Origin: Nocardia arthritidis
GTDB lineage: Bacteria; Actinomycetota; Actinomycetes; Mycobacteriales; Mycobacteriaceae
Reading direction: 5' to 3'
Assembly (NCBI RefSeq): GCF_011801145.1
Contig: NZ_CP046172.1
Location: forward strand, 8,556,001-8,620,000
Length of the DNA: 64,000 nucleotides
Shown here: positions 1 through 64,000 of the stretch, piece by piece
Layout of the letters: the number at the start of each line of letters is the position of its first letter
Numbering within the stretch: position 1 is the stretch's first letter
Translations under genes and position numbers: made by a program
The notes under the pieces: model-generated
Told to the model about the DNA's origin: nothing
Seen by the model: only the letters and a program-made list of their open reading frames with translations
Databases searched by the model: none

Positions 1-1
1 C

Positions 2-862
2 GCGTTCCTGGCCCGCGCGGTGGCAGCGCCGATGCGCACGCTGCGCCGGGCGCTGGACCGGATCACCAAGGGCGAGTTGGATGTTCGGGTGCCGGTCGGC
101 AGCGCGAGCGAGGTCGGGCGGCTGGAGAATTCGGTCAACGAGCTCGCCGCGAACCTGCGCGAGCGGGAGCGGATGCGCGATGTGTTCGGCCGCCACGTCG
201 GGGCCGAGGTGGCCGAGCGGGCGCTCGCGGGTGGGCTGGACCTGACCGGTGACGTCCGGGTGGTTTCAGCGCTGTTCGTCGACGTCACCGGATCGGTCGC
301 GCTCTCGACCGGGCTGCCGCCACAGGAGTTCGTCGCCAAACTCAACCGCCTGCTCGCGATCGTCGTCGCGGCGACCGAGGAGAACAACGGGCTGGTCAAC
401 AAGTTCGAGGGCGATGCGGCGCTGTGTATTTTCGGCGCGCCGATCGCTTTGCGGGACAACGCGACTCCCGCACTGCGGGCCGCCCGCCGGATCCGCGACG
501 AGGTGGTGGCCACCGGAGAACTCGATATCGGGATCGGGGTGGCCCGCGGGCGGGTTTTCGCCGGTGACGTCGGCAGCGACACCCGGCTGGAGTACACGGT
601 GATCGGCGACGCGGTGAACGAGGCGGCCCGGCTCACCGCCGAGGCCAAGGAGGTGCCGCGGCGAATCCTGGTGAGCCAGGCGGTAATCGATGCGGCCGCG
701 CCGCACGAACGGGTGAAATGGGAGCTGTACCGGACGATTCCGCTGCGCGGTATGCCGGTGCCGACGCAATGCTGGACCGATGTGGACGGAGCTGCCCGGG
801 CGGCGATCGATCCGGTCGAAATCCATACCACGACAGCGCAATCGCCCGACTCGCCGCGCTGA
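2..862 (+). CDS. Adenylate/guanylate cyclase, class III (5' end outside window)
   Basis: C-terminal part of a membrane receptor-type cyclase making cAMP (or cGMP) from NTP. The reading frame is open from base 2; the GTG at 20 is only an internal codon, so the start and the membrane segments lie upstream. The visible protein begins with a HAMP linker (RITKGELDVRVPVGSASEVG, about residues 20-45). The catalytic domain follows: metal-binding Asp in LFVDVTGS, a second Asp in KFEGDAAL, and the transition-state pair in VNEAAR. The substrate-defining Lys in NKFEGD and the Asp of YTVIGD point to an active ATP-type cyclase. HAMP plus cyclase is a common actinobacterial architecture. It is followed by a convergent gene and looks monocistronic in the part seen. 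Confidence 0.9.
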   Translation, partial: AFLARAVAAPMRTLRRALDRITKGELDVRVPVGSASEVGRLENSVNELAANLRERERMRDVFGRHVGAEVAERALAGGLDLTGDVRVVSALFVDVTGSVALSTGLPPQEFVAKLNRLLAIVVAATEENNGLVNKFEGDAALCIFGAPIALRDNATPALRAARRIRDEVVATGELDIGIGVARGRVFAGDVGSDTRLEYTVIGDAVNEAARLTAEAKEVPRRILVSQAVIDAAAPHERVKWELYRTIPLRGMPVPTQCWTDVDGAARAAIDPVEIHTTTAQSPDSPR

Positions 863-902
863 CACCGTCGCGCTCACGCCGATGGTGCCATCGGGGAACC
901 GA

Positions 903-1427
903 TTACGGCAGCCAGCCAGACAGGGTGATCACATCGGCCGCGATCTCGGCGACCGTGCGGCCGTCGGTCACGACCCGATGCGCCCGTTCCGGCGCGGCCG
1001 TATCCAACCGGCGGGCCATCGCCGCGCCGCGCTCGACATGTTCCTCGAATGCGGTGCCGATTTCGCGCTGCGCCAATCGTTTTCGAGCGGTTTCGTCGCT
1101 GCAGGTCAGCAGGATCGCGGTGATCTCCGGACGGTCGCCCATCGCGGCCGCCAATTGATCTGTGACATCGGCGAATACGCTCGCGGTGTTCGTGTAGATC
1201 AGTCGCCGGTAGCCGAGCTCCCGGTAGTTGGCCCACATCGCGGCCAGATTCCGTTCCGCCAGACCGTATTTCCCGGGATCCGGATACGCCAGGTCGAGGT
1301 TGTCGCCCTCGATCAGACAGTGCCGAACGCCCGCGGCCGAAAGTTGCACGTGAATTTCGATGCCGACGCTGCTCTTGCCGACACCCGACCGGCCGCCGAT
1401 CAACAATGCCCTACTGGGTTCGGTCAT
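903..1427 (-). CDS. P-loop kinase-like ATPase
   Basis: A 174-residue cytosolic NTPase with a Walker A loop (GGRSGVGKSS) at residues 11-20 directly after the first beta strand. The layout is that of small-molecule kinases and AAA_33-type proteins; IEGDNLDLAYPDP after the second strand resembles a substrate or metal loop. The ATG at 1427 places the P-loop at the usual distance from the N-terminus, whereas the longer frame from 1445 adds only six residues without family character. It lies just downstream of a NUDIX gene on the same strand with a short gap, so the two may be co-transcribed. The substrate is unknown; a role in nucleotide or antibiotic phosphorylation cannot be told apart here. Confidence 0.75.
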   Translation of the reverse strand: MTEPSRALLIGGRSGVGKSSVGIEIHVQLSAAGVRHCLIEGDNLDLAYPDPGKYGLAERNLAAMWANYRELGYRRLIYTNTASVFADVTDQLAAAMGDRPEITAILLTCSDETARKRLAQREIGTAFEEHVERGAAMARRLDTAAPERAHRVVTDGRTVAEIAADVITLSGWLP

Positions 1428-1497
1428 CGCACCACTGTGCCGCACCCGCCGCAGCGCGGGCCATCGAATATTCGCCCGGGGCGGGCTGTCGAGTATT

Positions 1498-1932
1498 TCA
1501 ACTCCAACCCGCGAGCCCGAAATGTGTACCGCTGCGGTACAGGCCGATACCGGCGACGGTGTACGGCTCGGTGTCGGCGGGCAGGTCGTCGAGCGGGAAC
1601 CAGCCGAGCTCCGAACACTTCTCGGGCTCCCGGTTGTACGGCTCGCCGGGCCAACTCTCGGCGTGGAAGACGAATCCGACCCGCCCCCGCCCGCTCGGCG
1701 AGCGATAGTGCAACGCCGTCACCATGCGAACAGCATTGCGGGACAAGACGATTCCGATCTCTTCGGCCGCCTCGCGCAGAACCGCGGCGACCACATCCTC
1801 ACCGTCCTCCAGCTTCCCCGACGGCATATTCCACATGCCGTCGGCATAGCCGGTGTTCCTGCGCCGCGCCAGCAGCGCCAGATCGGCGCGGGTGAGCAGA
1901 AGGAATACGTCTACCGGGCTCGTATATGGCAC
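1498..1932 (-). CDS. NUDIX hydrolase
   Basis: A 144-residue single-domain NUDIX protein that hydrolyses a nucleoside diphosphate linked to another moiety. The NUDIX box is complete at residues 39-61 (GKLEDGED, then REAAEEIGI), with the metal-binding glutamates in REAAEE. The upstream MWNMPSG and the N-terminal strand VDVFLLLTR match small MutT/ADP-ribose-type members. ATG start at 1932. The gene lies between the DUF255 gene and the P-loop kinase gene on the same strand. The exact substrate cannot be read from the sequence. Confidence 0.9.
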   Translation of the reverse strand: MPYTSPVDVFLLLTRADLALLARRRNTGYADGMWNMPSGKLEDGEDVVAAVLREAAEEIGIVLSRNAVRMVTALHYRSPSGRGRVGFVFHAESWPGEPYNREPEKCSELGWFPLDDLPADTEPYTVAGIGLYRSGTHFGLAGWS

Positions 1933-1941
1933 GCCGAGACC

Positions 1942-4038
<2,097 letters not shown>

Positions 4039-4222
4039 CAACCTCCCACGCCGAGCGGGCACACAAATCCGCACGCCCCGCGGGATTTGCCGGAGCGGCG
4101 AGAACGGTCCTGCCATCACACCACGAAGTCGTGGGCCATCACCTGAAGCGTAGTGCGCCATCATCGGGTGCTGGGCGTGTCGGGCTTCGGAAATCACGAA
4201 TAGGAATGGTTCGCCCATGATC

Positions 4223-4500
4223 CAGCTCACGGTTGAGGTTGACCGGGGTCGGGGTGGATGTTCAGCGCAGCGGCACGACGCCGAGCCGGACATCACGGAT
4301 TCGAGGAGCATTCGATAATGTCGATCGCCCTTTCCAACCAGGACAAGAGCATCCTACGGACCGCCGCCTATGGCGCTGTGTTCCAGATGGCCGCCGCCAC
4401 CGGCGCGCCCCAGAAGACCGCCGCGAATGCCGTCCTCGCCCTGACATCGGCGACCGGGCTGGTCGGGCATGTGCTCGCCGCGCGGAGCAATGACATCGAG
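4223..4500. repeat. Direct repeat copy A (~280 bp)
   Basis: This block recurs at 12076-12354 in the same orientation. It includes an intergenic segment (CACGGTTGAGGTTGACC followed by a GACC/GGTC inverted pair at 4241-4250), a Shine-Dalgarno GAGGAG and the first 61 codons of a gene. By my count the two copies differ at 8 of the first 183 coding bases. Homology stops right after GACATCGAG. The duplication brackets about 7.6 kb of sequence. Confidence 0.9.
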
Positions 4501-4527
4501 GCTATGGCGCCGATGGAGCGTTCGTAA
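4318..4527 (+). pseudogene. Truncated copy of the serine-hydrolase N-terminal domain
   Basis: A 69-codon frame starting MSIALSNQDKSILRT behind a good GAGGAG site. It is nearly identical over 61 residues to the N-terminus of the serine hydrolase at 12172, then diverges to EAMAPMERS and a stop. The intact domain in the other copy runs about 130 residues, so this is a partial duplicate. It has a complete initiation region and might be expressed as a short alanine-rich peptide, but it lacks half the domain and the whole catalytic part. I read it as a relic of duplication or recombination rather than a functional gene. Confidence 0.75.
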
Positions 4528-4890
4528 CGGTACGAGTGTGCTGACGCGAGCCAGGGCACGCAGCCGCGCCGTCCGGGGTGTTGGCGCGCACCACGATTCG
4601 ATCTGCACCGGTCGACGATCAAACGGCGGTAAACCCGAAAGCGCCACGCCCACAGCAGAATCCGCAACACCCACGAACCGGGGTCGCACGTTACCACCAA
4701 ATCCGGCTCGGAGTACAGCCCCTACGTGTCCTCTTGCTGTCGTTGTGGAAAACGATGGATCATCAAGCCGTAATCCTTTGGGACACAACGCAAAGTGCCT
4801 ACCAGCCGGTGTCTGACGTGCGTCGAGATACTGCGTCGACGCACGCGTGTCCCGACTTCATTCCGGGGGCGCGGGGAAGGGGACGAGCAG
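4528..4890. other. Intergenic region between duplicated relic and decarboxylase operon
   Basis: About 360 bp with no convincing gene; frames here give arginine-rich, low-complexity translations. The only structure I see is the inverted repeat at 4818-4844. The segment probably carries the promoter and leader of the following operon. Confidence 0.5.
4818..4844. promoter_or_regulatory. 9-bp inverted repeat upstream of decarboxylase operon
   Basis: GTGCGTCGA (4818-4826) and TCGACGCAC (4836-4844) form a perfect inverted repeat with a 9-bp spacer. It sits about 45 bp before the start of the small gene at 4891. It could be an operator or a leader hairpin; no regulator gene adjoins it. Confidence 0.5.
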
Positions 4891-5127
4891 ATGAAGCAGA
4901 TCGCCAGCACCCGCAAGGACCGTCGTCCGGCGCGCAAAGCCCTTCAGCAACACCTGGAGAGCGTCATGCCATGGGGCGTGCGGCCCAAGATCACCTTCGT
5001 CACCGATGGTGCAGGTTTCCTGGCCGACGAGGGCGGCGCCTACTACCGGCTCGCGAGCCAGGCGATCGCCGAGGCACTGCTGCTGCAAAAGATCGCTGAT
5101 TCACCGAATCGAGGAGGAACCCGATGA
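4891..5127 (+). CDS. Small basic protein translationally coupled to the decarboxylase
   Basis: 78 residues (MKQIASTRKDRRPARKAL...), basic at the N-terminus and helical in the middle, with no family I recognise. The ATG at 4891 follows a purine-rich stretch (GGGGAAGGGGACGAG). Its TGA overlaps the ATG of the decarboxylase gene (ATGA at 5124-5127), a classic translational-coupling arrangement, which supports it as a real gene. It contains LADEGGAYYRLASQAIAEALLLQKIAD, which looks like a small folded domain rather than random translation. A partner or accessory protein of the decarboxylase is an inference from coupling only. Confidence 0.65.
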   Translation: MKQIASTRKDRRPARKALQQHLESVMPWGVRPKITFVTDGAGFLADEGGAYYRLASQAIAEALLLQKIADSPNRGGTR

Positions 5128-6911
5128 CGCAGGCACAGACCCATCCGACCTTCCCCTATGGACCGGATGGCAAACCCTGGTCGGAGCTGTTGACCTCGGC
5201 CGGTCTGGCCGACCACCCGGTCACCGATCCGCGGGTGAATCCGACCGAGGTCTACCCGAACGGCGACGGCCCTGACCCGGCGCGGTTCCAGCTGCCCGTC
5301 ACCGGGCTGACCGAGCAGCAACGGCGTGCGGCGCTCGACGCGCTCGACGACTACCTGGAGGTCAAGCGCGACCACTTCCTGGGCTATCAGGTCAACTGCG
5401 CGCTGGACTACCGAACCGATCTCGCGCGGTTCATGGACTACCACATCAACAACATCGGCGATCCTTACACCGCCGGCGGCATGAAGATCAACAGCAAAGC
5501 GGTCGAACAGGCGGTGCTCGACTACTTCGCCGCCCTGTGGCGGGCCCAGTGGCCGAATGATCCCGATGACGGGGAAACCTATTGGGGCTACATGCTTTCC
5601 ATGGGATCCACCGAGGGCAACATGTACGCGCTGTGGAATGCGCGGGACTATCTCGGCGGCAAGGCGCTGATCGTCGACCCGAGCCACGCAACCAGCGTGA
5701 ACTCGAAGAACGAGATCGTTCCCAACCTCGCCTATGTCCAGGCGAGGACCCCGGAGCGCTCGCCGAACTACTACAAGCCGATCGCGTTCTTCTCCGAGGA
5801 CACCCACTACTCGTTCACCAAAGCGGTGCGGGTGTTGGCGGTCGACACCTTCTCCGCCGCCGGCCAGCGCGACTATGCGGGCGAGTGCCCGATCACCCCG
5901 GATGGCTCGTGGCCGGTCGAGGTCCCATCCCACGACAGCGGCGCGATCGACGTGGCCAAGCTCGTCTCGCTGGTGGAGTTCTTCGCCGAGCGCGGGCATC
6001 CGATCATGGTCAGCCTCAACTACGGCAGCACCTTCAAGGGCGCGTACGACAACGTCCGACTGGTCTGCGAGAAGCTGTATCCCGTCTTCGAGCGATACGG
6101 TCTTTTGGAGCGGGATATCGAATACGCACCGGGACAGCACGACCGGCGGCACGGGTTCTGGATCCACGTCGACGGCGCCCTCGGTGCCGCCTACCTGCCG
6201 TTCCTGCGAATTGCCGCGGAAAGCCCGGACTACGAATACGTGCCGGAGGCCCCGATTCCGGAGTTCGACTTCTCCCTCGAGGTCAACGGTATGAAGATGG
6301 TGGCGTCGATCGCGATGAGCGGGCACAAGTGGATCGGTGCGCCGTGGCCGTGCGGTATCTACATGACCAAGGTGAAATACCAACTGCGGCCACCGGATTC
6401 GCCGGCCTACATCGGTTCGCTGGATACGACGTTCGCCGGTTCCCGCAATGGGTTCTCCCCACTGATTCTGTGGGACTTCCTGGCCAAACACTCCTACGAC
6501 GCGCAGATCTCCCTGGCCCGCGAGGCTCAGGACCTCGCGGTCTACCTCGAAGGCCAGCTCGAGAAGCTGGCAAGCCACCTCGGGCGGGACCTGTTGGTGG
6601 CGCGTACTCCACTGGCTCTCACCGTGCGGTTCCGCAAACCCAACGACCGGATCATCGCGCGGTATTCGTTGTCCACCGAGTCATTGCTGCTCAAACCCGG
6701 AGACCCGACGAGCCGACAGGACTACGCGCATGTGTTCACGATGATCGGCACCAAGCGCGAGGTGATCGACCAGCTGATCAAGGATCTGCACGCCCCGGAT
6801 GCCTTCCCGGAGACCGAACCGATCCTCATGGCACCTCTCGCGGCGGCGGAGCCGCTGCCCGGCGTCGTCCCGATCGCGTACCAATCGGCCAATCAAGGCG
6901 GATTCGCCTAG
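5124..6911 (+). CDS. PLP-dependent histidine-decarboxylase-type enzyme
   Basis: A 595-residue group II PLP decarboxylase. The PLP lysine is K402 in AMSGHKWIGAPWPCG, with the preceding IHVDGALGAAY supplying the Asp that pairs with the pyridine nitrogen. MGSTEGNMYALWNARDYLGG matches the cofactor phosphate loop of the histidine/serine decarboxylase subgroup. The protein is longer than typical bacterial Hdc (about 380 residues) through N- and C-terminal extensions. The expected reaction is decarboxylation of histidine to histamine or of a related amino acid; the substrate cannot be fixed from sequence. It is coupled to the small protein upstream and followed 20 bp later by a DJ-1/PfpI-type gene, so the three probably form one operon ending at the 7582-7620 hairpin. 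Confidence 0.85.
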   Translation: MTQAQTHPTFPYGPDGKPWSELLTSAGLADHPVTDPRVNPTEVYPNGDGPDPARFQLPVTGLTEQQRRAALDALDDYLEVKRDHFLGYQVNCALDYRTDLARFMDYHINNIGDPYTAGGMKINSKAVEQAVLDYFAALWRAQWPNDPDDGETYWGYMLSMGSTEGNMYALWNARDYLGGKALIVDPSHATSVNSKNEIVPNLAYVQARTPERSPNYYKPIAFFSEDTHYSFTKAVRVLAVDTFSAAGQRDYAGECPITPDGSWPVEVPSHDSGAIDVAKLVSLVEFFAERGHPIMVSLNYGSTFKGAYDNVRLVCEKLYPVFERYGLLERDIEYAPGQHDRRHGFWIHVDGALGAAYLPFLRIAAESPDYEYVPEAPIPEFDFSLEVNGMKMVASIAMSGHKWIGAPWPCGIYMTKVKYQLRPPDSPAYIGSLDTTFAGSRNGFSPLILWDFLAKHSYDAQISLAREAQDLAVYLEGQLEKLASHLGRDLLVARTPLALTVRFRKPNDRIIARYSLSTESLLLKPGDPTSRQDYAHVFTMIGTKREVIDQLIKDLHAPDAFPETEPILMAPLAAAEPLPGVVPIAYQSANQGGFA

Positions 6912-6931
6912 CCCTGAACCAGGGAGTCGAC

Positions 6932-7573
6932 ATGCACATCGTCATTCCGCTCTTTCCCCGCTACACCACACTCGACGCAATCGGCCCGTACGAGGTGCTC
7001 CGCTTCATCCCCGATGCCGAGATCACCTTCGCCGCAGCGGAAACCGACCCGGTCCCCGCCGACAGCGGTGCCCTGGCGATCACTCACACCACCCCGCTCA
7101 ACGAGATCGAAACCTGTGACATCGTGGTTGTCCCGGGAGGCCCTGGCTCCCGAGCAGAGAACAAGCAGTTGGTTGCCTGGCTGAGCATGATCCACCCGAA
7201 ATCCCGGTGGACGACCTCGGTGTGCACCGGTGCCCTGGTACTCGGTTCGGCCGGTCTACTCAAAGGACTGGACGCGGCAACTCACTGGAACCCCAAAGTG
7301 GTGCAACGCCTGGAGGAACTCGGCGCGCGATACGTCACCGACCGCGTCGTCTTCGACGACGAGCACCGGATCGTCACCTCGGCCGGTGTCTCGGCCGGAA
7401 TCGACATGGCACTCGCCCTGGCCGCTCGGATCACGGACCAGGTGACCGCCGAGGCAATCCAGCTCGCGATCCAGTACGACCCGCAACCGCCGTTCGACAG
7501 TGGTTCCCCGGACAAGGCCACCGAGAACGTCAGGCAGCGCGCCCTCGAACTCCTCGGTTCGAAAACCACCTAA
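6932..7573 (+). CDS. DJ-1/PfpI family protein (isonitrile hydratase-like)
   Basis: 213 residues of the class I glutamine amidotransferase-like superfamily. The nucleophile elbow is SVCTGALVLGSAGLL with Cys98; an acidic residue in the IGPYEVL segment is the usual helper, and VVVPGGPGSR is the family glycine loop. The closest functional type I recognise is the InhA (isonitrile hydratase)/ThiJ group, which hydrate isonitriles or act as glyoxalase-like enzymes. The ATG at 6932 follows AGGGAG. Being last in the decarboxylase operon suggests it handles a product or reactive by-product of that step, but this is inference. Confidence 0.8.
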   Translation: MHIVIPLFPRYTTLDAIGPYEVLRFIPDAEITFAAAETDPVPADSGALAITHTTPLNEIETCDIVVVPGGPGSRAENKQLVAWLSMIHPKSRWTTSVCTGALVLGSAGLLKGLDAATHWNPKVVQRLEELGARYVTDRVVFDDEHRIVTSAGVSAGIDMALALAARITDQVTAEAIQLAIQYDPQPPFDSGSPDKATENVRQRALELLGSKTT

Positions 7574-7581
7574 CGGCACAA

Positions 7582-7620
7582 GAATGCCACTCGGCCCGCG
7601 AGAAGGTCCGAGTGGCATTC
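7582..7620 (+). terminator. Hairpin terminator after decarboxylase operon
   Basis: GAATGCCACTCGG (7582-7594) and CCGAGTGGCATTC (7608-7620) make a perfect 13-bp stem with a 13-nt loop, starting 9 bp after the stop codon of the DJ-1/PfpI gene. There is no long T-run, as is usual in actinomycetes. It separates this operon from the convergent membrane-protein gene. Confidence 0.8.
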
Positions 7621-7736
7621 CTCTGTGGGTCATCACATGGGTAGTGCGCCTCACATGACGAGCACACGGCTCGGGCTCCGCGATGCGGGCACCGGGCGAG
7701 CCCGGCTCATTTCGAAGCCGTTGATCGCCAGCCGGG

Positions 7737-8777
7737 TCACCGGCCACGATGTAAATGCGCCACGGCCGCGGATTGCCGCCCGGAGGTGCGCAAGCGGCCG
7801 CCGTCGGCGCCCGGTCGAGCAGATCGCAATCCGCCGACGAGGCATAATATTGCGCCGAGCGTGACCCATGCGGTCAGCACGAACAGGGCGTGGGTCGCGC
7901 CGCGTCCGTCGAAGAAGGCGGTCGACCGGAGCAGTCGGCCTCCGGCCCCGGGCGGCAGCAGTTGGCCGAGCGCGCCGGACCATCCGGGCAGCATCTCCGG
8001 TGCGGTCGCGGTACCCGAAAGGGGGTTGCCGACAAGCATCATGATCACGGCACCGATCCCGATTCCGGCGTATCCGAGCAATGATTCCAACCCGAGAACG
8101 GTCAGCGATGTCGCCGCGATGGACAGGCCGACAGCACCGGCATTGGCCGCGTAGGACCCGCTCAGTGAGCCCAGCCAGAATTGCAGGACCGCGGCAACCG
8201 TCAGACCGCCGGTGACCGCGAAAGCGACTGCGCCGATAGCCCGTTGGGCGGTGCCGTGGACGAGCCTGGTCAACAGCACCGCGGCCAGCAGACCGCCCAT
8301 GACCAGAGGCAGCGCGCCCGCGGACAGTCCGGCACCACGGGGATCGGTGGCGGGCAGGGCCGCGAGATCACGGACAGCGACCGGCGTGCCGCCCGCCTGG
8401 CCGAGGCCGGTCGCCATGGCCTGCAGGGTCTGCGCGACCGCGGTGCTCGCGGCGGAGGCGACAATGACCTGCGGGGCACCGGAACTGAGGTCGATCGCCC
8501 CGTACACGCGCCGATCACCGATGAGTTTCTCGGCCGCCGCGGTGTCGGCTACGGCCGTTATCTCGAACCCGCCCGGCACCCGTTGTTCCAATGCGGTGCG
8601 AATCCGAGTGACGGCGGTGGGCGGCCCCGCGACCGCGATCGGCACATCGTGCACCGATGACCGCACCGAAGGCCAGGCGAAGGCGATAAGCAGGACACCG
8701 ACGATCGCCGTGAGCAGGACGACCGTTCCTGCCACCGCCGACCATCGGGACGCGGGTACATCGGTGGCGGTATTCAT
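7737..8777 (-). CDS. Polytopic membrane protein, ABC-2/YhgE-like
   Basis: 346 residues. One N-terminal membrane helix (VAGTVVLLTAIVGVLLIAFAW) precedes an extracytoplasmic domain of about 130 residues (PIAVAGPPTAVTRIRTALEQ...). Four to five further hydrophobic segments follow in the C-terminal half. This topology (TM1, large loop, C-terminal TM bundle) is that of ABC-2/YhgE-Pip type membrane proteins. I prefer the ATG at 8777, preceded by AAGGAG at ideal spacing. The alternative ATG at 8816 overlaps the sigma-factor stop as ATGA and would add 13 residues. It lies directly behind the ECF41 sigma gene and is probably in its transcription unit. Confidence 0.75.
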   Translation of the reverse strand: MNTATDVPASRWSAVAGTVVLLTAIVGVLLIAFAWPSVRSSVHDVPIAVAGPPTAVTRIRTALEQRVPGGFEITAVADTAAAEKLIGDRRVYGAIDLSSGAPQVIVASAASTAVAQTLQAMATGLGQAGGTPVAVRDLAALPATDPRGAGLSAGALPLVMGGLLAAVLLTRLVHGTAQRAIGAVAFAVTGGLTVAAVLQFWLGSLSGSYAANAGAVGLSIAATSLTVLGLESLLGYAGIGIGAVIMMLVGNPLSGTATAPEMLPGWSGALGQLLPPGAGGRLLRSTAFFDGRGATHALFVLTAWVTLGAILCLVGGLRSARPGADGGRLRTSGRQSAAVAHLHRGR

Positions 8778-8812
8778 CTGTACTCCTTGGACATTGGGAC
8801 TTTGACCGGTGC

Positions 8813-9742
8813 TCATCGCAGGGTGAGCGGGGTCTCGGTGTCGATGTGGGTCAGCTTCTGGGGATTGCGGACGTAGTAGAGGCCGGTGATGCGGCCGTCT
8901 GCGACGCTCAACGCGATGACACCGTCGAGTTCGCCGTCGACGTGCAGGGCCAGGGCCGGGCCACCATTGACCGCGGTCGGCTCAGCGGCGAGCGCGACGT
9001 CCTTCTTGGTGAGGCCGCCGACAATGAAGCGAGCCACCTTGTCCGCGCCGATGATCGGCCGTGGCGTGGCCTGTTTGATCCCGCCGCCGTCGCTGATCGC
9101 CACCACGTCGGAGGCGAGCACGTCGAGCAGGCCCTGCAGATTCCGGGTCTCGAGCGCCTGCCGGAAGGCTTGGAGCGCCACTTCGGCCTCTCGCGTGGTC
9201 ACTATGCGGCGCGGGCGGCGCGCCTCGACGTGGCGGCGCGCCCGGTGGGCGATCTGGTGTACGGCGGCGGGCGTCTTGCCGACCGCCGCCGCGATTTCGT
9301 CGTAGCCGATCCCGAATGCCTCCCGCAGCACGAACACGGCTCGTTCGGTCGGGGTCAGTGTCTCGAGCACGAGCAGCAGTGCCATCGAAACGCTTTCGGA
9401 AAGTTCGGCATCGGCGGCCACATCGGGCGTGGTGAGCAGTGGTTCCGGCAGCCACGAACCCACATACGACTCCCGGCGGCGCTTCATCGAGCGCAGCCGG
9501 TTGAGCGCCTGCCGGGTGGTGATCCGAACCAAATAGGCGCGTGGATCGTCGACGTGCGCCGCATCGACACCGACCCAGCGCAGCCAGGTCTCCTGCAGGA
9601 CGTCGTCGACATCGGCCACCGAACCGAGCATCTCGTAGGCGACGGTGAACAGCAGCTTGCGATGCGCGACAAATACTTCCGTCGCCTCGACGGTGGTGTG
9701 GTCCATGGCTGCGGCTGCAATCACCTCGGTGTTCTCGTGCAC
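8813..9742 (-). CDS. ECF41-type sigma factor (SigJ-like) with SnoaL-like C-terminus
   Basis: 309 residues. Region 2 (VAYEMLGSVADVDDVLQETWLRW), a linker with WLPEP, and region 4 (ERAVFVLREAFGIGYDEIAAAVGKT) are followed by a C-terminal SnoaL-like domain. That domain carries a DGGG motif (SDGGGIK) and a degenerate NPDKL (RNPQKL). WLPEP, DGGG and NPDKL are hallmarks of ECF41, in which the fused domain replaces an anti-sigma factor. The GTG start at 9742 has GAAGGAGA just upstream; the longer frame from 9826 would include the promoter and is rejected. A promoter matching the ECF41 consensus lies 34 bp before the start, implying autoregulation. Confidence 0.9.
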   Translation of the reverse strand: MHENTEVIAAAAMDHTTVEATEVFVAHRKLLFTVAYEMLGSVADVDDVLQETWLRWVGVDAAHVDDPRAYLVRITTRQALNRLRSMKRRRESYVGSWLPEPLLTTPDVAADAELSESVSMALLLVLETLTPTERAVFVLREAFGIGYDEIAAAVGKTPAAVHQIAHRARRHVEARRPRRIVTTREAEVALQAFRQALETRNLQGLLDVLASDVVAISDGGGIKQATPRPIIGADKVARFIVGGLTKKDVALAAEPTAVNGGPALALHVDGELDGVIALSVADGRITGLYYVRNPQKLTHIDTETPLTLR

Positions 9743-9775
9743 GATGTCTCCTTCGCTTCGAGGGCTCGAGCACAA

Positions 9776-9802
9776 GACACCGGATCGACGAGATTTCTGA
9801 CA
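9776..9802 (-). promoter_or_regulatory. ECF41-type promoter for the sigma gene
   Basis: On the minus strand TGTCAGA (9802-9796), exactly 16 bases, then TGTC (9779-9776). The published ECF41 consensus is TGTCACA-N16-CGTC; two positions differ in total. It ends 34 bp before the GTG at 9742. Confidence 0.75.
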
Positions 9803-9836
9803 GCCCAGTGCAGTGATCCACGTCACCGGCCGAAGC

Positions 9837-9863
9837 TGTCAGGAATTCGCGGGCTGTCTCGTT
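9837..9863 (+). promoter_or_regulatory. ECF41-type promoter for the FAD oxidoreductase gene
   Basis: TGTCAGG (9837-9843), exactly 16 bases, then CGTT (9860-9863), close to the ECF41 consensus TGTCACA-N16-CGTC. It ends 33 bp before the ATG at 9896. With the facing minus-strand promoter it makes a divergent pair sharing the CTGTCAG core. Confidence 0.75.
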
Positions 9864-9895
9864 CAGGAAGCACGCGAACCAGACAGGAGCGAACC

Positions 9896-11086
9896 ATGCC
9901 GCACCGCATCGTCGTCCTCGGGGCCGGATACGCCGGAGCCTTCTCCGCCGGATACCTGGCCCGCCAACTGCATTCGGACGACTTCGAGATCACCGTCATC
10001 AACGCCGAACCCGATTTCGTCGAGCGGCTGCGCCTGCATCAGCTCGCCGCCGGGCACGATCTGCGCCATCGGCCGTTGGCGGAAGTGTTCGCGGGCACCG
10101 GAATCCGGCTGCGGTTGGCGCGGATAACCAGCGTCGACGCCGCGCACAAAACCGTCACCATCGACGATGGCAATGGCATCGACCGGATCGAATACGACAC
10201 CCTCCTGTACGCGCTCGGTAGCACTGCCGCGGATCACGGTGTTGCGGGCGTCGCCGAGCACGCCTTCCATGTAGCGCAGCGACCCGCGGCACTGCGCCTT
10301 CGCGCACGCCTCGATGAGCTGGGCGAGGGCGGGATGATGCTGGTGGTCGGCGGTAACCTGACCGCGATCGAGACCGCCATCGAAATCGCCGAAGCCCGTC
10401 CTGGACTCGAGGTCAGCCTCGCCACCAGCGGCGAACTGGGCGGCTGGCTCGGTCCGAAGGCCCGACGTCACCTGCTGCGCGCCTTCGACCGATTCGATAT
10501 CACGGTCCACGAGCACACAACCATCGCGCGCGTCGAGAAGCAGGGGGCGATCGCCGCCGACGGCACCGCGTTCGCCTCGGATGCGACCGTGTGGGCCGCC
10601 GGGTTCACCGTCCATCCCATCGCCGCCGCCAGCGGATTCGAGGTGATGCCCAACGGTCAGATCAGGGTGGACCGGCAGATGCGGTCGGTCTCGCATCCGG
10701 AGGTCTACGTCGCCGGTGACAGCGCCTTCATTATCGGCGAGAACGGTCATCCATTGCCGATGTCCTGTGCTTCAGCGGGATACACCAGCGCGCAGGCGAC
10801 GGCCGCGATCATCGGCGACCGGACCGGGCGCAAGATCAAGGCGACCGCGCTCACCTATATCGGCAACCACATCAGCCTCGGCCGCAAGGACGCGATCTTC
10901 CAATTGGTCGACGACGACGCGCGCGCGAAACCCGGGGCCCTGTGCGGCCGGTCGGCGGCCTGGATCAAATCGGCGATCGTGGCGACCAGCGGCTGGGCGA
11001 TCAGCCACCCGACCATGGGAAAACCGAGTCACAAATACCACTCGGCCGCCGCCCGAGAGCACTCGCCCGAGCTGGTCGCCCGATAG
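9896..11086 (+). CDS. NAD(P)/FAD-dependent oxidoreductase (NDH-2-like)
   Basis: 396 residues with two Rossmann folds. FAD-binding IVVLGAGYAGAFSAGYLA is at the N-terminus, an NAD-binding glycine loop MLVVGGNLTAIETAIEIAE near residue 145, and the C-terminal FAD motif VYVAGDSAF. The overall fold is that of type II NADH dehydrogenases and related quinone reductases. ECF41 genes are characteristically linked to oxidoreductase, epimerase or carboxymuconolactone-decarboxylase genes, and this one is divergently controlled by an ECF41-like promoter. It is therefore the likely direct target of the adjacent sigma factor. ATG at 9896; an RBS-like GGAGCGAA lies just before. Confidence 0.88.
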   Translation: MPHRIVVLGAGYAGAFSAGYLARQLHSDDFEITVINAEPDFVERLRLHQLAAGHDLRHRPLAEVFAGTGIRLRLARITSVDAAHKTVTIDDGNGIDRIEYDTLLYALGSTAADHGVAGVAEHAFHVAQRPAALRLRARLDELGEGGMMLVVGGNLTAIETAIEIAEARPGLEVSLATSGELGGWLGPKARRHLLRAFDRFDITVHEHTTIARVEKQGAIAADGTAFASDATVWAAGFTVHPIAAASGFEVMPNGQIRVDRQMRSVSHPEVYVAGDSAFIIGENGHPLPMSCASAGYTSAQATAAIIGDRTGRKIKATALTYIGNHISLGRKDAIFQLVDDDARAKPGALCGRSAAWIKSAIVATSGWAISHPTMGKPSHKYHSAAAREHSPELVAR

Positions 11087-11096
11087 ATTCGTGCCG

Positions 11097-12038
11097 ATGG
11101 ACACCGCCACCGTGGCACGTTTCGAGGCCAGCCGCGATCGGCTGGCCTCCCTCGCCTATCGGCTGCTCGGCTCGGCCGCCGACGCCGAAGACACGGTGCA
11201 GGACGCGTTCCTGCGGTGGCAGGCCGCCGACCAGCAGTACCTCGACGCGCCAGAGGCTTGGCTGACCAGGATCGTCACCAATCTGGCGCTGGACCGGCTG
11301 CGTTCGGCACAGGCGCGGCGCGAAAGCGCGGTCGGCGCGTGGATGCCCGAACCGCTCCTGCACGGCGACCCGATGTTGGGTCCGGCCGACACCGTCGAGC
11401 AGCGTGAATCGGTGACCCTGGCGGTGCTGATGCTGATGGAGCGTCTGTCGCCGGTCGAACGCGCCGTTTACGTACTGCGCGAAGCCTTTTCGTATCGCCA
11501 TGCCGAGATAGCCGAGATTCTCGGCATCACCGAGTCCGCGAGCCAGCAGCATGCCCACCGAGCCCGGCATCGAATCACCGCCGCCGGCAAGGGAACCGAC
11601 ACCGACGAGGCCGCGGCGCGCCGAATCGTCGAGGCCTTCGCCGACGCCGCCGCCTCGGGTCGCACCGAACCCTTGATAGCTCTGCTGACCGACGACGCGA
11701 CAGGAACCTCCGACGGCTCCGGAGTCGTGTTGGCCGCCACGCTGATTCGATACTCGTCACCCGAGCAGATCGCCCGCGCGGTGCGCGCCGGCTTCAAACC
11801 GTCCCCGGCCAAGCGCAGACTCGCCGGCGGCTCCCCTTCGATCCATGCCGCCGTCGTCAACAACTGCCCGGCTATGCTCGCCACCCTCGACGGCCGGGTC
11901 CTGGGCGTCACGATCCTGGAGATCCGTGACCACAAGATCGCAGGCGTGCGCGGCATCGCCACCCCGCACCGACTCGGTCGCCTCACCGAGCGGTGGCAGC
12001 GACAAGAGCATGCCGCACCGCTGATCGCTGCGTGGTGA
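11097..12038 (+). CDS. Second ECF41-like sigma factor
   Basis: 313 residues with region 2 (LAYRLLGSAADAEDTVQDAFLRW), the linker motif WMPEP (WLPEP variant) and region 4 (ERAVYVLREAFSYRHAEIAEILGITES). The C-terminal SnoaL-like domain has lost canonical markers: SDGSG instead of DGGG, and no NPDKL (ATPHRL near the end). It therefore belongs near ECF41 but its regulatory tail is divergent. The ATG at 11097 is 10 bp after the oxidoreductase stop, so it is probably co-transcribed with that gene. A GTG at 11091 is an alternative start. Two related sigma genes thus flank one redox gene. Confidence 0.85.
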   Translation: MDTATVARFEASRDRLASLAYRLLGSAADAEDTVQDAFLRWQAADQQYLDAPEAWLTRIVTNLALDRLRSAQARRESAVGAWMPEPLLHGDPMLGPADTVEQRESVTLAVLMLMERLSPVERAVYVLREAFSYRHAEIAEILGITESASQQHAHRARHRITAAGKGTDTDEAAARRIVEAFADAAASGRTEPLIALLTDDATGTSDGSGVVLAATLIRYSSPEQIARAVRAGFKPSPAKRRLAGGSPSIHAAVVNNCPAMLATLDGRVLGVTILEIRDHKIAGVRGIATPHRLGRLTERWQRQEHAAPLIAAW

Positions 12039-12075
12039 CAAGGTTCTCGCCAGGTCCGCGGGATCGCCTGTGAGT

Positions 12076-12354
12076 CAGATCACGGTTGAGGTTGACCTGA
12101 GGTCAGGGTGGACGCTCGGCGCAGCGGCACGACGCCGAGCCGGACATCACGGATTCGAGGAGCATTCCACAATGTCGATCACCCTTTCCAACCAGGACAA
12201 GAGCATCCTGCGGACCGCCGCCTACGGCGCTGTGTCCCTGATGGCCGCCGCCACCGGCGCGCCCCAGAAGACCGCCGCGAATGCCGTCCTCGCCCTGACA
12301 TCGGCGACCGGGCTGGTCGGGCACGTGCTCGCCGCGCGGACCAAGGACATCGAG
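12076..12354. repeat. Direct repeat copy B (~280 bp)
   Basis: Counterpart of 4223-4500, same orientation. It includes the upstream regulatory segment and the first 61 codons of the serine hydrolase. This copy is the complete, continuing one. Confidence 0.9.
12093..12105. promoter_or_regulatory. 13-bp palindrome upstream of serine hydrolase
   Basis: TGACCTGAGGTCA is a perfect palindrome around a central G and is preceded by GGTTGAGGT. GGTTGAGG-type half sites are common in operators of actinobacterial MerR regulators, and a MerR gene follows this gene. The other repeat copy keeps only the GACC/GGTC core (4241-4250). Confidence 0.4.
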
Positions 12355-13689
12355 CTGACGGGTAAGACCGTGGCCGAACTCGCCGACAGGGTATTGCCCG
12401 CTCTGGCGGCGGCCATGAAGCTGCTCGGCGAACAAGCTCCGGCAGAGGCGGACAACTTCCGCAGCACCATTCTTTTCGCCACCGAAGCCGCCCAGGCTCA
12501 TCCGGACCGGGCCTCCACCGGAGCCGAGATGGCCCGCAAGATCACCGCGGCACTCGACGCCGGCACCGCCCTAACGAATACCGCGGATCGCCCGGAGCTG
12601 CGCAAGGCGATCGAGGAGATCGTCGACTCCGGTTTCGTCGGGGTGTCGCTACGAGTGCGCGACGAGCGCGGCGAGTGGGTCGGCAGCGCCGGGGCGGCCG
12701 AGTTGGGCGGGACCGCGAAGCCGCCGATCGATGGGCACGTCCGGATCGCAAGCAACACCAAGACATTCACCGCCGCACTGGTGCTGGGGTTGGTGGGCGA
12801 GGGCAGAATCGGACTGGACACTCCGGCGGTGGACTATCTGCCCGAATTCGAGCTGGACGAGCGGATCACGGTACGAATGCTGTTGCGGCACACCAGCGGA
12901 ATCTTCAATTTCACCGGCGAGCTCTACGAGAACGGGACGATCGTGGCGGGGATTCCCGCACCCGGCACCCCCTGGGGCGAGCAGTGGGTGGACGACCGTT
13001 TCCACACCTACCGGCCGCAGGAACTGGTGGAGTTGGCGTTGTCCAAGCCGCTGCGTTTCGAGCCGGGGACGGGCTGGAGCTATTCCAACACCAATTACGC
13101 GCTGGCCCGACTGCTGATCGAGAAGGTAACGGGCCGTTCGTTCGCCGAGGAGATGCGGCGGCTGATCGTGGAGCCACTCGGACTGTCGGGCACCGTGGTG
13201 CCAGACGGTCCGGAGATCCCCGAGCCGCACGCCCACGCCTACTACCGGTACGAGGCAGCCGGCGAGCAGAAGACGGTCGACATCACCCGCCACGACCCGT
13301 CCTGGAATCCCGGCGGCGGTGACATGATCTCGACCACCGAGGACCTGGCCACCTTCATTTCCGCGCTGCTGAGCGGAAAACTCCTGTCGGCCGAGCTACT
13401 GGACGAGATGTGCACCCCGCACCCGACGGGTATCCCGACCATGGATTACGGCCTGGGCGTGTTCATCCGGGACCTGGGTCCCGACGGCGGCATCGTCATC
13501 ACCCACAACGGCGGCCATGCGGGCTATGCGACGTTGATGTATGCGACACCCGACGGCACTAAGACGATGACCGCTGCTTTGACCTGCGTGGACGACTCCG
13601 CAATGGCTGCGGCGGTGCCCTTCCAGAACGCCCAGCAGAGGCTCCTCGCCGAGGTGTTCGGTACCGGGCAAGCCGATCCGGCTCGGTAG
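12172..13689 (+). CDS. Serine hydrolase (class C beta-lactamase/DD-peptidase fold) with N-terminal alanine-rich domain
   Basis: 505 residues. The first ~130 (LSNQDKSILRTAAYGAVSLM...) are an alanine-rich helical domain I do not recognise. The rest is a beta-lactamase-family esterase/peptidase: SxxK at S194-K197 (SNTK), YSN in GWSYSNTNYALAR, and HNGG near the C-terminus (ITHNGGHAGYA) in the KTG position. No signal peptide is visible, so the enzyme is predicted cytosolic. The ATG at 12172 has GAGGAG upstream. The N-terminal domain exists as a truncated duplicate at 4318, showing it is a separable module. The MerR gene downstream on the same strand is a plausible regulator. Confidence 0.85.
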   Translation: MSITLSNQDKSILRTAAYGAVSLMAAATGAPQKTAANAVLALTSATGLVGHVLAARTKDIELTGKTVAELADRVLPALAAAMKLLGEQAPAEADNFRSTILFATEAAQAHPDRASTGAEMARKITAALDAGTALTNTADRPELRKAIEEIVDSGFVGVSLRVRDERGEWVGSAGAAELGGTAKPPIDGHVRIASNTKTFTAALVLGLVGEGRIGLDTPAVDYLPEFELDERITVRMLLRHTSGIFNFTGELYENGTIVAGIPAPGTPWGEQWVDDRFHTYRPQELVELALSKPLRFEPGTGWSYSNTNYALARLLIEKVTGRSFAEEMRRLIVEPLGLSGTVVPDGPEIPEPHAHAYYRYEAAGEQKTVDITRHDPSWNPGGGDMISTTEDLATFISALLSGKLLSAELLDEMCTPHPTGIPTMDYGLGVFIRDLGPDGGIVITHNGGHAGYATLMYATPDGTKTMTAALTCVDDSAMAAAVPFQNAQQRLLAEVFGTGQADPAR

Positions 13690-13774
13690 CACGCGAATCG
13701 ATGCTTCGCCCGCCGACTCCGATCGGCGGGCGGCCTCGCATACCCACTTCTTCGATACAAGGCAGGCTGAGCCT

Positions 13775-14557
13775 ATGCGGAATGGAGTCACGATCGGGCA
13801 GGCGGCGGCGTTCGTCGGCGTCACGGTGAAGACGGTGCGGCACTATCACAAGCTCGGTCTGGTCGCCGAGCCCGACCGCGACAGCTCCGGCTACCGACGC
13901 TACGGATCGGACGAACTGCTGCGGCTGGTGCGGGTCCGGACATTGGCCGCGGCCGGGGTGCCGTTGGCCGAAATCGAGCCCCTGCTCGACACCGACGCCG
14001 CGCAGTTCGCCGCGGCGCTCGCCGACGTCGAACGGCAACTCACCGAACGGATCGACGAGTTGATCGCCCGGCGCGACACCCTGCGTCGGCTCGCCGACGG
14101 GGACCGGGCGCTGTTGGGCGACCGGGCGGTGGCGCTACTGGAGCGGATGGCCGACCTCGGCTTCCCCGCATCCGAGGTGGCGACCGCCCGGGAGGGCTGG
14201 GTGTTGGCCAAAGCCCTTGTCCCGGAAGGTTTCGACGATTACCTCGACCATCTCGGGCACGCTCTCGACGACCCTCGCTACGTCGCGTTGATCAAGCGCG
14301 CCGCCGAAGCCGCGACCTGGAAGGAGGACGACCCCCGTATCGCCGAGCTCGCCACCGACATGGCCGAACACTACCTGGCCAATCCCGAACACCTGAAGGT
14401 CGTGACCGCACTGCAAGCCCGCACCGACACCGCGACCCGATACACGATGATCGCCCGCCACGGTGAGGAGCCCGCCTCGGCCACCACGCGAGCGGCCGAG
14501 GCATTCAACACCAAACTCCGTGCCGCAGGCGTCCGGATCCCCAAACCGGGCTTCTAG
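13775..14557 (+). CDS. MerR-family transcriptional regulator
   Basis: 260 residues. The winged-helix DNA-binding domain lies at residues 6-75 (IGQAAAFVGVTVKTVRHYHKLGLV, then GYRRYGSDELLRL), followed by the dimerisation helix (LTERIDELIARRDTLRRLADG). The remaining ~140 residues are an all-helical effector region without conserved cysteines, so metal sensing is unlikely. It is an isolated plus-strand gene behind the serine hydrolase. In this family self-regulation and control of an adjacent enzyme gene are usual. Confidence 0.88.
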   Translation: MRNGVTIGQAAAFVGVTVKTVRHYHKLGLVAEPDRDSSGYRRYGSDELLRLVRVRTLAAAGVPLAEIEPLLDTDAAQFAAALADVERQLTERIDELIARRDTLRRLADGDRALLGDRAVALLERMADLGFPASEVATAREGWVLAKALVPEGFDDYLDHLGHALDDPRYVALIKRAAEAATWKEDDPRIAELATDMAEHYLANPEHLKVVTALQARTDTATRYTMIARHGEEPASATTRAAEAFNTKLRAAGVRIPKPGF

Positions 14558-14630
14558 GTGGACATTTGGATCTGGTGATGGTCAGCCGCACGAACACTGG
14601 CCGCCGTCCCGACCTATGCGGTCGACATCA

Positions 14631-16160
14631 TCACCGTCCGACGCCCACGGCGACCGAATCGCAACCATGCCCGTCGAATCGATAGTCGTTGAGGCCGAAG
14701 GTTTTCTGGGCCCACATCGCGTGCACACCCGCGGTGGGTCGCAGATACGGTGCGTCCCCGTGCTGATCGATGTAGTAGGTGTTGGATCCGGCGCAGGTCC
14801 GGTTGTGGAACATGGTCTTGCCTTCGCGGGAGTGCACGAATTCCATGAAGCGGTCCTGCGCCTCGGCGGTGACCTCGACGCGGGTGGCGCCACGACGGTG
14901 CGCGGCCCGGATCACCCGCATGGCGTGCTTGACGCAGATGTCGAAGGTGGCGAACAGTGACGAGCCGGTGACGCCGTAGGGGCCGGGGGTGAGGAACATA
15001 TTCGGGAACCCGTGCACCGTGGTGCCCTCGTAGGATTGTCTGCGGTCGCGGTCCCAGCGCTCGTTGAGCGTTTCTCCGGCGGACCCGTACAGGTCGTAGG
15101 GCACGTCGAAGACTTTGAAACCTGTTGCCAGGACCAGCGTGTCGATCTCCCGCTCCAGTCCGTCGATGGTTCGGACGCCGTTCGGGGTGATCCGCTCGAT
15201 GCCGTCGGTGACCAGTTCGACGTTGTCGCGCAGGTAGGTCCGGTAATAGGTGTTGGAGAACGACGGCCGCTTGCAGCCGAATCCGTATGTGGGCGTGAGC
15301 TTTTCCCGTAGGACCGGATCCTTCACCTGAGAATTCAGGAAGTTGCGCGCCATTGTCTCGGTGCCGCCGACGATGAAGGGTAGCTCCGCGTAGTGGACCG
15401 CGCCGAACGTCACGAACAGTTCGGCGAAGAGGTCGGTCGCCAGGCGCGCGGACCGCCGCGCCAACGGCAGTTTGTCCAGGGCGAGCCGGGTTATGCCGTC
15501 CAGCCGTGGATTCGGCTTCGGCAGCACCCAGATCGGCGTGCGCTGAAACACCTTCAGCGCGGCCACCTTCGGGGCGATCTCCGGAATCACCTGCAGCGCG
15601 GAGGCTCCGGTGCCGATCACGGCCACCCGCTCACCGGTCAGGTCGTGCGAATGGTCCCAGCGCATCGTGTAGTTCACCCGTCCGGCGAAATCCGCCAGAC
15701 CCGGAATGGCCGGTTTGGTCGGCGTGGAAAAGGTGCCATGACAGGCGAACAGGTACCGTCCGGTCACCATGCTGCCGTCGGAGAGTTCCACCCGCCACAG
15801 GTGATCGTCTTCGTCGAAACGCGCGACGGAGACCTCGCTGTCGAACCGGATGCGGGGCCGCAGACCGTATTTCGCGGCACACCGCTTGGCGTAGCTGAAC
15901 AGTTCCGCTCCGGGCGCGAAGGCGCGTGACCACGCGTTCGGTTCGAAGCCGTAGCTGTAGCTGAAAGACGGGATATCAACGGCCACACCGGGATAGGTGT
16001 TGTCCCGCCATACGCCACCGACCTCGGATTCGCGTTCGAGCATGACGAAGTCGTCGATACCCGCCCGGGTCAGCGCGATGGCGGCGGCCATACCGCCGAA
16101 CCCGGCGCCGACAATGATCACCTCGTGCTCGGGTAGGAGATACAAATCCTTGTCGGACAT
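14631..16160 (-). CDS. Baeyer-Villiger-type flavin monooxygenase (variant fingerprint)
   Basis: 509 residues. The FAD-binding GAGFGG is at residues 18-23 and the NADPH-binding GTGASA near 183. The Baeyer-Villiger fingerprint FxGxxxHxxxW is present as FAGRVNYTMRW (F158-W168) with the histidine replaced by Y164. The GGVWRDNTYPG segment is typical of class B flavin monooxygenases. These enzymes insert oxygen next to a ketone, or oxidise N/S atoms, using NADPH and O2. The next gene upstream is an SDR that could make or remove the ketone. The His-to-Tyr change may alter reactivity. Confidence 0.88.
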   Translation of the reverse strand: MSDKDLYLLPEHEVIIVGAGFGGMAAAIALTRAGIDDFVMLERESEVGGVWRDNTYPGVAVDIPSFSYSYGFEPNAWSRAFAPGAELFSYAKRCAAKYGLRPRIRFDSEVSVARFDEDDHLWRVELSDGSMVTGRYLFACHGTFSTPTKPAIPGLADFAGRVNYTMRWDHSHDLTGERVAVIGTGASALQVIPEIAPKVAALKVFQRTPIWVLPKPNPRLDGITRLALDKLPLARRSARLATDLFAELFVTFGAVHYAELPFIVGGTETMARNFLNSQVKDPVLREKLTPTYGFGCKRPSFSNTYYRTYLRDNVELVTDGIERITPNGVRTIDGLEREIDTLVLATGFKVFDVPYDLYGSAGETLNERWDRDRRQSYEGTTVHGFPNMFLTPGPYGVTGSSLFATFDICVKHAMRVIRAAHRRGATRVEVTAEAQDRFMEFVHSREGKTMFHNRTCAGSNTYYIDQHGDAPYLRPTAGVHAMWAQKTFGLNDYRFDGHGCDSVAVGVGR

Positions 16161-16194
16161 AGTCTTTCACCTTCCGTGACCGCAGGTGGCCGAT

Positions 16195-17051
16195 TCAGGC
16201 CGCGGCGCGGCGTTCGATCTCGCGGATCATCGAGTGCATCAGCGGTGAGCCGGTGGCGATGCGGTCGATGACGAGGTTCATCGTGCCGCGCAGCAGTGAG
16301 TACTCCCGCCAGCCCGCCGGGGCGAAGGTGGCGGCGGCGCGGCGGGTGATGCCGTCGGCGATCACGGTGGCGGCCTGCTCGGCGCTGATGCGCTGGTTGA
16401 ACGGCCAGGGCAGGAACGAGTCCAGTTTGCGGCCGAGGGGTCCTCGTCGATCGGCCGGGCCAGTGGCGTCCGAACGAAGCCGAAGTAGGCGAGTCCGGCG
16501 CTGGCGCCGACCGCGGCCAGTTCGATGCGCAGTGCGCGCCCGAGTTGTTCCACCCCGGCCTTGCTGATCATGTAGGGGGACAGTCCGGCGGCGGGCGCGA
16601 ACGCGGCGGCCGAGGCGACGATCACGACATGCCCTCTGGTGGCGGCGATCTGCTCGAGCGCGGGCCGCACGGTGTTGAACGCGCCCACCAGGTTGATGTC
16701 GAGCACCCGGTCGAATTCGGCGGGATCGACGGTGCGCACGGTGGTCGGCGCCGGGGCGACCCCGGCATTGGCCACCACCACGTCGATGCGACCGAACCGA
16801 TCGACCGCGGCGTCGATCGCCAGCGCCGTGGCGGTCCGGTCACGAATATCGGCGGCCAGAGCCAGTGCGGTGGACCCGAAAGCCTTGGCGGCCAGGGTGA
16901 TCGGTTCGGCGACGACGTCGATCAGGACGAGTTTCGCGCCCCGGGAATGCAATTCGGCGGCCAGCGCCGCGCCGATACCGCTCGCGGCGCCGGTGACGAC
17001 GACGACCTTGTCACGCACGTCGAAACCACGACGGGTCGGAAACGGGAACAT
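16195..17051 (-). pseudogene. SDR-family dehydrogenase interrupted by a one-base frameshift
   Basis: Short-chain dehydrogenase: cofactor loop VVVTGAASGIG near residue 16, NAG in VVVANAGVAP, and the active-site Tyr-Lys in SPYMISK. After ...ARPIDEDP the frame breaks at a run of four G (plus strand 16437-16440). Adding one G restores a natural C-terminus (LGRKLDSFLPWPFN... to MIREIERRAAA) ending at a TGA at 16195, for about 285 residues. As written, translation runs on to a proline/arginine-rich tail and stops at 16362. This is either a genuine inactivation or a homopolymer sequencing error. SDRs next to Baeyer-Villiger enzymes usually interconvert the alcohol and ketone substrate. Confidence 0.85.
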
Positions 17052-17071
17052 GGGCGGGCTCCTTTGCTCGC

Positions 17072-18157
17072 TCAGAGATCGAGGACCAGGCGGTCGGTGC
17101 AGCGGGATACGCAGATGAGCATCGAGTCGGCCCCGGCGAATGCCTTGTCACCGCCGTGCCGCTCGACCGTCCCGTCAAGCACGGTGGTCCGGCAGCTGCC
17201 GCAGAAGCCTTGCTGGCACGAATAGGGCACGCCGGGCACCGCCTGTTTCACCGCGGCCAGCACCGATTGCTGGGCTCCGACCTCGACAGTGATTGCGCTG
17301 CGGCGCAATTCGACCTGAAACGGGCTGCCGCCGAGTACCGGTGGCGGCGAGAAGCGTTCGGTGTGCAGCTCGTATCCGGCGCCCCGCGCGGTGAGGGTGC
17401 GTCGTGCGCCGTCCAGAATCGGGGGCGGACCGCACACGTAGGCGGCCTCGTTCCGGGGCATATCGGCGAACAGGGCGGGAACATCGGGCACGCCGAATTC
17501 GTCGTCGGTGCGGATGTCCACTCGACCCGAGGTGTATCCGGCCAGCTCCTCGCGGAACGGCATCGACTCGCGGCTACGGCCCAAATACACCAGCCGCCAA
17601 GGGATTCCGTGCCGGTGCGCGGTGTGAACCATGGGCAGGATCGGGGTGATGCCGATGCCACCCGCCACGAAGTAGTACCGCCGCGCCGCCACCATCCTGA
17701 AGGCGTTGCGGGGTCCGCGAATGTGCACGGGCTCCCCGGCCCGCAGGGTCTCGTGTACTTCGAGCGATCCGCCTCCGCCATCGACTATGCGCCGCACCGC
17801 GATTCGATACCGGAATCGGTCCTCCGGGTCGCCGCACAGCGAATACTGCCGCTGCCTGCCCGATGGCAGGAACACATCCAGGTGCGCCCCTGGAATCCAG
17901 CGTGGCAAGGCGCGCCCATCCGGCGCGACCAGCGTCAGGCCGACCACATCCTCGGCCGCCGCGGTCACCGACTCGATGACGAGATTCAGGTCGAATCCGG
18001 TGCGCCGCACCGGATTCGCGAGCGAGATCCGGGACGTCAGCGGGTTTACCGCCACCAGCCGCTTGTAGCCGCCGGCCAGGCCGAGCATCAGGCGCATCCC
18101 CGGATGCAGGTGTCCCGGGTCCGGAATGGGCGTGTCCCCGTGCACCAATTCCTTCAT
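17072..18157 (-). CDS. Phthalate-dioxygenase-reductase-type ferredoxin reductase
   Basis: 361 residues: an FMN/FAD-binding barrel (RQYSLCGDPEDRFRYRIAV), an NAD-binding domain (FVAGGIGITPILPM), and a C-terminal plant-type [2Fe-2S] ferredoxin domain with cysteines C314, C319, C322 and C349. The order flavin-NAD-ferredoxin is that of the PDR/VanB family, which passes electrons from NAD(P)H to an oxygenase. The ATG at 18157 has GGGAGG upstream; the open frame extending to 18319 is non-family sequence. It probably serves an oxygenase in this island, the MpaB-type or PF10118 partner being candidates. Confidence 0.88.
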   Translation of the reverse strand: MKELVHGDTPIPDPGHLHPGMRLMLGLAGGYKRLVAVNPLTSRISLANPVRRTGFDLNLVIESVTAAAEDVVGLTLVAPDGRALPRWIPGAHLDVFLPSGRQRQYSLCGDPEDRFRYRIAVRRIVDGGGGSLEVHETLRAGEPVHIRGPRNAFRMVAARRYYFVAGGIGITPILPMVHTAHRHGIPWRLVYLGRSRESMPFREELAGYTSGRVDIRTDDEFGVPDVPALFADMPRNEAAYVCGPPPILDGARRTLTARGAGYELHTERFSPPPVLGGSPFQVELRRSAITVEVGAQQSVLAAVKQAVPGVPYSCQQGFCGSCRTTVLDGTVERHGGDKAFAGADSMLICVSRCTDRLVLDL

Positions 18158-18224
18158 CGCACGCCTCCCGGCGACGCGCCCGTCGGCCCCGAGGGAGTTG
18201 ATTTCATCGTGCGGACCTTTCCGG

Positions 18225-19115
18225 TCAGTGCTGGGCCGCGCGGGCAGCCGGTGAGGTCGCCAGATATTGCAGGGCTTTGTCGAGGCTGCCCATCGACGAC
18301 GGGTGGAATCTCGGCGCAAGATAGGGCGGGATCTCGGTGAAGAAGAATCCGATATTGGGTATCAGGCCGCGCCGCATCGCGCGAACGGCCTCGATCGGCC
18401 ATGGCTTCCACCACCGGTAGTCGGGGTCCTGACGGTAGAGCCGGTCGACGACGATGAAAGTGGTGCTCAGCAGGCCGATGCTCCCGATGGCGACGGTGCG
18501 GGCACGTCGGAGGTAACCGCCGTCGAGGTGCTGGAAGATATCGAACAACACGTTGCGGTGCTCGACTTCCTCGGCGCCGTGCCAGCGCAACAGATCCAAC
18601 ATCATCGGATGCATGCCCGCGGTTTCGAGCGCGTCGGCGTCGAGGAACCACTGCCCGACGATCGCGGTGAAGTGCTCCATCCCGGCGAAGAACGCCAGTC
18701 GCTCCTTGAGCCACTCCTGCTTGGCGCGACCGGTCAGCCCGTGATCGCCGAAGATCACGCGCAGCATGTGCTCGACGTGTCGCACGATCGAGTCGATGTC
18801 GATGCCCTGCTCGGCCAGCCGCTCGTGATAGCCGCCGTGCGAGTTGGCGTGCATCGCCTCTTGCCCGATGAAACCGATCGCCTCCTCCCGCAGGCGCTCA
18901 TCGGTGATGTAGGGCAGCGCCTCGGCCACGCAGCCGGCCATCATCTGCTCGCCCAGCGGGACGATCAGATGCATCACATTCCACAGGTGCGAGGCGAACG
19001 GTTCACCCGGGATGTAGTGCAAAGGCACGTCGCGCCAGTCGAATTCGACGTCGCGTGCGGCGATCACATGCGCTTCCTCGGTATAAGGCCGCGCCGTTGC
19101 GGAGTTCCTCGTCAT
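18225..19115 (-). CDS. PF10118 metal-dependent hydrolase-type protein
   Basis: 296 residues with the helical, His/Glu-rich pattern of the PF10118 family: HLIVPLGEQMMAG, FIGQEAMHANSHGGYH, GMEHFTAIVGQWFL and WHGAEEVEHRNVLFD, consistent with a di-metal ferritin-like centre. Family members are annotated as metal-dependent hydrolases and sit in actinobacterial lipid/ketone oxidation operons. The ATG at 19115 is chosen because the upstream extension to 19169 would run across the palindromic operator. It is divergent from the TetR gene at 19184, whose product probably represses it. The minus-strand genes from here to 14631 look like one operon. Confidence 0.82.
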   Translation of the reverse strand: MTRNSATARPYTEEAHVIAARDVEFDWRDVPLHYIPGEPFASHLWNVMHLIVPLGEQMMAGCVAEALPYITDERLREEAIGFIGQEAMHANSHGGYHERLAEQGIDIDSIVRHVEHMLRVIFGDHGLTGRAKQEWLKERLAFFAGMEHFTAIVGQWFLDADALETAGMHPMMLDLLRWHGAEEVEHRNVLFDIFQHLDGGYLRRARTVAIGSIGLLSTTFIVVDRLYRQDPDYRWWKPWPIEAVRAMRRGLIPNIGFFFTEIPPYLAPRFHPSSMGSLDKALQYLATSPAARAAQH

Positions 19116-19126
19116 GAGTCGAGAAT

Positions 19127-19161
19127 ACAAAGATACAAATTGAAGCGCAATGTATCTTTGT
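19127..19161. promoter_or_regulatory. TetR operator, inverted repeat
   Basis: ACAAAGATACA (19127-19137) and TGTATCTTTGT (19151-19161) are a perfect 11-bp inverted repeat with a 13-bp spacer. They lie in the 68-bp gap between the divergent PF10118 and TetR genes, so both promoters could be covered. Confidence 0.8.
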
Positions 19162-19183
19162 TCTGACACGGTAGTCTGACGAC

Positions 19184-19789
19184 ATGCCAGCCGCCTCCGT
19201 CGATCCGCTTACCGACGACATCCTCGACGCCGCCCTGGCCGTCTTCGAGGACGTCGGCATCCGCAGGAGCACCATCGACGACATCGCCCGCCGGGCCGGC
19301 ATCAAACGGGTCACCGTCTACCGACGCATGGGTTCCAAAGACGATGTGGTCCGCGCCGTGGTCCTGCGCGAATCCCAACGGATCATCGCGGCAGTGGCCG
19401 AACGCGCGAACGCCACCGGCACTCTCGAAGACCGCATCGCGGCCACCTTCACCGGACTGGTCCTCGCCCTACGGGACCACCCCCTCTACAACCGCATGCT
19501 GCGACTCGAACCCGACACCACCCTGCCGCGCATCACCATCGACGCCGCCGAACCATTGACCTGGGCCATCCACGCCGCCGTCATGATCCTCGGCCCCGAC
19601 CTACCCGACCATCTCGCCGACACCGACCTGCTCACCGAGCGCGTCGAAATCATCGCGCGCACAATCCATTCCCTGATACTCACCCCCAAAGCCGTCACCG
19701 ACCTGCACACCGAAGCCCAACTCACCCGCTTCGCCCACCGCCACATCACGCCCCTCCTGAACGCATCCTTACCCGCCACCCAGCCCTGA
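19184..19789 (+). CDS. TetR-family repressor
   Basis: 201 residues. The N-terminal HTH at residues 8-54 (DDILDAALAVFEDVGIRRST, then IARRAGIKRVTVYRRMGSKD) is standard TetR; the C-terminal ligand-binding half is helical and unassigned. It is transcribed divergently from the PF10118/reductase/SDR/monooxygenase operon and has the palindrome at 19127-19161 between them. It is therefore the likely local repressor, released by a lipid or ketone ligand (inference). Confidence 0.9.
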   Translation: MPAASVDPLTDDILDAALAVFEDVGIRRSTIDDIARRAGIKRVTVYRRMGSKDDVVRAVVLRESQRIIAAVAERANATGTLEDRIAATFTGLVLALRDHPLYNRMLRLEPDTTLPRITIDAAEPLTWAIHAAVMILGPDLPDHLADTDLLTERVEIIARTIHSLILTPKAVTDLHTEAQLTRFAHRHITPLLNASLPATQP

Positions 19790-19931
19790 TGCGGCGGCCG
19801 CGATCCCCACGAGTCTTCGGGTGAACGGTGCATCGGCCGGATTCGGCGGGTCAATGCCGCTGGTGCCCGAGGTCTAGCGGATAGAACGGCTCAGGTGGTT
19901 TTCGGATCCAGCGACCGAGATGTCGCGTCGG

Positions 19932-21449
19932 TTATCGGATTTCCGTTACCACGGCGGATGATTCGGGCAGGGCAGCTGGACCGGCCGGGACGTGGTGGAA
20001 GTCGGCGAAATCGACCTTGCGGGTGCGCCGGTGATATTCGGTGACGGTGCCGGGCCAGTTGGCCGTGACGCGGCCGTTGGCATTGCGGTACCAGCTGGCG
20101 CAGCCCGTCCACGCGGTGTGTTGCAGTCGGCGCTGGATTTCGTCGTCGTAGCGCCGCTCCACGTCGGCTCGCACCTCGAGTGCTGAATCGCGGTGGGCGG
20201 CAAGGTGTTCGATGAGCTGCCGGATATACCGAGCCTGCCGTTCGTGCATGAAGACGATAGATCCCGCGCCCAGGCTGGTATTGGGCCCGTAGACGAGGAA
20301 CATGTTGGGGAATCCGGGTACCGCGATGCCGTGATAGGCCCGCGCGCCCCCGCTCCACCGCTCGTGCAGATCCAGCGCATCGAGGCCGCGAATCCGCATG
20401 GGCGCCAGCGGTTCCTGTGCCGCGAATCCGGTGCCGTAGATGATCGCGTCCACCTCATGATGGACGCCGTCGACGGTGCGTACGCCGCGCGGTGTGATCT
20501 CGGAGATTCGCTCGGTGGTGACCTCGACGTTCGGTTGGGCCAGTGCCGGATAGTAGTTGTTGGCGAACAGGATTCGCTTACAGCCGATCGGATGGTCCGG
20601 CGTCAACGTCGCACGCAATGCCGGATCCGGTACCTGGCGGCGCAGGTGATACTCCGAAAGCCATTGCAGCGCGGCCGCTATGGGCCGGTTGCCGAGGATC
20701 GCGGCGGTCATGAGCTCGCCGACTCCCCAGAATCCGGCGCGCTCGACCGAGAGCAGCAGCGGTAGCACACGGAAGGCGCGCTGATGCAGTCGGCCGTACT
20801 CGGTGTCGGGTTTGGGGATGATGTGCGGCGCGGACCGCTGGAACACGGTGAGCCGCGCGACCTGCGGCTGAATCCGCGGAATGAATTGGACGGCACTGGC
20901 CCCGGTGCCGATCACGGCGACCCGCTTACCGGTCAAGTCGTAGTCGTGATCCCACCGCGCGGAATGAAATGCCTTGCCCTCGAAGGATTCCCGTCCCTGG
21001 ATGCCCGGCAGCACCGGCCGCGAGAGCACACCGGTGGCGGGCACGAAGACATCCGCCTCGAAGCTCTCGCCGGAATCGGTTTCGATATGCCAGGTGGCGG
21101 TTTCCGCGTCGAAGGCGGCGGCGGTCACCTCGATGCCGAACCGCAGATGCGGGCGAAGATCGTAGGCATCGATGACCCCGTCGATATAGCGCTGGATATC
21201 GGGTTGCAGCGAAAACCGGCGCGGCCATTCGGTATTCGGCGCGAACGAGTACGAGTAGTATGGCGACGGAATATCGCATCCGGCTCCGGGATAAGTGTTG
21301 TCGCACCACACCCCGCCCGCCGCGGCGGATTTCTCGAGCACCACGAAGTTGCGCAGACCGTGCCGCGCCAGCTCCGCGGCCATGGCCAGGCCCCCGAATC
21401 CGGCACCGACGATCAGCACGGACGGCCCGACGTCACGCGGCGCGCTCAT
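19932..21449 (-). CDS. Baeyer-Villiger-type flavin monooxygenase
   Basis: 505 residues with FAD loop GAGFGG (residues 15-20), NADPH loop GTGASA, and a fully conserved Baeyer-Villiger fingerprint FEGKAFHSARW (F156-W166, His162). It uses NADPH and O2 to convert a ketone to an ester or lactone. Its ATG overlaps the stop of the OYE-family gene (ATGA at 21446-21449), so the two are translationally coupled: a reductase for an enone followed by a ketone oxygenase. Compared with the paralogue at 14631, this copy keeps the catalytic histidine. Confidence 0.9.
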   Translation of the reverse strand: MSAPRDVGPSVLIVGAGFGGLAMAAELARHGLRNFVVLEKSAAAGGVWCDNTYPGAGCDIPSPYYSYSFAPNTEWPRRFSLQPDIQRYIDGVIDAYDLRPHLRFGIEVTAAAFDAETATWHIETDSGESFEADVFVPATGVLSRPVLPGIQGRESFEGKAFHSARWDHDYDLTGKRVAVIGTGASAVQFIPRIQPQVARLTVFQRSAPHIIPKPDTEYGRLHQRAFRVLPLLLSVERAGFWGVGELMTAAILGNRPIAAALQWLSEYHLRRQVPDPALRATLTPDHPIGCKRILFANNYYPALAQPNVEVTTERISEITPRGVRTVDGVHHEVDAIIYGTGFAAQEPLAPMRIRGLDALDLHERWSGGARAYHGIAVPGFPNMFLVYGPNTSLGAGSIVFMHERQARYIRQLIEHLAAHRDSALEVRADVERRYDDEIQRRLQHTAWTGCASWYRNANGRVTANWPGTVTEYHRRTRKVDFADFHHVPAGPAALPESSAVVTEIR

Positions 21450-22716
21450 CGCCCAGCCGCCCAGCGCAGCGGGCCGCGCGCCGCGTCCGCGGCGGTCCCG
21501 AGGAGGTAGGTGGTGAGCGTGGTCAGCGGATGCCGCTCGGGATCGGGCCGTTTATTGACCGCGATCCGCGCCATTTGCTGTGCGTACCAGGCGAGTTCGG
21601 TCATGCCGTCCACGCTGTCGATACCGAGCCGACGGGGGCGCACGGTGCTGACGGTCGCGGAGTCGGCAAGTACGCGGGCCGGGAACTCCGGATCCAGCAC
21701 CAGCGGACGAGCCATACCCACGAGATCGACCGCTCCGGAGGCGACCGCCTCGGCCATGCCCGCCGCGGTCCGGAAACCGCCGGTCAACAGCAGCGGCAGC
21801 GCGGTGGTGGCCCGCACCCGTTCGGCGTAGTCCAGGAAGTACGCCTCGCGCGCCCGGGTACTGGCCTTGCGTGGCTCACCGACACCCATCATCGCGGCGG
21901 ATTCATAAGTGCCGCCGGAGATTTCGAGCAGGTCGATGCCCTCCGCACCGAGCGCCGCCACCACCTCGAGCGATTCCTCCTCGCCGAATCCGCCGCGCTG
22001 GAAGTCCGCCGAGTTCAGCTTGACCGCCAGCGGGACCGCGGCCCCGATCTCCGCCCGCACCGCCCGCACCACCTCGAGCAGGAATCGGCGGCGGCGCTGC
22101 GGTGTGCCACCCCAGCCGTCGGTGCGCAGATTCGTCAGCGGCGAGAGGAACTGGCTGATCAAATACCCGTGCGCGGAATGGATTTCGATGCCGGTGAAAC
22201 CGTTGTCCACCGCGCTGCGCGCGGCCGCGGCGAAACGCTCGACGAGCGCGATGATTTCGGATTCGGTCAGCGCGCGCGGAGTCGCGAACAGCGCACGTTG
22301 ACCGGGCACCGGTACCGCCGACGGCGCGACCGAATTCCAGCCGAGCAGCCGTGGCACCTGCCGACCCGGATGGTTCAGCTGTGCCCACAGGTGCGCACCT
22401 CCCATTCGGGCCGCGCGGGTCCACTCGGCCAGTGCCCGGCGATCGGTGCGATCGTCGATGACGACATTGCGGGCCTCCCCCAGCGCGGTCCGATCGATCA
22501 TGATGTTGCCGCTGATCAGCAGCGCCGCCCCGAATGGGCCCACTTGCGGTAGAGCCGGATCAATCCCGGCGACGGATCGTGCGACGGACTCGCCAGGTTC
22601 TCACTCATGGCCGGTTTGGTCAGCCGATTGACCAGGGTGACCCCGCAGGGCAGCTCGAACGGCCGCGCCAGCGCCGCCACGGCGGTGTCCTCGGTCTCGA
22701 TGGGGGCAGAGGTCAT
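21446..22716 (-). pseudogene. Old-Yellow-Enzyme-type NADH:flavin oxidoreductase with one-base frameshift
   Basis: A flavin-dependent enoate/enone reductase barrel. The start (ATG 22716, RBS GGAAGGG) gives LARPFELPCGVTLVNRLTKPAMSE, the typical OYE opening. After LIRLYRKWAHSG the frame breaks at a run of four C (22528-22531). Restoring one base joins it to AALLISGNIMIDRTAL and the rest of the barrel, with HSAHGYLISQFLSP and the flavin-phosphate loops. The restored protein would have about 423 residues. As sequenced, only the segment from 22543 on is a long frame and lacks the first ~60 residues. This is the second homopolymer contraction in 6 kb, so a sequencing error is a real possibility. Confidence 0.85.
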
Positions 22717-22760
22717 CGTCGATCCCTTCCGGATAGGTCGCGCACTCGACATTCAGCAAC

Positions 22761-22798
22761 TGTGCGACTAATCTAGCGTTCTGTCGCATTGTCGCACA
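22761..22798. promoter_or_regulatory. Inverted/direct repeat in divergent promoter region
   Basis: TGTGCGAC (22761-22768) and GTCGCACA (22791-22798) are perfect 8-bp arms; an extra GTCGCA lies at 22783-22788. The repeats sit in the 97-bp gap between the OYE gene and the MpaB-type gene, a good place for the operator of the TetR protein encoded at 23699. Confidence 0.6.
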
Positions 22799-22813
22799 AG
22801 CGAGGAGTTATCG

Positions 22814-23680
22814 ATGGCCGAGACAGCGTTGTCGTTATCCGCCCCCGAACCGATCCGTCTCGGACCCGAGTCACCCCTGTGGAAAGCCGCGGGAGATTGG
22901 CGCGTCTACCTCATGACCCCCGCCACCAGTCTGATGTTGAACATGCTTCCGGGCGTTTCGGCGGGCGTGGAACAGCACTCCACCACCGTGTTCGTCGAAC
23001 CGTGGGCGCGGCTGTTCCGCTCGGTGCCGCAGATCCAGGAGGGCGTCTTCGATCCGCACATGGCCGAACGCATTCGGAAGTACCACGTCGACATCAAGGG
23101 CACCGATCAGAACGGCGAGCGGTATCACGCCCTGAGCCCCGAGCTCTACTACGCCTCGCACGCCATCTTCACCTACACCGTGTTGACCACCCTCGAGCTG
23201 TTCGATCACCCACTCACCGACTCCGAAAAGGCCGCCTACTACGAGGATTCGAAGATCTGGTTCCACAACTACGGCGTCAGCGACCGCATGATGCCGCGGA
23301 CCTGGCCGGAGTTCGAGGCGTACTTCGAGCGGCTGATCGCCGAGGGCATGGAGAACACCGCGGTCACCGATTATCTGCTCGACCTCTACCGCCACCCCGT
23401 CCGGTACCGGCCCGCCGGAATATCGCCCCTGGTCTGGCGCCTACTCGCCCCGCTGGTCGGCTCGCATGCCCGCCTGCTCGCGGCGGCGGCCGTTCCCGCG
23501 GTCTGCCGCGAACGCGCCGGGCTACGATTCAACCGGGTCGATCGCGCCCGATTCGCCGCACTGGCCGCCACCGTGCGCAGCGTCTGGCCGCGACTCCCCG
23601 AGCGAGTCCGGATCACCCCGCGCGCCTGGTACGCCAAGCAGGCCGTCCTACGGGAACGAGCGGGTCTGGCCGGGCACTGA
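22814..23680 (+). CDS. MpaB/DUF2236-family oxygenase
   Basis: 288 residues with the DUF2236 pattern of latex-clearing/MpaB-type haem oxygenases: PATSLMLNMLPGVSAGVEQHS near the N-terminus, a central HVDIKGTDQNGERYHAL and YYASHAIFTYTVLTTLELF, with histidines in the positions expected for haem or substrate binding. Family members cleave C=C bonds oxidatively or are of unknown role in actinobacteria. ATG at 22814 after GAGGAG. It is followed by a TetR gene on the same strand 18 bp later, suggesting a bicistronic, self-controlled unit divergent from the OYE/monooxygenase operon. Confidence 0.82.
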   Translation: MAETALSLSAPEPIRLGPESPLWKAAGDWRVYLMTPATSLMLNMLPGVSAGVEQHSTTVFVEPWARLFRSVPQIQEGVFDPHMAERIRKYHVDIKGTDQNGERYHALSPELYYASHAIFTYTVLTTLELFDHPLTDSEKAAYYEDSKIWFHNYGVSDRMMPRTWPEFEAYFERLIAEGMENTAVTDYLLDLYRHPVRYRPAGISPLVWRLLAPLVGSHARLLAAAAVPAVCRERAGLRFNRVDRARFAALAATVRSVWPRLPERVRITPRAWYAKQAVLRERAGLAGH

Positions 23681-23698
23681 TACCGAAGGAGTCCTCCG

Positions 23699-24283
23699 AT
23701 GCTGGCCGACCTGCTGTCGACCACCGATGAGCACGACGCCACCGCCGAGCAGATCATCGACACCGCACTCGCCGAATTCACCGAATTCGGCATTCGCCGC
23801 GTCAGCATCGCCGACGTAGCCAAGCGGGCCGGCCTGCATCGGGCCACCGTCCACCGCCGGTTCCCCACCAAGGACGATCTGGTGACCGCGGCCATGATCA
23901 CCTGGTCCCGCCGCTTCTTCGAAACCATCCTGGCCGCCGTCACCGATCTCACGGATTTCGAGGATCGCCTGGTCGAGGGATTCACCCTGTCGCTCAAAGG
24001 TCTTCGCTCCGACCCGCTGGTATCCCGCCTGCTCGTCACCGACGCCGACACCGTGCTGCCGTTGCTCACCACCCAGGGCGGCCCGGTCCTCACCACCGTC
24101 ACCGAATTCTTCGCCGAGCAGTACCGCGCCGCCCGCCCCGACGACCCCGACGTCGACATCGCGGCCGAACTGGCCACCCGCATCGGCCTATCCCTGATCC
24201 TCACCCCCGCCAGCCACGCCCCCCTGCGCACCGACGACGAGATCCGCGCCTTCGCCCGCCGCTACCTACTCGCCCTGATCTGA
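23699..24283 (+). CDS. TetR-family repressor
   Basis: 194 residues. The HTH at about residues 17-62 (EQIIDTALAEFTEFGIRRVS, then VAKRAGLHRATVHRRFPTKDDL) is classic TetR, and it is distantly paralogous to the TetR protein at 19184 throughout. The ATG at 23699 follows GAAGGAG. It is encoded directly behind the MpaB-type oxygenase and probably controls that gene and the divergent OYE/monooxygenase operon through the repeat at 22761-22798. Confidence 0.9.
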   Translation: MLADLLSTTDEHDATAEQIIDTALAEFTEFGIRRVSIADVAKRAGLHRATVHRRFPTKDDLVTAAMITWSRRFFETILAAVTDLTDFEDRLVEGFTLSLKGLRSDPLVSRLLVTDADTVLPLLTTQGGPVLTTVTEFFAEQYRAARPDDPDVDIAAELATRIGLSLILTPASHAPLRTDDEIRAFARRYLLALI

Positions 24284-24380
24284 GTCGGATGCCACCTTCT
24301 CGTCACCACAGCCCAGGCATGCGAGCAGGATCGCTTCGGCCGAACCGCAGCACCCCACTGCCGCCGATCAACGGGCGCGG

Positions 24381-24797
24381 TCACACCTCCACGACACGAA
24401 TTCGCTTGCCGCAGAGCTTGGTCATATCGTCCACATCCGAGGTCAGGATCACCGTGGGCGCGGCTGCGCGCAGCGCGGTCGCAGCCACAACGGCATCGAT
24501 CGCATATTTGTGACCGTGCAGACCAGCCTGACGAAGCAGTTCGATTGCGCCAAAAGCGATCTCGTCGGTCACGGGTTCGACCCGAAGCCGTGACAGGTAC
24601 CAGCGGAACCGATCGTTTTCGATCCTGGTGTCGTATCCCTCGATCGGCGTGAGCGCGCTGACGATCACCCGGAAATCGCTGTCCTGCGCTTCCCGGACGT
24701 ACGCGGTGGCCCGTTGATCCGCCGCGCACCACTTCGACAGACCCTCGCTATCCAGCACCAACGTCCCGGCGCTCAGTCGGCTTCGGGCTCGTGCCAC
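24381..24797 (-). CDS. PIN-domain ribonuclease toxin (VapC-like)
   Basis: 138 residues with the acidic PIN tetrad visible in LVLDSEG, ALTPIEGYD, KYAIDAVVAATAL and LTSDVDDMTKL. PIN toxins cleave RNA in a metal-dependent way and are held inactive by a partner antitoxin. Translation starts at a GTG (24797) inside the 3' end of the upstream gene, a 25-bp overlap typical of toxin-antitoxin pairs. Confidence 0.85.
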   Translation of the reverse strand: MARARSRLSAGTLVLDSEGLSKWCAADQRATAYVREAQDSDFRVIVSALTPIEGYDTRIENDRFRWYLSRLRVEPVTDEIAFGAIELLRQAGLHGHKYAIDAVVAATALRAAAPTVILTSDVDDMTKLCGKRIRVVEV

Positions 24798-25084
24798 CCC
24801 TGGTCCCCCTGCAACTCGGGCGAGGCCTTCACCTCACGAAACAACGCAGCCGCTTCATCCCTGAGCTCCTGCGGAATCACCCCGGCTTGATCCTCGTTCG
24901 CAATCAGCGCCTCCTCGAGCAGATCTCGCTCGATCTGCCGCTCGACGGCGGCATCGACATACGCGGAGAATCCACGCGCCCCAACCCGCTCCCTGATCGC
25001 CCGAATATTGCCCGCGCGCAGCGACACGCTGACCTTCGCCGCCGGCCCGTCGCCCGGGGGGTAATCCGCGGGTAGTGCACTCAT
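24773..25084 (-). CDS. Antitoxin of the PIN toxin (VapB-like)
   Basis: 103 residues. The segment AKVSVSLRAGNIRAIRERVG resembles a ribbon-helix-helix DNA-binding strand and helix, and FSAYVDAAVERQIERDLLEEAL a dimerisation helix; the acidic tail would bind the toxin. It precedes and overlaps the PIN gene. The operon is probably autorepressed by this protein. ATG at 25084. Confidence 0.8.
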   Translation of the reverse strand: MSALPADYPPGDGPAAKVSVSLRAGNIRAIRERVGARGFSAYVDAAVERQIERDLLEEALIANEDQAGVIPQELRDEAAALFREVKASPELQGDQGWHEPEAD

Positions 25085-25368
25085 ATGACGAGTTTACTAC
25101 TGGAAGTAGCAATACGGCTGGTAACCCTGAACCATCACGCGACACCAGTGGCGGGACGCGTATCCGACCGATAGCAGAATCGGCACGTCTCTGGCCGTCG
25201 CCTCCGCCAATGCTTCGGCGACCCTCTGCTCGGACAACCGCTCGATGCCGGCGCGGAATGTACCTAAGGCCGATGCCGAAAGTACTTATGCGCGACTGAT
25301 TCCCCGACCGTCGGATCTCAATAGCGTTGTGGTCAACACGAACAACCACGGACGATCAGGAGAATCCG
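25085..25368. other. Intergenic region containing the DUF255 relic
   Basis: About 280 bp between the toxin-antitoxin pair and the hydrolase gene. Apart from the relic at 25125-25232 I see no gene. The promoters of both neighbours must lie here. Confidence 0.5.
25125..25232 (-). pseudogene. Decayed fragment of a DUF255/thioredoxin-fold gene
   Basis: The minus strand reads VAEALAEATARDVPILLSVG followed by YASRHWCRVM, matching residues ~28-57 of the DUF255 protein at 1942 (DAEALAEAESRDVPILLSVG, then YASCHWCHVM). The first Cys of CxxC is replaced by Arg and there is no start, no remaining gene and no frame beyond. It is a remnant of a second copy. Confidence 0.8.
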
Positions 25369-26187
25369 ATGCCCTACTTCGACTCGCACGATGGCACCCG
25401 GCTGCACTACCAGGACTGGGGTACCGGGCAGCCGGTGCTGTTTCTCGCCGGTGGCTGGCTGAGCAGCACCTCCTGGGAGTTGCAGATGCTGCCGCTGTCC
25501 CGACAGGGACTGCGGTGCCTTTCCTACGACCGGCGTGGACACGGCAAGTCCGACTGGGTCGGCCACGGTTACGACTACGACACCCTTTCGGAGGATCTGG
25601 CGGCGTTCCTGGAACACCTCGACCTGCGCGATGTCGTGGTGGTCGCGCATTCCATGGCCGGTGGCGAGATCGTCCGGTACCTGACGCGGCACGGCAGCGA
25701 CCGGATCAATCGGCTCATGTTGGTCTCTGCGACCCTGCCGTTCATGGCTCAGGCCGCCGATAACCCGGACGGTGTCCCGAAGGCCGTCGCCGACGCGGTG
25801 AACGCGGCCCGCCTCGCCGACCGTCCGCTGTGGATGGAACAGAATGCGCAGGCGTTCTTCGCAACCCACTTGGGCAACCAGATATCTTCCGCGCGCATCG
25901 CGTGGATGGTGCAGAAATGTATGGACTGCTCATTGCTGGCGGCCGACGCGGTCATGGAGACCATCTTCACCACCGACTTCCGCGCCGAACTGCGCGAGAT
26001 CACGGTCCCCACCATGATCATCCACGGTGACGCCGATGCCTCCGCGATCATCGAACTCTGCGGACGCAAGACCAAGGATCTGATCCCGGTGAACACCTAC
26101 AAGGAATACCCGGCGACCGGTCACGGCATCATGATCACGCACGCCGAACAGCTCAATGCCGACATCGTGGACTTCATCAAGTCCTGA
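25369..26187 (+). CDS. Alpha/beta hydrolase (non-haem haloperoxidase/esterase type)
   Basis: 272 residues. The nucleophile elbow is AHSMAGG (Ser in GxSxG-like context), the acid is in IHGDADAS and the histidine in ATGHGIMITH. The opening FDSHDGTRLHYQDWGTGQPV and YDRRGHGKSDW are typical of the cofactor-free haloperoxidase/arylesterase branch. Cytosolic, with no signal peptide. ATG at 25369, preceded by AGGAG. Monocistronic in context. Substrate unknown. Confidence 0.88.
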   Translation: MPYFDSHDGTRLHYQDWGTGQPVLFLAGGWLSSTSWELQMLPLSRQGLRCLSYDRRGHGKSDWVGHGYDYDTLSEDLAAFLEHLDLRDVVVVAHSMAGGEIVRYLTRHGSDRINRLMLVSATLPFMAQAADNPDGVPKAVADAVNAARLADRPLWMEQNAQAFFATHLGNQISSARIAWMVQKCMDCSLLAADAVMETIFTTDFRAELREITVPTMIIHGDADASAIIELCGRKTKDLIPVNTYKEYPATGHGIMITHAEQLNADIVDFIKS

Positions 26188-26218
26188 TCACCGCGGGATA
26201 GAACCGAGCGCGGCGTGG

Positions 26219-27643
26219 CTATCGTAGGAGGCGCAGGCGCAGTTCCTGGTCTGCCGCCCTGACCAGGAGGTCGGCGTCGTGGCTGATCAGGACGACCACC
26301 GCGCCGGCGGCCGCGAGGTCGCGCATGACCCGGGTCATCGATCGGAGGTGGCGGCGGTCGACTCCGGAACTGGGTTCGTCGAAGACGATGATGCGGCGGC
26401 CGCTCAGGCGTGCCGTGGCGAGGATCAGGCGCTGCTGCTGGCCGCCCGACAGCGACAGGGGGTGCCGGCGGTGGCAACCGCCGAGATCGAGTTCGGCCAG
26501 TAGGTCGGGGGCGTGCGCCGCGTATTCCGTGGGCGTGCCGAGGCGCAGTTCGGCCTCGACGCTGTCGGTGAAGAGCTGACGCTGCACATCCTGCATGACG
26601 ATCGCGGTTTCGCGCTGCCGCCGTCGGCGGGGCAGCGCGAAACCGTCGAGCAGCACTCGGCCCGAATGACGTTGTAAGCCCGCCAGAATTCGGGCAAGCG
26701 TGCTCTTACCGGCACCATTCGGCCCGGTGACGGCGGTGACGACGCCGGCGGGTAGCCGTGCGTAGGCGATATCGAGCACGCGGCGTCCGTGAAACGCACA
26801 CCCGATATCGATGAGCTCGACACCGCGATCCACGGCGCACGCCGGTGTGTCGCGGACCGTCGCCACACTGGGTCCTCTCGCGAAAGCAGCCGTCCTGTCG
26901 GCCTTTTCGGGCGGATCGAGACTGCGCAGCCCCTGTGCGCGCATCGTCTCCTCGGTCAGTCCAGCGAATTCGGCCCTGCTCCACTCCTTTCGGACGCGGC
27001 CGTCGTGTAGCACCACGATCCGGTCGGCGAGGTGGCGCAGGTAATGCAGCCGGTGCTCGGCGATGACGATGGTCGTTCCCCGCTCCCGGAGCCGATACAG
27101 CACCGCGGTGAGATCGGCGATGCCCTGTGGGGAGAGGTTCGACGTCGGCTCGTCCAAGAGCAATACCGGAGGTTCGTGAGTGACGGCGGCAGCGCACGCC
27201 ACCCGCTGCTGCTGTCCGCCCGACAGCTCGCGAAGCCGGGTGCCGCTGAACGCGTCCAGCCCGAGGCCCGCCATGACCGCGCCGACACGGTCGCGAATAC
27301 ATCGAGGGTCGGCGCCGAAATTCTCCGAGGCGAAGGCCAATTCGGTGTCGACCGCGTCGGTGAAGAACTGACGGCGCGGATGCTGCAGCACCGTCCCGGT
27401 CAGCCGCCCCGCCTGCGCGAGGTCGGCGATCGGCGACCCGGCGACCCGGATCTCCCCTGCCAGTGTTCCCTGGTGGAAGTGCGGGATGAGCCCGTTCATC
27501 AACCTCAGCACCGAACTCTTTCCGGACCCGCTCGGCCCGCACAACACCACCGTCTCGCCGCGTCCAACCCGCAGATCCAACCCGTCCAGCACGACACTGT
27601 CGGCGCCCGAATACGACCAGCGGACATTCCGCAACTCGATCAT
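26219..27643 (-). CDS. ECF transporter, fused double ATPase (A/A' component)
   Basis: 474 residues with two ABC ATPase halves. Half one: Walker A GPSGSGKSS, signature LSGGQQQRV, Walker B LLLDEPTS. Half two: GPNGAGKST, LSGGQQQRL, IIVFDEPSS. Both keep the H-loop (AEHRL, SHDAD). Such fusions power energy-coupling-factor importers with an S and a T subunit, which are the two preceding genes. The ATG at 27643 overlaps the T-component stop (ATGA); the frame extending upstream to 27874 is not family sequence. Last gene of a six-gene operon. Confidence 0.9.
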   Translation of the reverse strand: MIELRNVRWSYSGADSVVLDGLDLRVGRGETVVLCGPSGSGKSSVLRLMNGLIPHFHQGTLAGEIRVAGSPIADLAQAGRLTGTVLQHPRRQFFTDAVDTELAFASENFGADPRCIRDRVGAVMAGLGLDAFSGTRLRELSGGQQQRVACAAAVTHEPPVLLLDEPTSNLSPQGIADLTAVLYRLRERGTTIVIAEHRLHYLRHLADRIVVLHDGRVRKEWSRAEFAGLTEETMRAQGLRSLDPPEKADRTAAFARGPSVATVRDTPACAVDRGVELIDIGCAFHGRRVLDIAYARLPAGVVTAVTGPNGAGKSTLARILAGLQRHSGRVLLDGFALPRRRRQRETAIVMQDVQRQLFTDSVEAELRLGTPTEYAAHAPDLLAELDLGGCHRRHPLSLSGGQQQRLILATARLSGRRIIVFDEPSSGVDRRHLRSMTRVMRDLAAAGAVVVLISHDADLLVRAADQELRLRLLR

Positions 27644-28347
27644 CGCCCGGTCTCCCAGCACAGCGTCGCCGCCACCAGCATCGCGAACACCATCGCGGCC
27701 GCCACGTCGACGGGTCCGAGCCGCAGCGGCCGCATCGACGTCGGCCGCGGGTGCGAGCCCAGTCCGCGTAGCAGCGCCGACGCCGAAAGATCCTCGGCCG
27801 CACGCAGACTCGACGCAATGAGCGGCACCGTGAAGAACTCGACGCTGAGCATCGGATGCCGCAGCATCATCCACCAGCCACCCAGCCCACGCAGCCGCAT
27901 GGCAGCCCGCACCGCGCGCGCCTCACCGACGATCGCGGGCACGAATCGCAGCAGCACAGCACCGGACACGGTGAACGCCATCGGCACCCGCGCCGACCGT
28001 AGCGCGGCGGTGAGCCGGGTCGGCGGGATGGTCCGGATCAGGTGTACGGCAATGCCTCCGACGGCCAGCAGCCGCAATCCGTACCCGGCGGTGACCGAGA
28101 CGAGTCCCAGCACCGGCCACGCCGCCGCCCGCGACAGATAGGCGACCGCCGCGGTCACCGCCACGGTCCCCACCAACCCGGCCGCACGCCGCCACGCGCG
28201 CGCCGAAAAGGCCAGCAGCACACCGGTGATCAGGGCGGCCGGAACGAATCGTGTTCCGCCGGGACTCATCAGCGCGACGCTCGCCGCCAGCAGCAGCGCG
28301 AGCGCCACGCGCGGATCCAGCTCCCAGCGCGACGTGCGGCTGGTCAC
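27640..28347 (-). CDS. ECF transporter T component (EcfT-like)
   Basis: 235-residue membrane protein with about five hydrophobic helices and the two EcfT-type coupling segments containing an Ala-Arg-Gly-like motif (AMRLRGLGGWW and SALLRGLGSH) that dock into the ATPases. The GTG start at 28347 overlaps the S-component stop (GTGA). Much longer frames covering it from 29031 are artefacts of GC bias. It transmits ATPase movement to the substrate-binding S subunit. Confidence 0.85.
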   Translation of the reverse strand: MTSRTSRWELDPRVALALLLAASVALMSPGGTRFVPAALITGVLLAFSARAWRRAAGLVGTVAVTAAVAYLSRAAAWPVLGLVSVTAGYGLRLLAVGGIAVHLIRTIPPTRLTAALRSARVPMAFTVSGAVLLRFVPAIVGEARAVRAAMRLRGLGGWWMMLRHPMLSVEFFTVPLIASSLRAAEDLSASALLRGLGSHPRPTSMRPLRLGPVDVAAAMVFAMLVAATLCWETGR

Positions 28348-28958
28348 GCCAGCCCGGCCTTCCGGAAGTGCTTGTCCAGCAGCCGCATTCCCAGCAGGCC
28401 GCCGAGGACGCCGAACACGAGCAGGGACAGGTCGAAGGCGACCAATACGGCGGGTGACAACAGCGCGTCGAGGCGCTCGAGGTAATCCGCGCCCATCTCC
28501 CGCATATAGGGGCTGGACAGGAATTCGTCGCGGGCATAGAACAACGGCAGAAACAGCCCGACGAACCACGAGCTGAACGCGGCATAGGCGAGCACGCTCG
28601 CGCTCCGCGAGCGATACCGGCCCAGCCACAGCAGAACCTCGGCGACCAGCGCGGCCACCACCGCGACGGCGAGACAGATCGGCGGACTGCCGATGGCGAG
28701 CATGAAACCGCTGACGATAACGGCGAATACGGTGATCATGCCCGCGTGCCGCACCCTGGTGAGGAACAGCATGAACGGCACACCGCCGGCCACGATGCTC
28801 ACCGCGACCGAGGCCAAAGTCGCCAGCGGACCTATGAATTCGAGCGCGTTGAAGACGCCGACGGTGACGATATAGAGGGCGCCGAAGATTCCGATGTCGA
28901 TGAGATCCCTGGGACTCATCCGGACATCGATGCGGCGCGGCGCGAATTCGACGCTCAT
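28344..28958 (-). CDS. ECF transporter S component (MptD/Trep_Strep-like)
   Basis: 204 residues, about six membrane helices, opening SPRDLIDIGIFGALYIVTVGVFNAL as in the MptD/Trep_Strep group of putative S components. In other bacteria this group is linked to YbtPQ/IrtAB-like ABC pairs and siderophore loci (for example equibactin). It determines substrate specificity; a metallophore or its precursor is the best guess from context only. The ATG at 28958 overlaps the upstream ABC stop (ATGA). Confidence 0.8.
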   Translation of the reverse strand: MSVEFAPRRIDVRMSPRDLIDIGIFGALYIVTVGVFNALEFIGPLATLASVAVSIVAGGVPFMLFLTRVRHAGMITVFAVIVSGFMLAIGSPPICLAVAVVAALVAEVLLWLGRYRSRSASVLAYAAFSSWFVGLFLPLFYARDEFLSSPYMREMGADYLERLDALLSPAVLVAFDLSLLVFGVLGGLLGMRLLDKHFRKAGLA

Positions 28959-30670
28959 GACACCACCGCCGCCGGCGTGGCCACCGTCCAGAAGTCGGCG
29001 TAGTGGCCGCCCAGACGAAGCAGCTGATCATGGGTGCCGGATTCGACGATGCGGCCGCCGTCGAGGAAGACGATGCGGTCGGCGCCCCGGACGGTATGCA
29101 GCCGGTGGGCGACCATGACGACGGTCCGGCCCGCCATGAGCCGCTCGATGCCCACGTGGACCGCGGCCTCGTTGACCGGGTCGAGCGCGGAGGTCACCTC
29201 GTCGAGCAGGACGATGGGGGCATCCTTCAGCAGTGCCCGCGCGATCGAAACCCGTTGGCGCTCACCGCCGGACAGCAGCGCGCCGCCCTCGCCGACGGTG
29301 GTCGCCCAGCCGTCGGGCAGGCGGTCGATCACCTCGTCCAGGCATGCGGCGGTCGCGGCCGCGCGGACCTCGGCGTCGGTGGCGTCGGGGCGGCCGAGGC
29401 GGATGTTGTCCTCGATGGTGCCGTCGAACAGGTACACGTCCTGGAAGACGATCGCGATCCGGTCCCGCAGCAGCCCGGTGTCGATGGCGCGCACATCAAC
29501 GTCGCCCACGCCCACCGAGCCCGCGTCGACGTCGTAGAACCGGGCGAGCAGCCGCAGCAGGGTGCTCTTGCCCGCACCCGACGGCCCGACGATGGCGATC
29601 CGCTGCCCCTCCGGCACGGTCAGCGACAGGTCGTCGATCACGGTGCGGCCGTTGTGCGCGAAGGTGACGGATTCGAAGCTCACGCCGTGGTGGGCGGGCT
29701 CGATCGGCCGATCCGCCTCGGGCAGCGGTTCGGTGCGCAGGAGCGTATCGAGTTGCGCCAGAACCGTACGCGTGCCGCGGAGTTTGCCACCGATGTCCGA
29801 TAGCGACAGCAGCGGGTCCGCGCAGCGGGCCGCCAGCACCAGAGTCGCCAAAACCTCTGCCGCGCCGATGGTCCCACCGATCGCCAGGTAGGCAGCCAGC
29901 GTCAGCAATGCCGTGAACATCGCCTGCACCGTGAGGGTCAGGCCGATGACGCCGGGCAGCGCCGCGAGCGCGGAGCGGTGGGACGCGCGCCGGACCTCGC
30001 GCAGTGAATCGTCGAGCAGGGCGAATCGCTCGCCGGTGCGGCCTCCGGCCCGCAGCACCGGCTGGGCCTGGAGGTATTCGATAACGCGTCCGGCGGCCTC
30101 GTGGTCGCGCTCGTGGCGGTTCGCGTCGGCGGCGGCGGTGGCGCGTCCGGCCCGGAGCTGGACGGCCGCGACGATCGGCGCGGCCAGCAGTGCCGCCAGC
30201 CCCAATTGCCAATTGCAGGCGAGCATCACGGCGACAATTGTCAGCGGCGTCACGGCGGCGGATACGAATGGCGACAGCAGATGTGCGATCACGCTCATCG
30301 CCTGCAGCACACCGCGACCGGCCAGCACCGATACCTCACCGACCCGGCTCGCGTTGTACCAGCCGAGGGGAAGCCGGGCCAGGTGGTCGCCGAGGCGGTG
30401 GTACAGGCCGCGCAACATGGTTGTCCCGACGCGGAATCCGGACAGATCACTGCGATAGCGAAGGATCGCGTAGACCGCTACCGCGGCGCCGAAGGCGACC
30501 AGCCAGGGCCGGGCGGCACCGGGGTGCGGCCCGAACAGTGCCCGCAGCACCGGAACCAGCAGCGCGTAGGACAGTCCTTCGGCCACAGCGGTGACCGTCA
30601 TCAAGGCGATGGTGCGGCGCACCGGCCCGGCGTACTCGGTTCCCAGTACGCGCAACAACATTCGGATCAT
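28955..30670 (-). CDS. ABC transporter half (IrtB/YbtQ-like permease-ATPase fusion)
   Basis: 571 residues: a six-helix type IV exporter-fold membrane domain (residues ~15-310), then an ATPase with Walker A GPSGAGKST, signature LLSGGERQRV and Walker B IVLLDEVTSALD. With the partner encoded upstream it forms a heterodimer. The IrtAB and YbtPQ pairs of this fold import ferric siderophores despite looking like exporters. The association with ECF components supports an uptake role. Its stop and start overlap both neighbours by 4 bp. Confidence 0.85.
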   Translation of the reverse strand: MIRMLLRVLGTEYAGPVRRTIALMTVTAVAEGLSYALLVPVLRALFGPHPGAARPWLVAFGAAVAVYAILRYRSDLSGFRVGTTMLRGLYHRLGDHLARLPLGWYNASRVGEVSVLAGRGVLQAMSVIAHLLSPFVSAAVTPLTIVAVMLACNWQLGLAALLAAPIVAAVQLRAGRATAAADANRHERDHEAAGRVIEYLQAQPVLRAGGRTGERFALLDDSLREVRRASHRSALAALPGVIGLTLTVQAMFTALLTLAAYLAIGGTIGAAEVLATLVLAARCADPLLSLSDIGGKLRGTRTVLAQLDTLLRTEPLPEADRPIEPAHHGVSFESVTFAHNGRTVIDDLSLTVPEGQRIAIVGPSGAGKSTLLRLLARFYDVDAGSVGVGDVDVRAIDTGLLRDRIAIVFQDVYLFDGTIEDNIRLGRPDATDAEVRAAATAACLDEVIDRLPDGWATTVGEGGALLSGGERQRVSIARALLKDAPIVLLDEVTSALDPVNEAAVHVGIERLMAGRTVVMVAHRLHTVRGADRIVFLDGGRIVESGTHDQLLRLGGHYADFWTVATPAAVVS

Positions 30671-32490
30671 CGGGGTTCTCCTTGCGGCGTACCGCGGTCG
30701 ATATCGATCGTCTCGGCGAGCGCGGCTCGTTGGGATTGCCAGAACGCGGCGAACCGCCCCGCGCGGGCGAGCAGCTCGGCGGGCGCCCCGGATTCGACGA
30801 CGGACCCGTTCTCCAGCATGACGACGGTGTCGGCCTCGGCGATGGTCTCGAGACGATGCGCGATAACCAGCGTCGTTCGGGTGCCCGCTGACGCCGCGAG
30901 CGCCCGGCGCACCGCCTGTTCGGTGCGCGGATCGGCGAAGGAGGTCGCCTCGTCGAGCACCAGCACCGGTGTGTCGGCCAGCAGCGCGCGGGCGATCGAG
31001 ATCCGTTGCGCCTCACCGCCGGACAGTTCGACGTCCGCACCGATCACGGTGTCGTACCCGTGCGGCAGTTCCAGAATCCGGTCGTGGATATGCGCACGCC
31101 TGGCGGCCTGGACCACGTCCGCACGGTCGGCGTGCGGCACCGCGAGCGCGATATTGTCCGCGACCGATGCGCGCAGCAGGCGCACGTCCTGGAAGACGAA
31201 CGACACCAGCCGGTACAGCTCGCGGCCGCCGATCTCGCGCAGGTCGACTCCGCCGAGGGTGATCACACCGCCGTCCGGGTCGAAGAACCGCGGCAACAGC
31301 TGTACCAGCGTGGACTTTCCGCTGCCCGAGGGGCCGACGATCGCGGTGACCGTGCCCGGCTCCAGCACCAGGTCGATGCCGCGCAATACCTCGCGGCCGG
31401 TGTCGTAGCCGAAGCGGATATCGCGCATCTCCACGCGGTGCCCGCGCGGCGCGACGGGGTGCGCGGGTTCCGGAAGCGGCTGTACCGCAAGGACATCCCG
31501 GATCCGGCCGACCGCTCGGCCGGCGGCCTGCAGATCGTCGAAGCCATGCCCCAGTGCTGCCACCGGAGCGGTCAGGCCCAAGCCGAGCAGCAGGAACGGC
31601 AGCAGATCCGCCGGGGCCAGACCGCCATCCGTGATCAGCGCCGTACCGCCGACCAACACGACCAGCAGCACGAACGGCGGCGACAGCGCCAGCTGCATAC
31701 CAGCGGCGACCGCCGAGACACCGCGTACCCAGCGGTAGAAGGTGGTGGCGAAATCGTCTGTGGCCGTGCGGAATCGACCGTGGGCACGTTCGGATCCACC
31801 GAACGCCTTGACCACCGCGATACCCTGCACGAATTCGACGACCGAGCTCGTGATCCGACCCATGGCCGCATCGAATTCCCGCTGCTCACGCACCCGCGCC
31901 GGGGTCATCAGCAACGGGACCAGCGCGATCGCCAGCACCACCGGGATCAGCGTGATCAGCGTGAGCCGCCAGTCGACGGTGAACAGGTAGACCAGCGACA
32001 CCAGCGGTACCACGAACGCCGAGACCAGTTCGCCGGGCGCGTGTGCGATGAACGGGTGCACCGCACTCACATCCTCGCCGACCACCTTCGCCAGCTCACC
32101 GGTGCGCCGCCGGGAGAACCAGCCGATCGGCACCTGCCCCAGCCGCGCGGCCAGCCGGCGGCGGAACGACAGCTGCACCCGGCTGTCGAGCAGATGCCCG
32201 ATCCCGGAGGATCCGGCGGTGAACACCAGCCGGACGAACAGTCCAGCCGCGCCCGCGATCACGACCATCCGGATATGACCGTGGTCGATAGGGCCGGGCG
32301 ACAACAGGGTTCGCCCCAGCTCGACGACCGCGAGTAAGGGTGCCAAACCCGCGACGGCGCCGATCACCTGCAGGACGACCACCGCGGCGAAACTCGGCAG
32401 GAAGGGCCGCAGCAGTCCCGCAAGGCTCTGTCCCGCAACCGAATCGGTGGGCCGTTCCGCGGTTCCGGCGATATCGGTGGCGGTCATCAC
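30667..32490 (-). CDS. ABC transporter half (IrtA/YbtP-like, no siderophore-interaction domain)
   Basis: 607 residues: N-terminal leader, six membrane helices, then ATPase (Walker A GPSGSGKST, signature ELSGGEAQRI, Walker B LVLDEATSFADP). The Walker B glutamate is present (DEATSFAD). It has no N-terminal FAD/siderophore-interacting domain as found in mycobacterial IrtA, resembling YbtP more. Partner of the gene at 28955. ATGA overlap with the MFS gene upstream. Confidence 0.85.
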   Translation of the reverse strand: MMTATDIAGTAERPTDSVAGQSLAGLLRPFLPSFAAVVVLQVIGAVAGLAPLLAVVELGRTLLSPGPIDHGHIRMVVIAGAAGLFVRLVFTAGSSGIGHLLDSRVQLSFRRRLAARLGQVPIGWFSRRRTGELAKVVGEDVSAVHPFIAHAPGELVSAFVVPLVSLVYLFTVDWRLTLITLIPVVLAIALVPLLMTPARVREQREFDAAMGRITSSVVEFVQGIAVVKAFGGSERAHGRFRTATDDFATTFYRWVRGVSAVAAGMQLALSPPFVLLVVLVGGTALITDGGLAPADLLPFLLLGLGLTAPVAALGHGFDDLQAAGRAVGRIRDVLAVQPLPEPAHPVAPRGHRVEMRDIRFGYDTGREVLRGIDLVLEPGTVTAIVGPSGSGKSTLVQLLPRFFDPDGGVITLGGVDLREIGGRELYRLVSFVFQDVRLLRASVADNIALAVPHADRADVVQAARRAHIHDRILELPHGYDTVIGADVELSGGEAQRISIARALLADTPVLVLDEATSFADPRTEQAVRRALAASAGTRTTLVIAHRLETIAEADTVVMLENGSVVESGAPAELLARAGRFAAFWQSQRAALAETIDIDRGTPQGEPR

Positions 32491-33932
32491 TTGCCCACCT
32501 TCGCGACGAGTTGCTCGATGTCATCCGGCTCGGTGGGTTTCGGTGGCAGGGCCCGGCGCAGGACGGCGGCGGCGATCAGGGCGGCCACGACCAGCAATGC
32601 GGCGCAGAGGACGAAGCCGAGCTGGTATCCGCTATTGAGGGCCTCCGGCGTGACGTTGCGGCCGGTGCGGTCATGCGCCGCGGTGCCGAGAGCCGCGAGT
32701 CCGAGCGAGGCGCCGATCTGCCGCGAGCTGCTGAGCAGACCCGAAGCGGTCCCGGCCTCGTGCGGTGCGACACCGGCGGTGGCGGTGGCGACGACCGGTC
32801 CGAGGCAGAGCCCGAACCCGACGCTGGCGACGATCGATGGCCCGAGCACGTCGGTGGCGAACGCGCCGTCGGGGCTGATCAGGCCGAACCAGCCGAACCC
32901 TGCCGCGGTCAGCAGGCCGCCGACGACCAGCAGGGTACGGGCAGCGATGCGGTAGCCGAGCTTCATGGCGAGGACGGAGCCGACGACCACACCGAGCGCG
33001 AAGGGCAGGAATTCGGCGCCGGTCAGGGCCGGCCCGGTCCCGAGCACTCGTTGCAGGTAGAGGGACATGAAGTAGAAGGCCGCGGCCATGGCGGCGCCGA
33101 CCAGCAGGTTGTACGCGTTGGCACCGGCGACCGCGCGATTGGCGAACAGCCCGAGCCGGATCAACGGTTCGCGGTTGGTGGTCCGCTCGACGCCGAGGAA
33201 CGCGGCCAGCAGTGCCGCGGCGACCATCAGTGTGGTGACGGTGATCGGTGAACTCCACGCGTACTGATCGGTGCGCACCACACCGAACACCAGCAGGGTC
33301 AGGCCCGAGGTGGCCAGGACCGCGCCGAGCACGTCCGGCCGACCTCCGCGTCCGGTCGCCGGATCACCAGCGATGCCGCGCCGGGCAAGCACCAGCGCGC
33401 AGGCGGCCATCGGCACGTTCACGAACATCGCCCAGCGCCAGCTGACGTACTCGGTGAGCACGCCGCCGATCAGCACGCCGAATGCGCCGCCCGCGGCGTT
33501 CACCGCGCTCCACACGCCGAAGGCCCGGACGCGGGCCTTCCCGGCGGGGAATGTCGCGGTCAGCAGGGCCAGCGCGGCCGGGGCCAGGGCGGCCGCTCCG
33601 ATCCCCTGGGCGGCGCGGGCGGCGACCAGGTGGCCGGGCACCTGAGCGAAACCGCCTGCCAGCGAGGCGATTCCGAACAGTCCGAGCCCGAGCAGCAGGA
33701 CGCGCTTGCGACCGTACCGATCGGCGGCCTTGCCCCCGAGCAGCAACAGTCCGCCGAAGGTGAGGGCGTAGGCGTGAATCACCCAGGTCACGCCGACCGC
33801 ACCGAACCCAAGACCGGCGGCGATCTGGGGCAGCCCGACATTCACGACCGACAGGTCCAGCGACACCATGAATTGCACGACGGCCACCGCGGCGAGCGTG
33901 AGCCCGGAACGCGCGACCGAACCATTCCCCAT
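32487..33932 (-). CDS. MFS exporter, DHA2 (EmrB/QacA) type
   Basis: 481 residues, about 14 hydrophobic helices. The DHA2 signatures LDLSVVNVGLPQIAAGLG in helix 1 and GGKAADRYGRKRVLLLG (motif A) are clear, as is RAAQGIGAAALAPAALALL (motif B) and GVLIGGVLTEYVSWRWAMFVNVP (motif C). Proton-driven drug or siderophore export is expected. I choose the ATG at 33932, with AAGGGGGG upstream; the frame from 33977 would begin inside the operator palindrome at 33967-33986. First gene of the operon that continues to 26219, controlled by the divergent TetR gene. Confidence 0.85.
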   Translation of the reverse strand: MGNGSVARSGLTLAAVAVVQFMVSLDLSVVNVGLPQIAAGLGFGAVGVTWVIHAYALTFGGLLLLGGKAADRYGRKRVLLLGLGLFGIASLAGGFAQVPGHLVAARAAQGIGAAALAPAALALLTATFPAGKARVRAFGVWSAVNAAGGAFGVLIGGVLTEYVSWRWAMFVNVPMAACALVLARRGIAGDPATGRGGRPDVLGAVLATSGLTLLVFGVVRTDQYAWSSPITVTTLMVAAALLAAFLGVERTTNREPLIRLGLFANRAVAGANAYNLLVGAAMAAAFYFMSLYLQRVLGTGPALTGAEFLPFALGVVVGSVLAMKLGYRIAARTLLVVGGLLTAAGFGWFGLISPDGAFATDVLGPSIVASVGFGLCLGPVVATATAGVAPHEAGTASGLLSSSRQIGASLGLAALGTAAHDRTGRNVTPEALNSGYQLGFVLCAALLVVAALIAAAVLRRALPPKPTEPDDIEQLVAKVGK

Positions 33933-33966
33933 CACGGACTTCACCCCCCTTACCGGCGGTTTCGAC

Positions 33967-33986
33967 TTTTCGAACATGTTCCGAAA
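33967..33986. promoter_or_regulatory. Palindromic operator between MFS and TetR genes
   Basis: TTTTCGAACATGTTCCGAAA: the two 10-bp halves match as inverted repeats at 8 of 10 positions around ACATGT. It lies 35-55 bp before the MFS start and about 90 bp before the TetR start, the expected place for TetR autoregulation and control of the transport operon. Confidence 0.65.
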
Positions 33987-34073
33987 GTAGCATTCGAAGA
34001 ACTGGGATGTCGAGAACGAACTCGAAGCACCGCGATTTCACGGCCCGGGCAGGCGGGGCGGCATGATGGGACG

Positions 34074-34757
34074 ATGCCCCGATCGACCGCAGCACCGGGC
34101 CGCACCGGCCGACCTCCCCGCACCTCGCGTGCGCAGATCCTCACCGCGGCCCGGCAACTCATCGACCGGGACGGCTGGGAGAAACTGACCATCCGTCGGC
34201 TGGCCGCGGAGATCGGCGTCGGAGCGACGACCCTCTATCACCACATCCGAGATAAGGAAGACCTGCTGATCCAGCTGCTCAATCACCACATCGAGCAGGT
34301 CGAACACCCCCCGCTACCCGACGATCCGCGCGATCGCATCATCGCGACCGCCATCGCGATGCACGACGCACTCGCGGATTGGCCCTGGGCCGCCGAGGTA
34401 CTCACCACCGACGGCTTCGTCGGCCTGCTCGACGAATCGGCGCTCTGGATGGTCGAATCCATCATCGCCGCCGCGGCCGACTACGGATGCACACCCGAGC
34501 AGGCCGTCGACACCTTCCGCAGCATCTGGTACTACACCGTCGGCGAGATCCTCGTGCGCGCCCACTCCCCGCGCACCCCACCCGCCGTCGACTCCCCCAC
34601 CCGCCGCGACATCTCCTTCAACGGTTTCGACACCTCCCAGGTGCCGCACCTATCGGCCATCGGCGACCGCTGGCCGACCTTCGCGGCCCGCGATACCTAC
34701 CGTCATGGCCTCCACACGCTCGTCTACGGCCTACTCCCGCAAGCCAATTCGCAATAG
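34074..34757 (+). CDS. TetR/AcrR-family repressor
   Basis: 227 residues. The HTH (ILTAARQLIDRDGWEKLT, then LAAEIGVGATTLYHHIRDKEDL) begins about residue 20 and is TetR-like (YHHIRDKEDLL variant). The C-terminal half resembles TetR_C (tetracycline-repressor-type) ligand domains: ALADWPWAAEVL and SIWYYTVGEILVRAH. Divergent from the MFS/ABC/ECF operon with a palindrome between them; it is the likely repressor. Confidence 0.88.
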   Translation: MPRSTAAPGRTGRPPRTSRAQILTAARQLIDRDGWEKLTIRRLAAEIGVGATTLYHHIRDKEDLLIQLLNHHIEQVEHPPLPDDPRDRIIATAIAMHDALADWPWAAEVLTTDGFVGLLDESALWMVESIIAAAADYGCTPEQAVDTFRSIWYYTVGEILVRAHSPRTPPAVDSPTRRDISFNGFDTSQVPHLSAIGDRWPTFAARDTYRHGLHTLVYGLLPQANSQ

Positions 34758-35110
34758 ACGCGATCGGACACGAGCCGTCGGCCGATGGAGGCGATACGGG
34801 CAACGGCCAAATCAGTTGCCGCAGAACCTGATCCGTCGGTCAAGCCGAAACGCCTAGCAGATCGATCGCGACGAGAGGGCGCGATGTCGGTCACATCATG
34901 CCGAAAGCCCTTGTCTCCGAAGGTGCCTCGCGGGATGGGAAGAATCAGTGAGATTCTAATTATGTTCGACCGGCGCTCCCGCGGCGTAGATCTGTAGGTC
35001 GGATCCGAAATCCGGACGAATGACCGCTGACGTTCTTCGCTGACACCAGAGATTCCAGGTGTGGTCGGACGAAGTTCGGCGCGCGTCTGTGGGGCGTAGG
35101 GGAAACCGAA
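34758..35110. other. Intergenic region ahead of the plus-strand biosynthetic operon
   Basis: About 350 bp, no supported gene. An AT-richer patch around 34945-34968 (GATTCTAATTATG) is the likeliest promoter zone for the operon starting at 35111. No strong inverted repeat seen. Confidence 0.5.
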
Positions 35111-36310
35111 TTGATTGTGCCGCAACAGGCCGGCGGGTTGTCGACTGCGACGATACCGCGCCGGGCCATTGTCGCGTCCGCGTGTGGCGCGGTGATCGTC
35201 GCGCAGATGGCGACCACTATTTACCTTCCCGGCATGCCCGCGTTGGGTGCGGATATCGGGGCGGGTGATGGCACACTTCAGCTTTCGGTCGCCCTGTTCG
35301 TGGTGTTCGCCGCGCTTCCGGTCGTCGCGTGGGGGCGGGCGGCGGAGCGGTTCGGCCGGGTGCCCGCATTCGTCGCGGCCGGACTGTGCTTCATCCTGGC
35401 CAGCGCGGGCCTGGCGCTGATCACGAACGCTCCGGAGCTGCTCACCCTGCGTGTGGTGCAGGCGATCGGCGCGGGCGGTGTCGCGGTGGTCGGGCGGATG
35501 ATGGTGAAAGACCTGTTCACCGGCGCCGAACTCGCGCGCCAGCTCGCACTGCTTTCGATGGCATTCGTCGTCGCGCTCGGCGGCGGACAGGTGATCGGCG
35601 GCATCCTCACCTCCACACTCGGCTGGCGATACGGATTCGCCGTATTGGCCGTACTCGCCGTCGTACCCGTTGTTTTCGCGCTGCGGGTATCGCTCCCGCC
35701 GCCGGATCGGAAATCCCGGGACAAGGGGACGACTCGACGGCTGCTCGGCGACCGAGTCTTCATCGCCGCCGCCGTCGCGGGCGGTATCGGATTCGCGATC
35801 ATCGTCATGATCCAGCAGAAGTCCGCATTCGTCTTCTCGGACGAATTCGCGCTGCCGCCTTGGGTTTTCGGCCTATTCGGTGTTCTGTACGGCGCGGCGT
35901 ATTTCGCGGGCGCCACCTATGTGCGGCGGCGGGTGAGCGGGTTGGGCGCACGCGCGATGATGCGGCAGGGCGCCTGGATCATGCTCGCCGGATGCGTACT
36001 GATCACCATCGTCTGGGTGGGCGATCTGCACCGGGCGATCGCGCTCCCGATCTTTCTCGCCGGATACGTCACCACGACCTTCGGACAGGCCACGCTGTTC
36101 CCCAACAGCGCGGCGCATGCCGTCAGCCACCTCGTCTCCGGCGGCGCGATCGCCGTCTCGTGGTGCGCGCTGATACAGCAGGGTCTCGCGGGTGTCGCCT
36201 CGCTGGCAGGCCCGTCACTCACCGGGCTGCTCGCCTGGTCCATCGCCATCACCTCGCTCGCCGCCGTGAACGTACTGGTCGCCGCGGCTCCCTCGCCGAC
36301 AAAGGAATAA
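35111..36310 (+). CDS. MFS transporter, Bcr/CflA-like (12 helices)
   Basis: 399 residues with about 12 hydrophobic segments. ATTIYLPGMPALGADIGAGDG in helix 1 is the Bcr/CflA/DHA1 hallmark; motif A is WGRAAERFGRVPAFVAA and a motif-C-like GGGQVIGGILTSTLGWRYGF follows. Expected to export a small hydrophilic compound by proton antiport. The start is unclear: TTG at 35111 (used here) or GTG at 35117. It is the first gene of an eight-gene operon; the next gene starts 4 bp after its stop. As exporter of the product of the following synthase genes it would parallel CntE in metallophore loci (inference). Confidence 0.82.
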   Translation: MIVPQQAGGLSTATIPRRAIVASACGAVIVAQMATTIYLPGMPALGADIGAGDGTLQLSVALFVVFAALPVVAWGRAAERFGRVPAFVAAGLCFILASAGLALITNAPELLTLRVVQAIGAGGVAVVGRMMVKDLFTGAELARQLALLSMAFVVALGGGQVIGGILTSTLGWRYGFAVLAVLAVVPVVFALRVSLPPPDRKSRDKGTTRRLLGDRVFIAAAVAGGIGFAIIVMIQQKSAFVFSDEFALPPWVFGLFGVLYGAAYFAGATYVRRRVSGLGARAMMRQGAWIMLAGCVLITIVWVGDLHRAIALPIFLAGYVTTTFGQATLFPNSAAHAVSHLVSGGAIAVSWCALIQQGLAGVASLAGPSLTGLLAWSIAITSLAAVNVLVAAAPSPTKE

Positions 36311-36314
36311 TCGA

Positions 36315-37550
36315 GTGGTCATTCACCAATTCGCCAATATTCGCAGGCAATTACAGCTGAGCAATACCTTCTGGGATGACAGCACCACCCACGGCCTGGT
36401 CGATATCGTCGCCGCCGATATGCGCGACGGAATAGTCAACGACCGTGCCGGGCGCACGATCGTCAACTTCTCCTCGTATTCCTATCTCGGCCTGGACAGC
36501 GACCCGCGGATAATCGCCGGAGCCCATCGAGGTTTGGACGAAACGGCGACGATCAATTCGTCCATATCCCGCATGCGGATTCGGCTGTCGCTGCTGGAGG
36601 AGGCCGAGCAGCGCCTGTCGCTGACCTTCGGCGCCCAGGCCGTCACCGTATCGTCGTGTGCGGCCGCGGCGTGGGCGACCCTGCCGCTGCTGGCCTCCGG
36701 GGAGTTCACCGACGGGCACCCACCGCTGGTGGTATTCGACAAGAACGCGCACTTCTGCCTGAACGCGATGAAACCGCTGGTCGCGGATGAGACCGAACTG
36801 GTCACGATCGACCACAACGATATCGAGGCGTTGGAACAGTTGTGCCGCAAGCATTCTCACGTGGCATACATCGCCGACGGCGTGTACAGCACCGGCGGCG
36901 GGGCACCGCTGGATGAGCTGCACCGGCTGCAGGACCAATACGGTCTTTTCCTGTATTTCGATGAGGCACACGGTATTTCGACGCTCGGTCGACGTGGCCG
37001 CGGTTATGTCCTCGGCGGCTACGACGGCTGGCGGGACCGGACCCTCATAATCGCCTCGCTGAACAAGGGATTCGGCGCGAGCGGCGGTGTCATCTTCTTC
37101 GGCCCGCCCGGCGACGACTCCCGCAAACCCACGCTGCTGCGCACCAGCGGACCGCTGATGTGGTCGCAGCGAATCAATACCGCCGGTCTCGGGGCCATCG
37201 TCGCGTCCTGCGACCTGCACGACGACGGCACCGTCGACCGGCTACAGATCGACCTGCGCGAACGGGTGCGCCTGTTCAACTCGCTGGTCGACACCGACCT
37301 CGCCGGTGACGGGCTGCCCATTCGGTTCGTCGATATCGGCCGGGAGGACACCACCGTCGCGGTGGCGAAGGACATGCTCGACGCGGGCTTCTACACCTCC
37401 CCCGTCTTCTTCCCGATCATCCGCCGCGGCAGCGCGGGCCTGCGCCTGATGTTGCGAGCGGACTTGGAGCCCAACACGATTCGGCGCTTCGCCGACACCC
37501 TCACCGCGAGCCTGGCCGCCCATCGCGATCGGGAGGAGCTACCCGCATGA
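36315..37550 (+). CDS. Alpha-oxoamine synthase (AONS/KBL/CqsA-like)
   Basis: 411-residue fold-type I PLP enzyme. Family marks: NFSSYSYLGLDSDPRI near residue 50, a His in FDKNAHFCLN in the PLP-stacking position, ADGVYSTGGGAPLDEL, YFDEAHGIS with the PLP-pairing Asp, and the Schiff-base lysine K251 in ASLNKGFGASGG. These enzymes condense an acyl-CoA with an amino acid, usually with loss of CO2, to an alpha-aminoketone. The SLNKGFGASGG context differs from biotin-pathway BioF (usually SxGKAxG). No other biotin-biosynthesis gene is near, but acyl-CoA carboxylase genes follow with 4-bp overlaps. A specialised aminoketone product is inferred. GTG start at 36315. Confidence 0.85.
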   Translation: MVIHQFANIRRQLQLSNTFWDDSTTHGLVDIVAADMRDGIVNDRAGRTIVNFSSYSYLGLDSDPRIIAGAHRGLDETATINSSISRMRIRLSLLEEAEQRLSLTFGAQAVTVSSCAAAAWATLPLLASGEFTDGHPPLVVFDKNAHFCLNAMKPLVADETELVTIDHNDIEALEQLCRKHSHVAYIADGVYSTGGGAPLDELHRLQDQYGLFLYFDEAHGISTLGRRGRGYVLGGYDGWRDRTLIIASLNKGFGASGGVIFFGPPGDDSRKPTLLRTSGPLMWSQRINTAGLGAIVASCDLHDDGTVDRLQIDLRERVRLFNSLVDTDLAGDGLPIRFVDIGREDTTVAVAKDMLDAGFYTSPVFFPIIRRGSAGLRLMLRADLEPNTIRRFADTLTASLAAHRDREELPA

Positions 37551-39112
37551 CGGTAACCGTCGAGAACCACACCGAATTCGAGGCCCAGCGTCGGCTGCTG
37601 CGCGACCGCTTCGCCGAGGTCGTATCGCCGCGACGCCGACCCGGTGACGCCAAACTGCCAGTGCGCGAACGGGTTAACCGGATACTCGACCCGGGAACGC
37701 CTTTCCTGGAGATCGGCCGATTGGCCGCGCACGAGGTGTACGACACCGACCTGCCCGCCGCCGCGCTCATCGTCGGCATCGGAACCATCCACGGCAGGCC
37801 CTGCATGGTGTTCGCGAACGACCCGCACGTCAAGGGCGGAACCTACTACCCGCTCACCATCAAGAAGCAGTTGCGCGGGCAGAAGCTGGCCCGCGAATAT
37901 CGGCTCCCCTGTGTGTATTTGGCGGATTCGGGCGGTATCTACCTGCCGTTGCAGGAGGAGATCTTCCCGGACGAGGAGCACCTCGGGAAGATGTTCCGCA
38001 ATATCGCGGAGATGTCGGCCATGGGTCTGCCGCAGATTTCGGCCGTGCTCGGCATCTGCACCGCGGGCGGTGCGTACATACCCGCGATGAGCGACGAAAC
38101 GGTGATGGTGCAGGACCTCAGCACCGTCTTCCTCGGCGGACCGCAACTGGTGGAGGCCGCCACCGGGATCAAGGTCGACGCGCAGGCACTCGGCGGCGCG
38201 GCCCTGCATGTCCGGGAAACCGCTGTGGCGGACCATCTCGCGGCGAACGAGGAGGAAGCGCTGGCGATGGTCCGGGATATCGTCTCGCGCACACCCGGCG
38301 ATCGAGTGCGCCCACCCGCGTTCGAGGCTCTGGAACCCGTCGACGATCCGGCGCGGCTCCCGGCCTTGATACCGGCGACGACCAAGAAGGAGATGGACGT
38401 TCGCGCGATCCTGCGCTGCGTCGTCGATGCCACCTCCTGGATCGAATACCGCAAGGATTACGGCATCACCATCGTCTGCGCGACCGCGCGCATCGCCGGA
38501 TACGAGGTGGGTATCGTCGCGAATCAGGGCGTGATCTTCCCCGACAGCGCGCTCAAGGCGACCAATTTCATTCAGATCTGCAATCAGCGCCGGATCCCAC
38601 TGTTGTTCGTACACAACGTGAGTGGGTTCATGGTCGGCGAGCAGTACGAGCGGGCCGGCATCGCCAAGCACGGCGCGAAGATGGTGAACGCCGTCTCCTG
38701 CGCCACCGTACCCAAGATCTCGCTGGTGATCGGCGGCAGCTTCGGCGCGGCCAACTTCGCCATGTCGGGCCGATCGATGGGCGGCCAGTTCATGGCCATG
38801 TGGCCCAACGCCCGCTCCACCGGAGTCGGCGGCGAGCAGGCGGCCGCGGTGATGGCCATTCTCAAACGGGACCGCCTGCGCCGCGAAGGCAAGGAATTGA
38901 GCGCCGCCGAGGAGGCCGCCATCAAGCAGCCGATCATCGACAGCTTCGAACGGCAGTCGCTGCCCGCCTACATTGCCGCACGCATGTGGGTCGACGCGGT
39001 GATCGAGCCCGAGGATACGAGATCCTGGCTCGCGCAATGCCTTTCGCTGGCGCACGAACGCTGGGATCGGCCGGACCCGGCCGCCGCGACCTTCGGGGTG
39101 TTCCGGCTGTGA
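37547..39112 (+). CDS. Acyl-CoA carboxylase, carboxyltransferase (beta) subunit
   Basis: 521 residues of the crotonase-fold carboxyltransferase family, closest in pattern to methylcrotonyl/geranyl-CoA-type beta subunits: NDPHVKGGTYYPLTIKKQLR, LADSGGIYLPLQEEIFPDEE, GICTAGGAYIPAMSDE and VGGEQAAAVMA. The oxyanion-hole glycines of GICTAGGAY are intact. It transfers the carboxyl group from biotin to an acyl-CoA. It overlaps both neighbours (ATGA and GTGA), so it is part of the same translational unit as the oxoamine synthase. The acyl-CoA substrate is unknown; a housekeeping leucine-catabolic role cannot be excluded. Confidence 0.88.
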   Translation: MTVTVENHTEFEAQRRLLRDRFAEVVSPRRRPGDAKLPVRERVNRILDPGTPFLEIGRLAAHEVYDTDLPAAALIVGIGTIHGRPCMVFANDPHVKGGTYYPLTIKKQLRGQKLAREYRLPCVYLADSGGIYLPLQEEIFPDEEHLGKMFRNIAEMSAMGLPQISAVLGICTAGGAYIPAMSDETVMVQDLSTVFLGGPQLVEAATGIKVDAQALGGAALHVRETAVADHLAANEEEALAMVRDIVSRTPGDRVRPPAFEALEPVDDPARLPALIPATTKKEMDVRAILRCVVDATSWIEYRKDYGITIVCATARIAGYEVGIVANQGVIFPDSALKATNFIQICNQRRIPLLFVHNVSGFMVGEQYERAGIAKHGAKMVNAVSCATVPKISLVIGGSFGAANFAMSGRSMGGQFMAMWPNARSTGVGGEQAAAVMAILKRDRLRREGKELSAAEEAAIKQPIIDSFERQSLPAYIAARMWVDAVIEPEDTRSWLAQCLSLAHERWDRPDPAAATFGVFRL

Positions 39113-41043
39113 TCACGAAGCTGCTCATCGCGAACCGGGGCGAGATCGCCGCCCGCATCGCGCGCACCTGCGATCGCCTCGGCATCGACTACGTCACCGT
39201 GAGCGTGGACGAGGACCGGACCCTGACCTATCACGACGCGGCGGTCGCGACCGTGCGCCTGGCGGCGGGCGGATATCTCGATGCCGCGGTGCTGGTCCGG
39301 GCCGCTACCGAAACCGGTTGCGACGCAGTGCATCCCGGTTATGGCTTCCTCTCCGAGAACGCCGCGTTCGCCCGCGCGGTCCGTGCCGCCGGATTGGTGT
39401 TCGTCGGCCCGAGCTCACAGGTGATCGAGTCCATGGCCGATAAGGCGTCCGCGCGCCGGGTGATGGCCGACGCGGGCGTTCCGGTATTGCCCGGAACCCG
39501 GGAGGCGACCGACGATCTCGACGCCCTGGTCCGCGCCGCGGCGGATATCGGATTTCCGCTGATCGTCAAGCCCGCGGGCGGTGGCGGCGGCAAGGGTATG
39601 TCGGTGGTGCGCTCCGCGGCCGGGCTGCGCGAAGCGCTGGCGTCGGCGGCCCGCACCGCGAACGCGGCCTTCGCCGACCCGCGTCTGCACCTGGAGCGTT
39701 ACGCCGAACACGCCCGGCATATCGAGGTGCAGGTGTTCGGCGACGAATTCGGTTCTGTCGTACACCTTTTCGACCGCGACTGTTCGCTGCAGCGGCGGCA
39801 TCAGAAGGTGATCGAGGAAGCGCCGGCACCGAAAATTCCCGACGCCATCCGACGGCAGATGTTCGACGCCGCCGTGCGCGGCGCGCGGGCGCTGCACTAC
39901 ACCGGCGCGGGGACCTTCGAATTCCTGCTGATAGGCGACGAATTCTTCTTCATCGAGATGAATACGCGACTGCAGGTCGAGCACACCGTCACCGAGGAGA
40001 TCACCGGCATCGACCTGGTGGACTGGCAGCTGCGGATCGCCTCCGGTGCACCGCTGCCCGCCACCCAGGAGGAGATCACCTATGCGGGCGCCTCGGTGCA
40101 GATCCGGGTGTATGCGGAGGATCCGTTCCGATCCTTCCTGCCGTGCCCGGGCGAGCTCGAGGTCACCCGGTGGCCCGATGTCCGGATCGAGCGGGCCTTC
40201 ACCCGCCGCCTGCACGTCACCGGCGGCTTCGACCCGATGATCGCCAAACTCGTCGCGACCGGCGCCACTCGGGAGCAGGCACTGGCCGCCGCTCGGCGCG
40301 CCTGTGCACAGCTGCGCTGGCGCGGCATCTCGACGAACCTCGGATTCGTCGGCCACATCCTCGATACACCGGAAGTCGCTGCGGCAGAGCATGATACGGC
40401 TTATCTGGACCGGATCGATCCGGTCGAGGAGTTCGCCGATCCCGACCGGCTCAGCGCCATCGCGGTGGCCGCGACGCTGACCGCACCCGACCGCGCCACA
40501 CCGTGGTCGGCGGGCGCTCCGGCGGGCGACCGCGCCTGGTTGGATCCCGCGGGCCGCGAACTCGGCAGCATCGACCTCTCGGTCGATGGCCGCCCGTTCA
40601 CGGTCCGGGTCAGCGGCTACGACGGCCGCGCGGTACTGCTGCGCACCGACTCCGAAGCGGATGTGGCCGCGATTCACGTTGACGCGGAGACGGTTTCGCT
40701 CGACTCCACGCTCAGCACGGTCCGTCGGCTCGGTGCGGGATGGGTCAGCCAGGTCGCAGGGGTTTCCCGGGAGGTGCGGTACGCCGAATACCGCACGCTC
40801 GGCGCTGCCGCGGCGGATCCCGAGATCCGCTCGCCCATGCCCGGCACGCTCGTGCGACTCCATGTCGTCTCGGGTACGCAGGTCGAACCGGGGCAGCTGC
40901 TCGGCGTGGTCGAGGCCATGAAGATGGAACACGAGCTGACGGCAACCCATTCGGGAATCGTCACCGTGACGGCGTCGGAGGGGGCGGTCGTCACCACCGA
41001 TCAATCAATATTTCTCATCGAGGAGAGGAGCGCGGCGCAGTGA
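39109..41043 (+). CDS. Acyl-CoA carboxylase, biotin carboxylase/BCCP (alpha) subunit
   Basis: 644 residues. The biotin-carboxylase domain (LIANRGEIAARIARTCDRLG, HPGYGFLSENAAFA, GGGGGKGMSVV ATP loop, EMNTRLQVEHTVTE) occupies residues 1-445. A middle BT-like linker region follows, then the C-terminal biotinyl domain with the biotinylated lysine K605 in VVEAMKMEHEL. Complete, catalytically intact partner of the upstream beta subunit. GTG start at 39109 overlapping the previous stop. Biotin plus ATP plus bicarbonate gives carboxybiotin. Confidence 0.9.
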   Translation: MITKLLIANRGEIAARIARTCDRLGIDYVTVSVDEDRTLTYHDAAVATVRLAAGGYLDAAVLVRAATETGCDAVHPGYGFLSENAAFARAVRAAGLVFVGPSSQVIESMADKASARRVMADAGVPVLPGTREATDDLDALVRAAADIGFPLIVKPAGGGGGKGMSVVRSAAGLREALASAARTANAAFADPRLHLERYAEHARHIEVQVFGDEFGSVVHLFDRDCSLQRRHQKVIEEAPAPKIPDAIRRQMFDAAVRGARALHYTGAGTFEFLLIGDEFFFIEMNTRLQVEHTVTEEITGIDLVDWQLRIASGAPLPATQEEITYAGASVQIRVYAEDPFRSFLPCPGELEVTRWPDVRIERAFTRRLHVTGGFDPMIAKLVATGATREQALAAARRACAQLRWRGISTNLGFVGHILDTPEVAAAEHDTAYLDRIDPVEEFADPDRLSAIAVAATLTAPDRATPWSAGAPAGDRAWLDPAGRELGSIDLSVDGRPFTVRVSGYDGRAVLLRTDSEADVAAIHVDAETVSLDSTLSTVRRLGAGWVSQVAGVSREVRYAEYRTLGAAAADPEIRSPMPGTLVRLHVVSGTQVEPGQLLGVVEAMKMEHELTATHSGIVTVTASEGAVVTTDQSIFLIEERSAAQ

Positions 41044-42680
41044 TGCGAAAGCGACCGATAATGGCTCTCGCATCGGCAACAGCCGTGCTCGCATTGGTGA
41101 CCGCATGCGGCGGTTCGGACACCTCGGCGCACCAATCGACGCAACCGGTCAGCGGTGGATCGTTGACCTGGGGTGTCGAGACGGAGCCGACCACGCTCAA
41201 TCCGCATCTGAACGGCCAGGGCAATACGCGCCTGTTGCTCCGCAACGTCTACGAATCGCTGCTGCAGCGGACCGCGGACGGCGGGGTCGTGCCATGGCTG
41301 GCCGACGGCTACGAGGTATCACCCGACGGCCTGACATATTCCTTCACGCTGCGGGATGGCGTGCGATTCACCGACGGCAATCCGCTGACCGCCGCGGCGG
41401 TCGCCCTCAACTTCACCAGAATGAAGGATCCGGCCTATTCGGGTGGATTCGGATCGGGTCCGCTGTCCAATCTCGATACGGCGGTCGCGCGGGATGCGCG
41501 AACCCTGGTGCTGACGTTGAAGAATGTCTATTCGCCGTTCCTCGACTATGCGGGAACCCTGGATATCATCTCCCCCGCGGCATTCGATTCACCGCAGTTG
41601 AAATCCGGTGGACCGGAGATCGCCGGTACCGGACCATTCATTCTCGACCGCTACACCAAGGGGCAGGAAATCCACTTCCGGAAGAATCCGGATTACAACT
41701 GGGCGCCGCGGAATGCCAAACATCAGGGCCCCGCCTACCTCGATGAAATCACCTACCGGTTCCTGCCCGAATCGTCGGTGCGCACCGGAGCGCTCACCTC
41801 CGGGCAGGTCGATATTATCGAGGGCATTTCCGGAAATGACGCCGGACTGTTCGAAAACAACCCCGAATTCACCTATCAGCACGCGCTGAATGCCGGGAGC
41901 CCCTATTCCCTGTACCTCAATTCGACCTACGGTCCGGCGTCCGACGAAAAGGTCCGCAAGGCGTTGATCGACTCCGTCGACGTCGACGCGGTACTGCGGT
42001 CGATATACCGCGGCGAGCGCACGCGGGGCTGGGGCATCACCTCCCCCGACGACGCGGTGTTCTACGACAAGAGCATCGAGCGGTCCTACGGAAACGATAA
42101 GGACGCCGCGAACCGTCTCCTGGACGAGGCCGGCTGGACGACCCGGGACGACAAGGGATTTCGCACCAAGAACGGTCAGCGGCTCACCATCGAGGTGGTT
42201 CAGGCGCAATCCACCGTCCGCGATCAGCGCGAGGTGCTGTTGCAGGCGATCCAGGCCCAGGCCAGGCAGAATGCCGGCATCGACCTGGCCATCTCCCTGG
42301 TGGACGCGGGCACCTACGCCGACCGCCGCAAGGACAGCAGTTACGGTTCGGTCGCCAACTCCGACACGCTGACCGGCGGTATCGATATCGAAAATCACTG
42401 GTACCCGGCCGCGACATTCGGCACCCTCAATTACAGCCGTGCCACGGATCCCGAGCTGACCGCATGGTTGAAAGCCGCGGCCGCGACACAGAATACGAGT
42501 GAGCGCGCCGGACAATATGCGCGTTTGCAGCGATTTGCACTCGTAGACAAGGGATATGCGCTGCCGCTCTACCAGCCCGAGAACGAGATCGCGGCCGCCA
42601 CCCGCGTGCACGGCGCCGGTTTCCGGCCGTATCACCGGTTCCCGGAAAGCGCATACGACATTTGGGTCGACCGTGGTTAG
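41043..42680 (+). CDS. Dpp/Opp-type ABC substrate-binding lipoprotein
   Basis: 545 residues. A lipoprotein signal with lipobox LVTAC (Cys22) is followed by the family 5 solute-binding fold: GGSLTWGVETEPTTLNPHLN, LLQRTADGGVVPWLADGYEV, YSFTLRDGVRFTDGNPLTAAAV. Family 5 proteins bind peptides, nickel complexes, opine metallophores or other small ligands. The ATG at 41043 overlaps the previous TGA (TGATG). Together with the three downstream genes it makes a complete importer. It is unusual that an importer is coupled to an aminoketone synthase and a carboxylase. Confidence 0.88.
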   Translation: MRKRPIMALASATAVLALVTACGGSDTSAHQSTQPVSGGSLTWGVETEPTTLNPHLNGQGNTRLLLRNVYESLLQRTADGGVVPWLADGYEVSPDGLTYSFTLRDGVRFTDGNPLTAAAVALNFTRMKDPAYSGGFGSGPLSNLDTAVARDARTLVLTLKNVYSPFLDYAGTLDIISPAAFDSPQLKSGGPEIAGTGPFILDRYTKGQEIHFRKNPDYNWAPRNAKHQGPAYLDEITYRFLPESSVRTGALTSGQVDIIEGISGNDAGLFENNPEFTYQHALNAGSPYSLYLNSTYGPASDEKVRKALIDSVDVDAVLRSIYRGERTRGWGITSPDDAVFYDKSIERSYGNDKDAANRLLDEAGWTTRDDKGFRTKNGQRLTIEVVQAQSTVRDQREVLLQAIQAQARQNAGIDLAISLVDAGTYADRRKDSSYGSVANSDTLTGGIDIENHWYPAATFGTLNYSRATDPELTAWLKAAAATQNTSERAGQYARLQRFALVDKGYALPLYQPENEIAAATRVHGAGFRPYHRFPESAYDIWVDRG

Positions 42681-43662
42681 CGATGCCGTCGTCACGGATA
42701 TTCGGTTCTACGCGCACCGCACGATCGGGAAACGCGTCCTACTCCGGGTGTTATCCGGACTCGGTGTGCTGTGGGGCGCGGCGACCCTGTCTTTCGTCAG
42801 CCTTCGGCTCGCGCCGGGCGATACCGTCGACCTTTTGGTGGGCGAACAGCGGCGCACCCCGGAACTGGAGGCGGCCATCCGCGCCGAATGGGGGCTGAAC
42901 GACCCGGTCGTCGTGCAGTATCTCCGCTATCTGTGGAATTGCGCGCACGGCGATTTCGGGCGTTCCTACATCCTGCACAAGCCGGTATCGGGAATCCTCG
43001 CCGCGCAGGCCGCACCGACCTTGACGCTCACCGCGGCCGCTCTGCTGGTGGCAGTGGTATTCGCGGTGGTCGTCGCGGCGACGACCGCACACCGGCGACG
43101 GTCCAGGGCGTTTGCGAATGCCGTTGAGCTGACGCTCGTTTCGACTCCCTCGTTCTGGTTGGGCATCGTCCTGCTCGCGGTTTTCAGCTTCCAGCTCAAG
43201 CTCTTTCCGGTATCCGGGAGCAAAGGGCTTGCCTCGCTTGTGCTTCCGGCTCTGGCACTCGGATTGCCGCTCGGCGCGGTGATCTCGCAGGTGCTGCGCG
43301 ACGGATTGGAGCGCGCGCTGGAGGAGCCGTTCGCGCTGACGGTGCGATCCTGGTCGGTCAGCGAGAGCGCGCTGCGGCTGCGCCACGGATTGCGCCATGC
43401 GGCCGTACCCGCGGTGACGTTGACCGGCTGGCTGGTCGGCGGCCTGCTCGGCGGCGCGGTCGTGACCGAGGCGGTCTTCGGCCGACCGGGACTCGGCAGG
43501 GTGACCGTCGACGCCGTACTGGCGAAAGACCTTCCCGTCGTGCTGGCCGTGGCGATGCTGTCCGCGCTGGTCTATGTCGTGCTGAGCACGATCGTCGACC
43601 TGCTCGGACTCCTGCTCGACCCACGGCTGCGCACCGGATCCCGGCGAGGTGAGCAGGGGTGA
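42673..43662 (+). CDS. Dpp-type ABC permease 1 (DppB-like)
   Basis: 329 residues, about six membrane helices, with the DppB/OppB N-terminal pattern FVSLRLAPGDTVDLLVGEQ and LNDPVVVQYLRYLWNCAHGDFGRSY. The C-terminal ATPase-docking segment (FGRPGLGRVTVDAVLAKDLPVV) matches the family. GTG start at 42673 overlaps the binding-protein gene by 8 bp. Confidence 0.88.
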   Translation: MVSDAVVTDIRFYAHRTIGKRVLLRVLSGLGVLWGAATLSFVSLRLAPGDTVDLLVGEQRRTPELEAAIRAEWGLNDPVVVQYLRYLWNCAHGDFGRSYILHKPVSGILAAQAAPTLTLTAAALLVAVVFAVVVAATTAHRRRSRAFANAVELTLVSTPSFWLGIVLLAVFSFQLKLFPVSGSKGLASLVLPALALGLPLGAVISQVLRDGLERALEEPFALTVRSWSVSESALRLRHGLRHAAVPAVTLTGWLVGGLLGGAVVTEAVFGRPGLGRVTVDAVLAKDLPVVLAVAMLSALVYVVLSTIVDLLGLLLDPRLRTGSRRGEQG

Positions 43663-44504
43663 GGCCAGCCACTCGTCGAATCGTCCTGCGCGCCTTCGGA
43701 ATTCCGCCCGGTGTCGCCGCCGCGGCGCTGGTGCTGGTCGTGATCGCGATCGCGGTGGTCGCGCCCTCGCTGCTGACCGCGCATGATCCGCTCGCGGCCG
43801 ATCCGCTCGCCGCGCAGCTTCCGCCCGGCCCGCGACACTGGTTCGGGACGGATCACCTCGGGCGCGACGTCTTCACTCGCGTCGTCAACGGTGCGCGCTA
43901 CTCGCTGCTCATCGGGATCACCGCGATCGCCATCGCGGTCGTCGCCGGAACCGCGCTCGGACTGGTCGCCGGGCTCGCCCGCGGACCGGTCGACGAACTG
44001 ATCACCCGATTCCTCGACGTGGTCTCCGCATTCCCGGATCTACTGCTGGCGCTGGTGCTGATCTCGTTCACCGGCCCCGGGACCACGAACCTGATCTGCG
44101 CGCTCGGCATCGCATCGATTCCGCGGTTCGCCCGGGTGGTGCGGGCTCAGACGCTCGTCGTGCGGGAATCCGGCTATGTCGAACAGGCACGAACCTTCGG
44201 GCTCACCCGAATTACGTTGGTGCGGCGCCATATTCTGCCGCACGCGGTCGCTCAGGTGCCGATACTCGCCACCATCGGCCTCGGCACCGCGATCCTCGGC
44301 GCCGCCGGACTGAGCTTTCTCGGGATGGGGCCGAAACCACCTGCGCCGGAATGGGGTTCGATGCTCGCGGAGGGACGCAACTATCTCCGCAATGCCTGGT
44401 GGATCGCCGTGCTTCCCGGCGTTGCGGTCACCGCGACGGTCGTCGCGCTGAGTTCGCTCGGGCGGCACTGGCAACGGCACTACGACGGAAGGTCGCGGGC
44501 GTGA
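43659..44504 (+). CDS. Dpp-type ABC permease 2 (DppC-like)
   Basis: 281 residues, about six helices, with HWFGTDHLGRDVFTRVVNGARYSLLIG and the EAA-type loop RESGYVEQARTFGLTRITLVRRHILPHA that contacts the ATPase, as in DppC/OppC. GTG at 43659 overlaps the previous gene by 4 bp (GTGA). Partner of the permease at 42673. Confidence 0.9.
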   Translation: MRPATRRIVLRAFGIPPGVAAAALVLVVIAIAVVAPSLLTAHDPLAADPLAAQLPPGPRHWFGTDHLGRDVFTRVVNGARYSLLIGITAIAIAVVAGTALGLVAGLARGPVDELITRFLDVVSAFPDLLLALVLISFTGPGTTNLICALGIASIPRFARVVRAQTLVVRESGYVEQARTFGLTRITLVRRHILPHAVAQVPILATIGLGTAILGAAGLSFLGMGPKPPAPEWGSMLAEGRNYLRNAWWIAVLPGVAVTATVVALSSLGRHWQRHYDGRSRA

Positions 44505-44532
44505 TGTGTCCGTCGGCTCGAAAGGACATGGC

Positions 44533-46146
44533 GTGAGCCTGGTCTCGATCACCAACCTGCGCATCGGCTTTCCGGCCAAGGAGGTTGTGAAAGGCATCGA
44601 CCTGCATATCGATCCGGGCGAGGCCGTCGCGATCGTCGGTGAGTCGGGTTCCGGAAAGTCGGTCACCGCAAGGGCGTTGGTCGGTCTGTCCGGATCCGGT
44701 GCCGTCGTGCGCGCGGACCGCCTCGAGCTCTTCGGGCAGGACGCCCGCAGCTATCGAGAGCGCCAGTGGCGCCGAATCCGCGGCAGCAAAATAGGTTTCG
44801 TGCTGCAGGACGCGCTCGTATCGCTGGATCCGTTGCGCCGGATCGGACAGCAGCTGTCCGAGGCGCAGCGGGCGCTCACCGACCTGCGCGGGCGGGCCAT
44901 CACCGAACGCAGCGTGCGACTGCTCGATTCGGTCGGGGTGCCGGAACCCGAACTGCGGCTGCGGCAATACCCGCACGAGCTGTCCGGCGGCCTGCGTCAG
45001 CGGGCGCTCATCGCGGCGGCCATCGCGGGCGATCCCCCGCTGATCATCGCCGATGAGCCGACCACCGCACTCGATGTCACCGTGCAGCGCCAGATTCTGG
45101 ATCTGCTTGGGCAGCGCAAGGATTCGGGCAATGCGCTGCTGCTGATCAGCCACGATCTCGCGGTGGTCGCCGAGTTGGCCGACCGAGTGCTGGTGCTGAA
45201 GGACGGGGAGATCGTCGAGCACGGAAACACCCGCGACGTACTGACGCGACCGGCGCATCCGTATACGCGGGGACTGCTCGCGGCCGTGCCGTCGGCGGCG
45301 TCGCGTGGTACGGCGCTGTCCGGCTCCGAGCGCCGACCGCTGCCGCCGCGCCGGGTGGACGACTCGCGAATCGTGCTGTCCGTGCAGCATCTTCGCAAGA
45401 CATACGGTTCCGGACCAGCCGCGCGAACCGTGGTCGACGATATCGATTTCGACCTGTTCGCCGGCGAAACCCTCGGGATAGTAGGTGAATCGGGTTCCGG
45501 GAAGACTACGACCGCGCGAATGGCGTTGAGCCTCATCGCACCGACATCCGGCCGCGTCGTCGTCGACGGCGAACCGTGGAGCGAATATTCCGACAGCCGA
45601 CTGCGCCGCCTGCGCGGCACCGCGCAGCTCATCGCGCAAGACCCGTTGAGTTCGTTCGACCCCCGCTACACCGTGGAACGCATCATCGGCGAAAGTCTGG
45701 ACACCATCGGCGTCCGCGGGCGCGACCGGACCACCCGGGTTCGGGAACTACTCGATGCGGTGCGACTCGACCGCGACCTCCTCGACCGCCACCCCCGCAC
45801 CCTGTCCGGCGGGCAGCGGCAACGGGTCGCCATCGCCCGCGCCCTCGCCCCCAACCCCGCCCTGATCGTCGCCGACGAACCGGTATCCGCACTGGACGTC
45901 TCGGTACAGGCCCAAATCCTCGACCTACTCGCCGAACTCCAAGCGGAATTCGGCACCGCCCTCCTCTTCATCTCCCACGACCTCGGCGTAGTCCACCACA
46001 TAGCCGACCGAGTAGTCGTCATGAAAGACGGCCGCATAGTCGAATCCGGCGACGCCGACACGGTCCTCCAATCCCCCCAACACAACTACACCCGCCACCT
46101 GCTCGCCTCGGTCCCCCACCTACCCGAACTCACCGACCGCGTATGA
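44533..46146 (+). CDS. Dpp-type fused double ATPase (DppD-DppF fusion)
   Basis: 537 residues with two ABC ATPase domains. Half one: Walker A GESGSGKSV, signature ELSGGLRQRAL, Walker B LIIADEPTTALD. Half two: GESGSGKTT, TLSGGQRQRVAIARAL, LIVADEPVSALD. Both end in the Opp-type tails (HPYTRGLL, HNYTRHLL) with no conserved iron-sulfur cysteines. The GTG at 44533 has AAAGGAC upstream; a GTG at 44506 is an alternative. Last gene of the eight-gene operon; a 91-bp gap precedes the large regulator. Confidence 0.9.
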   Translation: MSLVSITNLRIGFPAKEVVKGIDLHIDPGEAVAIVGESGSGKSVTARALVGLSGSGAVVRADRLELFGQDARSYRERQWRRIRGSKIGFVLQDALVSLDPLRRIGQQLSEAQRALTDLRGRAITERSVRLLDSVGVPEPELRLRQYPHELSGGLRQRALIAAAIAGDPPLIIADEPTTALDVTVQRQILDLLGQRKDSGNALLLISHDLAVVAELADRVLVLKDGEIVEHGNTRDVLTRPAHPYTRGLLAAVPSAASRGTALSGSERRPLPPRRVDDSRIVLSVQHLRKTYGSGPAARTVVDDIDFDLFAGETLGIVGESGSGKTTTARMALSLIAPTSGRVVVDGEPWSEYSDSRLRRLRGTAQLIAQDPLSSFDPRYTVERIIGESLDTIGVRGRDRTTRVRELLDAVRLDRDLLDRHPRTLSGGQRQRVAIARALAPNPALIVADEPVSALDVSVQAQILDLLAELQAEFGTALLFISHDLGVVHHIADRVVVMKDGRIVESGDADTVLQSPQHNYTRHLLASVPHLPELTDRV

Positions 46147-46237
46147 CCAACCCCGGCCAGCGCCTGAAGTGTGGCAACCGATCGTCGGTGCGCGGTCGGG
46201 TCGGTCGACGGCGCAGGCGGTGGGGCAGAATGGCTGG

Positions 46238-49200
46238 GTGCGTGTTTGGCTGCTCGGGCCCTTTGAGGTGCGGACCGGGGATGGGGTTCCGGTGGAGATT
46301 TCGGGTGCCCGGGTGCGTGCGTTGTTGGCGGCGCTCGCGCTGGAGCCGGGGCGGGTTGTCGGGCGGGCGCGGCTGGTGGATTGGATTTGGGGTGAGGAGC
46401 CGCCGGCGGATGCGGCGAATGCCGTGCAGGCCTTGGTATCTCGGCTGCGCAGGGTGTTGCCGGACGGGTCGATCGAGGCGGAGTCCGGTGGGTACCGGCT
46501 TGCGGTGGCGCCCGAAGCGGTCGACGTGAGCCGATTCGAGTCGTTGGTCGCTCAGGCGCGCACCGCGGAGGATCCGGCGCGGGCGGATCTGTTGCGCGAG
46601 GCATTGGGTCTGTGGCGCGGAACGGCCTTGCAGGACATCGCATTACCGGGCAGCGAAGCATTCGACGCGGCGGTCACCCGGTTGAACGAGCTGCATCTCG
46701 CCGCGCTCGGCGACCGGGTGGACGCGGATATCCGCCTCGGCCGCGGCGCGGACCTGATCTCCGAGCTGACCGAGTTGACCGCCGCGTATCCGCTGCGGGA
46801 GGGCTTCGTCGCGGCGCTGATGCGCGCATTCGCCGAGGCGGGGCGCGGTGCGGAGGCGCTGGTCGTCTACCAGCGGATGCGCGAACGGCTCGACGAGGAG
46901 TTGGGTGTCGAGCCCTCGGCCGAACTCTCCGCGCTGCACACCGCGCTGTTGCGTGGCGAAATCGGCGGCCGGGAGGAGAGCCGCAGGACGAATCTGCGCG
47001 CGGAACTCACCAGTTTCATCGGCGAGGACGACACCGTCGCCGCGGTTTCCGATCTGCTCACCGAGCACCGGCTCGTCACCCTGACCGGGCCGGGCGGTTC
47101 GGGCAAGACCAGGCTGGCCACCGAGACGGCGCGCACGATGCTCGGCGAACTTCCGGATGGCACGTGGCTGGTGGAATTGGCGCCGGTGCGCACGGGCGGT
47201 GACGTCGCGCAGGCCGCGCTCACCGCGATCGGCCTGCGCGACCAGGCGCTGCTCGGCGCCGGCTCGGCCGCTGACCCGGTGGATCGGCTCGTCGCCGCGC
47301 TTCGGGACCGGATGGCGCTGCTGATTCTGGACAACTGCGAGCATGTGATCGAGGCGGCCGCGACCTTCGCGGCCCGGCTGCTCGGCGAATGCCGCAGGCT
47401 GCGGATCCTGGCGACGAGCCGGGAGCCGCTCGGTATAACGGGCGAGGTGCTGTGGCAGGTCGAGCCGCTCGTATTGCCAAGGGCGGGTGCGGATTCCGCC
47501 GAGGTCGCAGCGTCGCCCGCGGTGCGGCTGCTGCAGGACCGGGCCCGCGCGGTGCGCCGGGATATCGCCGCCGACGAGCCCGCCGTATCCGCGATGGCAC
47601 GGATCTGCCGGGCGCTCGACGGCATGCCGCTGGCGATCGAATTGGCCGCCGCCCGGCTGCGCACCATGTCCATCGATCAGCTCGCCGACCGGCTCGATGA
47701 CCGATTCCGCCTGTTGAACAGCGGAAGTCGCACGGCGCTGCCCCGGCATCGGACCTTGCGCGCGGTGGTGGACTGGAGTTGGGATCTGTTGAGCGAGGCC
47801 GAGCGCGCCGTCCTGCGACGGCTCTCGGTATTCGCCGACGGGGCGAGTCTGGAAGCGGCCGAACGGGTTTGCGCGGACGAGACGCTCGATTCCGATCAGG
47901 TGCTCGAACTGCTGACCGCGCTGGTGGAGAAGTCGCTGATCCTCGCGGACGGCGGCGGCGCACCGCGCTACCGAATGCTCGACACCATCAGGGAATACGC
48001 GGCGCACCGGCTTGCCGAGGCCGGGGAAACCGAACAGATTTACCGGGCACACCTCACCTACTTCACCGAGCTGGTCGAGCGGGCCGACCCGCACCTGCGC
48101 CGCGCCGGACAACTGGAATGGTTGGCGACGCTGGAGGCCGAGCACGCGAATATCGCCGCCGCCCTGCGCCGCGCGATCGCCGAAGGGCGGGCCGCGGAGG
48201 CGATGCGCCTGGTCGCGGCCGCGGGCTGGTACTGGCTGCTCAGCGGACGCAAGGCCGAGGGCACCGAGTTGGGCACCGCGGCGGCCTCGCTGCCCGGCGA
48301 GGTGCCCGATGCGGTGCGGGCGATGGCGTATTTCTTTGTCGGACTGTTGGTTACCGCCGGATACGGCGCACCGGAGCAGGCGGAGAAATGGATACATGAG
48401 GCGCACCGGTTGGCCGAACGGGCCGCCGGTGGTCATCCGCTGCTCAGCTTCATCGCGCCGTTCGAGGTGATACTGCGGGAGCCGATGGAGTTCGCCGCCG
48501 CGTACGAGCCGCTGATCACCAACGACGACCCGTGGCAGCGCGCGCAGGGCAGGCTGCACCGCGGCCGGTTCCGGCTCCGGCTCGGCCTCGACGAGGCGGG
48601 CGGGGAGGCCGATATCGCACTGGCCCTCGCCGAGTTCCGCGCGCTCGGTGAGCGATGGGGGATTTCGCTCGCGCTCACCTCGCTCGCCGATCACCTTGCG
48701 CTGCACGGCGAATTCGCGCGGGCGTGCGAGCACTACGACGAGGCGATCGCGGCGCTGGCCGAGGTGGGCGCGACCGAGGACGCGGTGGGTGCGCTGGCCC
48801 GCCAGGCTCAGCTGTACTGGCTGCTCGGTGACGAGACCCGCAGCAGATCCGCGATGGCCGAGGCGCAGCGGTGTGCGGAACAGATCGTCTGGCCCGACGC
48901 GCTCATCGTCCTCGCGCTCGCGAAGGCGGAGTTGGCGCGCTGGCGCGGCGAGCCGGATGAGACATATGAGCAGATCGCCGTGGTGCGGGCGATCTCGGGC
49001 GATGCCGAGAACATCAGCGTCGATGCCAGGATCGATGATCTGAACGGCTATCTCGCGCAGGATCTGGAACAGGCTCGGGCATACCGGACCAAGGCGTTCC
49101 GTGGGGCCGTCCAGGACGGCTATCAGCCGCTGATCGCGCAGGTGCTGATCGGAATAGCGGATCTCGCGCTGCGCCAGGGCCGGCCCGAGCAGGCCGCGCG

Positions 49201-49375
49201 CCTGCTCGCGGCGAGCGACAGCGTGCGCGGCATGCCGGACCGCGCACAACCGGATGTGGCCCGGATCGCCGATGACGCGCGAAATCGCCTCGGCGACATC
49301 GCATTCGCCGAGGCGACCCGGGTCGGCGGGCAAGCGGATTGGCGCGAATTGGCCGAGCTCACGCTCGCTTCGTGA
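46238..49375 (+). CDS. SARP-type regulator with BTAD, NB-ARC-like ATPase and helical-repeat domains
   Basis: 1045 residues: a SARP winged-helix DNA-binding domain (residues 1-90, VWLLGPFEVRTGDGVPV), a bacterial transcriptional activation domain (90-250), then an AfsR-like STAND ATPase with Walker A TGPGGSGKT and LLILDNCEHV, and a long C-terminal all-alpha region. GTG at 46238 puts the family opening MRVWLLGPFEV at the start. It is a plausible cluster-level activator for either the plus-strand operon before it or the convergent cluster after it. Its stop is 1 bp from the stop of the convergent hypothetical gene. Confidence 0.9.
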   Translation: MRVWLLGPFEVRTGDGVPVEISGARVRALLAALALEPGRVVGRARLVDWIWGEEPPADAANAVQALVSRLRRVLPDGSIEAESGGYRLAVAPEAVDVSRFESLVAQARTAEDPARADLLREALGLWRGTALQDIALPGSEAFDAAVTRLNELHLAALGDRVDADIRLGRGADLISELTELTAAYPLREGFVAALMRAFAEAGRGAEALVVYQRMRERLDEELGVEPSAELSALHTALLRGEIGGREESRRTNLRAELTSFIGEDDTVAAVSDLLTEHRLVTLTGPGGSGKTRLATETARTMLGELPDGTWLVELAPVRTGGDVAQAALTAIGLRDQALLGAGSAADPVDRLVAALRDRMALLILDNCEHVIEAAATFAARLLGECRRLRILATSREPLGITGEVLWQVEPLVLPRAGADSAEVAASPAVRLLQDRARAVRRDIAADEPAVSAMARICRALDGMPLAIELAAARLRTMSIDQLADRLDDRFRLLNSGSRTALPRHRTLRAVVDWSWDLLSEAERAVLRRLSVFADGASLEAAERVCADETLDSDQVLELLTALVEKSLILADGGGAPRYRMLDTIREYAAHRLAEAGETEQIYRAHLTYFTELVERADPHLRRAGQLEWLATLEAEHANIAAALRRAIAEGRAAEAMRLVAAAGWYWLLSGRKAEGTELGTAAASLPGEVPDAVRAMAYFFVGLLVTAGYGAPEQAEKWIHEAHRLAERAAGGHPLLSFIAPFEVILREPMEFAAAYEPLITNDDPWQRAQGRLHRGRFRLRLGLDEAGGEADIALALAEFRALGERWGISLALTSLADHLALHGEFARACEHYDEAIAALAEVGATEDAVGALARQAQLYWLLGDETRSRSAMAEAQRCAEQIVWPDALIVLALAKAELARWRGEPDETYEQIAVVRAISGDAENISVDARIDDLNGYLAQDLEQARAYRTKAFRGAVQDGYQPLIAQVLIGIADLALRQGRPEQAARLLAASDSVRGMPDRAQPDVARIADDARNRLGDIAFAEATRVGGQADWRELAELTLAS

Positions 49376-49376
49376 A

Positions 49377-49832
49377 TTATTGGCGATTCCCGTCCTCGGT
49401 CCGCGCCGCGCCGACGGGCCGCCAGCGCGCGGTGGTCACCTGGACATGCCACGATGCCACCAAGGCGACGACGGCCGCGCTTTCGAAGGGGTGACCCATG
49501 TGCACCACATTCGTAATGTGCAGCCGCGCCGAGTCGTCGTCGCCGTTCATCGAGGACAGCAACGCACGACTCGCCGCACGAATGGCCGGGTGCACGTCAT
49601 CGACATCCGGCACGTCATTTCCGGTCGACGCGCGAAAGCCGAACAGCGCGTCGGCATTCGAATCGCCGGCCAGATATCGACCGCAGTCGCGAATCAGCTC
49701 GAGAATAATACCGACCAGTTCGTCATCGGTGACCGAAGAAGTCAGGCGCAGAGCCGCATTGCCGAGTTCGTCCGCACTGTCCGTCGTGGCGATCCGCACA
49801 ATCTCGGCGGCCCATCGAGAGAGCTCGTCCAT
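49377..49832 (-). CDS. Hypothetical protein downstream of uL11 paralogue
   Basis: 151 residues, acidic, all-helical by appearance (MDELSRWAAEIVRIATTDSADELGNAALRL...), with an aspartate-rich middle (NDVPDVDDVHP) and no motif I recognise. It begins 30 bp after the uL11-paralogue stop on the same strand, so the two are probably co-transcribed. ATG at 49832. It is the last gene of the minus-strand cluster and converges with the large SARP gene. No function assigned. Confidence 0.7.
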   Translation of the reverse strand: MDELSRWAAEIVRIATTDSADELGNAALRLTSSVTDDELVGIILELIRDCGRYLAGDSNADALFGFRASTGNDVPDVDDVHPAIRAASRALLSSMNGDDDSARLHITNVVHMGHPFESAAVVALVASWHVQVTTARWRPVGAARTEDGNRQ

Positions 49833-49862
49833 CGTTCCCCGACCGCTTCTGCTTCCGAAGGC

Positions 49863-50294
49863 TCAGGCCTCGACCTTGACGCCCATCGACCGCGCGGTGC
49901 CCGCGACGGTCTTCATGGCGGCTTCCAGGGATTCGGTGTTGAGGTCCACCATCTTTCGCTGCGCGATCGACTTCAACTGCTCGGCGGTCAGCGTGCCGAC
50001 GGTGGCATTGCCGGGCCGGGCCGAACCGGAGTTCGCGCCGATCGCCTTGCGGATCAGGAACGAGGTGGGCGGCGTCTTCAGCCGCAGCTCGTAGCTGCGA
50101 TCCTCGAATACGGTGACAACGGCCGGAATGACCTCGCCGCGCTGCTGCGCGGTCGCCGCATCGTATTCCTTCTTGATATCGATGGTCTTGACGCCGGTGG
50201 GGCCGAGCATCTTGCCGAGGTCCACCATGGCGGCATTGCCCGCCTCGAGGTTGAGCGTTACGACAACGCTGACCTTCTTCTTCTTCGGAGGCAT
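49863..50294 (-). CDS. Divergent ribosomal protein uL11 paralogue, likely resistance target variant
   Basis: 143 residues. The C-terminal rRNA-binding domain is recognisable (YDAATAQQRGEVIPAVVTVF, LKTPPTSFLIRKA, GTARSMGVKVEA). The N-terminal domain starts canonically (MPPKKKKVS) but the conserved proline-rich loop (NPAPPVGPALGQHG in ordinary uL11) reads NAAMVDLGKMLGPTG, with both loop prolines missing. Those prolines contact thiostrepton and micrococcin on the ribosome, and mutations there give resistance. The B. cereus thiocillin cluster carries a second uL11 gene (TclQ) for immunity. No L1, L10 or L12 gene is adjacent, so this is not the ribosomal operon. The RBS is GGAAAGGAT. Confidence 0.9.
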   Translation of the reverse strand: MPPKKKKVSVVVTLNLEAGNAAMVDLGKMLGPTGVKTIDIKKEYDAATAQQRGEVIPAVVTVFEDRSYELRLKTPPTSFLIRKAIGANSGSARPGNATVGTLTAEQLKSIAQRKMVDLNTESLEAAMKTVAGTARSMGVKVEA

Positions 50295-50400
50295 CTTCGA
50301 GTCATCCTTTCCGTGTACTGAACATCAATGCCTCGCTCGCATGGCCTGGCAGAGGCTTTTCCCGCAGCTGACCACAAGCAGCTGCAGCCGCACACCAACC

Positions 50401-50429
50401 ACCGGTATCCCGTTCGAGGGAATACCGGT
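50401..50429. promoter_or_regulatory. Hairpin in the uL11-paralogue leader
   Basis: ACCGGTATCCC and GGGAATACCGGT pair to an 11-bp stem (one bulged A) around GTTCGA, about 110 bp before the start codon. It could be a leader attenuator or a terminator for transcripts coming from the P450 gene. Confidence 0.5.
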
Positions 50430-50763
50430 AACGAGCTTTGCCGCAACACTGATCGGGTAGCGAATCCACTCTCATCGAATGCGCCGATGGACTGCGATCC
50501 ATTTGCGGCTTCATCGCAAATCCGTTGGACCGCACTCCCCTTCTGAAGCATGGCCGCTAGATCGCACCAGCCCCGATGATACTGAAATTCGTTGCAAACG
50601 GCCAACTTACCGGAGCGGCCGAGGTTCAGTCAATTTCCGTACCAATACGATCACTTTACCCATCATCCGAAAGATCTTGCAGGTCAACCGAAGCAAACCT
50701 CAGCTACCGGCAGCCGAAGAGTAGCAGTCATATGCCACCGGAAGCACGCGATTTAAATACAGT

Positions 50764-50792
50764 CTTGCACTTGACGTTACGTCAACCGCAAG
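50764..50792. promoter_or_regulatory. 29-bp palindrome with TTGACGTTACGTCAA core
   Basis: CTTGC-NN-TTGACGT-T-ACGTCAA-NN-GCAAG: both outer and inner arms are perfect inverted repeats. The core recurs as TTGACGTTGCGTCAA in the palindrome at 55097-55133. Probable binding site of a cluster regulator. Confidence 0.65.
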
Positions 50793-50923
50793 TCACGAAT
50801 AGTGAATACAAAGCAACCCCCTAGAAGTGAGGTGCAGTACATAGGGGTTACCGGCCACTTGTCCCGAAACGCATTTCGCCACTTCGGCTCCGAATTCTTA
50901 TTGCGCCGTACCGACTTCGAACC

Positions 50924-52111
50924 TCACCAACGCACCGGCAACGCGCGCGGGTAGTGGCTGAACGGCGTGCTCACCAGCTCGACAGCGGTCGGATCGAGAT
51001 CGAGCTTCAGCTCCGGAAAACGCCGAAGCACCCGGCCGATCCCCTCTTGCAGCTCCACCCGCGCCAGCGCGGCGCCGAGGCAGAAGTGCGGGCCACCGCC
51101 GAAGGTCAAATGCTGCCTGGCCTCGGTCCTTCCAACATCGAAAAGGTCCGGATCGCTGAACTGTTCCGGATCCCGGTTGGCCAGATCGGGCCGGACGAAC
51201 ACCATGCCGCCAGCCGGTATCCGGACGCCGCCGATCGTTAACTCGGTGGTTGCGTACACCGCCCCGGCGAAGCCCGAGCCGATCTGGGCAAACCGCAGGC
51301 ACTCCTCGACCGCGGTCGCCATCGAGCCGGGTTCGGCCTGCATCCGCTCGCGCTGCTCCGGATACCGGAACAGCGCGAGGAAGGCATTGCCGAGCTGGAT
51401 GGCCACGGTCTCGAATCCGGCGGTGACCAGCAGGATCCCGGTGGACACCAGCTCTTGATGGGTCAGCGGTTCCTCGTCATCGGGTGCGCCGGTGAGCAGT
51501 TGGCTGAGCAGATCCCGCCCCGGATCGGCCCGGCGGCGGTCGACCAGTTCGTTCACGAACGCGCCGAGCGCACCCATCGCGGCGCCGAAGGCGGCCATGG
51601 AGCCGCCGGTGTTGCGCAGCCCGCTCGCCCACTCGGCCAGCCGGTCGTATTCGTCATCCGCCATCCCGAACAGTTCTGCGATCACCCGGATCGGCAGCCG
51701 GAAGGCCAGACCCGACATCAGGTCGGCGGGCTGCTCCAGCGCGGCGAATTCGTCGAGCAGCCGATCGGTGAGCTCGCCGATCCGGTCGCGCAGATCCTCG
51801 GCCTGCTTCGGCCCGAAGAGCGGGGTGATCACCCGCCGCCACCGGGTGTGCCCCGGCGGCTCGGCGATCGATGCGCCGAAATCGAATCCGTCCGGCGCGG
51901 TCGCTTGGGCCTGATCCCGGATGGGGCGCCGGGACAGCCGATCGTCCCGGAGCGCGGCGCGGATATCGGCGTAGCGGGTGAGCACCCAGGCGGTTTCGCC
52001 GCTCGGCAGCGTCACCTCGGGGACCGGCGAGTCATCCCGCAGCCTGCACAGTTCTCCCGGCAGCAGAAACGGATCGTCGCGGTGAAAGGGATAGGTCATG
52101 CTGTGACTCAT
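50924..52111 (-). CDS. Cytochrome P450 (canonical active site)
   Basis: 395 residues, soluble bacterial class I type. Haem loop FGGGPHFCLG with ligand Cys344; the I-helix VTAGFETVA keeps the acid/Thr pair; ECLR is the ExxR. It needs ferredoxin partners from elsewhere. The gene follows the SARP gene on the same strand, 22 bp apart. In this cluster it would hydroxylate or cross-link the product scaffold; the exact step cannot be read. Start ATG at 52111; M5 is an alternative. It is not closely related to the other three P450s here. Confidence 0.9.
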   Translation of the reverse strand: MSHSMTYPFHRDDPFLLPGELCRLRDDSPVPEVTLPSGETAWVLTRYADIRAALRDDRLSRRPIRDQAQATAPDGFDFGASIAEPPGHTRWRRVITPLFGPKQAEDLRDRIGELTDRLLDEFAALEQPADLMSGLAFRLPIRVIAELFGMADDEYDRLAEWASGLRNTGGSMAAFGAAMGALGAFVNELVDRRRADPGRDLLSQLLTGAPDDEEPLTHQELVSTGILLVTAGFETVAIQLGNAFLALFRYPEQRERMQAEPGSMATAVEECLRFAQIGSGFAGAVYATTELTIGGVRIPAGGMVFVRPDLANRDPEQFSDPDLFDVGRTEARQHLTFGGGPHFCLGAALARVELQEGIGRVLRRFPELKLDLDPTAVELVSTPFSHYPRALPVRW

Positions 52112-52133
52112 TTCAACAGTGCGGCAAGGCTTT

Positions 52134-52961
52134 TCACACCTCGGATTCGGCGTGCAGCGTCCACGGCCGCGCGGCCAGATCGGATGGGATGCCGCTGCTG
52201 ACCGTTGTCCGGTCGCCCGAGAGCATCGAGCTGTGCAGCCTGCGCAGGGTCGGCGATGGTTCGAGCGCCTGATCCTCGACCATCCTGGTGCGCAATCTGC
52301 GATAGACGTGCAGCGCCTCCGGTCGCCGACCGGACCGGTAGAGCGCGAGCATCAGATGGGCGCAGAACCCCTCGTGCGTCGGATATTGACCGGCCAGGCT
52401 GGTGAGGTCGCCGAGCACCTCGTGGTGGCGCCCGAGCCGGAGATCGACCTCCGCCTTCCGGTCCAGCACATTCAGCCGCGCCTCCTCCAGCCGGCCCGCC
52501 AACATGCCGAGCGTATTCCCGACTCGGATATCGGCCAGCGGCCTGCCGCGCCACACCGCGAGCGCATCGGCGAAATGCTGTGACGCCTGTTCCAGATCGC
52601 CCATTTCCCGAGCGCGATGCCCGGCCGAGGACGCGCGGTCGAAACGATACATATCCACACTCGCCGATTCCGCCGCGAGCATATAACCGCCGGAATGGGT
52701 TCGCAGATATTCCTTGACCGTGGCCCCATTGGTCGGCGAGGCGAGTTTCCGCAGCGCCATAATATAGTTCTGGATCACGGTCCGCGCGCTGCGCGGGGCG
52801 GCATTACCCCATATTTCGTTAGTTATCGATTCGACCGAGACCACGCTGTCGACATTCGCGGCGAGCAGCGCCAGAATTACCCGCGGTTTGGCCGCGGACG
52901 GAACGATCGACCGACCGTCGATACGTACCGATAAATTTCCCAGTAGGCTGATATCAAGCAC
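52134..52961 (-). CDS. SARP-family pathway-specific regulator
   Basis: 275 residues: a winged-helix domain (ISLLGNLSVRIDGRSIVPSA ... LRTHSGGYML, residues 1-90) and a BTAD domain (residues 100-250, DRKAEVDLRLGRHHEVLGDL, LALYRSGRRPEALHVYRRLR). Short SARPs of this size are the usual on-switch of actinomycete antibiotic clusters. GTG at 52961 with GAGGAAAG upstream. It is encoded inside the minus-strand cluster, with the P450 gene following. Candidate ligand for the two TTGACGTTRCGTCAA palindromes, although SARPs more often bind direct repeats. Confidence 0.9.
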   Translation of the reverse strand: MLDISLLGNLSVRIDGRSIVPSAAKPRVILALLAANVDSVVSVESITNEIWGNAAPRSARTVIQNYIMALRKLASPTNGATVKEYLRTHSGGYMLAAESASVDMYRFDRASSAGHRAREMGDLEQASQHFADALAVWRGRPLADIRVGNTLGMLAGRLEEARLNVLDRKAEVDLRLGRHHEVLGDLTSLAGQYPTHEGFCAHLMLALYRSGRRPEALHVYRRLRTRMVEDQALEPSPTLRRLHSSMLSGDRTTVSSGIPSDLAARPWTLHAESEV

Positions 52962-53020
52962 CTTTCCTCCCCTCGAGTAACGAGAGTACGCACGCCGCTC
53001 TCATCGAACCGGAATTCGAC

Positions 53021-54403
53021 TCAGGCGACCACGCTGTGCACCGGATACGGCGGCGACCGCAGATCCCAACGCAGCTCGGACTCCAATTGTCCGGCTACCG
53101 AGATCAGCAGCTGATCGGAACCGGGCGGGCCGAGTAATTGCACGCCGATCGGTATGTCATCCGAATCGAAGCCGCCTGGAATCGAAATACTCGGCCAACC
53201 GAGTACGCTCCACGGCCACGTATATTGAAATGCGGTGATTACCGCCGTTCGCGTTGCGGGGTCGTCCAGCATATCGATGCAGTCGGCCGGAAGTGCGGGA
53301 ATCGGAACGGTCGGGGCCAGCACGATATCGCAGGTCTCGAAGACCGCGCCGATCTTCCGCGCGGATCGCGATTCGGTTCGCCCGGCGAGTGCGGCCAGCG
53401 GACCGATGATCGAACCGAATCGGGTGTATGCCCGCGTGCGCTCGTCCAGTTCCGCTTCGGCGAGCGCACTGGCGACCCGGCCCGCCTGGTTGGCCGCCCT
53501 TGTGAAGAAGTTCAGGCCGACCAGCCAATCCTGCGGCGACTCGGCGTCGGATACCTCGTGCCCCAGCCCGCGCAGCGCCGCCGCGGTGCGCAGCAGACCG
53601 GCCTCGATGTCGGCGTGCAGCGGTGCCGGACCCGGCGGGAAAATCGCTCGGCGAGCCACGGCGATTCGGCAGGGCCGCACCGCGATTTCCGCCGCCCGTT
53701 CCGGATGAATGATGTCGAGCAGTAGCGCCGCATCCGATACCGTCCTGGCCAATGGGCCGACGATATTCAGCTCGCTGGGAAATGCGGCGGACAGCATTTC
53801 CGGCCGGGCGGGCCTGGTGGGCCTGATACCGACCAAATTCGTCCAGGCCGCGGGGATTCGAATCGACCCGCCGACATCGGAACCGAGCGCGGCGGGCACC
53901 AGCCGGGCCGCCACCGCCGCCGCGCTGCCACCGGAGGATCCGCCGGGCGTGCGGTCGAGATTCCATGGATTCCTGGTGACCCCGAATGCCGGACCGCTGG
54001 TGAACGGCCAGCGCCCGAGCTCGCACATATTCGTTTTGCCGACCACGATGGCGCCCGCGTCCCGCAGTCGCCGCACGACCGCCGAATCCGCCGATTGCTT
54101 CGGGAACGTACCGGCACATCCGTAGGCCGTCGGCTCGCCGGCAATGTGCAGATTGTCCTTGACCGCGATCGGGACGCCGAGCAGCGGCGGCCGCTCGCCC
54201 GCGGACACCAGCGCATCCGCCTCGGCGGCCTCCGTCAGCGCCCGCTCCCGGACAATGCGGAAGGCATTCAGATCGCGCTGGCTCTCCTGTATCCGTTCGA
54301 GCGAACGAGATACCGCGTCACGCGAACTCAATTCGCGTCGCGCTATCGCGGCTGCCATTTCCCGCAGCCCGAGACACGCCGCATCTCCGGTATCGTCGGC
54401 CAC
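53021..54403 (-). CDS. Amidase-signature family hydrolase
   Basis: 460 residues. The amidase-signature triad is visible: K82 (PIAVKDN), cis-Ser156 and nucleophile Ser180 in TPGGSSGGSAAAVAARLVPA and GSDVGGSIRIPAAW. It hydrolyses an amide or ester; GatA-like length but no GatB/C genes nearby. GTG at 54403 with GAAGGAG. The tight spacing to the upstream CGNR-like gene (30 bp) makes it part of the cluster; removal or exchange of a C-terminal amide, or trimming of the product, is possible. Confidence 0.88.
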   Translation of the reverse strand: MADDTGDAACLGLREMAAAIARRELSSRDAVSRSLERIQESQRDLNAFRIVRERALTEAAEADALVSAGERPPLLGVPIAVKDNLHIAGEPTAYGCAGTFPKQSADSAVVRRLRDAGAIVVGKTNMCELGRWPFTSGPAFGVTRNPWNLDRTPGGSSGGSAAAVAARLVPAALGSDVGGSIRIPAAWTNLVGIRPTRPARPEMLSAAFPSELNIVGPLARTVSDAALLLDIIHPERAAEIAVRPCRIAVARRAIFPPGPAPLHADIEAGLLRTAAALRGLGHEVSDAESPQDWLVGLNFFTRAANQAGRVASALAEAELDERTRAYTRFGSIIGPLAALAGRTESRSARKIGAVFETCDIVLAPTVPIPALPADCIDMLDDPATRTAVITAFQYTWPWSVLGWPSISIPGGFDSDDIPIGVQLLGPPGSDQLLISVAGQLESELRWDLRSPPYPVHSVVA

Positions 54404-54433
54404 GAATACTCCTTCAACGTCCGTCGGTCATAT

Positions 54434-54850
54434 TTATTCGGACGCGTCGCGGTCCGGCGATCGTCTTTGATGGATTTCGCACATTTTCCGGATGCAGCCG
54501 TTCGACTTGTCGATGAATAAATTCGAACAGGTCCCCACCGCACAGGTCTTCACCCGGCGCCAGCCATCGGCGTGCACCAGATATGCGAGCCAGAACAGAC
54601 CCTCCGCCAGCGTGGGTTCGGTCCCGTCGGCGACAAGCGTCCACTGCGATCCGGGATCGACGCGCTGAATGCGAACGGTCACACCGGTGTCCCGCAGCGC
54701 CGAATTCAGTCGCTCGGATGCCTCGTCCACCTTCCCGGCGCGCAAAGCGGCGCTCAGATCCCGGATCCTCGGATCGGAGTTCAGCATGGACTCCACCGCG
54801 GGCAGGTTGGGCAGATACATCAATCCGGCGTGCAGGGGTATCTTTTTCAT
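54434..54850 (-). CDS. Truncated CGNR zinc-finger/ABATE-like protein
   Basis: 138 residues. The C-terminal CAVGTCSNLFIDKSNG and KMCEIHQR match the CGNR zinc-finger beginning (two Cys, then Cys), but the final C-G-N-R is replaced by MCEIHQRRSPD and the protein ends soon after. The N-terminal ABATE-like domain (usually ~120 residues) is represented only by LAEGLFWLAYLVHADGWRRVK and a short leader. Family length is usually about 180-200. It may be a shortened but functional regulator or a relic; the gene has normal codon bias. ATG at 54850. Confidence 0.6.
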   Translation of the reverse strand: MKKIPLHAGLMYLPNLPAVESMLNSDPRIRDLSAALRAGKVDEASERLNSALRDTGVTVRIQRVDPGSQWTLVADGTEPTLAEGLFWLAYLVHADGWRRVKTCAVGTCSNLFIDKSNGCIRKMCEIHQRRSPDRDASE

Positions 54851-54885
54851 TGCCGAAACCGAAATTCATCGACCATCGCGTCCCA

Positions 54886-54901
54886 CATACCCCCGGGTAT
54901 G
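54886..54901. promoter_or_regulatory. 7-bp inverted repeat in promoter of the CGNR-like/amidase unit
   Basis: CATACCC-CC-GGGTATG, 36 bp before the CGNR-like start. A second short palindrome CTATTAATAG lies at 54920-54929. Both fall in an AT-richer gap and mark a likely promoter/operator. Confidence 0.5.
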
Positions 54902-55096
54902 AAATTCCGTTCAATACCTCTATTAATAGCAAGACACTAACAGCATGATCTGCATGACGCAAGGGTCGACACAAATTCCGGACCACCGTCCAGCGGAAGA
55001 TCGGAACGATACAGCGAAAACCCTTCCTTCAAGATCGAGCCGGTGGCAGAAAATATTGGGTATTGACAGTTCGGAATAAATCGATAAAACGCGCTA

Positions 55097-55133
55097 CCGG
55101 AGTGACATTGACGTTGCGTCAATGTCACTCCGG
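55097..55133. promoter_or_regulatory. 37-bp perfect palindrome, operator or terminator
   Basis: 17-bp perfect arms (CCGGAGTGACATTGACG and its complement) around TTG, ending 5 bp before the TylF-type stop codon. It can fold as a strong terminator for the upstream operon. Its centre also repeats the TTGACGTTRCGTCAA core found at 50771-50785, so a dual role is possible. Confidence 0.7.
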
Positions 55134-55137
55134 CAAT

Positions 55138-55932
55138 TCATTTACGCCAATACACCCCGCATTGATCGATGGTGACCAACTCCGGCTCCTGCTCGCCCGC
55201 GCTCTTCAGGTAGTCGTGCACCGCGAGCCGGCATTCGTCCAGGAAGTGATAGTCGTCCACCACCACATATCCACCCGGCGAGACCTTCGGATACAGGTGT
55301 TCCAGGGTGGCCCTGGTCGATTCGTAAAGGTCGTTGTCCACCCGCAGGATCGCCAGCCGCTCGACCGGTGCGCTCGGCAGCGTATCCGCCAGCCAACCGG
55401 GTAGGAAACGCACCTGTTCGTCGAGCAGGTCGTATGCCCGGAAATTATCCCGTACATCCGCTTCCGAACCACCGTTCAGAAATTCGTCTTTCATCCGCGC
55501 GGCCGCCTGCTCGTACTGTTCGGCGGTTAATTTCGCGTCGCCGTAAACATCGCTCATCCGATATCCGGTATCGGATGGCGGCTCCGGGAAACCCTGGAAC
55601 GAATCGGCAAGCCATACCGTTCGGTCCGTGACGCCGTAAGCCCGGAGCACGCCGCGCAGGAAGATCATCGCGCCGCCACGGCCGACCCCGGCCTCCAGGA
55701 AATCGCCGGGCACGCCATCGCGCAGCACCGATTCCGTCAGCTCCCGGAGGTTGTCGAGCCGGGCGAAGCCGACCATCGTATGCGCCCGGCTCGGGCAGTC
55801 CAGGCCCGCCATCCGCGCGGCCGCGTCGAACGGCACGGCGGGCCCCCATGCCGGGCTGATCGGCGGGTCGCGGTAGATCATGCCGGTCACCGCGCGTTTC
55901 AACAGGTCCAGGTACAGGTCCTGGTGCGCCAT
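55138..55932 (-). CDS. TylF/MycF-type O-methyltransferase
   Basis: 264 residues. The SAM motif FLEAGVGRGGAMIFLRGVLRAYG, the metal-site region ILRVDNDLYESTRATLEHLYP and VVVDDYHFLDECR match macrocin O-methyltransferase-type enzymes, which use Mg2+ to methylate a sugar hydroxyl. With the glycosyltransferase and epimerase genes upstream it suggests an O-methylated sugar on the product. It closes a run of genes ending at the 55097-55133 palindrome. Confidence 0.88.
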   Translation of the reverse strand: MAHQDLYLDLLKRAVTGMIYRDPPISPAWGPAVPFDAAARMAGLDCPSRAHTMVGFARLDNLRELTESVLRDGVPGDFLEAGVGRGGAMIFLRGVLRAYGVTDRTVWLADSFQGFPEPPSDTGYRMSDVYGDAKLTAEQYEQAAARMKDEFLNGGSEADVRDNFRAYDLLDEQVRFLPGWLADTLPSAPVERLAILRVDNDLYESTRATLEHLYPKVSPGGYVVVDDYHFLDECRLAVHDYLKSAGEQEPELVTIDQCGVYWRK

Positions 55933-55947
55933 TGGGTACGTCCTTCC

Positions 55948-56892
55948 TCAGGCCGCGCGGGTGAGCCCGTGCGGGGCCTTCCAGTGCTCGCCCTCGGTCT
56001 TGATGAACCAGTCGATCGTCTCGGCGAGCCCGTCGGCCAACCCGCGCAGCGAGTCGGGTTCGATGCCGACCTCACGCAGCGTCCGGGTGTCCGCGGAGAC
56101 CGGGGTGGTCGGATCCTCGCCGGGGCGCATCGGCAGGTCGACGATCGGCACCCTGGCGAAGCCGCGTTCCACGATGAGATCGATGGCCAGTTCGGCCATA
56201 TGCCGGATGGTGGTCGATTCGACCGGCCCGACCTCGACCACGTCGAGCACCCGCCCGGCCGCGGCCGTCTCCAGCGCCGATACCAGCGCCCGCGCGACAT
56301 CGCCGACGTACACCATGTCCGACACCTGACGCCCGCCGCCGTACAACTCGACCGGCATGCCGGACAACCCGCGGCACACCACCGCCGGGGTGATCTTGCG
56401 GACCTTGCTGGACCCGAACGGCGCGGCCGCCAATTGCCTTGGGCCGTAGGCATTTACCACCCGCACACAGTTGACCTTGGTACCCCGGTCCCGGTTGTAC
56501 ATCCGGACGAATCGCTCGACGGTCGTCTTGGAGATCGAGTAGGCGTTGTTCATCCAGTGGTTGCCCACGCAGATGTACACGCCGGGCAGGTCGTACTGCG
56601 CGATCGACTCGAGGAAGTTCAACCCGCCGAAGAGGTTGGTCTCCGCCGCCGGGCGCGGATTGTTCAGCGTCTCCTGCGTGCCGAGCACCGCGGCCAGATG
56701 GATGACGGCGTCGCAGTGCGCGGCGAACTCCACCATCGCGCTCGCGTCGCGGATATCGCCGAGCATCACCTCCCAGCGCGCGTGCGGGCGGCGCTGATGG
56801 TCGAACACCACGGGCTCGTGCCCGCGCTGTGTCAGTTCCTCGCACACATATGTGCCGATGAACCCGTTTCCTCCGGTTACTCCAACCCTCAT
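55948..56892 (-). CDS. NAD-dependent nucleotide-sugar epimerase/dehydratase
   Basis: 314 residues. Rossmann GGNGFIG at residues 7-13 and active-site YxxxK at Y118-K122 (YSISK); the C-terminal substrate region (FGSSKVRKITPAVVCRGLSGMPVELYGGG and VSDMVYVGDVARAL) is the GalE/RmlB extended-SDR type. It probably alters the NDP-sugar donor used by the adjacent glycosyltransferase. It is 15 bp from the TylF gene and 30 bp from the glycosyltransferase gene, one unit. Confidence 0.88.
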   Translation of the reverse strand: MRVGVTGGNGFIGTYVCEELTQRGHEPVVFDHQRRPHARWEVMLGDIRDASAMVEFAAHCDAVIHLAAVLGTQETLNNPRPAAETNLFGGLNFLESIAQYDLPGVYICVGNHWMNNAYSISKTTVERFVRMYNRDRGTKVNCVRVVNAYGPRQLAAAPFGSSKVRKITPAVVCRGLSGMPVELYGGGRQVSDMVYVGDVARALVSALETAAAGRVLDVVEVGPVESTTIRHMAELAIDLIVERGFARVPIVDLPMRPGEDPTTPVSADTRTLREVGIEPDSLRGLADGLAETIDWFIKTEGEHWKAPHGLTRAA

Positions 56893-56922
56893 GGCTCCTC
56901 CGTTGCCTCAGGTAACTGCACG

Positions 56923-58101
56923 TCACTTGCCGATGACCGGCGCCGCCCCGGCGACGAGCGCGCGCAGGTCGTCGGGCATCCGGTCCATGCGCGGCAACAG
57001 GCCCATCCGCTGCCGCAGCCGTGCGGCGCGGTCGCGGAAGCCCGGATCGTCGAGCACCCGGCCGATCGCCGCGCGCATCGCATCCGCGGTCGCCGCCGCC
57101 GGATCGACGACGGTGGCCACGCCGAGCTCGCCGAGCCGGCGCGCGCTGGCCGGGTGGTCGCCGAAAAGCGGTACCGCGACCATCGGGACGCCCGCGCCGA
57201 ATGCCTCACGGACACCGTTGAATCCGGCGTGCGTGATGAACAGGCCGCAGTGCCGCAGCAGCGCGCGCTGCGGCACGAACGACTCCAGCCGGACGTTGCC
57301 CGGGCGCGCGCCCGCCCAACCGTCCGGATCCATCCCGAGCGCGACGACACCGGTCACCGGCAGCTCGCCGAGCGCGGTGATGATCGCGTTCAGCAGCGCG
57401 GTCGCCCGTTGATCGAAGACGGGTGCGTTCATCCCCAGGCTGGCCAATACCAGCGGCCCGTCGCCCGCCGGCAGCGGGCACGGCTCGGCATCCGCCGCTT
57501 CGTCCGCGACGGACGGTTGGTAGTAGTTCGCATCCGGCCACCGCAGCTCGGGCGGGTAGTAGTCGGCGGGTACCAGCCCGATCCGGAACGAGCGCACCGG
57601 ATGCCACGGATCGTCCACCGCGGGCAGGCCGAACGCCGCGCGCAACTGATTGAGCTCGGCCAACGCGCCGGGTGCCGCGCACGGCGAAAGCGGTGCGATA
57701 TCGACGGTTCCGTGCGGCACGCCGAGGCATTGCGCGGCGATATACCCGCCGAGTTCGGTGGAATCGCGCAGTACGCAATCCGGCGCCAGCGGCCGCAGCG
57801 CATCGGTGATATCGGTGGCCTGCCGGTGGGTCCATGGCGTGATGAACGGATGCGCGGGCGGCCGGTCCGGCGGACCGGATCGCGGCCACGGCGTGCCATT
57901 CGTGAGCGCGGCGATGATTTCGTCGGTGGACATCAGGCTCGGCACCGGCACCATCGGGAAACCCGCGCGCTCGATCTGCTCGGCCACGCTCGGACCCGAT
58001 ACGACGACGACATCGTGACCGGCGGCCCGGATCGCGCGGGCCGCGGCGAGCACACCGACCAGGTGACTCGGATTCGCATGACTGGACAGTGCGACGCGCA
58101 T
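56923..58101 (-). CDS. GT-B glycosyltransferase (MGT/GT1 type)
   Basis: 392 residues: the N-terminal acceptor domain starts MRVALSSHANPSHLVGVLAA, and the donor site is HAGFNGVREAFGAGVPMVAVPLFGDH near residue 300, the GT1 signature for natural-product glycosyltransferases. The ATG at 58101 overlaps the methyltransferase stop (TGATG). The frame running further upstream is an artefact. It attaches a sugar to the product core. Confidence 0.9.
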   Translation of the reverse strand: MRVALSSHANPSHLVGVLAAARAIRAAGHDVVVVSGPSVAEQIERAGFPMVPVPSLMSTDEIIAALTNGTPWPRSGPPDRPPAHPFITPWTHRQATDITDALRPLAPDCVLRDSTELGGYIAAQCLGVPHGTVDIAPLSPCAAPGALAELNQLRAAFGLPAVDDPWHPVRSFRIGLVPADYYPPELRWPDANYYQPSVADEAADAEPCPLPAGDGPLVLASLGMNAPVFDQRATALLNAIITALGELPVTGVVALGMDPDGWAGARPGNVRLESFVPQRALLRHCGLFITHAGFNGVREAFGAGVPMVAVPLFGDHPASARRLGELGVATVVDPAAATADAMRAAIGRVLDDPGFRDRAARLRQRMGLLPRMDRMPDDLRALVAGAAPVIGK

Positions 58102-58922
58102 CAGAAACCCACCATCTGCTCCGGCGCACCACTGCCGGAATAGAGCTTCGAATATTTCTCCCGCTGGCTTGCGGCATAGGCCCGCCAGGCATCCGGCGCC
58201 ATCGTCACGCCGAGCGCCCGGTGCGGGCCGAGCGGCACGGTGTCGCCGGTGGCCAGCGCGGCCCGGTCGGCGACCGCCGCGGCGACCTGCTCGACGGTCA
58301 CGCCGCCGGGATCCCAGGTGGCGTAGAACTTGCCCTTCGTGAACGCCAGCGGCAGCAGCCGTCCGGTCAGATACTCCGACCAGAATGCCATGGCGACACC
58401 CGGAATATGTGCGCTGGACCAGTCGTCGACGGCCAGCACCCCGCCGGGGCCGAGCAGCCGCCGAGCGGTCTGGATATCGGCATGCGCGACATCGTAGGTG
58501 TGCCCGCCGTCCACGTGCACCAGACGACACGACCCGGCGGCCACCAGCGTGCCGAGTTCGGCAGACGGCCGCGCGTGCACGATCGGCAGCCGCGGATGGA
58601 AACGCAGATAGTTCCGCTCGAAGTCGGCCTGCCGCAATCCGGGATAGAACGCCGCGTTCTCACTCTGGTTGTCCGCGTCCTGTGCCGCGGAATCGAACAG
58701 GTCGCAGACGATCAGCGATTCGCCCCGTCGCGCGAAGTAGCCGAGCAGAATCGCGCTTTTGCCGTGGTAGGCACCGATTTCCAGGATGTCGCCGGTAATT
58801 CCGGCGCGCGCCTGGATATCGTCGATGGCGCCGAGCAGTTCCGCGTCGGTCGGGTAGAGCCATCCCGCCACGTCGTCATCGGCCGGTGCGGCGATCAGCT
58901 CGAGATATTCGGTCACACTCAT
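58101..58922 (-). CDS. Class I SAM-dependent methyltransferase (Methyltransf_24-like)
   Basis: 273 residues. Motif I ILEIGAYHGKSAILLGYFA, acidic post-I strand LIVCDLFDSAAQD, and VHVDGGHTYDVAHADI plus GVLAVDDWSS in the metal-dependent O-MT/Cmcl-like group. It may methylate a sugar or the peptide core. Overlaps both neighbours (ATGA, TGATG). Confidence 0.85.
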   Translation of the reverse strand: MSVTEYLELIAAPADDDVAGWLYPTDAELLGAIDDIQARAGITGDILEIGAYHGKSAILLGYFARRGESLIVCDLFDSAAQDADNQSENAAFYPGLRQADFERNYLRFHPRLPIVHARPSAELGTLVAAGSCRLVHVDGGHTYDVAHADIQTARRLLGPGGVLAVDDWSSAHIPGVAMAFWSEYLTGRLLPLAFTKGKFYATWDPGGVTVEQVAAAVADRAALATGDTVPLGPHRALGVTMAPDAWRAYAASQREKYSKLYSGSGAPEQMVGF

Positions 58923-60055
58923 ATCAGTCGTCCTGTCGTGGTGAATGGGAGCGATCGCACCGATTGGGAGAACCCGTCGTCATCGATCCGCACCGCGGCG
59001 GGATCCACCATCGGGTCCAGCTCCAGCAGGCCGCGCAAGGCCGCGGCGACCTGGATCCGCGCGCTGGTGGCGCCGAGGCAGTAGTGCGTGCCCTTGCCGA
59101 ACGTGATGTTGTCCGCACGGCCGCGCGCCGGGCAGAAATCCAGCGGCCGCTCGACCCGGGCGGGATCGGTGTTCACAGCCGGAATATCAACCAGCACAGG
59201 CGTTCTCGGATCCAGATGGACACCGAGGCAGTCGCAGGGCTCGGTCACCCAACCGGCGACGACGAGGAACGGCGGCACCAGGCGCATCGCCTCCTCGGCG
59301 ACCTGCTCGATATCGAATTCACCGGCCCGCACCCGAGCGAGCAATTCCCGGTCGCCGAACAGCGCACGCACCGAAACGCCTATGCCGGTGCCGATTTGGG
59401 GCACACCCGCCGCGAGCAGTTGGGCGATCGTCGCGACATCGGCCCAGGCCGAGGTGTCGTGCGTCTCGGCATAGCGGCGCAGCGCTGCCATCAGCGGAGT
59501 CGGTCGCGATTCGGCCAGCGCGTCACGCAGGCACCGCAGGGCCGCCGCGAAGGCCGCCAGATGCTTCTCGGGCAGCTCCAATACTCCCCGAAACCGTTGC
59601 CGCAGAATGAACATCAGCACGTGGTAGGCCTTGGTCAGCGCGGGCCAACTCGGCTCGGTGAACCCCATCAGGTCGAAGGTGCTGTGCAGGCCGTACGGCG
59701 TGATGAACGCGGGCACCAGATCGCCGAAGGCGGGCAGCCCGCGACGCAGGTCGGCGGCGATGGCATCGAAGCGGGATGCGAAGGGGCGCAGGGCCGTCGC
59801 GGTGTAGGCGCGGCGCAGCTCCGGCCCGAATTCCGGATGATTGGCGCCGCGCCGGTACCACAGCTCGAAGAACTGCTCGACGGTCGGAATGTCGTTGACG
59901 CCGGGCAGCGGCACGGAACTCCGATCCGGATCGAGCGACATGCCGATATGCGGATCGCGCAGCGCGATATCGGCGAGCTCGTGGGTGCGCACCACCCACT
60001 GGCCGGTATCCGGCCGCCACTCCAATCCGGCTGGCAGCGTTGTCTTTTCGGTCAT
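58919..60055 (-). CDS. Cytochrome P450 with altered I-helix
   Basis: 378 residues. Haem loop FGKGTHYCLG, Cys326, and ExxR (EEAMR) are present, but the I-helix reads LLAAGVPQIG: the usual acid-Thr pair of AGxET is Pro-Gln. This pair normally protonates the iron-peroxo intermediate, so unusual chemistry such as coupling is possible. It is paralogous to the P450 at 62428 (shared FFxLWY and PY.xHSTF.xx.G segments). The ATG at 60055 overlaps the previous stop. Confidence 0.88.
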   Translation of the reverse strand: MTEKTTLPAGLEWRPDTGQWVVRTHELADIALRDPHIGMSLDPDRSSVPLPGVNDIPTVEQFFELWYRRGANHPEFGPELRRAYTATALRPFASRFDAIAADLRRGLPAFGDLVPAFITPYGLHSTFDLMGFTEPSWPALTKAYHVLMFILRQRFRGVLELPEKHLAAFAAALRCLRDALAESRPTPLMAALRRYAETHDTSAWADVATIAQLLAAGVPQIGTGIGVSVRALFGDRELLARVRAGEFDIEQVAEEAMRLVPPFLVVAGWVTEPCDCLGVHLDPRTPVLVDIPAVNTDPARVERPLDFCPARGRADNITFGKGTHYCLGATSARIQVAAALRGLLELDPMVDPAAVRIDDDGFSQSVRSLPFTTTGRLI

Positions 60056-61287
60056 ATCCCACTCCTGAACGGCAAGGTCAGGTAGCCCCGGGTCATGAAT
60101 TCGCCGTATGGCCGCGCACCGGCGAGCGACGCCGGAGCCGCGACATGTTCGACGAGCGCGCCGAGCAGATGGCCGAGCGCCCGCCGGGAGATCAACGCAC
60201 CCAGACACGAGGTGGCGCCGACACCGAAGCCGAGATGGCGGGCGGCCGCTCGCGGATCTCGGTGGATGTCGAACCGCCCCGCGTCCGCCCACTGCCGCTC
60301 GTCCCGATTGGCCGATCCGGTCAGGCACACCACGAGCGCGCCCGCCGGAATCGTCACCCCGCCGATCTCGGCGTCGGTCCTGGCCAGCCTCCCGAGTGCC
60401 TGGGTCGAGGTGTCGTAGCGCAGCCCCTCCTCGACCGCACCGGCGATCAACGAGCGGTCCGCGCGCACCGCACGATACGAATCCGGTTCGCGCAGCAGGG
60501 CATTCATCAGCGTGCCGAAGCTGAACACCAGACCCTGATGGGTGACCAGCGAGATCATCAATCCCGTGCCGAGCACGAATTCGAGGTGCGCGCCGACACC
60601 GCCGCGGCCCGGAATTTCGCCGGGGTGCGCGGCGAGGTATCCGACGAAATCGTCGGCCGGCGAGGTCATCCGGTCCACCGCCTGTCGCGCGAACAGGCGG
60701 CGGATCTCGCGCGCCAGGCGCACCTGCCCGTCCTGCTCGCCGGTCGCGTATCCGGATTCCGTCCACGCCTGGAACAGCGGAAAGTCGGCGGCCGATACGG
60801 CGAGCAGACCGGCGAGCAGCCGAGTCGTCAACGGCGCCGCATAATCTCGGATGAGATCCACCGGGTCGGCCGTCTTTCCGAGTTCCGCTGCGGCGGCGGC
60901 ACATTCGCGTTCGAAATCCGGCCAAAGCGTATCGACGAAGCCGGAGGCCAGCGCCCGTCCGGTGGTACGGCGACCCGCCGAACGCCGCGCCGCGTCCGCC
61001 GGATTCACCTGCGGCGCATGCGGAACCCGCCACGACACCGCGCCGCCGCGCACCGCCGCCTGCAGCATACGCAGGAACGGCTGCCCGACCGCATCGAAAG
61101 TCGCTGTGTTGTTGAATATTTCGAGGCACAGGTCATATCTGCTGACGAACCAGCAGTCCCATCGCCGCGAATAATGCACCCCGCCATCGGCGCGCAGCCG
61201 GGCGTATTCGGGATACGGATCGGCGATGAGCGCGGGCCCGGTGAGCTCCAGCGGCTCGCTGCTGGTGGAAATCTGCGGCGCGACCAC
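60052..61287 (-). CDS. Cytochrome P450 with altered haem loop and I-helix
   Basis: 411 residues. The haem-ligand loop is FGVGATSCLG (Cys361), where FGxGxHxCxG normally has His or Arg two before Cys; here Thr-Ser. ExxR is EGLR. The I-helix LMISLVTHQG does not contain AGxET. It shows only general P450 similarity to its neighbours. GTG at 61287. Functional haem binding seems likely from the Cys and ExxR, but the missing polar pair suggests atypical catalysis. Confidence 0.85.
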   Translation of the reverse strand: MVAPQISTSSEPLELTGPALIADPYPEYARLRADGGVHYSRRWDCWFVSRYDLCLEIFNNTATFDAVGQPFLRMLQAAVRGGAVSWRVPHAPQVNPADAARRSAGRRTTGRALASGFVDTLWPDFERECAAAAAELGKTADPVDLIRDYAAPLTTRLLAGLLAVSAADFPLFQAWTESGYATGEQDGQVRLAREIRRLFARQAVDRMTSPADDFVGYLAAHPGEIPGRGGVGAHLEFVLGTGLMISLVTHQGLVFSFGTLMNALLREPDSYRAVRADRSLIAGAVEEGLRYDTSTQALGRLARTDAEIGGVTIPAGALVVCLTGSANRDERQWADAGRFDIHRDPRAAARHLGFGVGATSCLGALISRRALGHLLGALVEHVAAPASLAGARPYGEFMTRGYLTLPFRSGI

Positions 61288-61288
61288 G

Positions 61289-61891
61289 TCAAGACCTGCG
61301 AATCATCCGGTACCACATGGGTCCGGCGTCCGGTGTGCGCCGAATGCTGCCGGGTGTCGCCGACACCAGCTCCCAGAACGGCGCGAAACCGGTGTCTATT
61401 TCCTCCGGACGCACGCTGAGCGGCCCCTTGGTGAACGCGTACAGGTACAGCGTCGCGCCGGGCTCGGCGAATCGCGCGATGCCCTCGGCGTAACGCGGTT
61501 TCGCCTCGTCGCGCAGGCTGTGCGAACAGCCGAAATCGAGTAGGAAGTCGTATCGGCCGCGCAGCGCGTCCGGCGGAATGTCCACCAGGTCGCACTGGAC
61601 GAATTCGATATCCACACCGTTGTCCGCCGCTTTGCGCCGAGCCTGTTTGAGCGCCTCCTCCGCGATATCCACACCGGTCACCGACCAGCCGTGCTGGGCG
61701 AGATAGACCGATTTCGATCCGGCGCCACATCCGAGATCCAGCGCCCGGCCGGGCCGCAGCGCATCCGGCCCCTCGATCAAATCGACCAGTTCGGGCATGG
61801 GCGGACCGAGATCCCACGGCGAAAAGCCGACCTTGTACGCGAAGTTGTAGGCGCGGTTCACCAACTTCGATGATTTCGCTGGCGGGTTCAT
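61289..61891 (-). CDS. Class I SAM methyltransferase (TehB/thiopurine-like)
   Basis: 200 residues with SAM motif ALDLGCGAGSKSVYLAQHG and VTGVDIAEEALKQARRKA, then IEFVQCDLVDIP and FLLDFGCSHSL, all canonical for small class I methyltransferases. The ATG at 61891 overlaps the VOC gene stop (ATGA). Its substrate is unknown; sited between P450 genes it is probably a tailoring enzyme. Confidence 0.85.
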   Translation of the reverse strand: MNPPAKSSKLVNRAYNFAYKVGFSPWDLGPPMPELVDLIEGPDALRPGRALDLGCGAGSKSVYLAQHGWSVTGVDIAEEALKQARRKAADNGVDIEFVQCDLVDIPPDALRGRYDFLLDFGCSHSLRDEAKPRYAEGIARFAEPGATLYLYAFTKGPLSVRPEEIDTGFAPFWELVSATPGSIRRTPDAGPMWYRMIRRS

Positions 61892-62409
61892 CGGTCGATC
61901 CGAACCGGCTGATCGCCCGCGGCGACCTGATCCTTGAGCTCGGCCCAGCTGCGGGCCCTGTCGGCAACAGTGGTGAGCACGACGATATATCCGTCCGGAT
62001 CGGTTGCCTCGACATCGACGGTATTCCAGGGCGTCAATAGCGGGCCGTTCACGGTGCCCTGCGGCAGTTTCGCCAATCGCTCGGCGATTTCCCGCATCGA
62101 CTGCTCGGTCTCGGCATTCACCGTGAAGCTGAGCCGCATGCCGCGGCCGAGTGGGCCCGACAGCGGTTCACGCGCCGGGCGCAGCAGCATATCCCGGTAT
62201 TGCGCGCGCCGCAGATGCAAAACGGCGAGTTGGCCGTCCGGACCAGTCAATTGCTTCTCCACCCAGAAGCCGAGCCCGTCCACATACCATTCCAGTGATT
62301 TATCGATATCGCTCACCAGCAGAATTCCGAAATTCGGCATATCGGGGATGTCGTCGAAACCGACACCCTCCGGCGCCCGCTCGTGGCTGGCGTGGTTCAC
62401 ATAATTCAT
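61888..62409 (-). CDS. VOC-superfamily (glyoxalase-like) protein
   Basis: 173 residues: paired beta-alpha-beta-beta-beta modules with NFGILLVSDIDKSLEWYVDGLGFWVEKQ and VNGPLLTPWNTVDVEATDPDGYIVVLTT, typical of glyoxalase/bleomycin-resistance proteins. Such proteins in antibiotic clusters act in resistance by sequestration, or as metal-dependent tailoring enzymes. ATG at 62409, followed by overlap into the methyltransferase gene. Confidence 0.85.
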   Translation of the reverse strand: MNYVNHASHERAPEGVGFDDIPDMPNFGILLVSDIDKSLEWYVDGLGFWVEKQLTGPDGQLAVLHLRRAQYRDMLLRPAREPLSGPLGRGMRLSFTVNAETEQSMREIAERLAKLPQGTVNGPLLTPWNTVDVEATDPDGYIVVLTTVADRARSWAELKDQVAAGDQPVRIDR

Positions 62410-62427
62410 AATGATTCCTATCCGCCG

Positions 62428-63570
62428 CTACGGCTGCGAGGTGTAGGGCAGGGCCCGGACTTCCTTGAGATTGTTGAATGTGTCTATCCGCGCCGCCGCC
62501 GGGTCGACGCATAATTCCGGTCGCCGCGTGAGCAGTTCGCGAAGTCCGGTACTTATCTGCAACCGCGCGCTATTCGCGCCGAGGCAGTAATGCATGCCCT
62601 TGCCGAAGGTCAGCACGGCATTCGGGCGCACCGGACACCCGCGGACCGGCTGCGCCGCCGGTTGCTGCGCGAGGTGCACGGCCGAAATGTCGATCGCCAC
62701 TACGGTGCCCGGCTCCAGCACCATACCGAGGCATTCGCAGCGCTCGACGACGAAGCGGAATATATTGCCGAAAGGCGGCTGCACCCGCATCGCCTCCTCG
62801 GCGATCTCGCCGATATCGAATATATCGGAACGCGCATTCGCCAGCAATTGCTTATCGGACCATATTTCACGACAGGTTATGCTCGCACCGACGATCATCG
62901 GTTCTATACCGGCCATCAGCAATTGCCCGATCAACGCCGCGATCGGCCAGGTGCCCGCCGAGTCTTCGGCCAAGGCGCGCGCCGCATCGAGAAAAGGGCT
63001 GGACCGATCGCCGCGGAGCAAGCGGTCGGTCAACGACTTCAAATAGCGCATCACCGTTTCGTGCGCGCGAACTATTTCCGGTGAATGCTCGGTCTCCCCC
63101 AGCAGCTGCTGTTTGAACAGGTGGATGACCAGCTTGGACACCTTGCTCAGATTCGGCCAGTCCGATTCGGGCACACCGATCATGGCGAACGTACTGTGCA
63201 TCAGATACGGGGACAGGAATTCGGTCACCAGATCGCCCTCCGCGGGCATCTTCGCGGCTTGGGCGGCCGCGAGCTCTGTGAACATATCCGCGAACTCCGC
63301 CGTGGTCCGCACGGTGAACACCTTGCGCAACTCCGTGTTGAACCGCGTGTAGTTCGAATTGACGGTGTACCAGAGCTGGAAGAATCCGGAGATCGATGGC
63401 ACCTCGTCCTCGCCCGGATACCGGGTCGGCGAGGTGGCTCCCTCGCGTTCGATACCGGCGACGATATGCCGATCGCGCAATACCGCGTCGGCCAGATCCG
63501 GTCGCAATACCTTCAGCCGGTTTCGCGTGCTGTCCCACCGCAGGCCGTCAATTGTCGCCGTGACTTCCAC
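62428..63570 (-). CDS. Cytochrome P450 with AGIEP I-helix
   Basis: 380 residues. Haem loop FGKGMHYCLG, Cys329; ExxR EEAMR; the I-helix is LLMAGIEPMIVG, with the Glu kept but the Thr replaced by Pro. Paralogue of the P450 at 58919. The GTG at 63570 is used because GGAGG lies just before it; the TTG at 63582 would overlap that site. It starts 18 bp after the SpaB_C-like stop, so it is translated from the same message. Confidence 0.87.
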   Translation of the reverse strand: MEVTATIDGLRWDSTRNRLKVLRPDLADAVLRDRHIVAGIEREGATSPTRYPGEDEVPSISGFFQLWYTVNSNYTRFNTELRKVFTVRTTAEFADMFTELAAAQAAKMPAEGDLVTEFLSPYLMHSTFAMIGVPESDWPNLSKVSKLVIHLFKQQLLGETEHSPEIVRAHETVMRYLKSLTDRLLRGDRSSPFLDAARALAEDSAGTWPIAALIGQLLMAGIEPMIVGASITCREIWSDKQLLANARSDIFDIGEIAEEAMRVQPPFGNIFRFVVERCECLGMVLEPGTVVAIDISAVHLAQQPAAQPVRGCPVRPNAVLTFGKGMHYCLGANSARLQISTGLRELLTRRPELCVDPAAARIDTFNNLKEVRALPYTSQP

Positions 63571-63588
63571 GGTCGCCTCCAAATATCA

Positions 63589-64000
63589 TCAGTTGCTCAA
63601 TCGACTCGCTCGGTGCTCGCGCACCGCCCGCAGCAATTCCGGTTCCGCGGTCACGCCGGCCACCTCGCTCAGCACGTGATGACCGAGGAATCCGAGGAAG
63701 GATTCGTGTTCGGGAATCAGTCCGAGCCGGTTGTTGTGGGTGTGCAGAAAGGCCGCGAGCAGAACCTGCTCGCGCCTGGCGCGGGTAGCCGCCGGACCGG
63801 CCAGCTCGATCGCCGCGCGGATATCGTCGTCGAGCCCGCGCCACGCGGTGCCGATGGCGCGGTGGAACGGATCGTCGTCCAGGCGTTCCGGCGCGGCCAG
63901 CACCGCGGCCACATGGGTCGCCAACGCGCAGCGGCGCTGCTGCAACAGCTGCGGCCAGACGCCGAGGAATTGTTCGAAGGTGTACGGCGACCAGAGCAGG
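63589..64000 (-). CDS. C-terminus of a thiopeptide-type (SpaB_C/Lant_dehydr_C) biosynthesis protein, cut by window edge
   Basis: The last ~136 residues of a protein whose start lies beyond base 64000 (SPYTFEQFLGVWPQLLQQR ... HRASRLSN). AAFLHTHNNRLGL matches the end motif (about L-H-M-H-x-N-R-L-x-G) of the SpaB C-terminal/thiopeptide-type bacteriocin domain, found in the glutamate-elimination half of split LanB dehydratases and in the [4+2] pyridine synthase of thiopeptides. The rest is too short to tell which. If correct, it defines the class of this cluster. Confidence 0.62.
   Translation of the reverse strand, partial: LLWSPYTFEQFLGVWPQLLQQRRCALATHVAAVLAAPERLDDDPFHRAIGTAWRGLDDDIRAAIELAGPAATRARREQVLLAAFLHTHNNRLGLIPEHESFLGFLGHHVLSEVAGVTAEPELLRAVREHRASRLSN

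Follow-up and report, generated by a model that had tools for sequence, protein, structure and literature searches.

How does a bacterium that carries the genes for a ribosome-binding drug keep its own ribosomes at work? Drugs of the nosiheptide type, according to the passages cited here, bind between the N-terminal domain of ribosomal protein uL11 and H43/H44, with their thiazoles stacked on uL11 prolines, and mutations at this uL11/H43-H44 site reduce binding and confer resistance (PMC5960728). One described answer is to protect the same site through the RNA, as the 23S rRNA A1067 methyltransferases TsnR/NshR do (PMC5960728, in its account of the thiostrepton producer); a nosiheptide methyltransferase is likewise named in the literature. 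Another answer works through the protein. The thiocillin and micrococcin clusters hold a second L11 gene (TclQ/TclT) that is taken as target-replacement immunity (PMC10704990), and in the passages cited one article has TclQ entering the ribosome in place of L11 (PMC6804068), the other stating that incorporation of TclQ/TclT was not determined experimentally (PMC10704990). In the dityromycin producer, by the passage cited, self-resistance comes from an altered S12, also a ribosomal protein of an actinomycete (PMC6763770).

A different part of the story is regulation. TipA was first found as a thiostrepton-induced protein. The literature, in the sections cited, describes it as an autoregulated multidrug-resistance regulator and a drug sequesterer, and mentions no ribosomal protein as its target (PMC7762955, PMC2893106, PMC3917276). 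Proteins of the TipA class bind their own promoters upon thiopeptide binding (PMC7762955), many non-producing strains carry TipA, and its role is, in the words of the part cited, not deeply understood (PMC2893106).

There is also a use of L11 genes in genome mining, in which duplicated or incongruent rplK marks producers of protein-synthesis inhibitors (PMC9290621). In the rows of that study that we examined, the strains of Amycolatopsis and Actinoplanes carry a minus for rplK, and the sections seen describe no proline-less clade. Nocathiacins, finally, are products of a Nocardia strain and have L11 as their target (PMC11762266, in part), and the nocathiacin and persiathiacin cluster descriptions in the literature examined, which is partial, describe no L11 or self-resistance gene.

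Here we take up a second uL11 gene of Nocardia arthritidis, which we call uL11p, and the window around it, a stretch of 64,000 nucleotides (C1:8556001-8620000, C1 being the single contig of 10,014,015 bases). We argue that uL11p is probably a drug-inducible replacement for the drug's target, recruited by a neighboring thiopeptide cluster as self-immunity.

A Complete L11 Gene with a Rewritten Loop

The gene lies at 49863..50294 on the minus strand and is complete, with an ATG start, 143 aa and a stop. Its N-terminal loop reads AGNAAMVDLGKMLGPTG, with none of the four canonical prolines, and in an alignment of the genome's two copies it is one residue shorter than the loop of the housekeeping gene; the segment NPxPPVGPALG, which typifies ordinary bacterial uL11 and does not define the fold, is absent. 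An earlier note, made from the sequence by itself, had read the gene as a uL11 paralogue without the contact prolines that keeps the C-terminal rRNA-binding domain, and on both points it was right: the RNA-binding domain (PF00298, 92.7 bits) and the N-terminal domain (PF03946, 50.7 bits) exceed their curated Pfam cut-offs, and the bacterial L11 model TIGR01632 of NCBIfam is matched at 148.1 bits against a cut-off of 141.85.

The same note held that the canonical rplK is intact. It is: a gene of 144 aa at C1:9111350-9111781 with the loop NPAPPVGPALG, flanked by frames that we take, by eye and not from a family search, to be nusG and rplA. It is the one other L11 gene in the genome, and the worry that there might be no other rplK thus falls away. 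The two proteins share 68 of 144 aligned positions.

The AlphaFold model of uL11p is of moderate quality (mean pLDDT 72.7, pTM 0.52); its best structural matches are L11 structures, among them the nosiheptide-bound 50S 2zjp, and residues 23-30, in the rewritten loop, are modelled as a helix. uL11p has none of the four prolines and, on this model, appears to have kept the L11 fold.

A Thiopeptide Cluster beside the Gene

A thiopeptide cluster of the nocathiacin/nosiheptide type adjoins uL11p and runs past the right edge of the window. Those of its genes that lie within the window are on the minus strand, and many are close to relatives in or near a thiopeptide cluster of Actinokineospora fastidiosa, of which 60 kb was compared. 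Downstream of uL11p, after 30 nt, comes a 151-aa frame (49377..49832) that is likely to be co-transcribed with it and that matches nothing in Pfam or NCBIfam. Upstream lie a cytochrome P450 (50924..52111; 48-50% identical to its relatives in the A. fastidiosa cluster) and a SARP regulator (52134..52961; 58% identity to one in that cluster region), which Pfam assigns as the earlier note had done when it placed the paralogue beside P450 and SARP genes. They are followed by an amidase (53021..54403, by Pfam), for which the 60 kb of A. fastidiosa offered no relative, and by a CGNR-like zinc-finger protein of 138 aa (54434..54850), whose zf-CGNR score of 19.6 bits is under the 24-bit cut-off. Of 41 candidates in a search with this CGNR-like protein, a single one passed E <= 1e-5, a 98% identical protein of an unclassified Nocardia.

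Farther along are a TylF-type O-methyltransferase (55138..55932; its counterpart in the cluster region of A. fastidiosa is 60% identical), a protein of the NDP-sugar epimerase/dehydratase family (55948..56892), an EryCIII-like glycosyltransferase (56923..58530), a second cytochrome P450 (60052..61287; 59% identity to its A. fastidiosa cluster relative), a methyltransferase (61289..61891; 73%), a glyoxalase-fold protein (61888..62409; 82%) and a P450-like protein (62428..63582; 68%). The thiopeptide core starts with a Lant_dehydr_C / thiopep_ocin protein that is cut by the window edge (63589..64000, continuing to C1:8620698), and beyond the window, to about C1:8635423, are a dehydratase, YcaO, a ThiF-like protein, MIA synthase, the precursor, a radical SAM protein and a pyridine-synthase-like protein. 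The scores for thiopep_ocin (89.6 bits), Lant_dehydr_N (138.8), YcaO/SagD (292.4) and MIA synthase (739.3) are all over their cut-offs; the pyridine-synthase-like protein scores 135.4 bits with NF045556 (cut-off 325) and 35.2 bits, over the cut-off, with PF14028.

The precursor (NF033401, 70.2 bits, over cut-off) ends in the core SCTTCECSCSCSS, and nocathiacin itself has the same core peptide as persiathiacin. For persiathiacin, SCTTCECSCSCSS is the core given in the passage cited (PMC11406533). On the other side of uL11p, a large AfsR-like SARP on the plus strand (42556-49375) faces the cluster, and an oligopeptide-type ABC transporter precedes that SARP.

A Clade of Proline-Poor Paralogues

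Is the proline-less L11 a peculiarity of this genome? It is not, and the idea that uL11p is unique to it had to be rejected, there being many relatives across Actinomycetota. A protein search with uL11p returned 1651 proteins at E <= 1e-20 (ordinary L11 included), one of them a relative at 72% identity in Actinokineospora, and the N-terminal parts inspected among the matches listed all have a loop of the GK-x-LG type in place of VGPALG. In 23 aligned paralogues the new loop has invariant A18, G19, A21, V24, G27, K28, M29, L30 and G31, and the ARSMG segment is invariant as well.

We sorted 123 distinct L11-like sequences from the collected loci by their greater likeness to rplK or to uL11p and counted prolines from AG to LG. 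Canonical-type sequences have four loop prolines in 26 of 27 cases, the remaining one being the micrococcin-cluster L11 with three; paralogue-type sequences have none (67) or one (24) in 91 of 96 cases, the pattern going unmatched in the other 5. The earlier claim that proline loss is unique to this copy therefore does not stand.

Scanning one genome for each species turned up 308 relatives, and the best 80 of these, kept as the 80 named loci, come from Amycolatopsis, Actinoplanes and kin, Dactylosporangium, Allokutzneria, Actinoalloteichus, Nonomuraea and others. In a midpoint-rooted tree built from 134 sequences, starred branches set uL11p apart from the remaining L11 proteins. The micrococcin-cluster L11, the sole TclQ-type sequence examined, falls on the canonical side, on a long branch flagged as unsure. 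The uL11p of the window pairs with a protein of Nocardia sp. NPDC058497 (100/98) but is only weakly joined to the remaining Nocardia copies (93/68), and we therefore claim no route of transfer.

Within the genus, 19 of 150 Nocardia genomes carry uL11p, called at more than 180 bits to a uL11p-based model, the next matches reaching at most 164 bits. In a sample of the phylum it was called in 1 of 396 genomes (the window's own), a count from only 10 first-look candidates scored per genome and so no measure of frequency.

A TipA-Type Operator Upstream of uL11p

Between the P450 gene and uL11p, at 50771-50785, lies the palindrome TTGACGTAACGTCAA, the 15-base palindrome of the tipA-type promoter. 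Around it we predict a MerR-type promoter for uL11p (50761..50791, minus strand) of the form TTGCGG - 19 nt - AAGACT, the hexamers being placed by eye from an alignment to the tipA promoter. The genome has its own MerR-TipAS gene (252 aa; TipAS 121 bits), with the promoter TTGACC-TTGACGTTACGTCAACTTG-CAAGCT, and a second TipAS gene at C1:4807661. In 10.0 Mb there are just two exact copies of TTGACGTNACGTCAA, one at the MerR-TipAS gene and one ahead of uL11p, for 0.008 predicted by base composition, and the same pattern read backwards gives none in the genome. The two promoters are alike past the palindrome too and in the same direction (score 42, against a maximum of 34 in 2000 shuffles), so that, by exact palindrome and similar flanks, the predicted promoter of uL11p contains the operator that this genome has at its MerR-TipAS gene. 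From this likeness we infer that the MerR-TipAS protein would act on the predicted operator at 50771-50785.

Two features count against an inducible promoter: under our fixed MerR-promoter rule the region upstream of uL11p scores 12, below the threshold of 13, and the predicted promoter is about 470 nt from the start of the gene. The long leader between them (50295..50760, minus strand) lies in an intergenic region with G+C of 0.47-0.61 per 100 nt, compared with 0.67 for the window, and a search of 49300-51000 against Rfam gave no match up to E = 1.

With one mismatch allowed, TTGACGTNACGTCAA has one further site in the genome (0.41 expected from base composition), at 55108..55122 on the minus strand, about 260 nt upstream of the CGNR-like gene. 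This site is ambiguous. It may be a terminator, since it is inside a hairpin with 17-bp arms just past the TylF-type gene; what speaks for a real operator copy is that CGNR-like genes follow uL11p at loci with MerR-type promoters. How often do they? Of the 80 named loci, 18 have a CGNR-like gene as the next one after uL11p, and all 18 are among the 32 with such a promoter.

Promoters and TipAS across the Family

Those 32 of 80 loci were found by the fixed rule. The rule also accepts 16 of 1073 regions that lie in front of other genes at these loci, and 16 of 1600 stretches taken at random; all of these statistics are uncorrected for phylogeny. In Amycolatopsis the block upstream of uL11p, TTGAC-CTCCAGTAACTGGAG-TAGC, has the MerR layout, with a 19-nt spacer that holds the palindrome. 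Among 23 named uL11p genomes searched, TipAS, the domain that recognizes thiopeptides, is present in 15, namely all 14 that have the promoter and Thermoactinospora, whose upstream sequence is by eye a near miss; it is absent in 8, none of which has the promoter (Fisher 1.8e-5, uncorrected for kinship).

Two results from the genus Nocardia count against our reading. TipAS is found in all 11 genus genomes searched, with or without uL11p, so its presence in itself says little; and when the promoter rule is loosened, only 3 of the 18 other uL11p copies of the genus score 13, a fourth scoring 12.

In 15 whole genomes chosen for having uL11p, we searched TTGACNCTCCAGNNNCTGGAG with at most one mismatch. 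There were 30 sites in 14 of the 15 (7 in total for backwards-pattern controls): 14 at uL11p, 10 at a MerR gene of about 310 aa, 3 at a gene with TipAS only and 3 at others. Sites at uL11p, one in each of the 14, were to be expected given how the genomes were picked; those at MerR and TipAS genes were not. The TipAS-only genes, which have no MerR part, share the uL11p promoter type in all three Dactylosporangium genomes (called once by Pfam scan, once by TipAS match and once by likeness), and one of the three other sites puts a predicted Zn-protease gene (DUF2268) of Amycolatopsis suaedae behind the same MerR-type promoter. Weak TipAS matches (E <= 0.05) occur at the C-terminus in 6 of the 10 MerR proteins of about 310 aa, the best of them under the cut-off. 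The regulator of uL11p in Amycolatopsis and Dactylosporangium seems to be this MerR protein.

The notion of one operator in all genera was tried and rejected: the uL11p operators of Amycolatopsis and Dactylosporangium are of a CTCCAG type, those of the full-length MerR-TipAS genes of Amycolatopsis of a TTGACG type, which also counts against our reading.

The clade also keeps to set positions in the chromosome that have no thiopeptide genes. At 40 loci, mostly of Actinoplanes and kin, uL11p stands beside typA- and terC-like genes, and at 23-25 loci, mostly of Amycolatopsis, beside glyA- and carbonic-anhydrase-like genes (these four names we presume by eye, not from a family search). None of the 40 typA-type loci is among the 32 with a MerR-type promoter, and TipAS had no match in the 4 typA-type genomes searched, so drug induction is not general in the clade. 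Twenty-one typA-type loci, when aligned, have a conserved upstream block of their own, ACCCGAGAC ... TTTTGACCC ... GTCTCGGGGTT, which is not of the MerR layout.

Such fixed chromosomal places without thiopeptide genes are what one would expect if uL11p were an alternative uL11 for physiology (for example, for ribosomes uncoupled from Rel/ppGpp, or with altered factor binding), with resistance secondary, and the same uL11 loop has indeed been linked to the stringent response. We consider this unlikely, in view of the operators that uL11p shares with the MerR-TipAS gene here and with TipAS genes in Dactylosporangium, and of its place beside a thiopeptide cluster.

Clusters and Resistance Genes in Other Genomes

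If uL11p serves as an immunity gene, what else do the genomes that carry it hold? TSNR_N, the N-terminal domain of the TsnR/NshR type, has no match in this genome or in the rest of a set of 34; the model matched 1 of 14 control genomes, a set with no known TsnR-bearing producer in it. MIA synthase is over its cut-off in 2 of the 150 genus genomes (a third match is weak), and it coincides with uL11p only in this genome, 18 of the 19 uL11p genomes having no MIA synthase over the cut-off. The second MIA genome of the genus (G151) has P450-like neighbors of its MIA synthase; across 40 kb it shows nothing related to the thiopeptide core genes of our cluster, and it perhaps holds another indolic-acid pathway. 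In a sample of the class, MIA synthase is over the cut-off in 1 of 394 genomes, too rare to set uL11p against TsnR there.

A search for pyridine synthase in 39 uL11p genomes (from 40 of the 80 named loci) gave matches at E <= 0.001 in 12, of which 4 are over the cut-off, and none in 27. Among 9 of the 12 that were inspected, A. fastidiosa and Actinoalloteichus spitiensis hold clusters of the nosiheptide/nocathiacin type, and the other 7 have more distant YcaO, dehydratase or pyridine-synthase relatives. The A. fastidiosa core is again SCTTCECSCSCSS; the A. spitiensis cluster, of nosiheptide type with the core SCTTCECCCSCSS, is split over two contigs. Both genomes have uL11p and lack a TSNR_N match, and in both uL11p is outside the cluster as far as the sequence was compared, with no core gene within 10 kb on both sides of one locus (L033) or within 1.7 kb and 10 kb of the other (L037).

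When 21 proteins of our cluster region were compared by tblastn with 110 loci (the 80 named ones, each with flanks of up to 10 kb, and others that are short and in part belong to canonical rplK), no core gene was found in any; the matches were to the CGNR-like protein (14 loci) and, once each, to a methyltransferase and a SARP. We rejected uL11p as a general marker of thiopeptide clusters on these grounds, no core gene in 110 loci and MIA synthase over the cut-off in 1 of the 19 uL11p genomes of the genus.

Could uL11p, then, be a chance passenger at the cluster edge, immunity coming from a transporter, a drug-sequestering protein (MerR-TipAS, for instance) or a change in the rRNA? Only one gene of the same-strand run lies farther out, transporters lie to its left, and the two other cluster-bearing genomes keep it outside the part of the cluster seen. 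Yet uL11p occurs in 19 of 150 genomes of the genus and here stands beside the only nosiheptide-type cluster found among them, and it has the tipA operator in front of it. We give this explanation a small chance, somewhat less than the physiological one.

Discussion

What was uL11p recruited to do? Our preferred reading, built on comparisons of sequence, is that it is quite probably a drug-inducible target replacement that has here become a self-immunity gene. The strain would make a nocathiacin-type drug; the genome's TipA-type sensor, once bound to the drug, is predicted to switch on uL11p through 50771-50785; uL11p would take the place of ordinary uL11 in the producer's ribosomes; and ribosomes so equipped would give the drug no grip and hence resist it. 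Wherever it has the promoter, at least, the clade may be a device for drug-inducible target replacement, which the cluster would have recruited. It counts against this reading that, in work cited in one paper (of which a part was seen), L11 mutants still bound thiostrepton and rRNA mutants bound less (PMC3917276). That uL11p might be a free, non-ribosomal protein, such as a decoy that binds the drug or the leader RNA, is very improbable: its loop and many other positions are changed (68 of 144 identical to rplK), but the RNA-binding domain scores 92.7 bits, ARSMG is invariant in the 23, the model matches ribosomal L11, and a decoy without the prolines would be expected to lose its hold on the drug.

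The earlier note had proposed thiopeptide self-resistance by target substitution. At the level of sequence, the core of that proposal is well supported by the adjacent cluster, the lack of a TSNR_N match, the intact rplK and the tipA operator; its uniqueness is gone, and close homologues do occur in many genomes with no thiopeptide genes nearby (27 of 39 have no pyridine-synthase match), which the note had put down as the finding that would tell against it. Since the homologues are mostly without thiopeptide genes, uL11p looks like a wider actinobacterial gene that the cluster recruited.

The note's analogy with the second L11 gene of the B. cereus thiocillin cluster carries over as an idea and not in its details. 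The micrococcin-cluster L11 has one proline changed to T, keeps 3 of 4 and appears to branch on the canonical side, whereas uL11p sits on a starred branch of its own; the loss of prolines is thus not the sole route. For TclQ/TclT, moreover, the portions of the literature examined mention no TipA-type promoter. The other known systems differ in their own ways. TsnR and NshR modify rRNA, unlike uL11p; the S12 of the dityromycin producer, in the part of the account seen, is another protein at another drug site, with substitutions and not a separate clade of paralogues; and the TipAL/TipAS system is joined to uL11p by the palindrome that the two share in this genome.

Target substitution by an L11 paralogue is already known, and the inducible spare target is the bold part of our reading. 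In the literature searched, which lies mostly outside subscription papers and does not include the original nocathiacin cluster paper, we found no account of a proline-less uL11 clade, of a TipA-controlled uL11 or of an L11 in a nocathiacin cluster.

A broader model suggests itself, which we rate as an even bet. In many actinobacteria, sensors of the TipA class may respond to thiopeptides by turning on a uL11 without the prolines, in many cases together with a CGNR-like zinc-finger partner, so that new ribosomes escape the drug, and thiopeptide clusters may adopt the device as self-immunity. If that is true, uL11p would be a missing effector of the TipA system, and TipA would gain a plain purpose, the swap of a target. 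uL11p would be a likely self-resistance gene for clusters of the nocathiacin type and a beacon for genome mining, and the clade would form a natural reservoir of thiopeptide resistance other than rRNA methylation. The old question "what is TipA for?" would then become a testable one.
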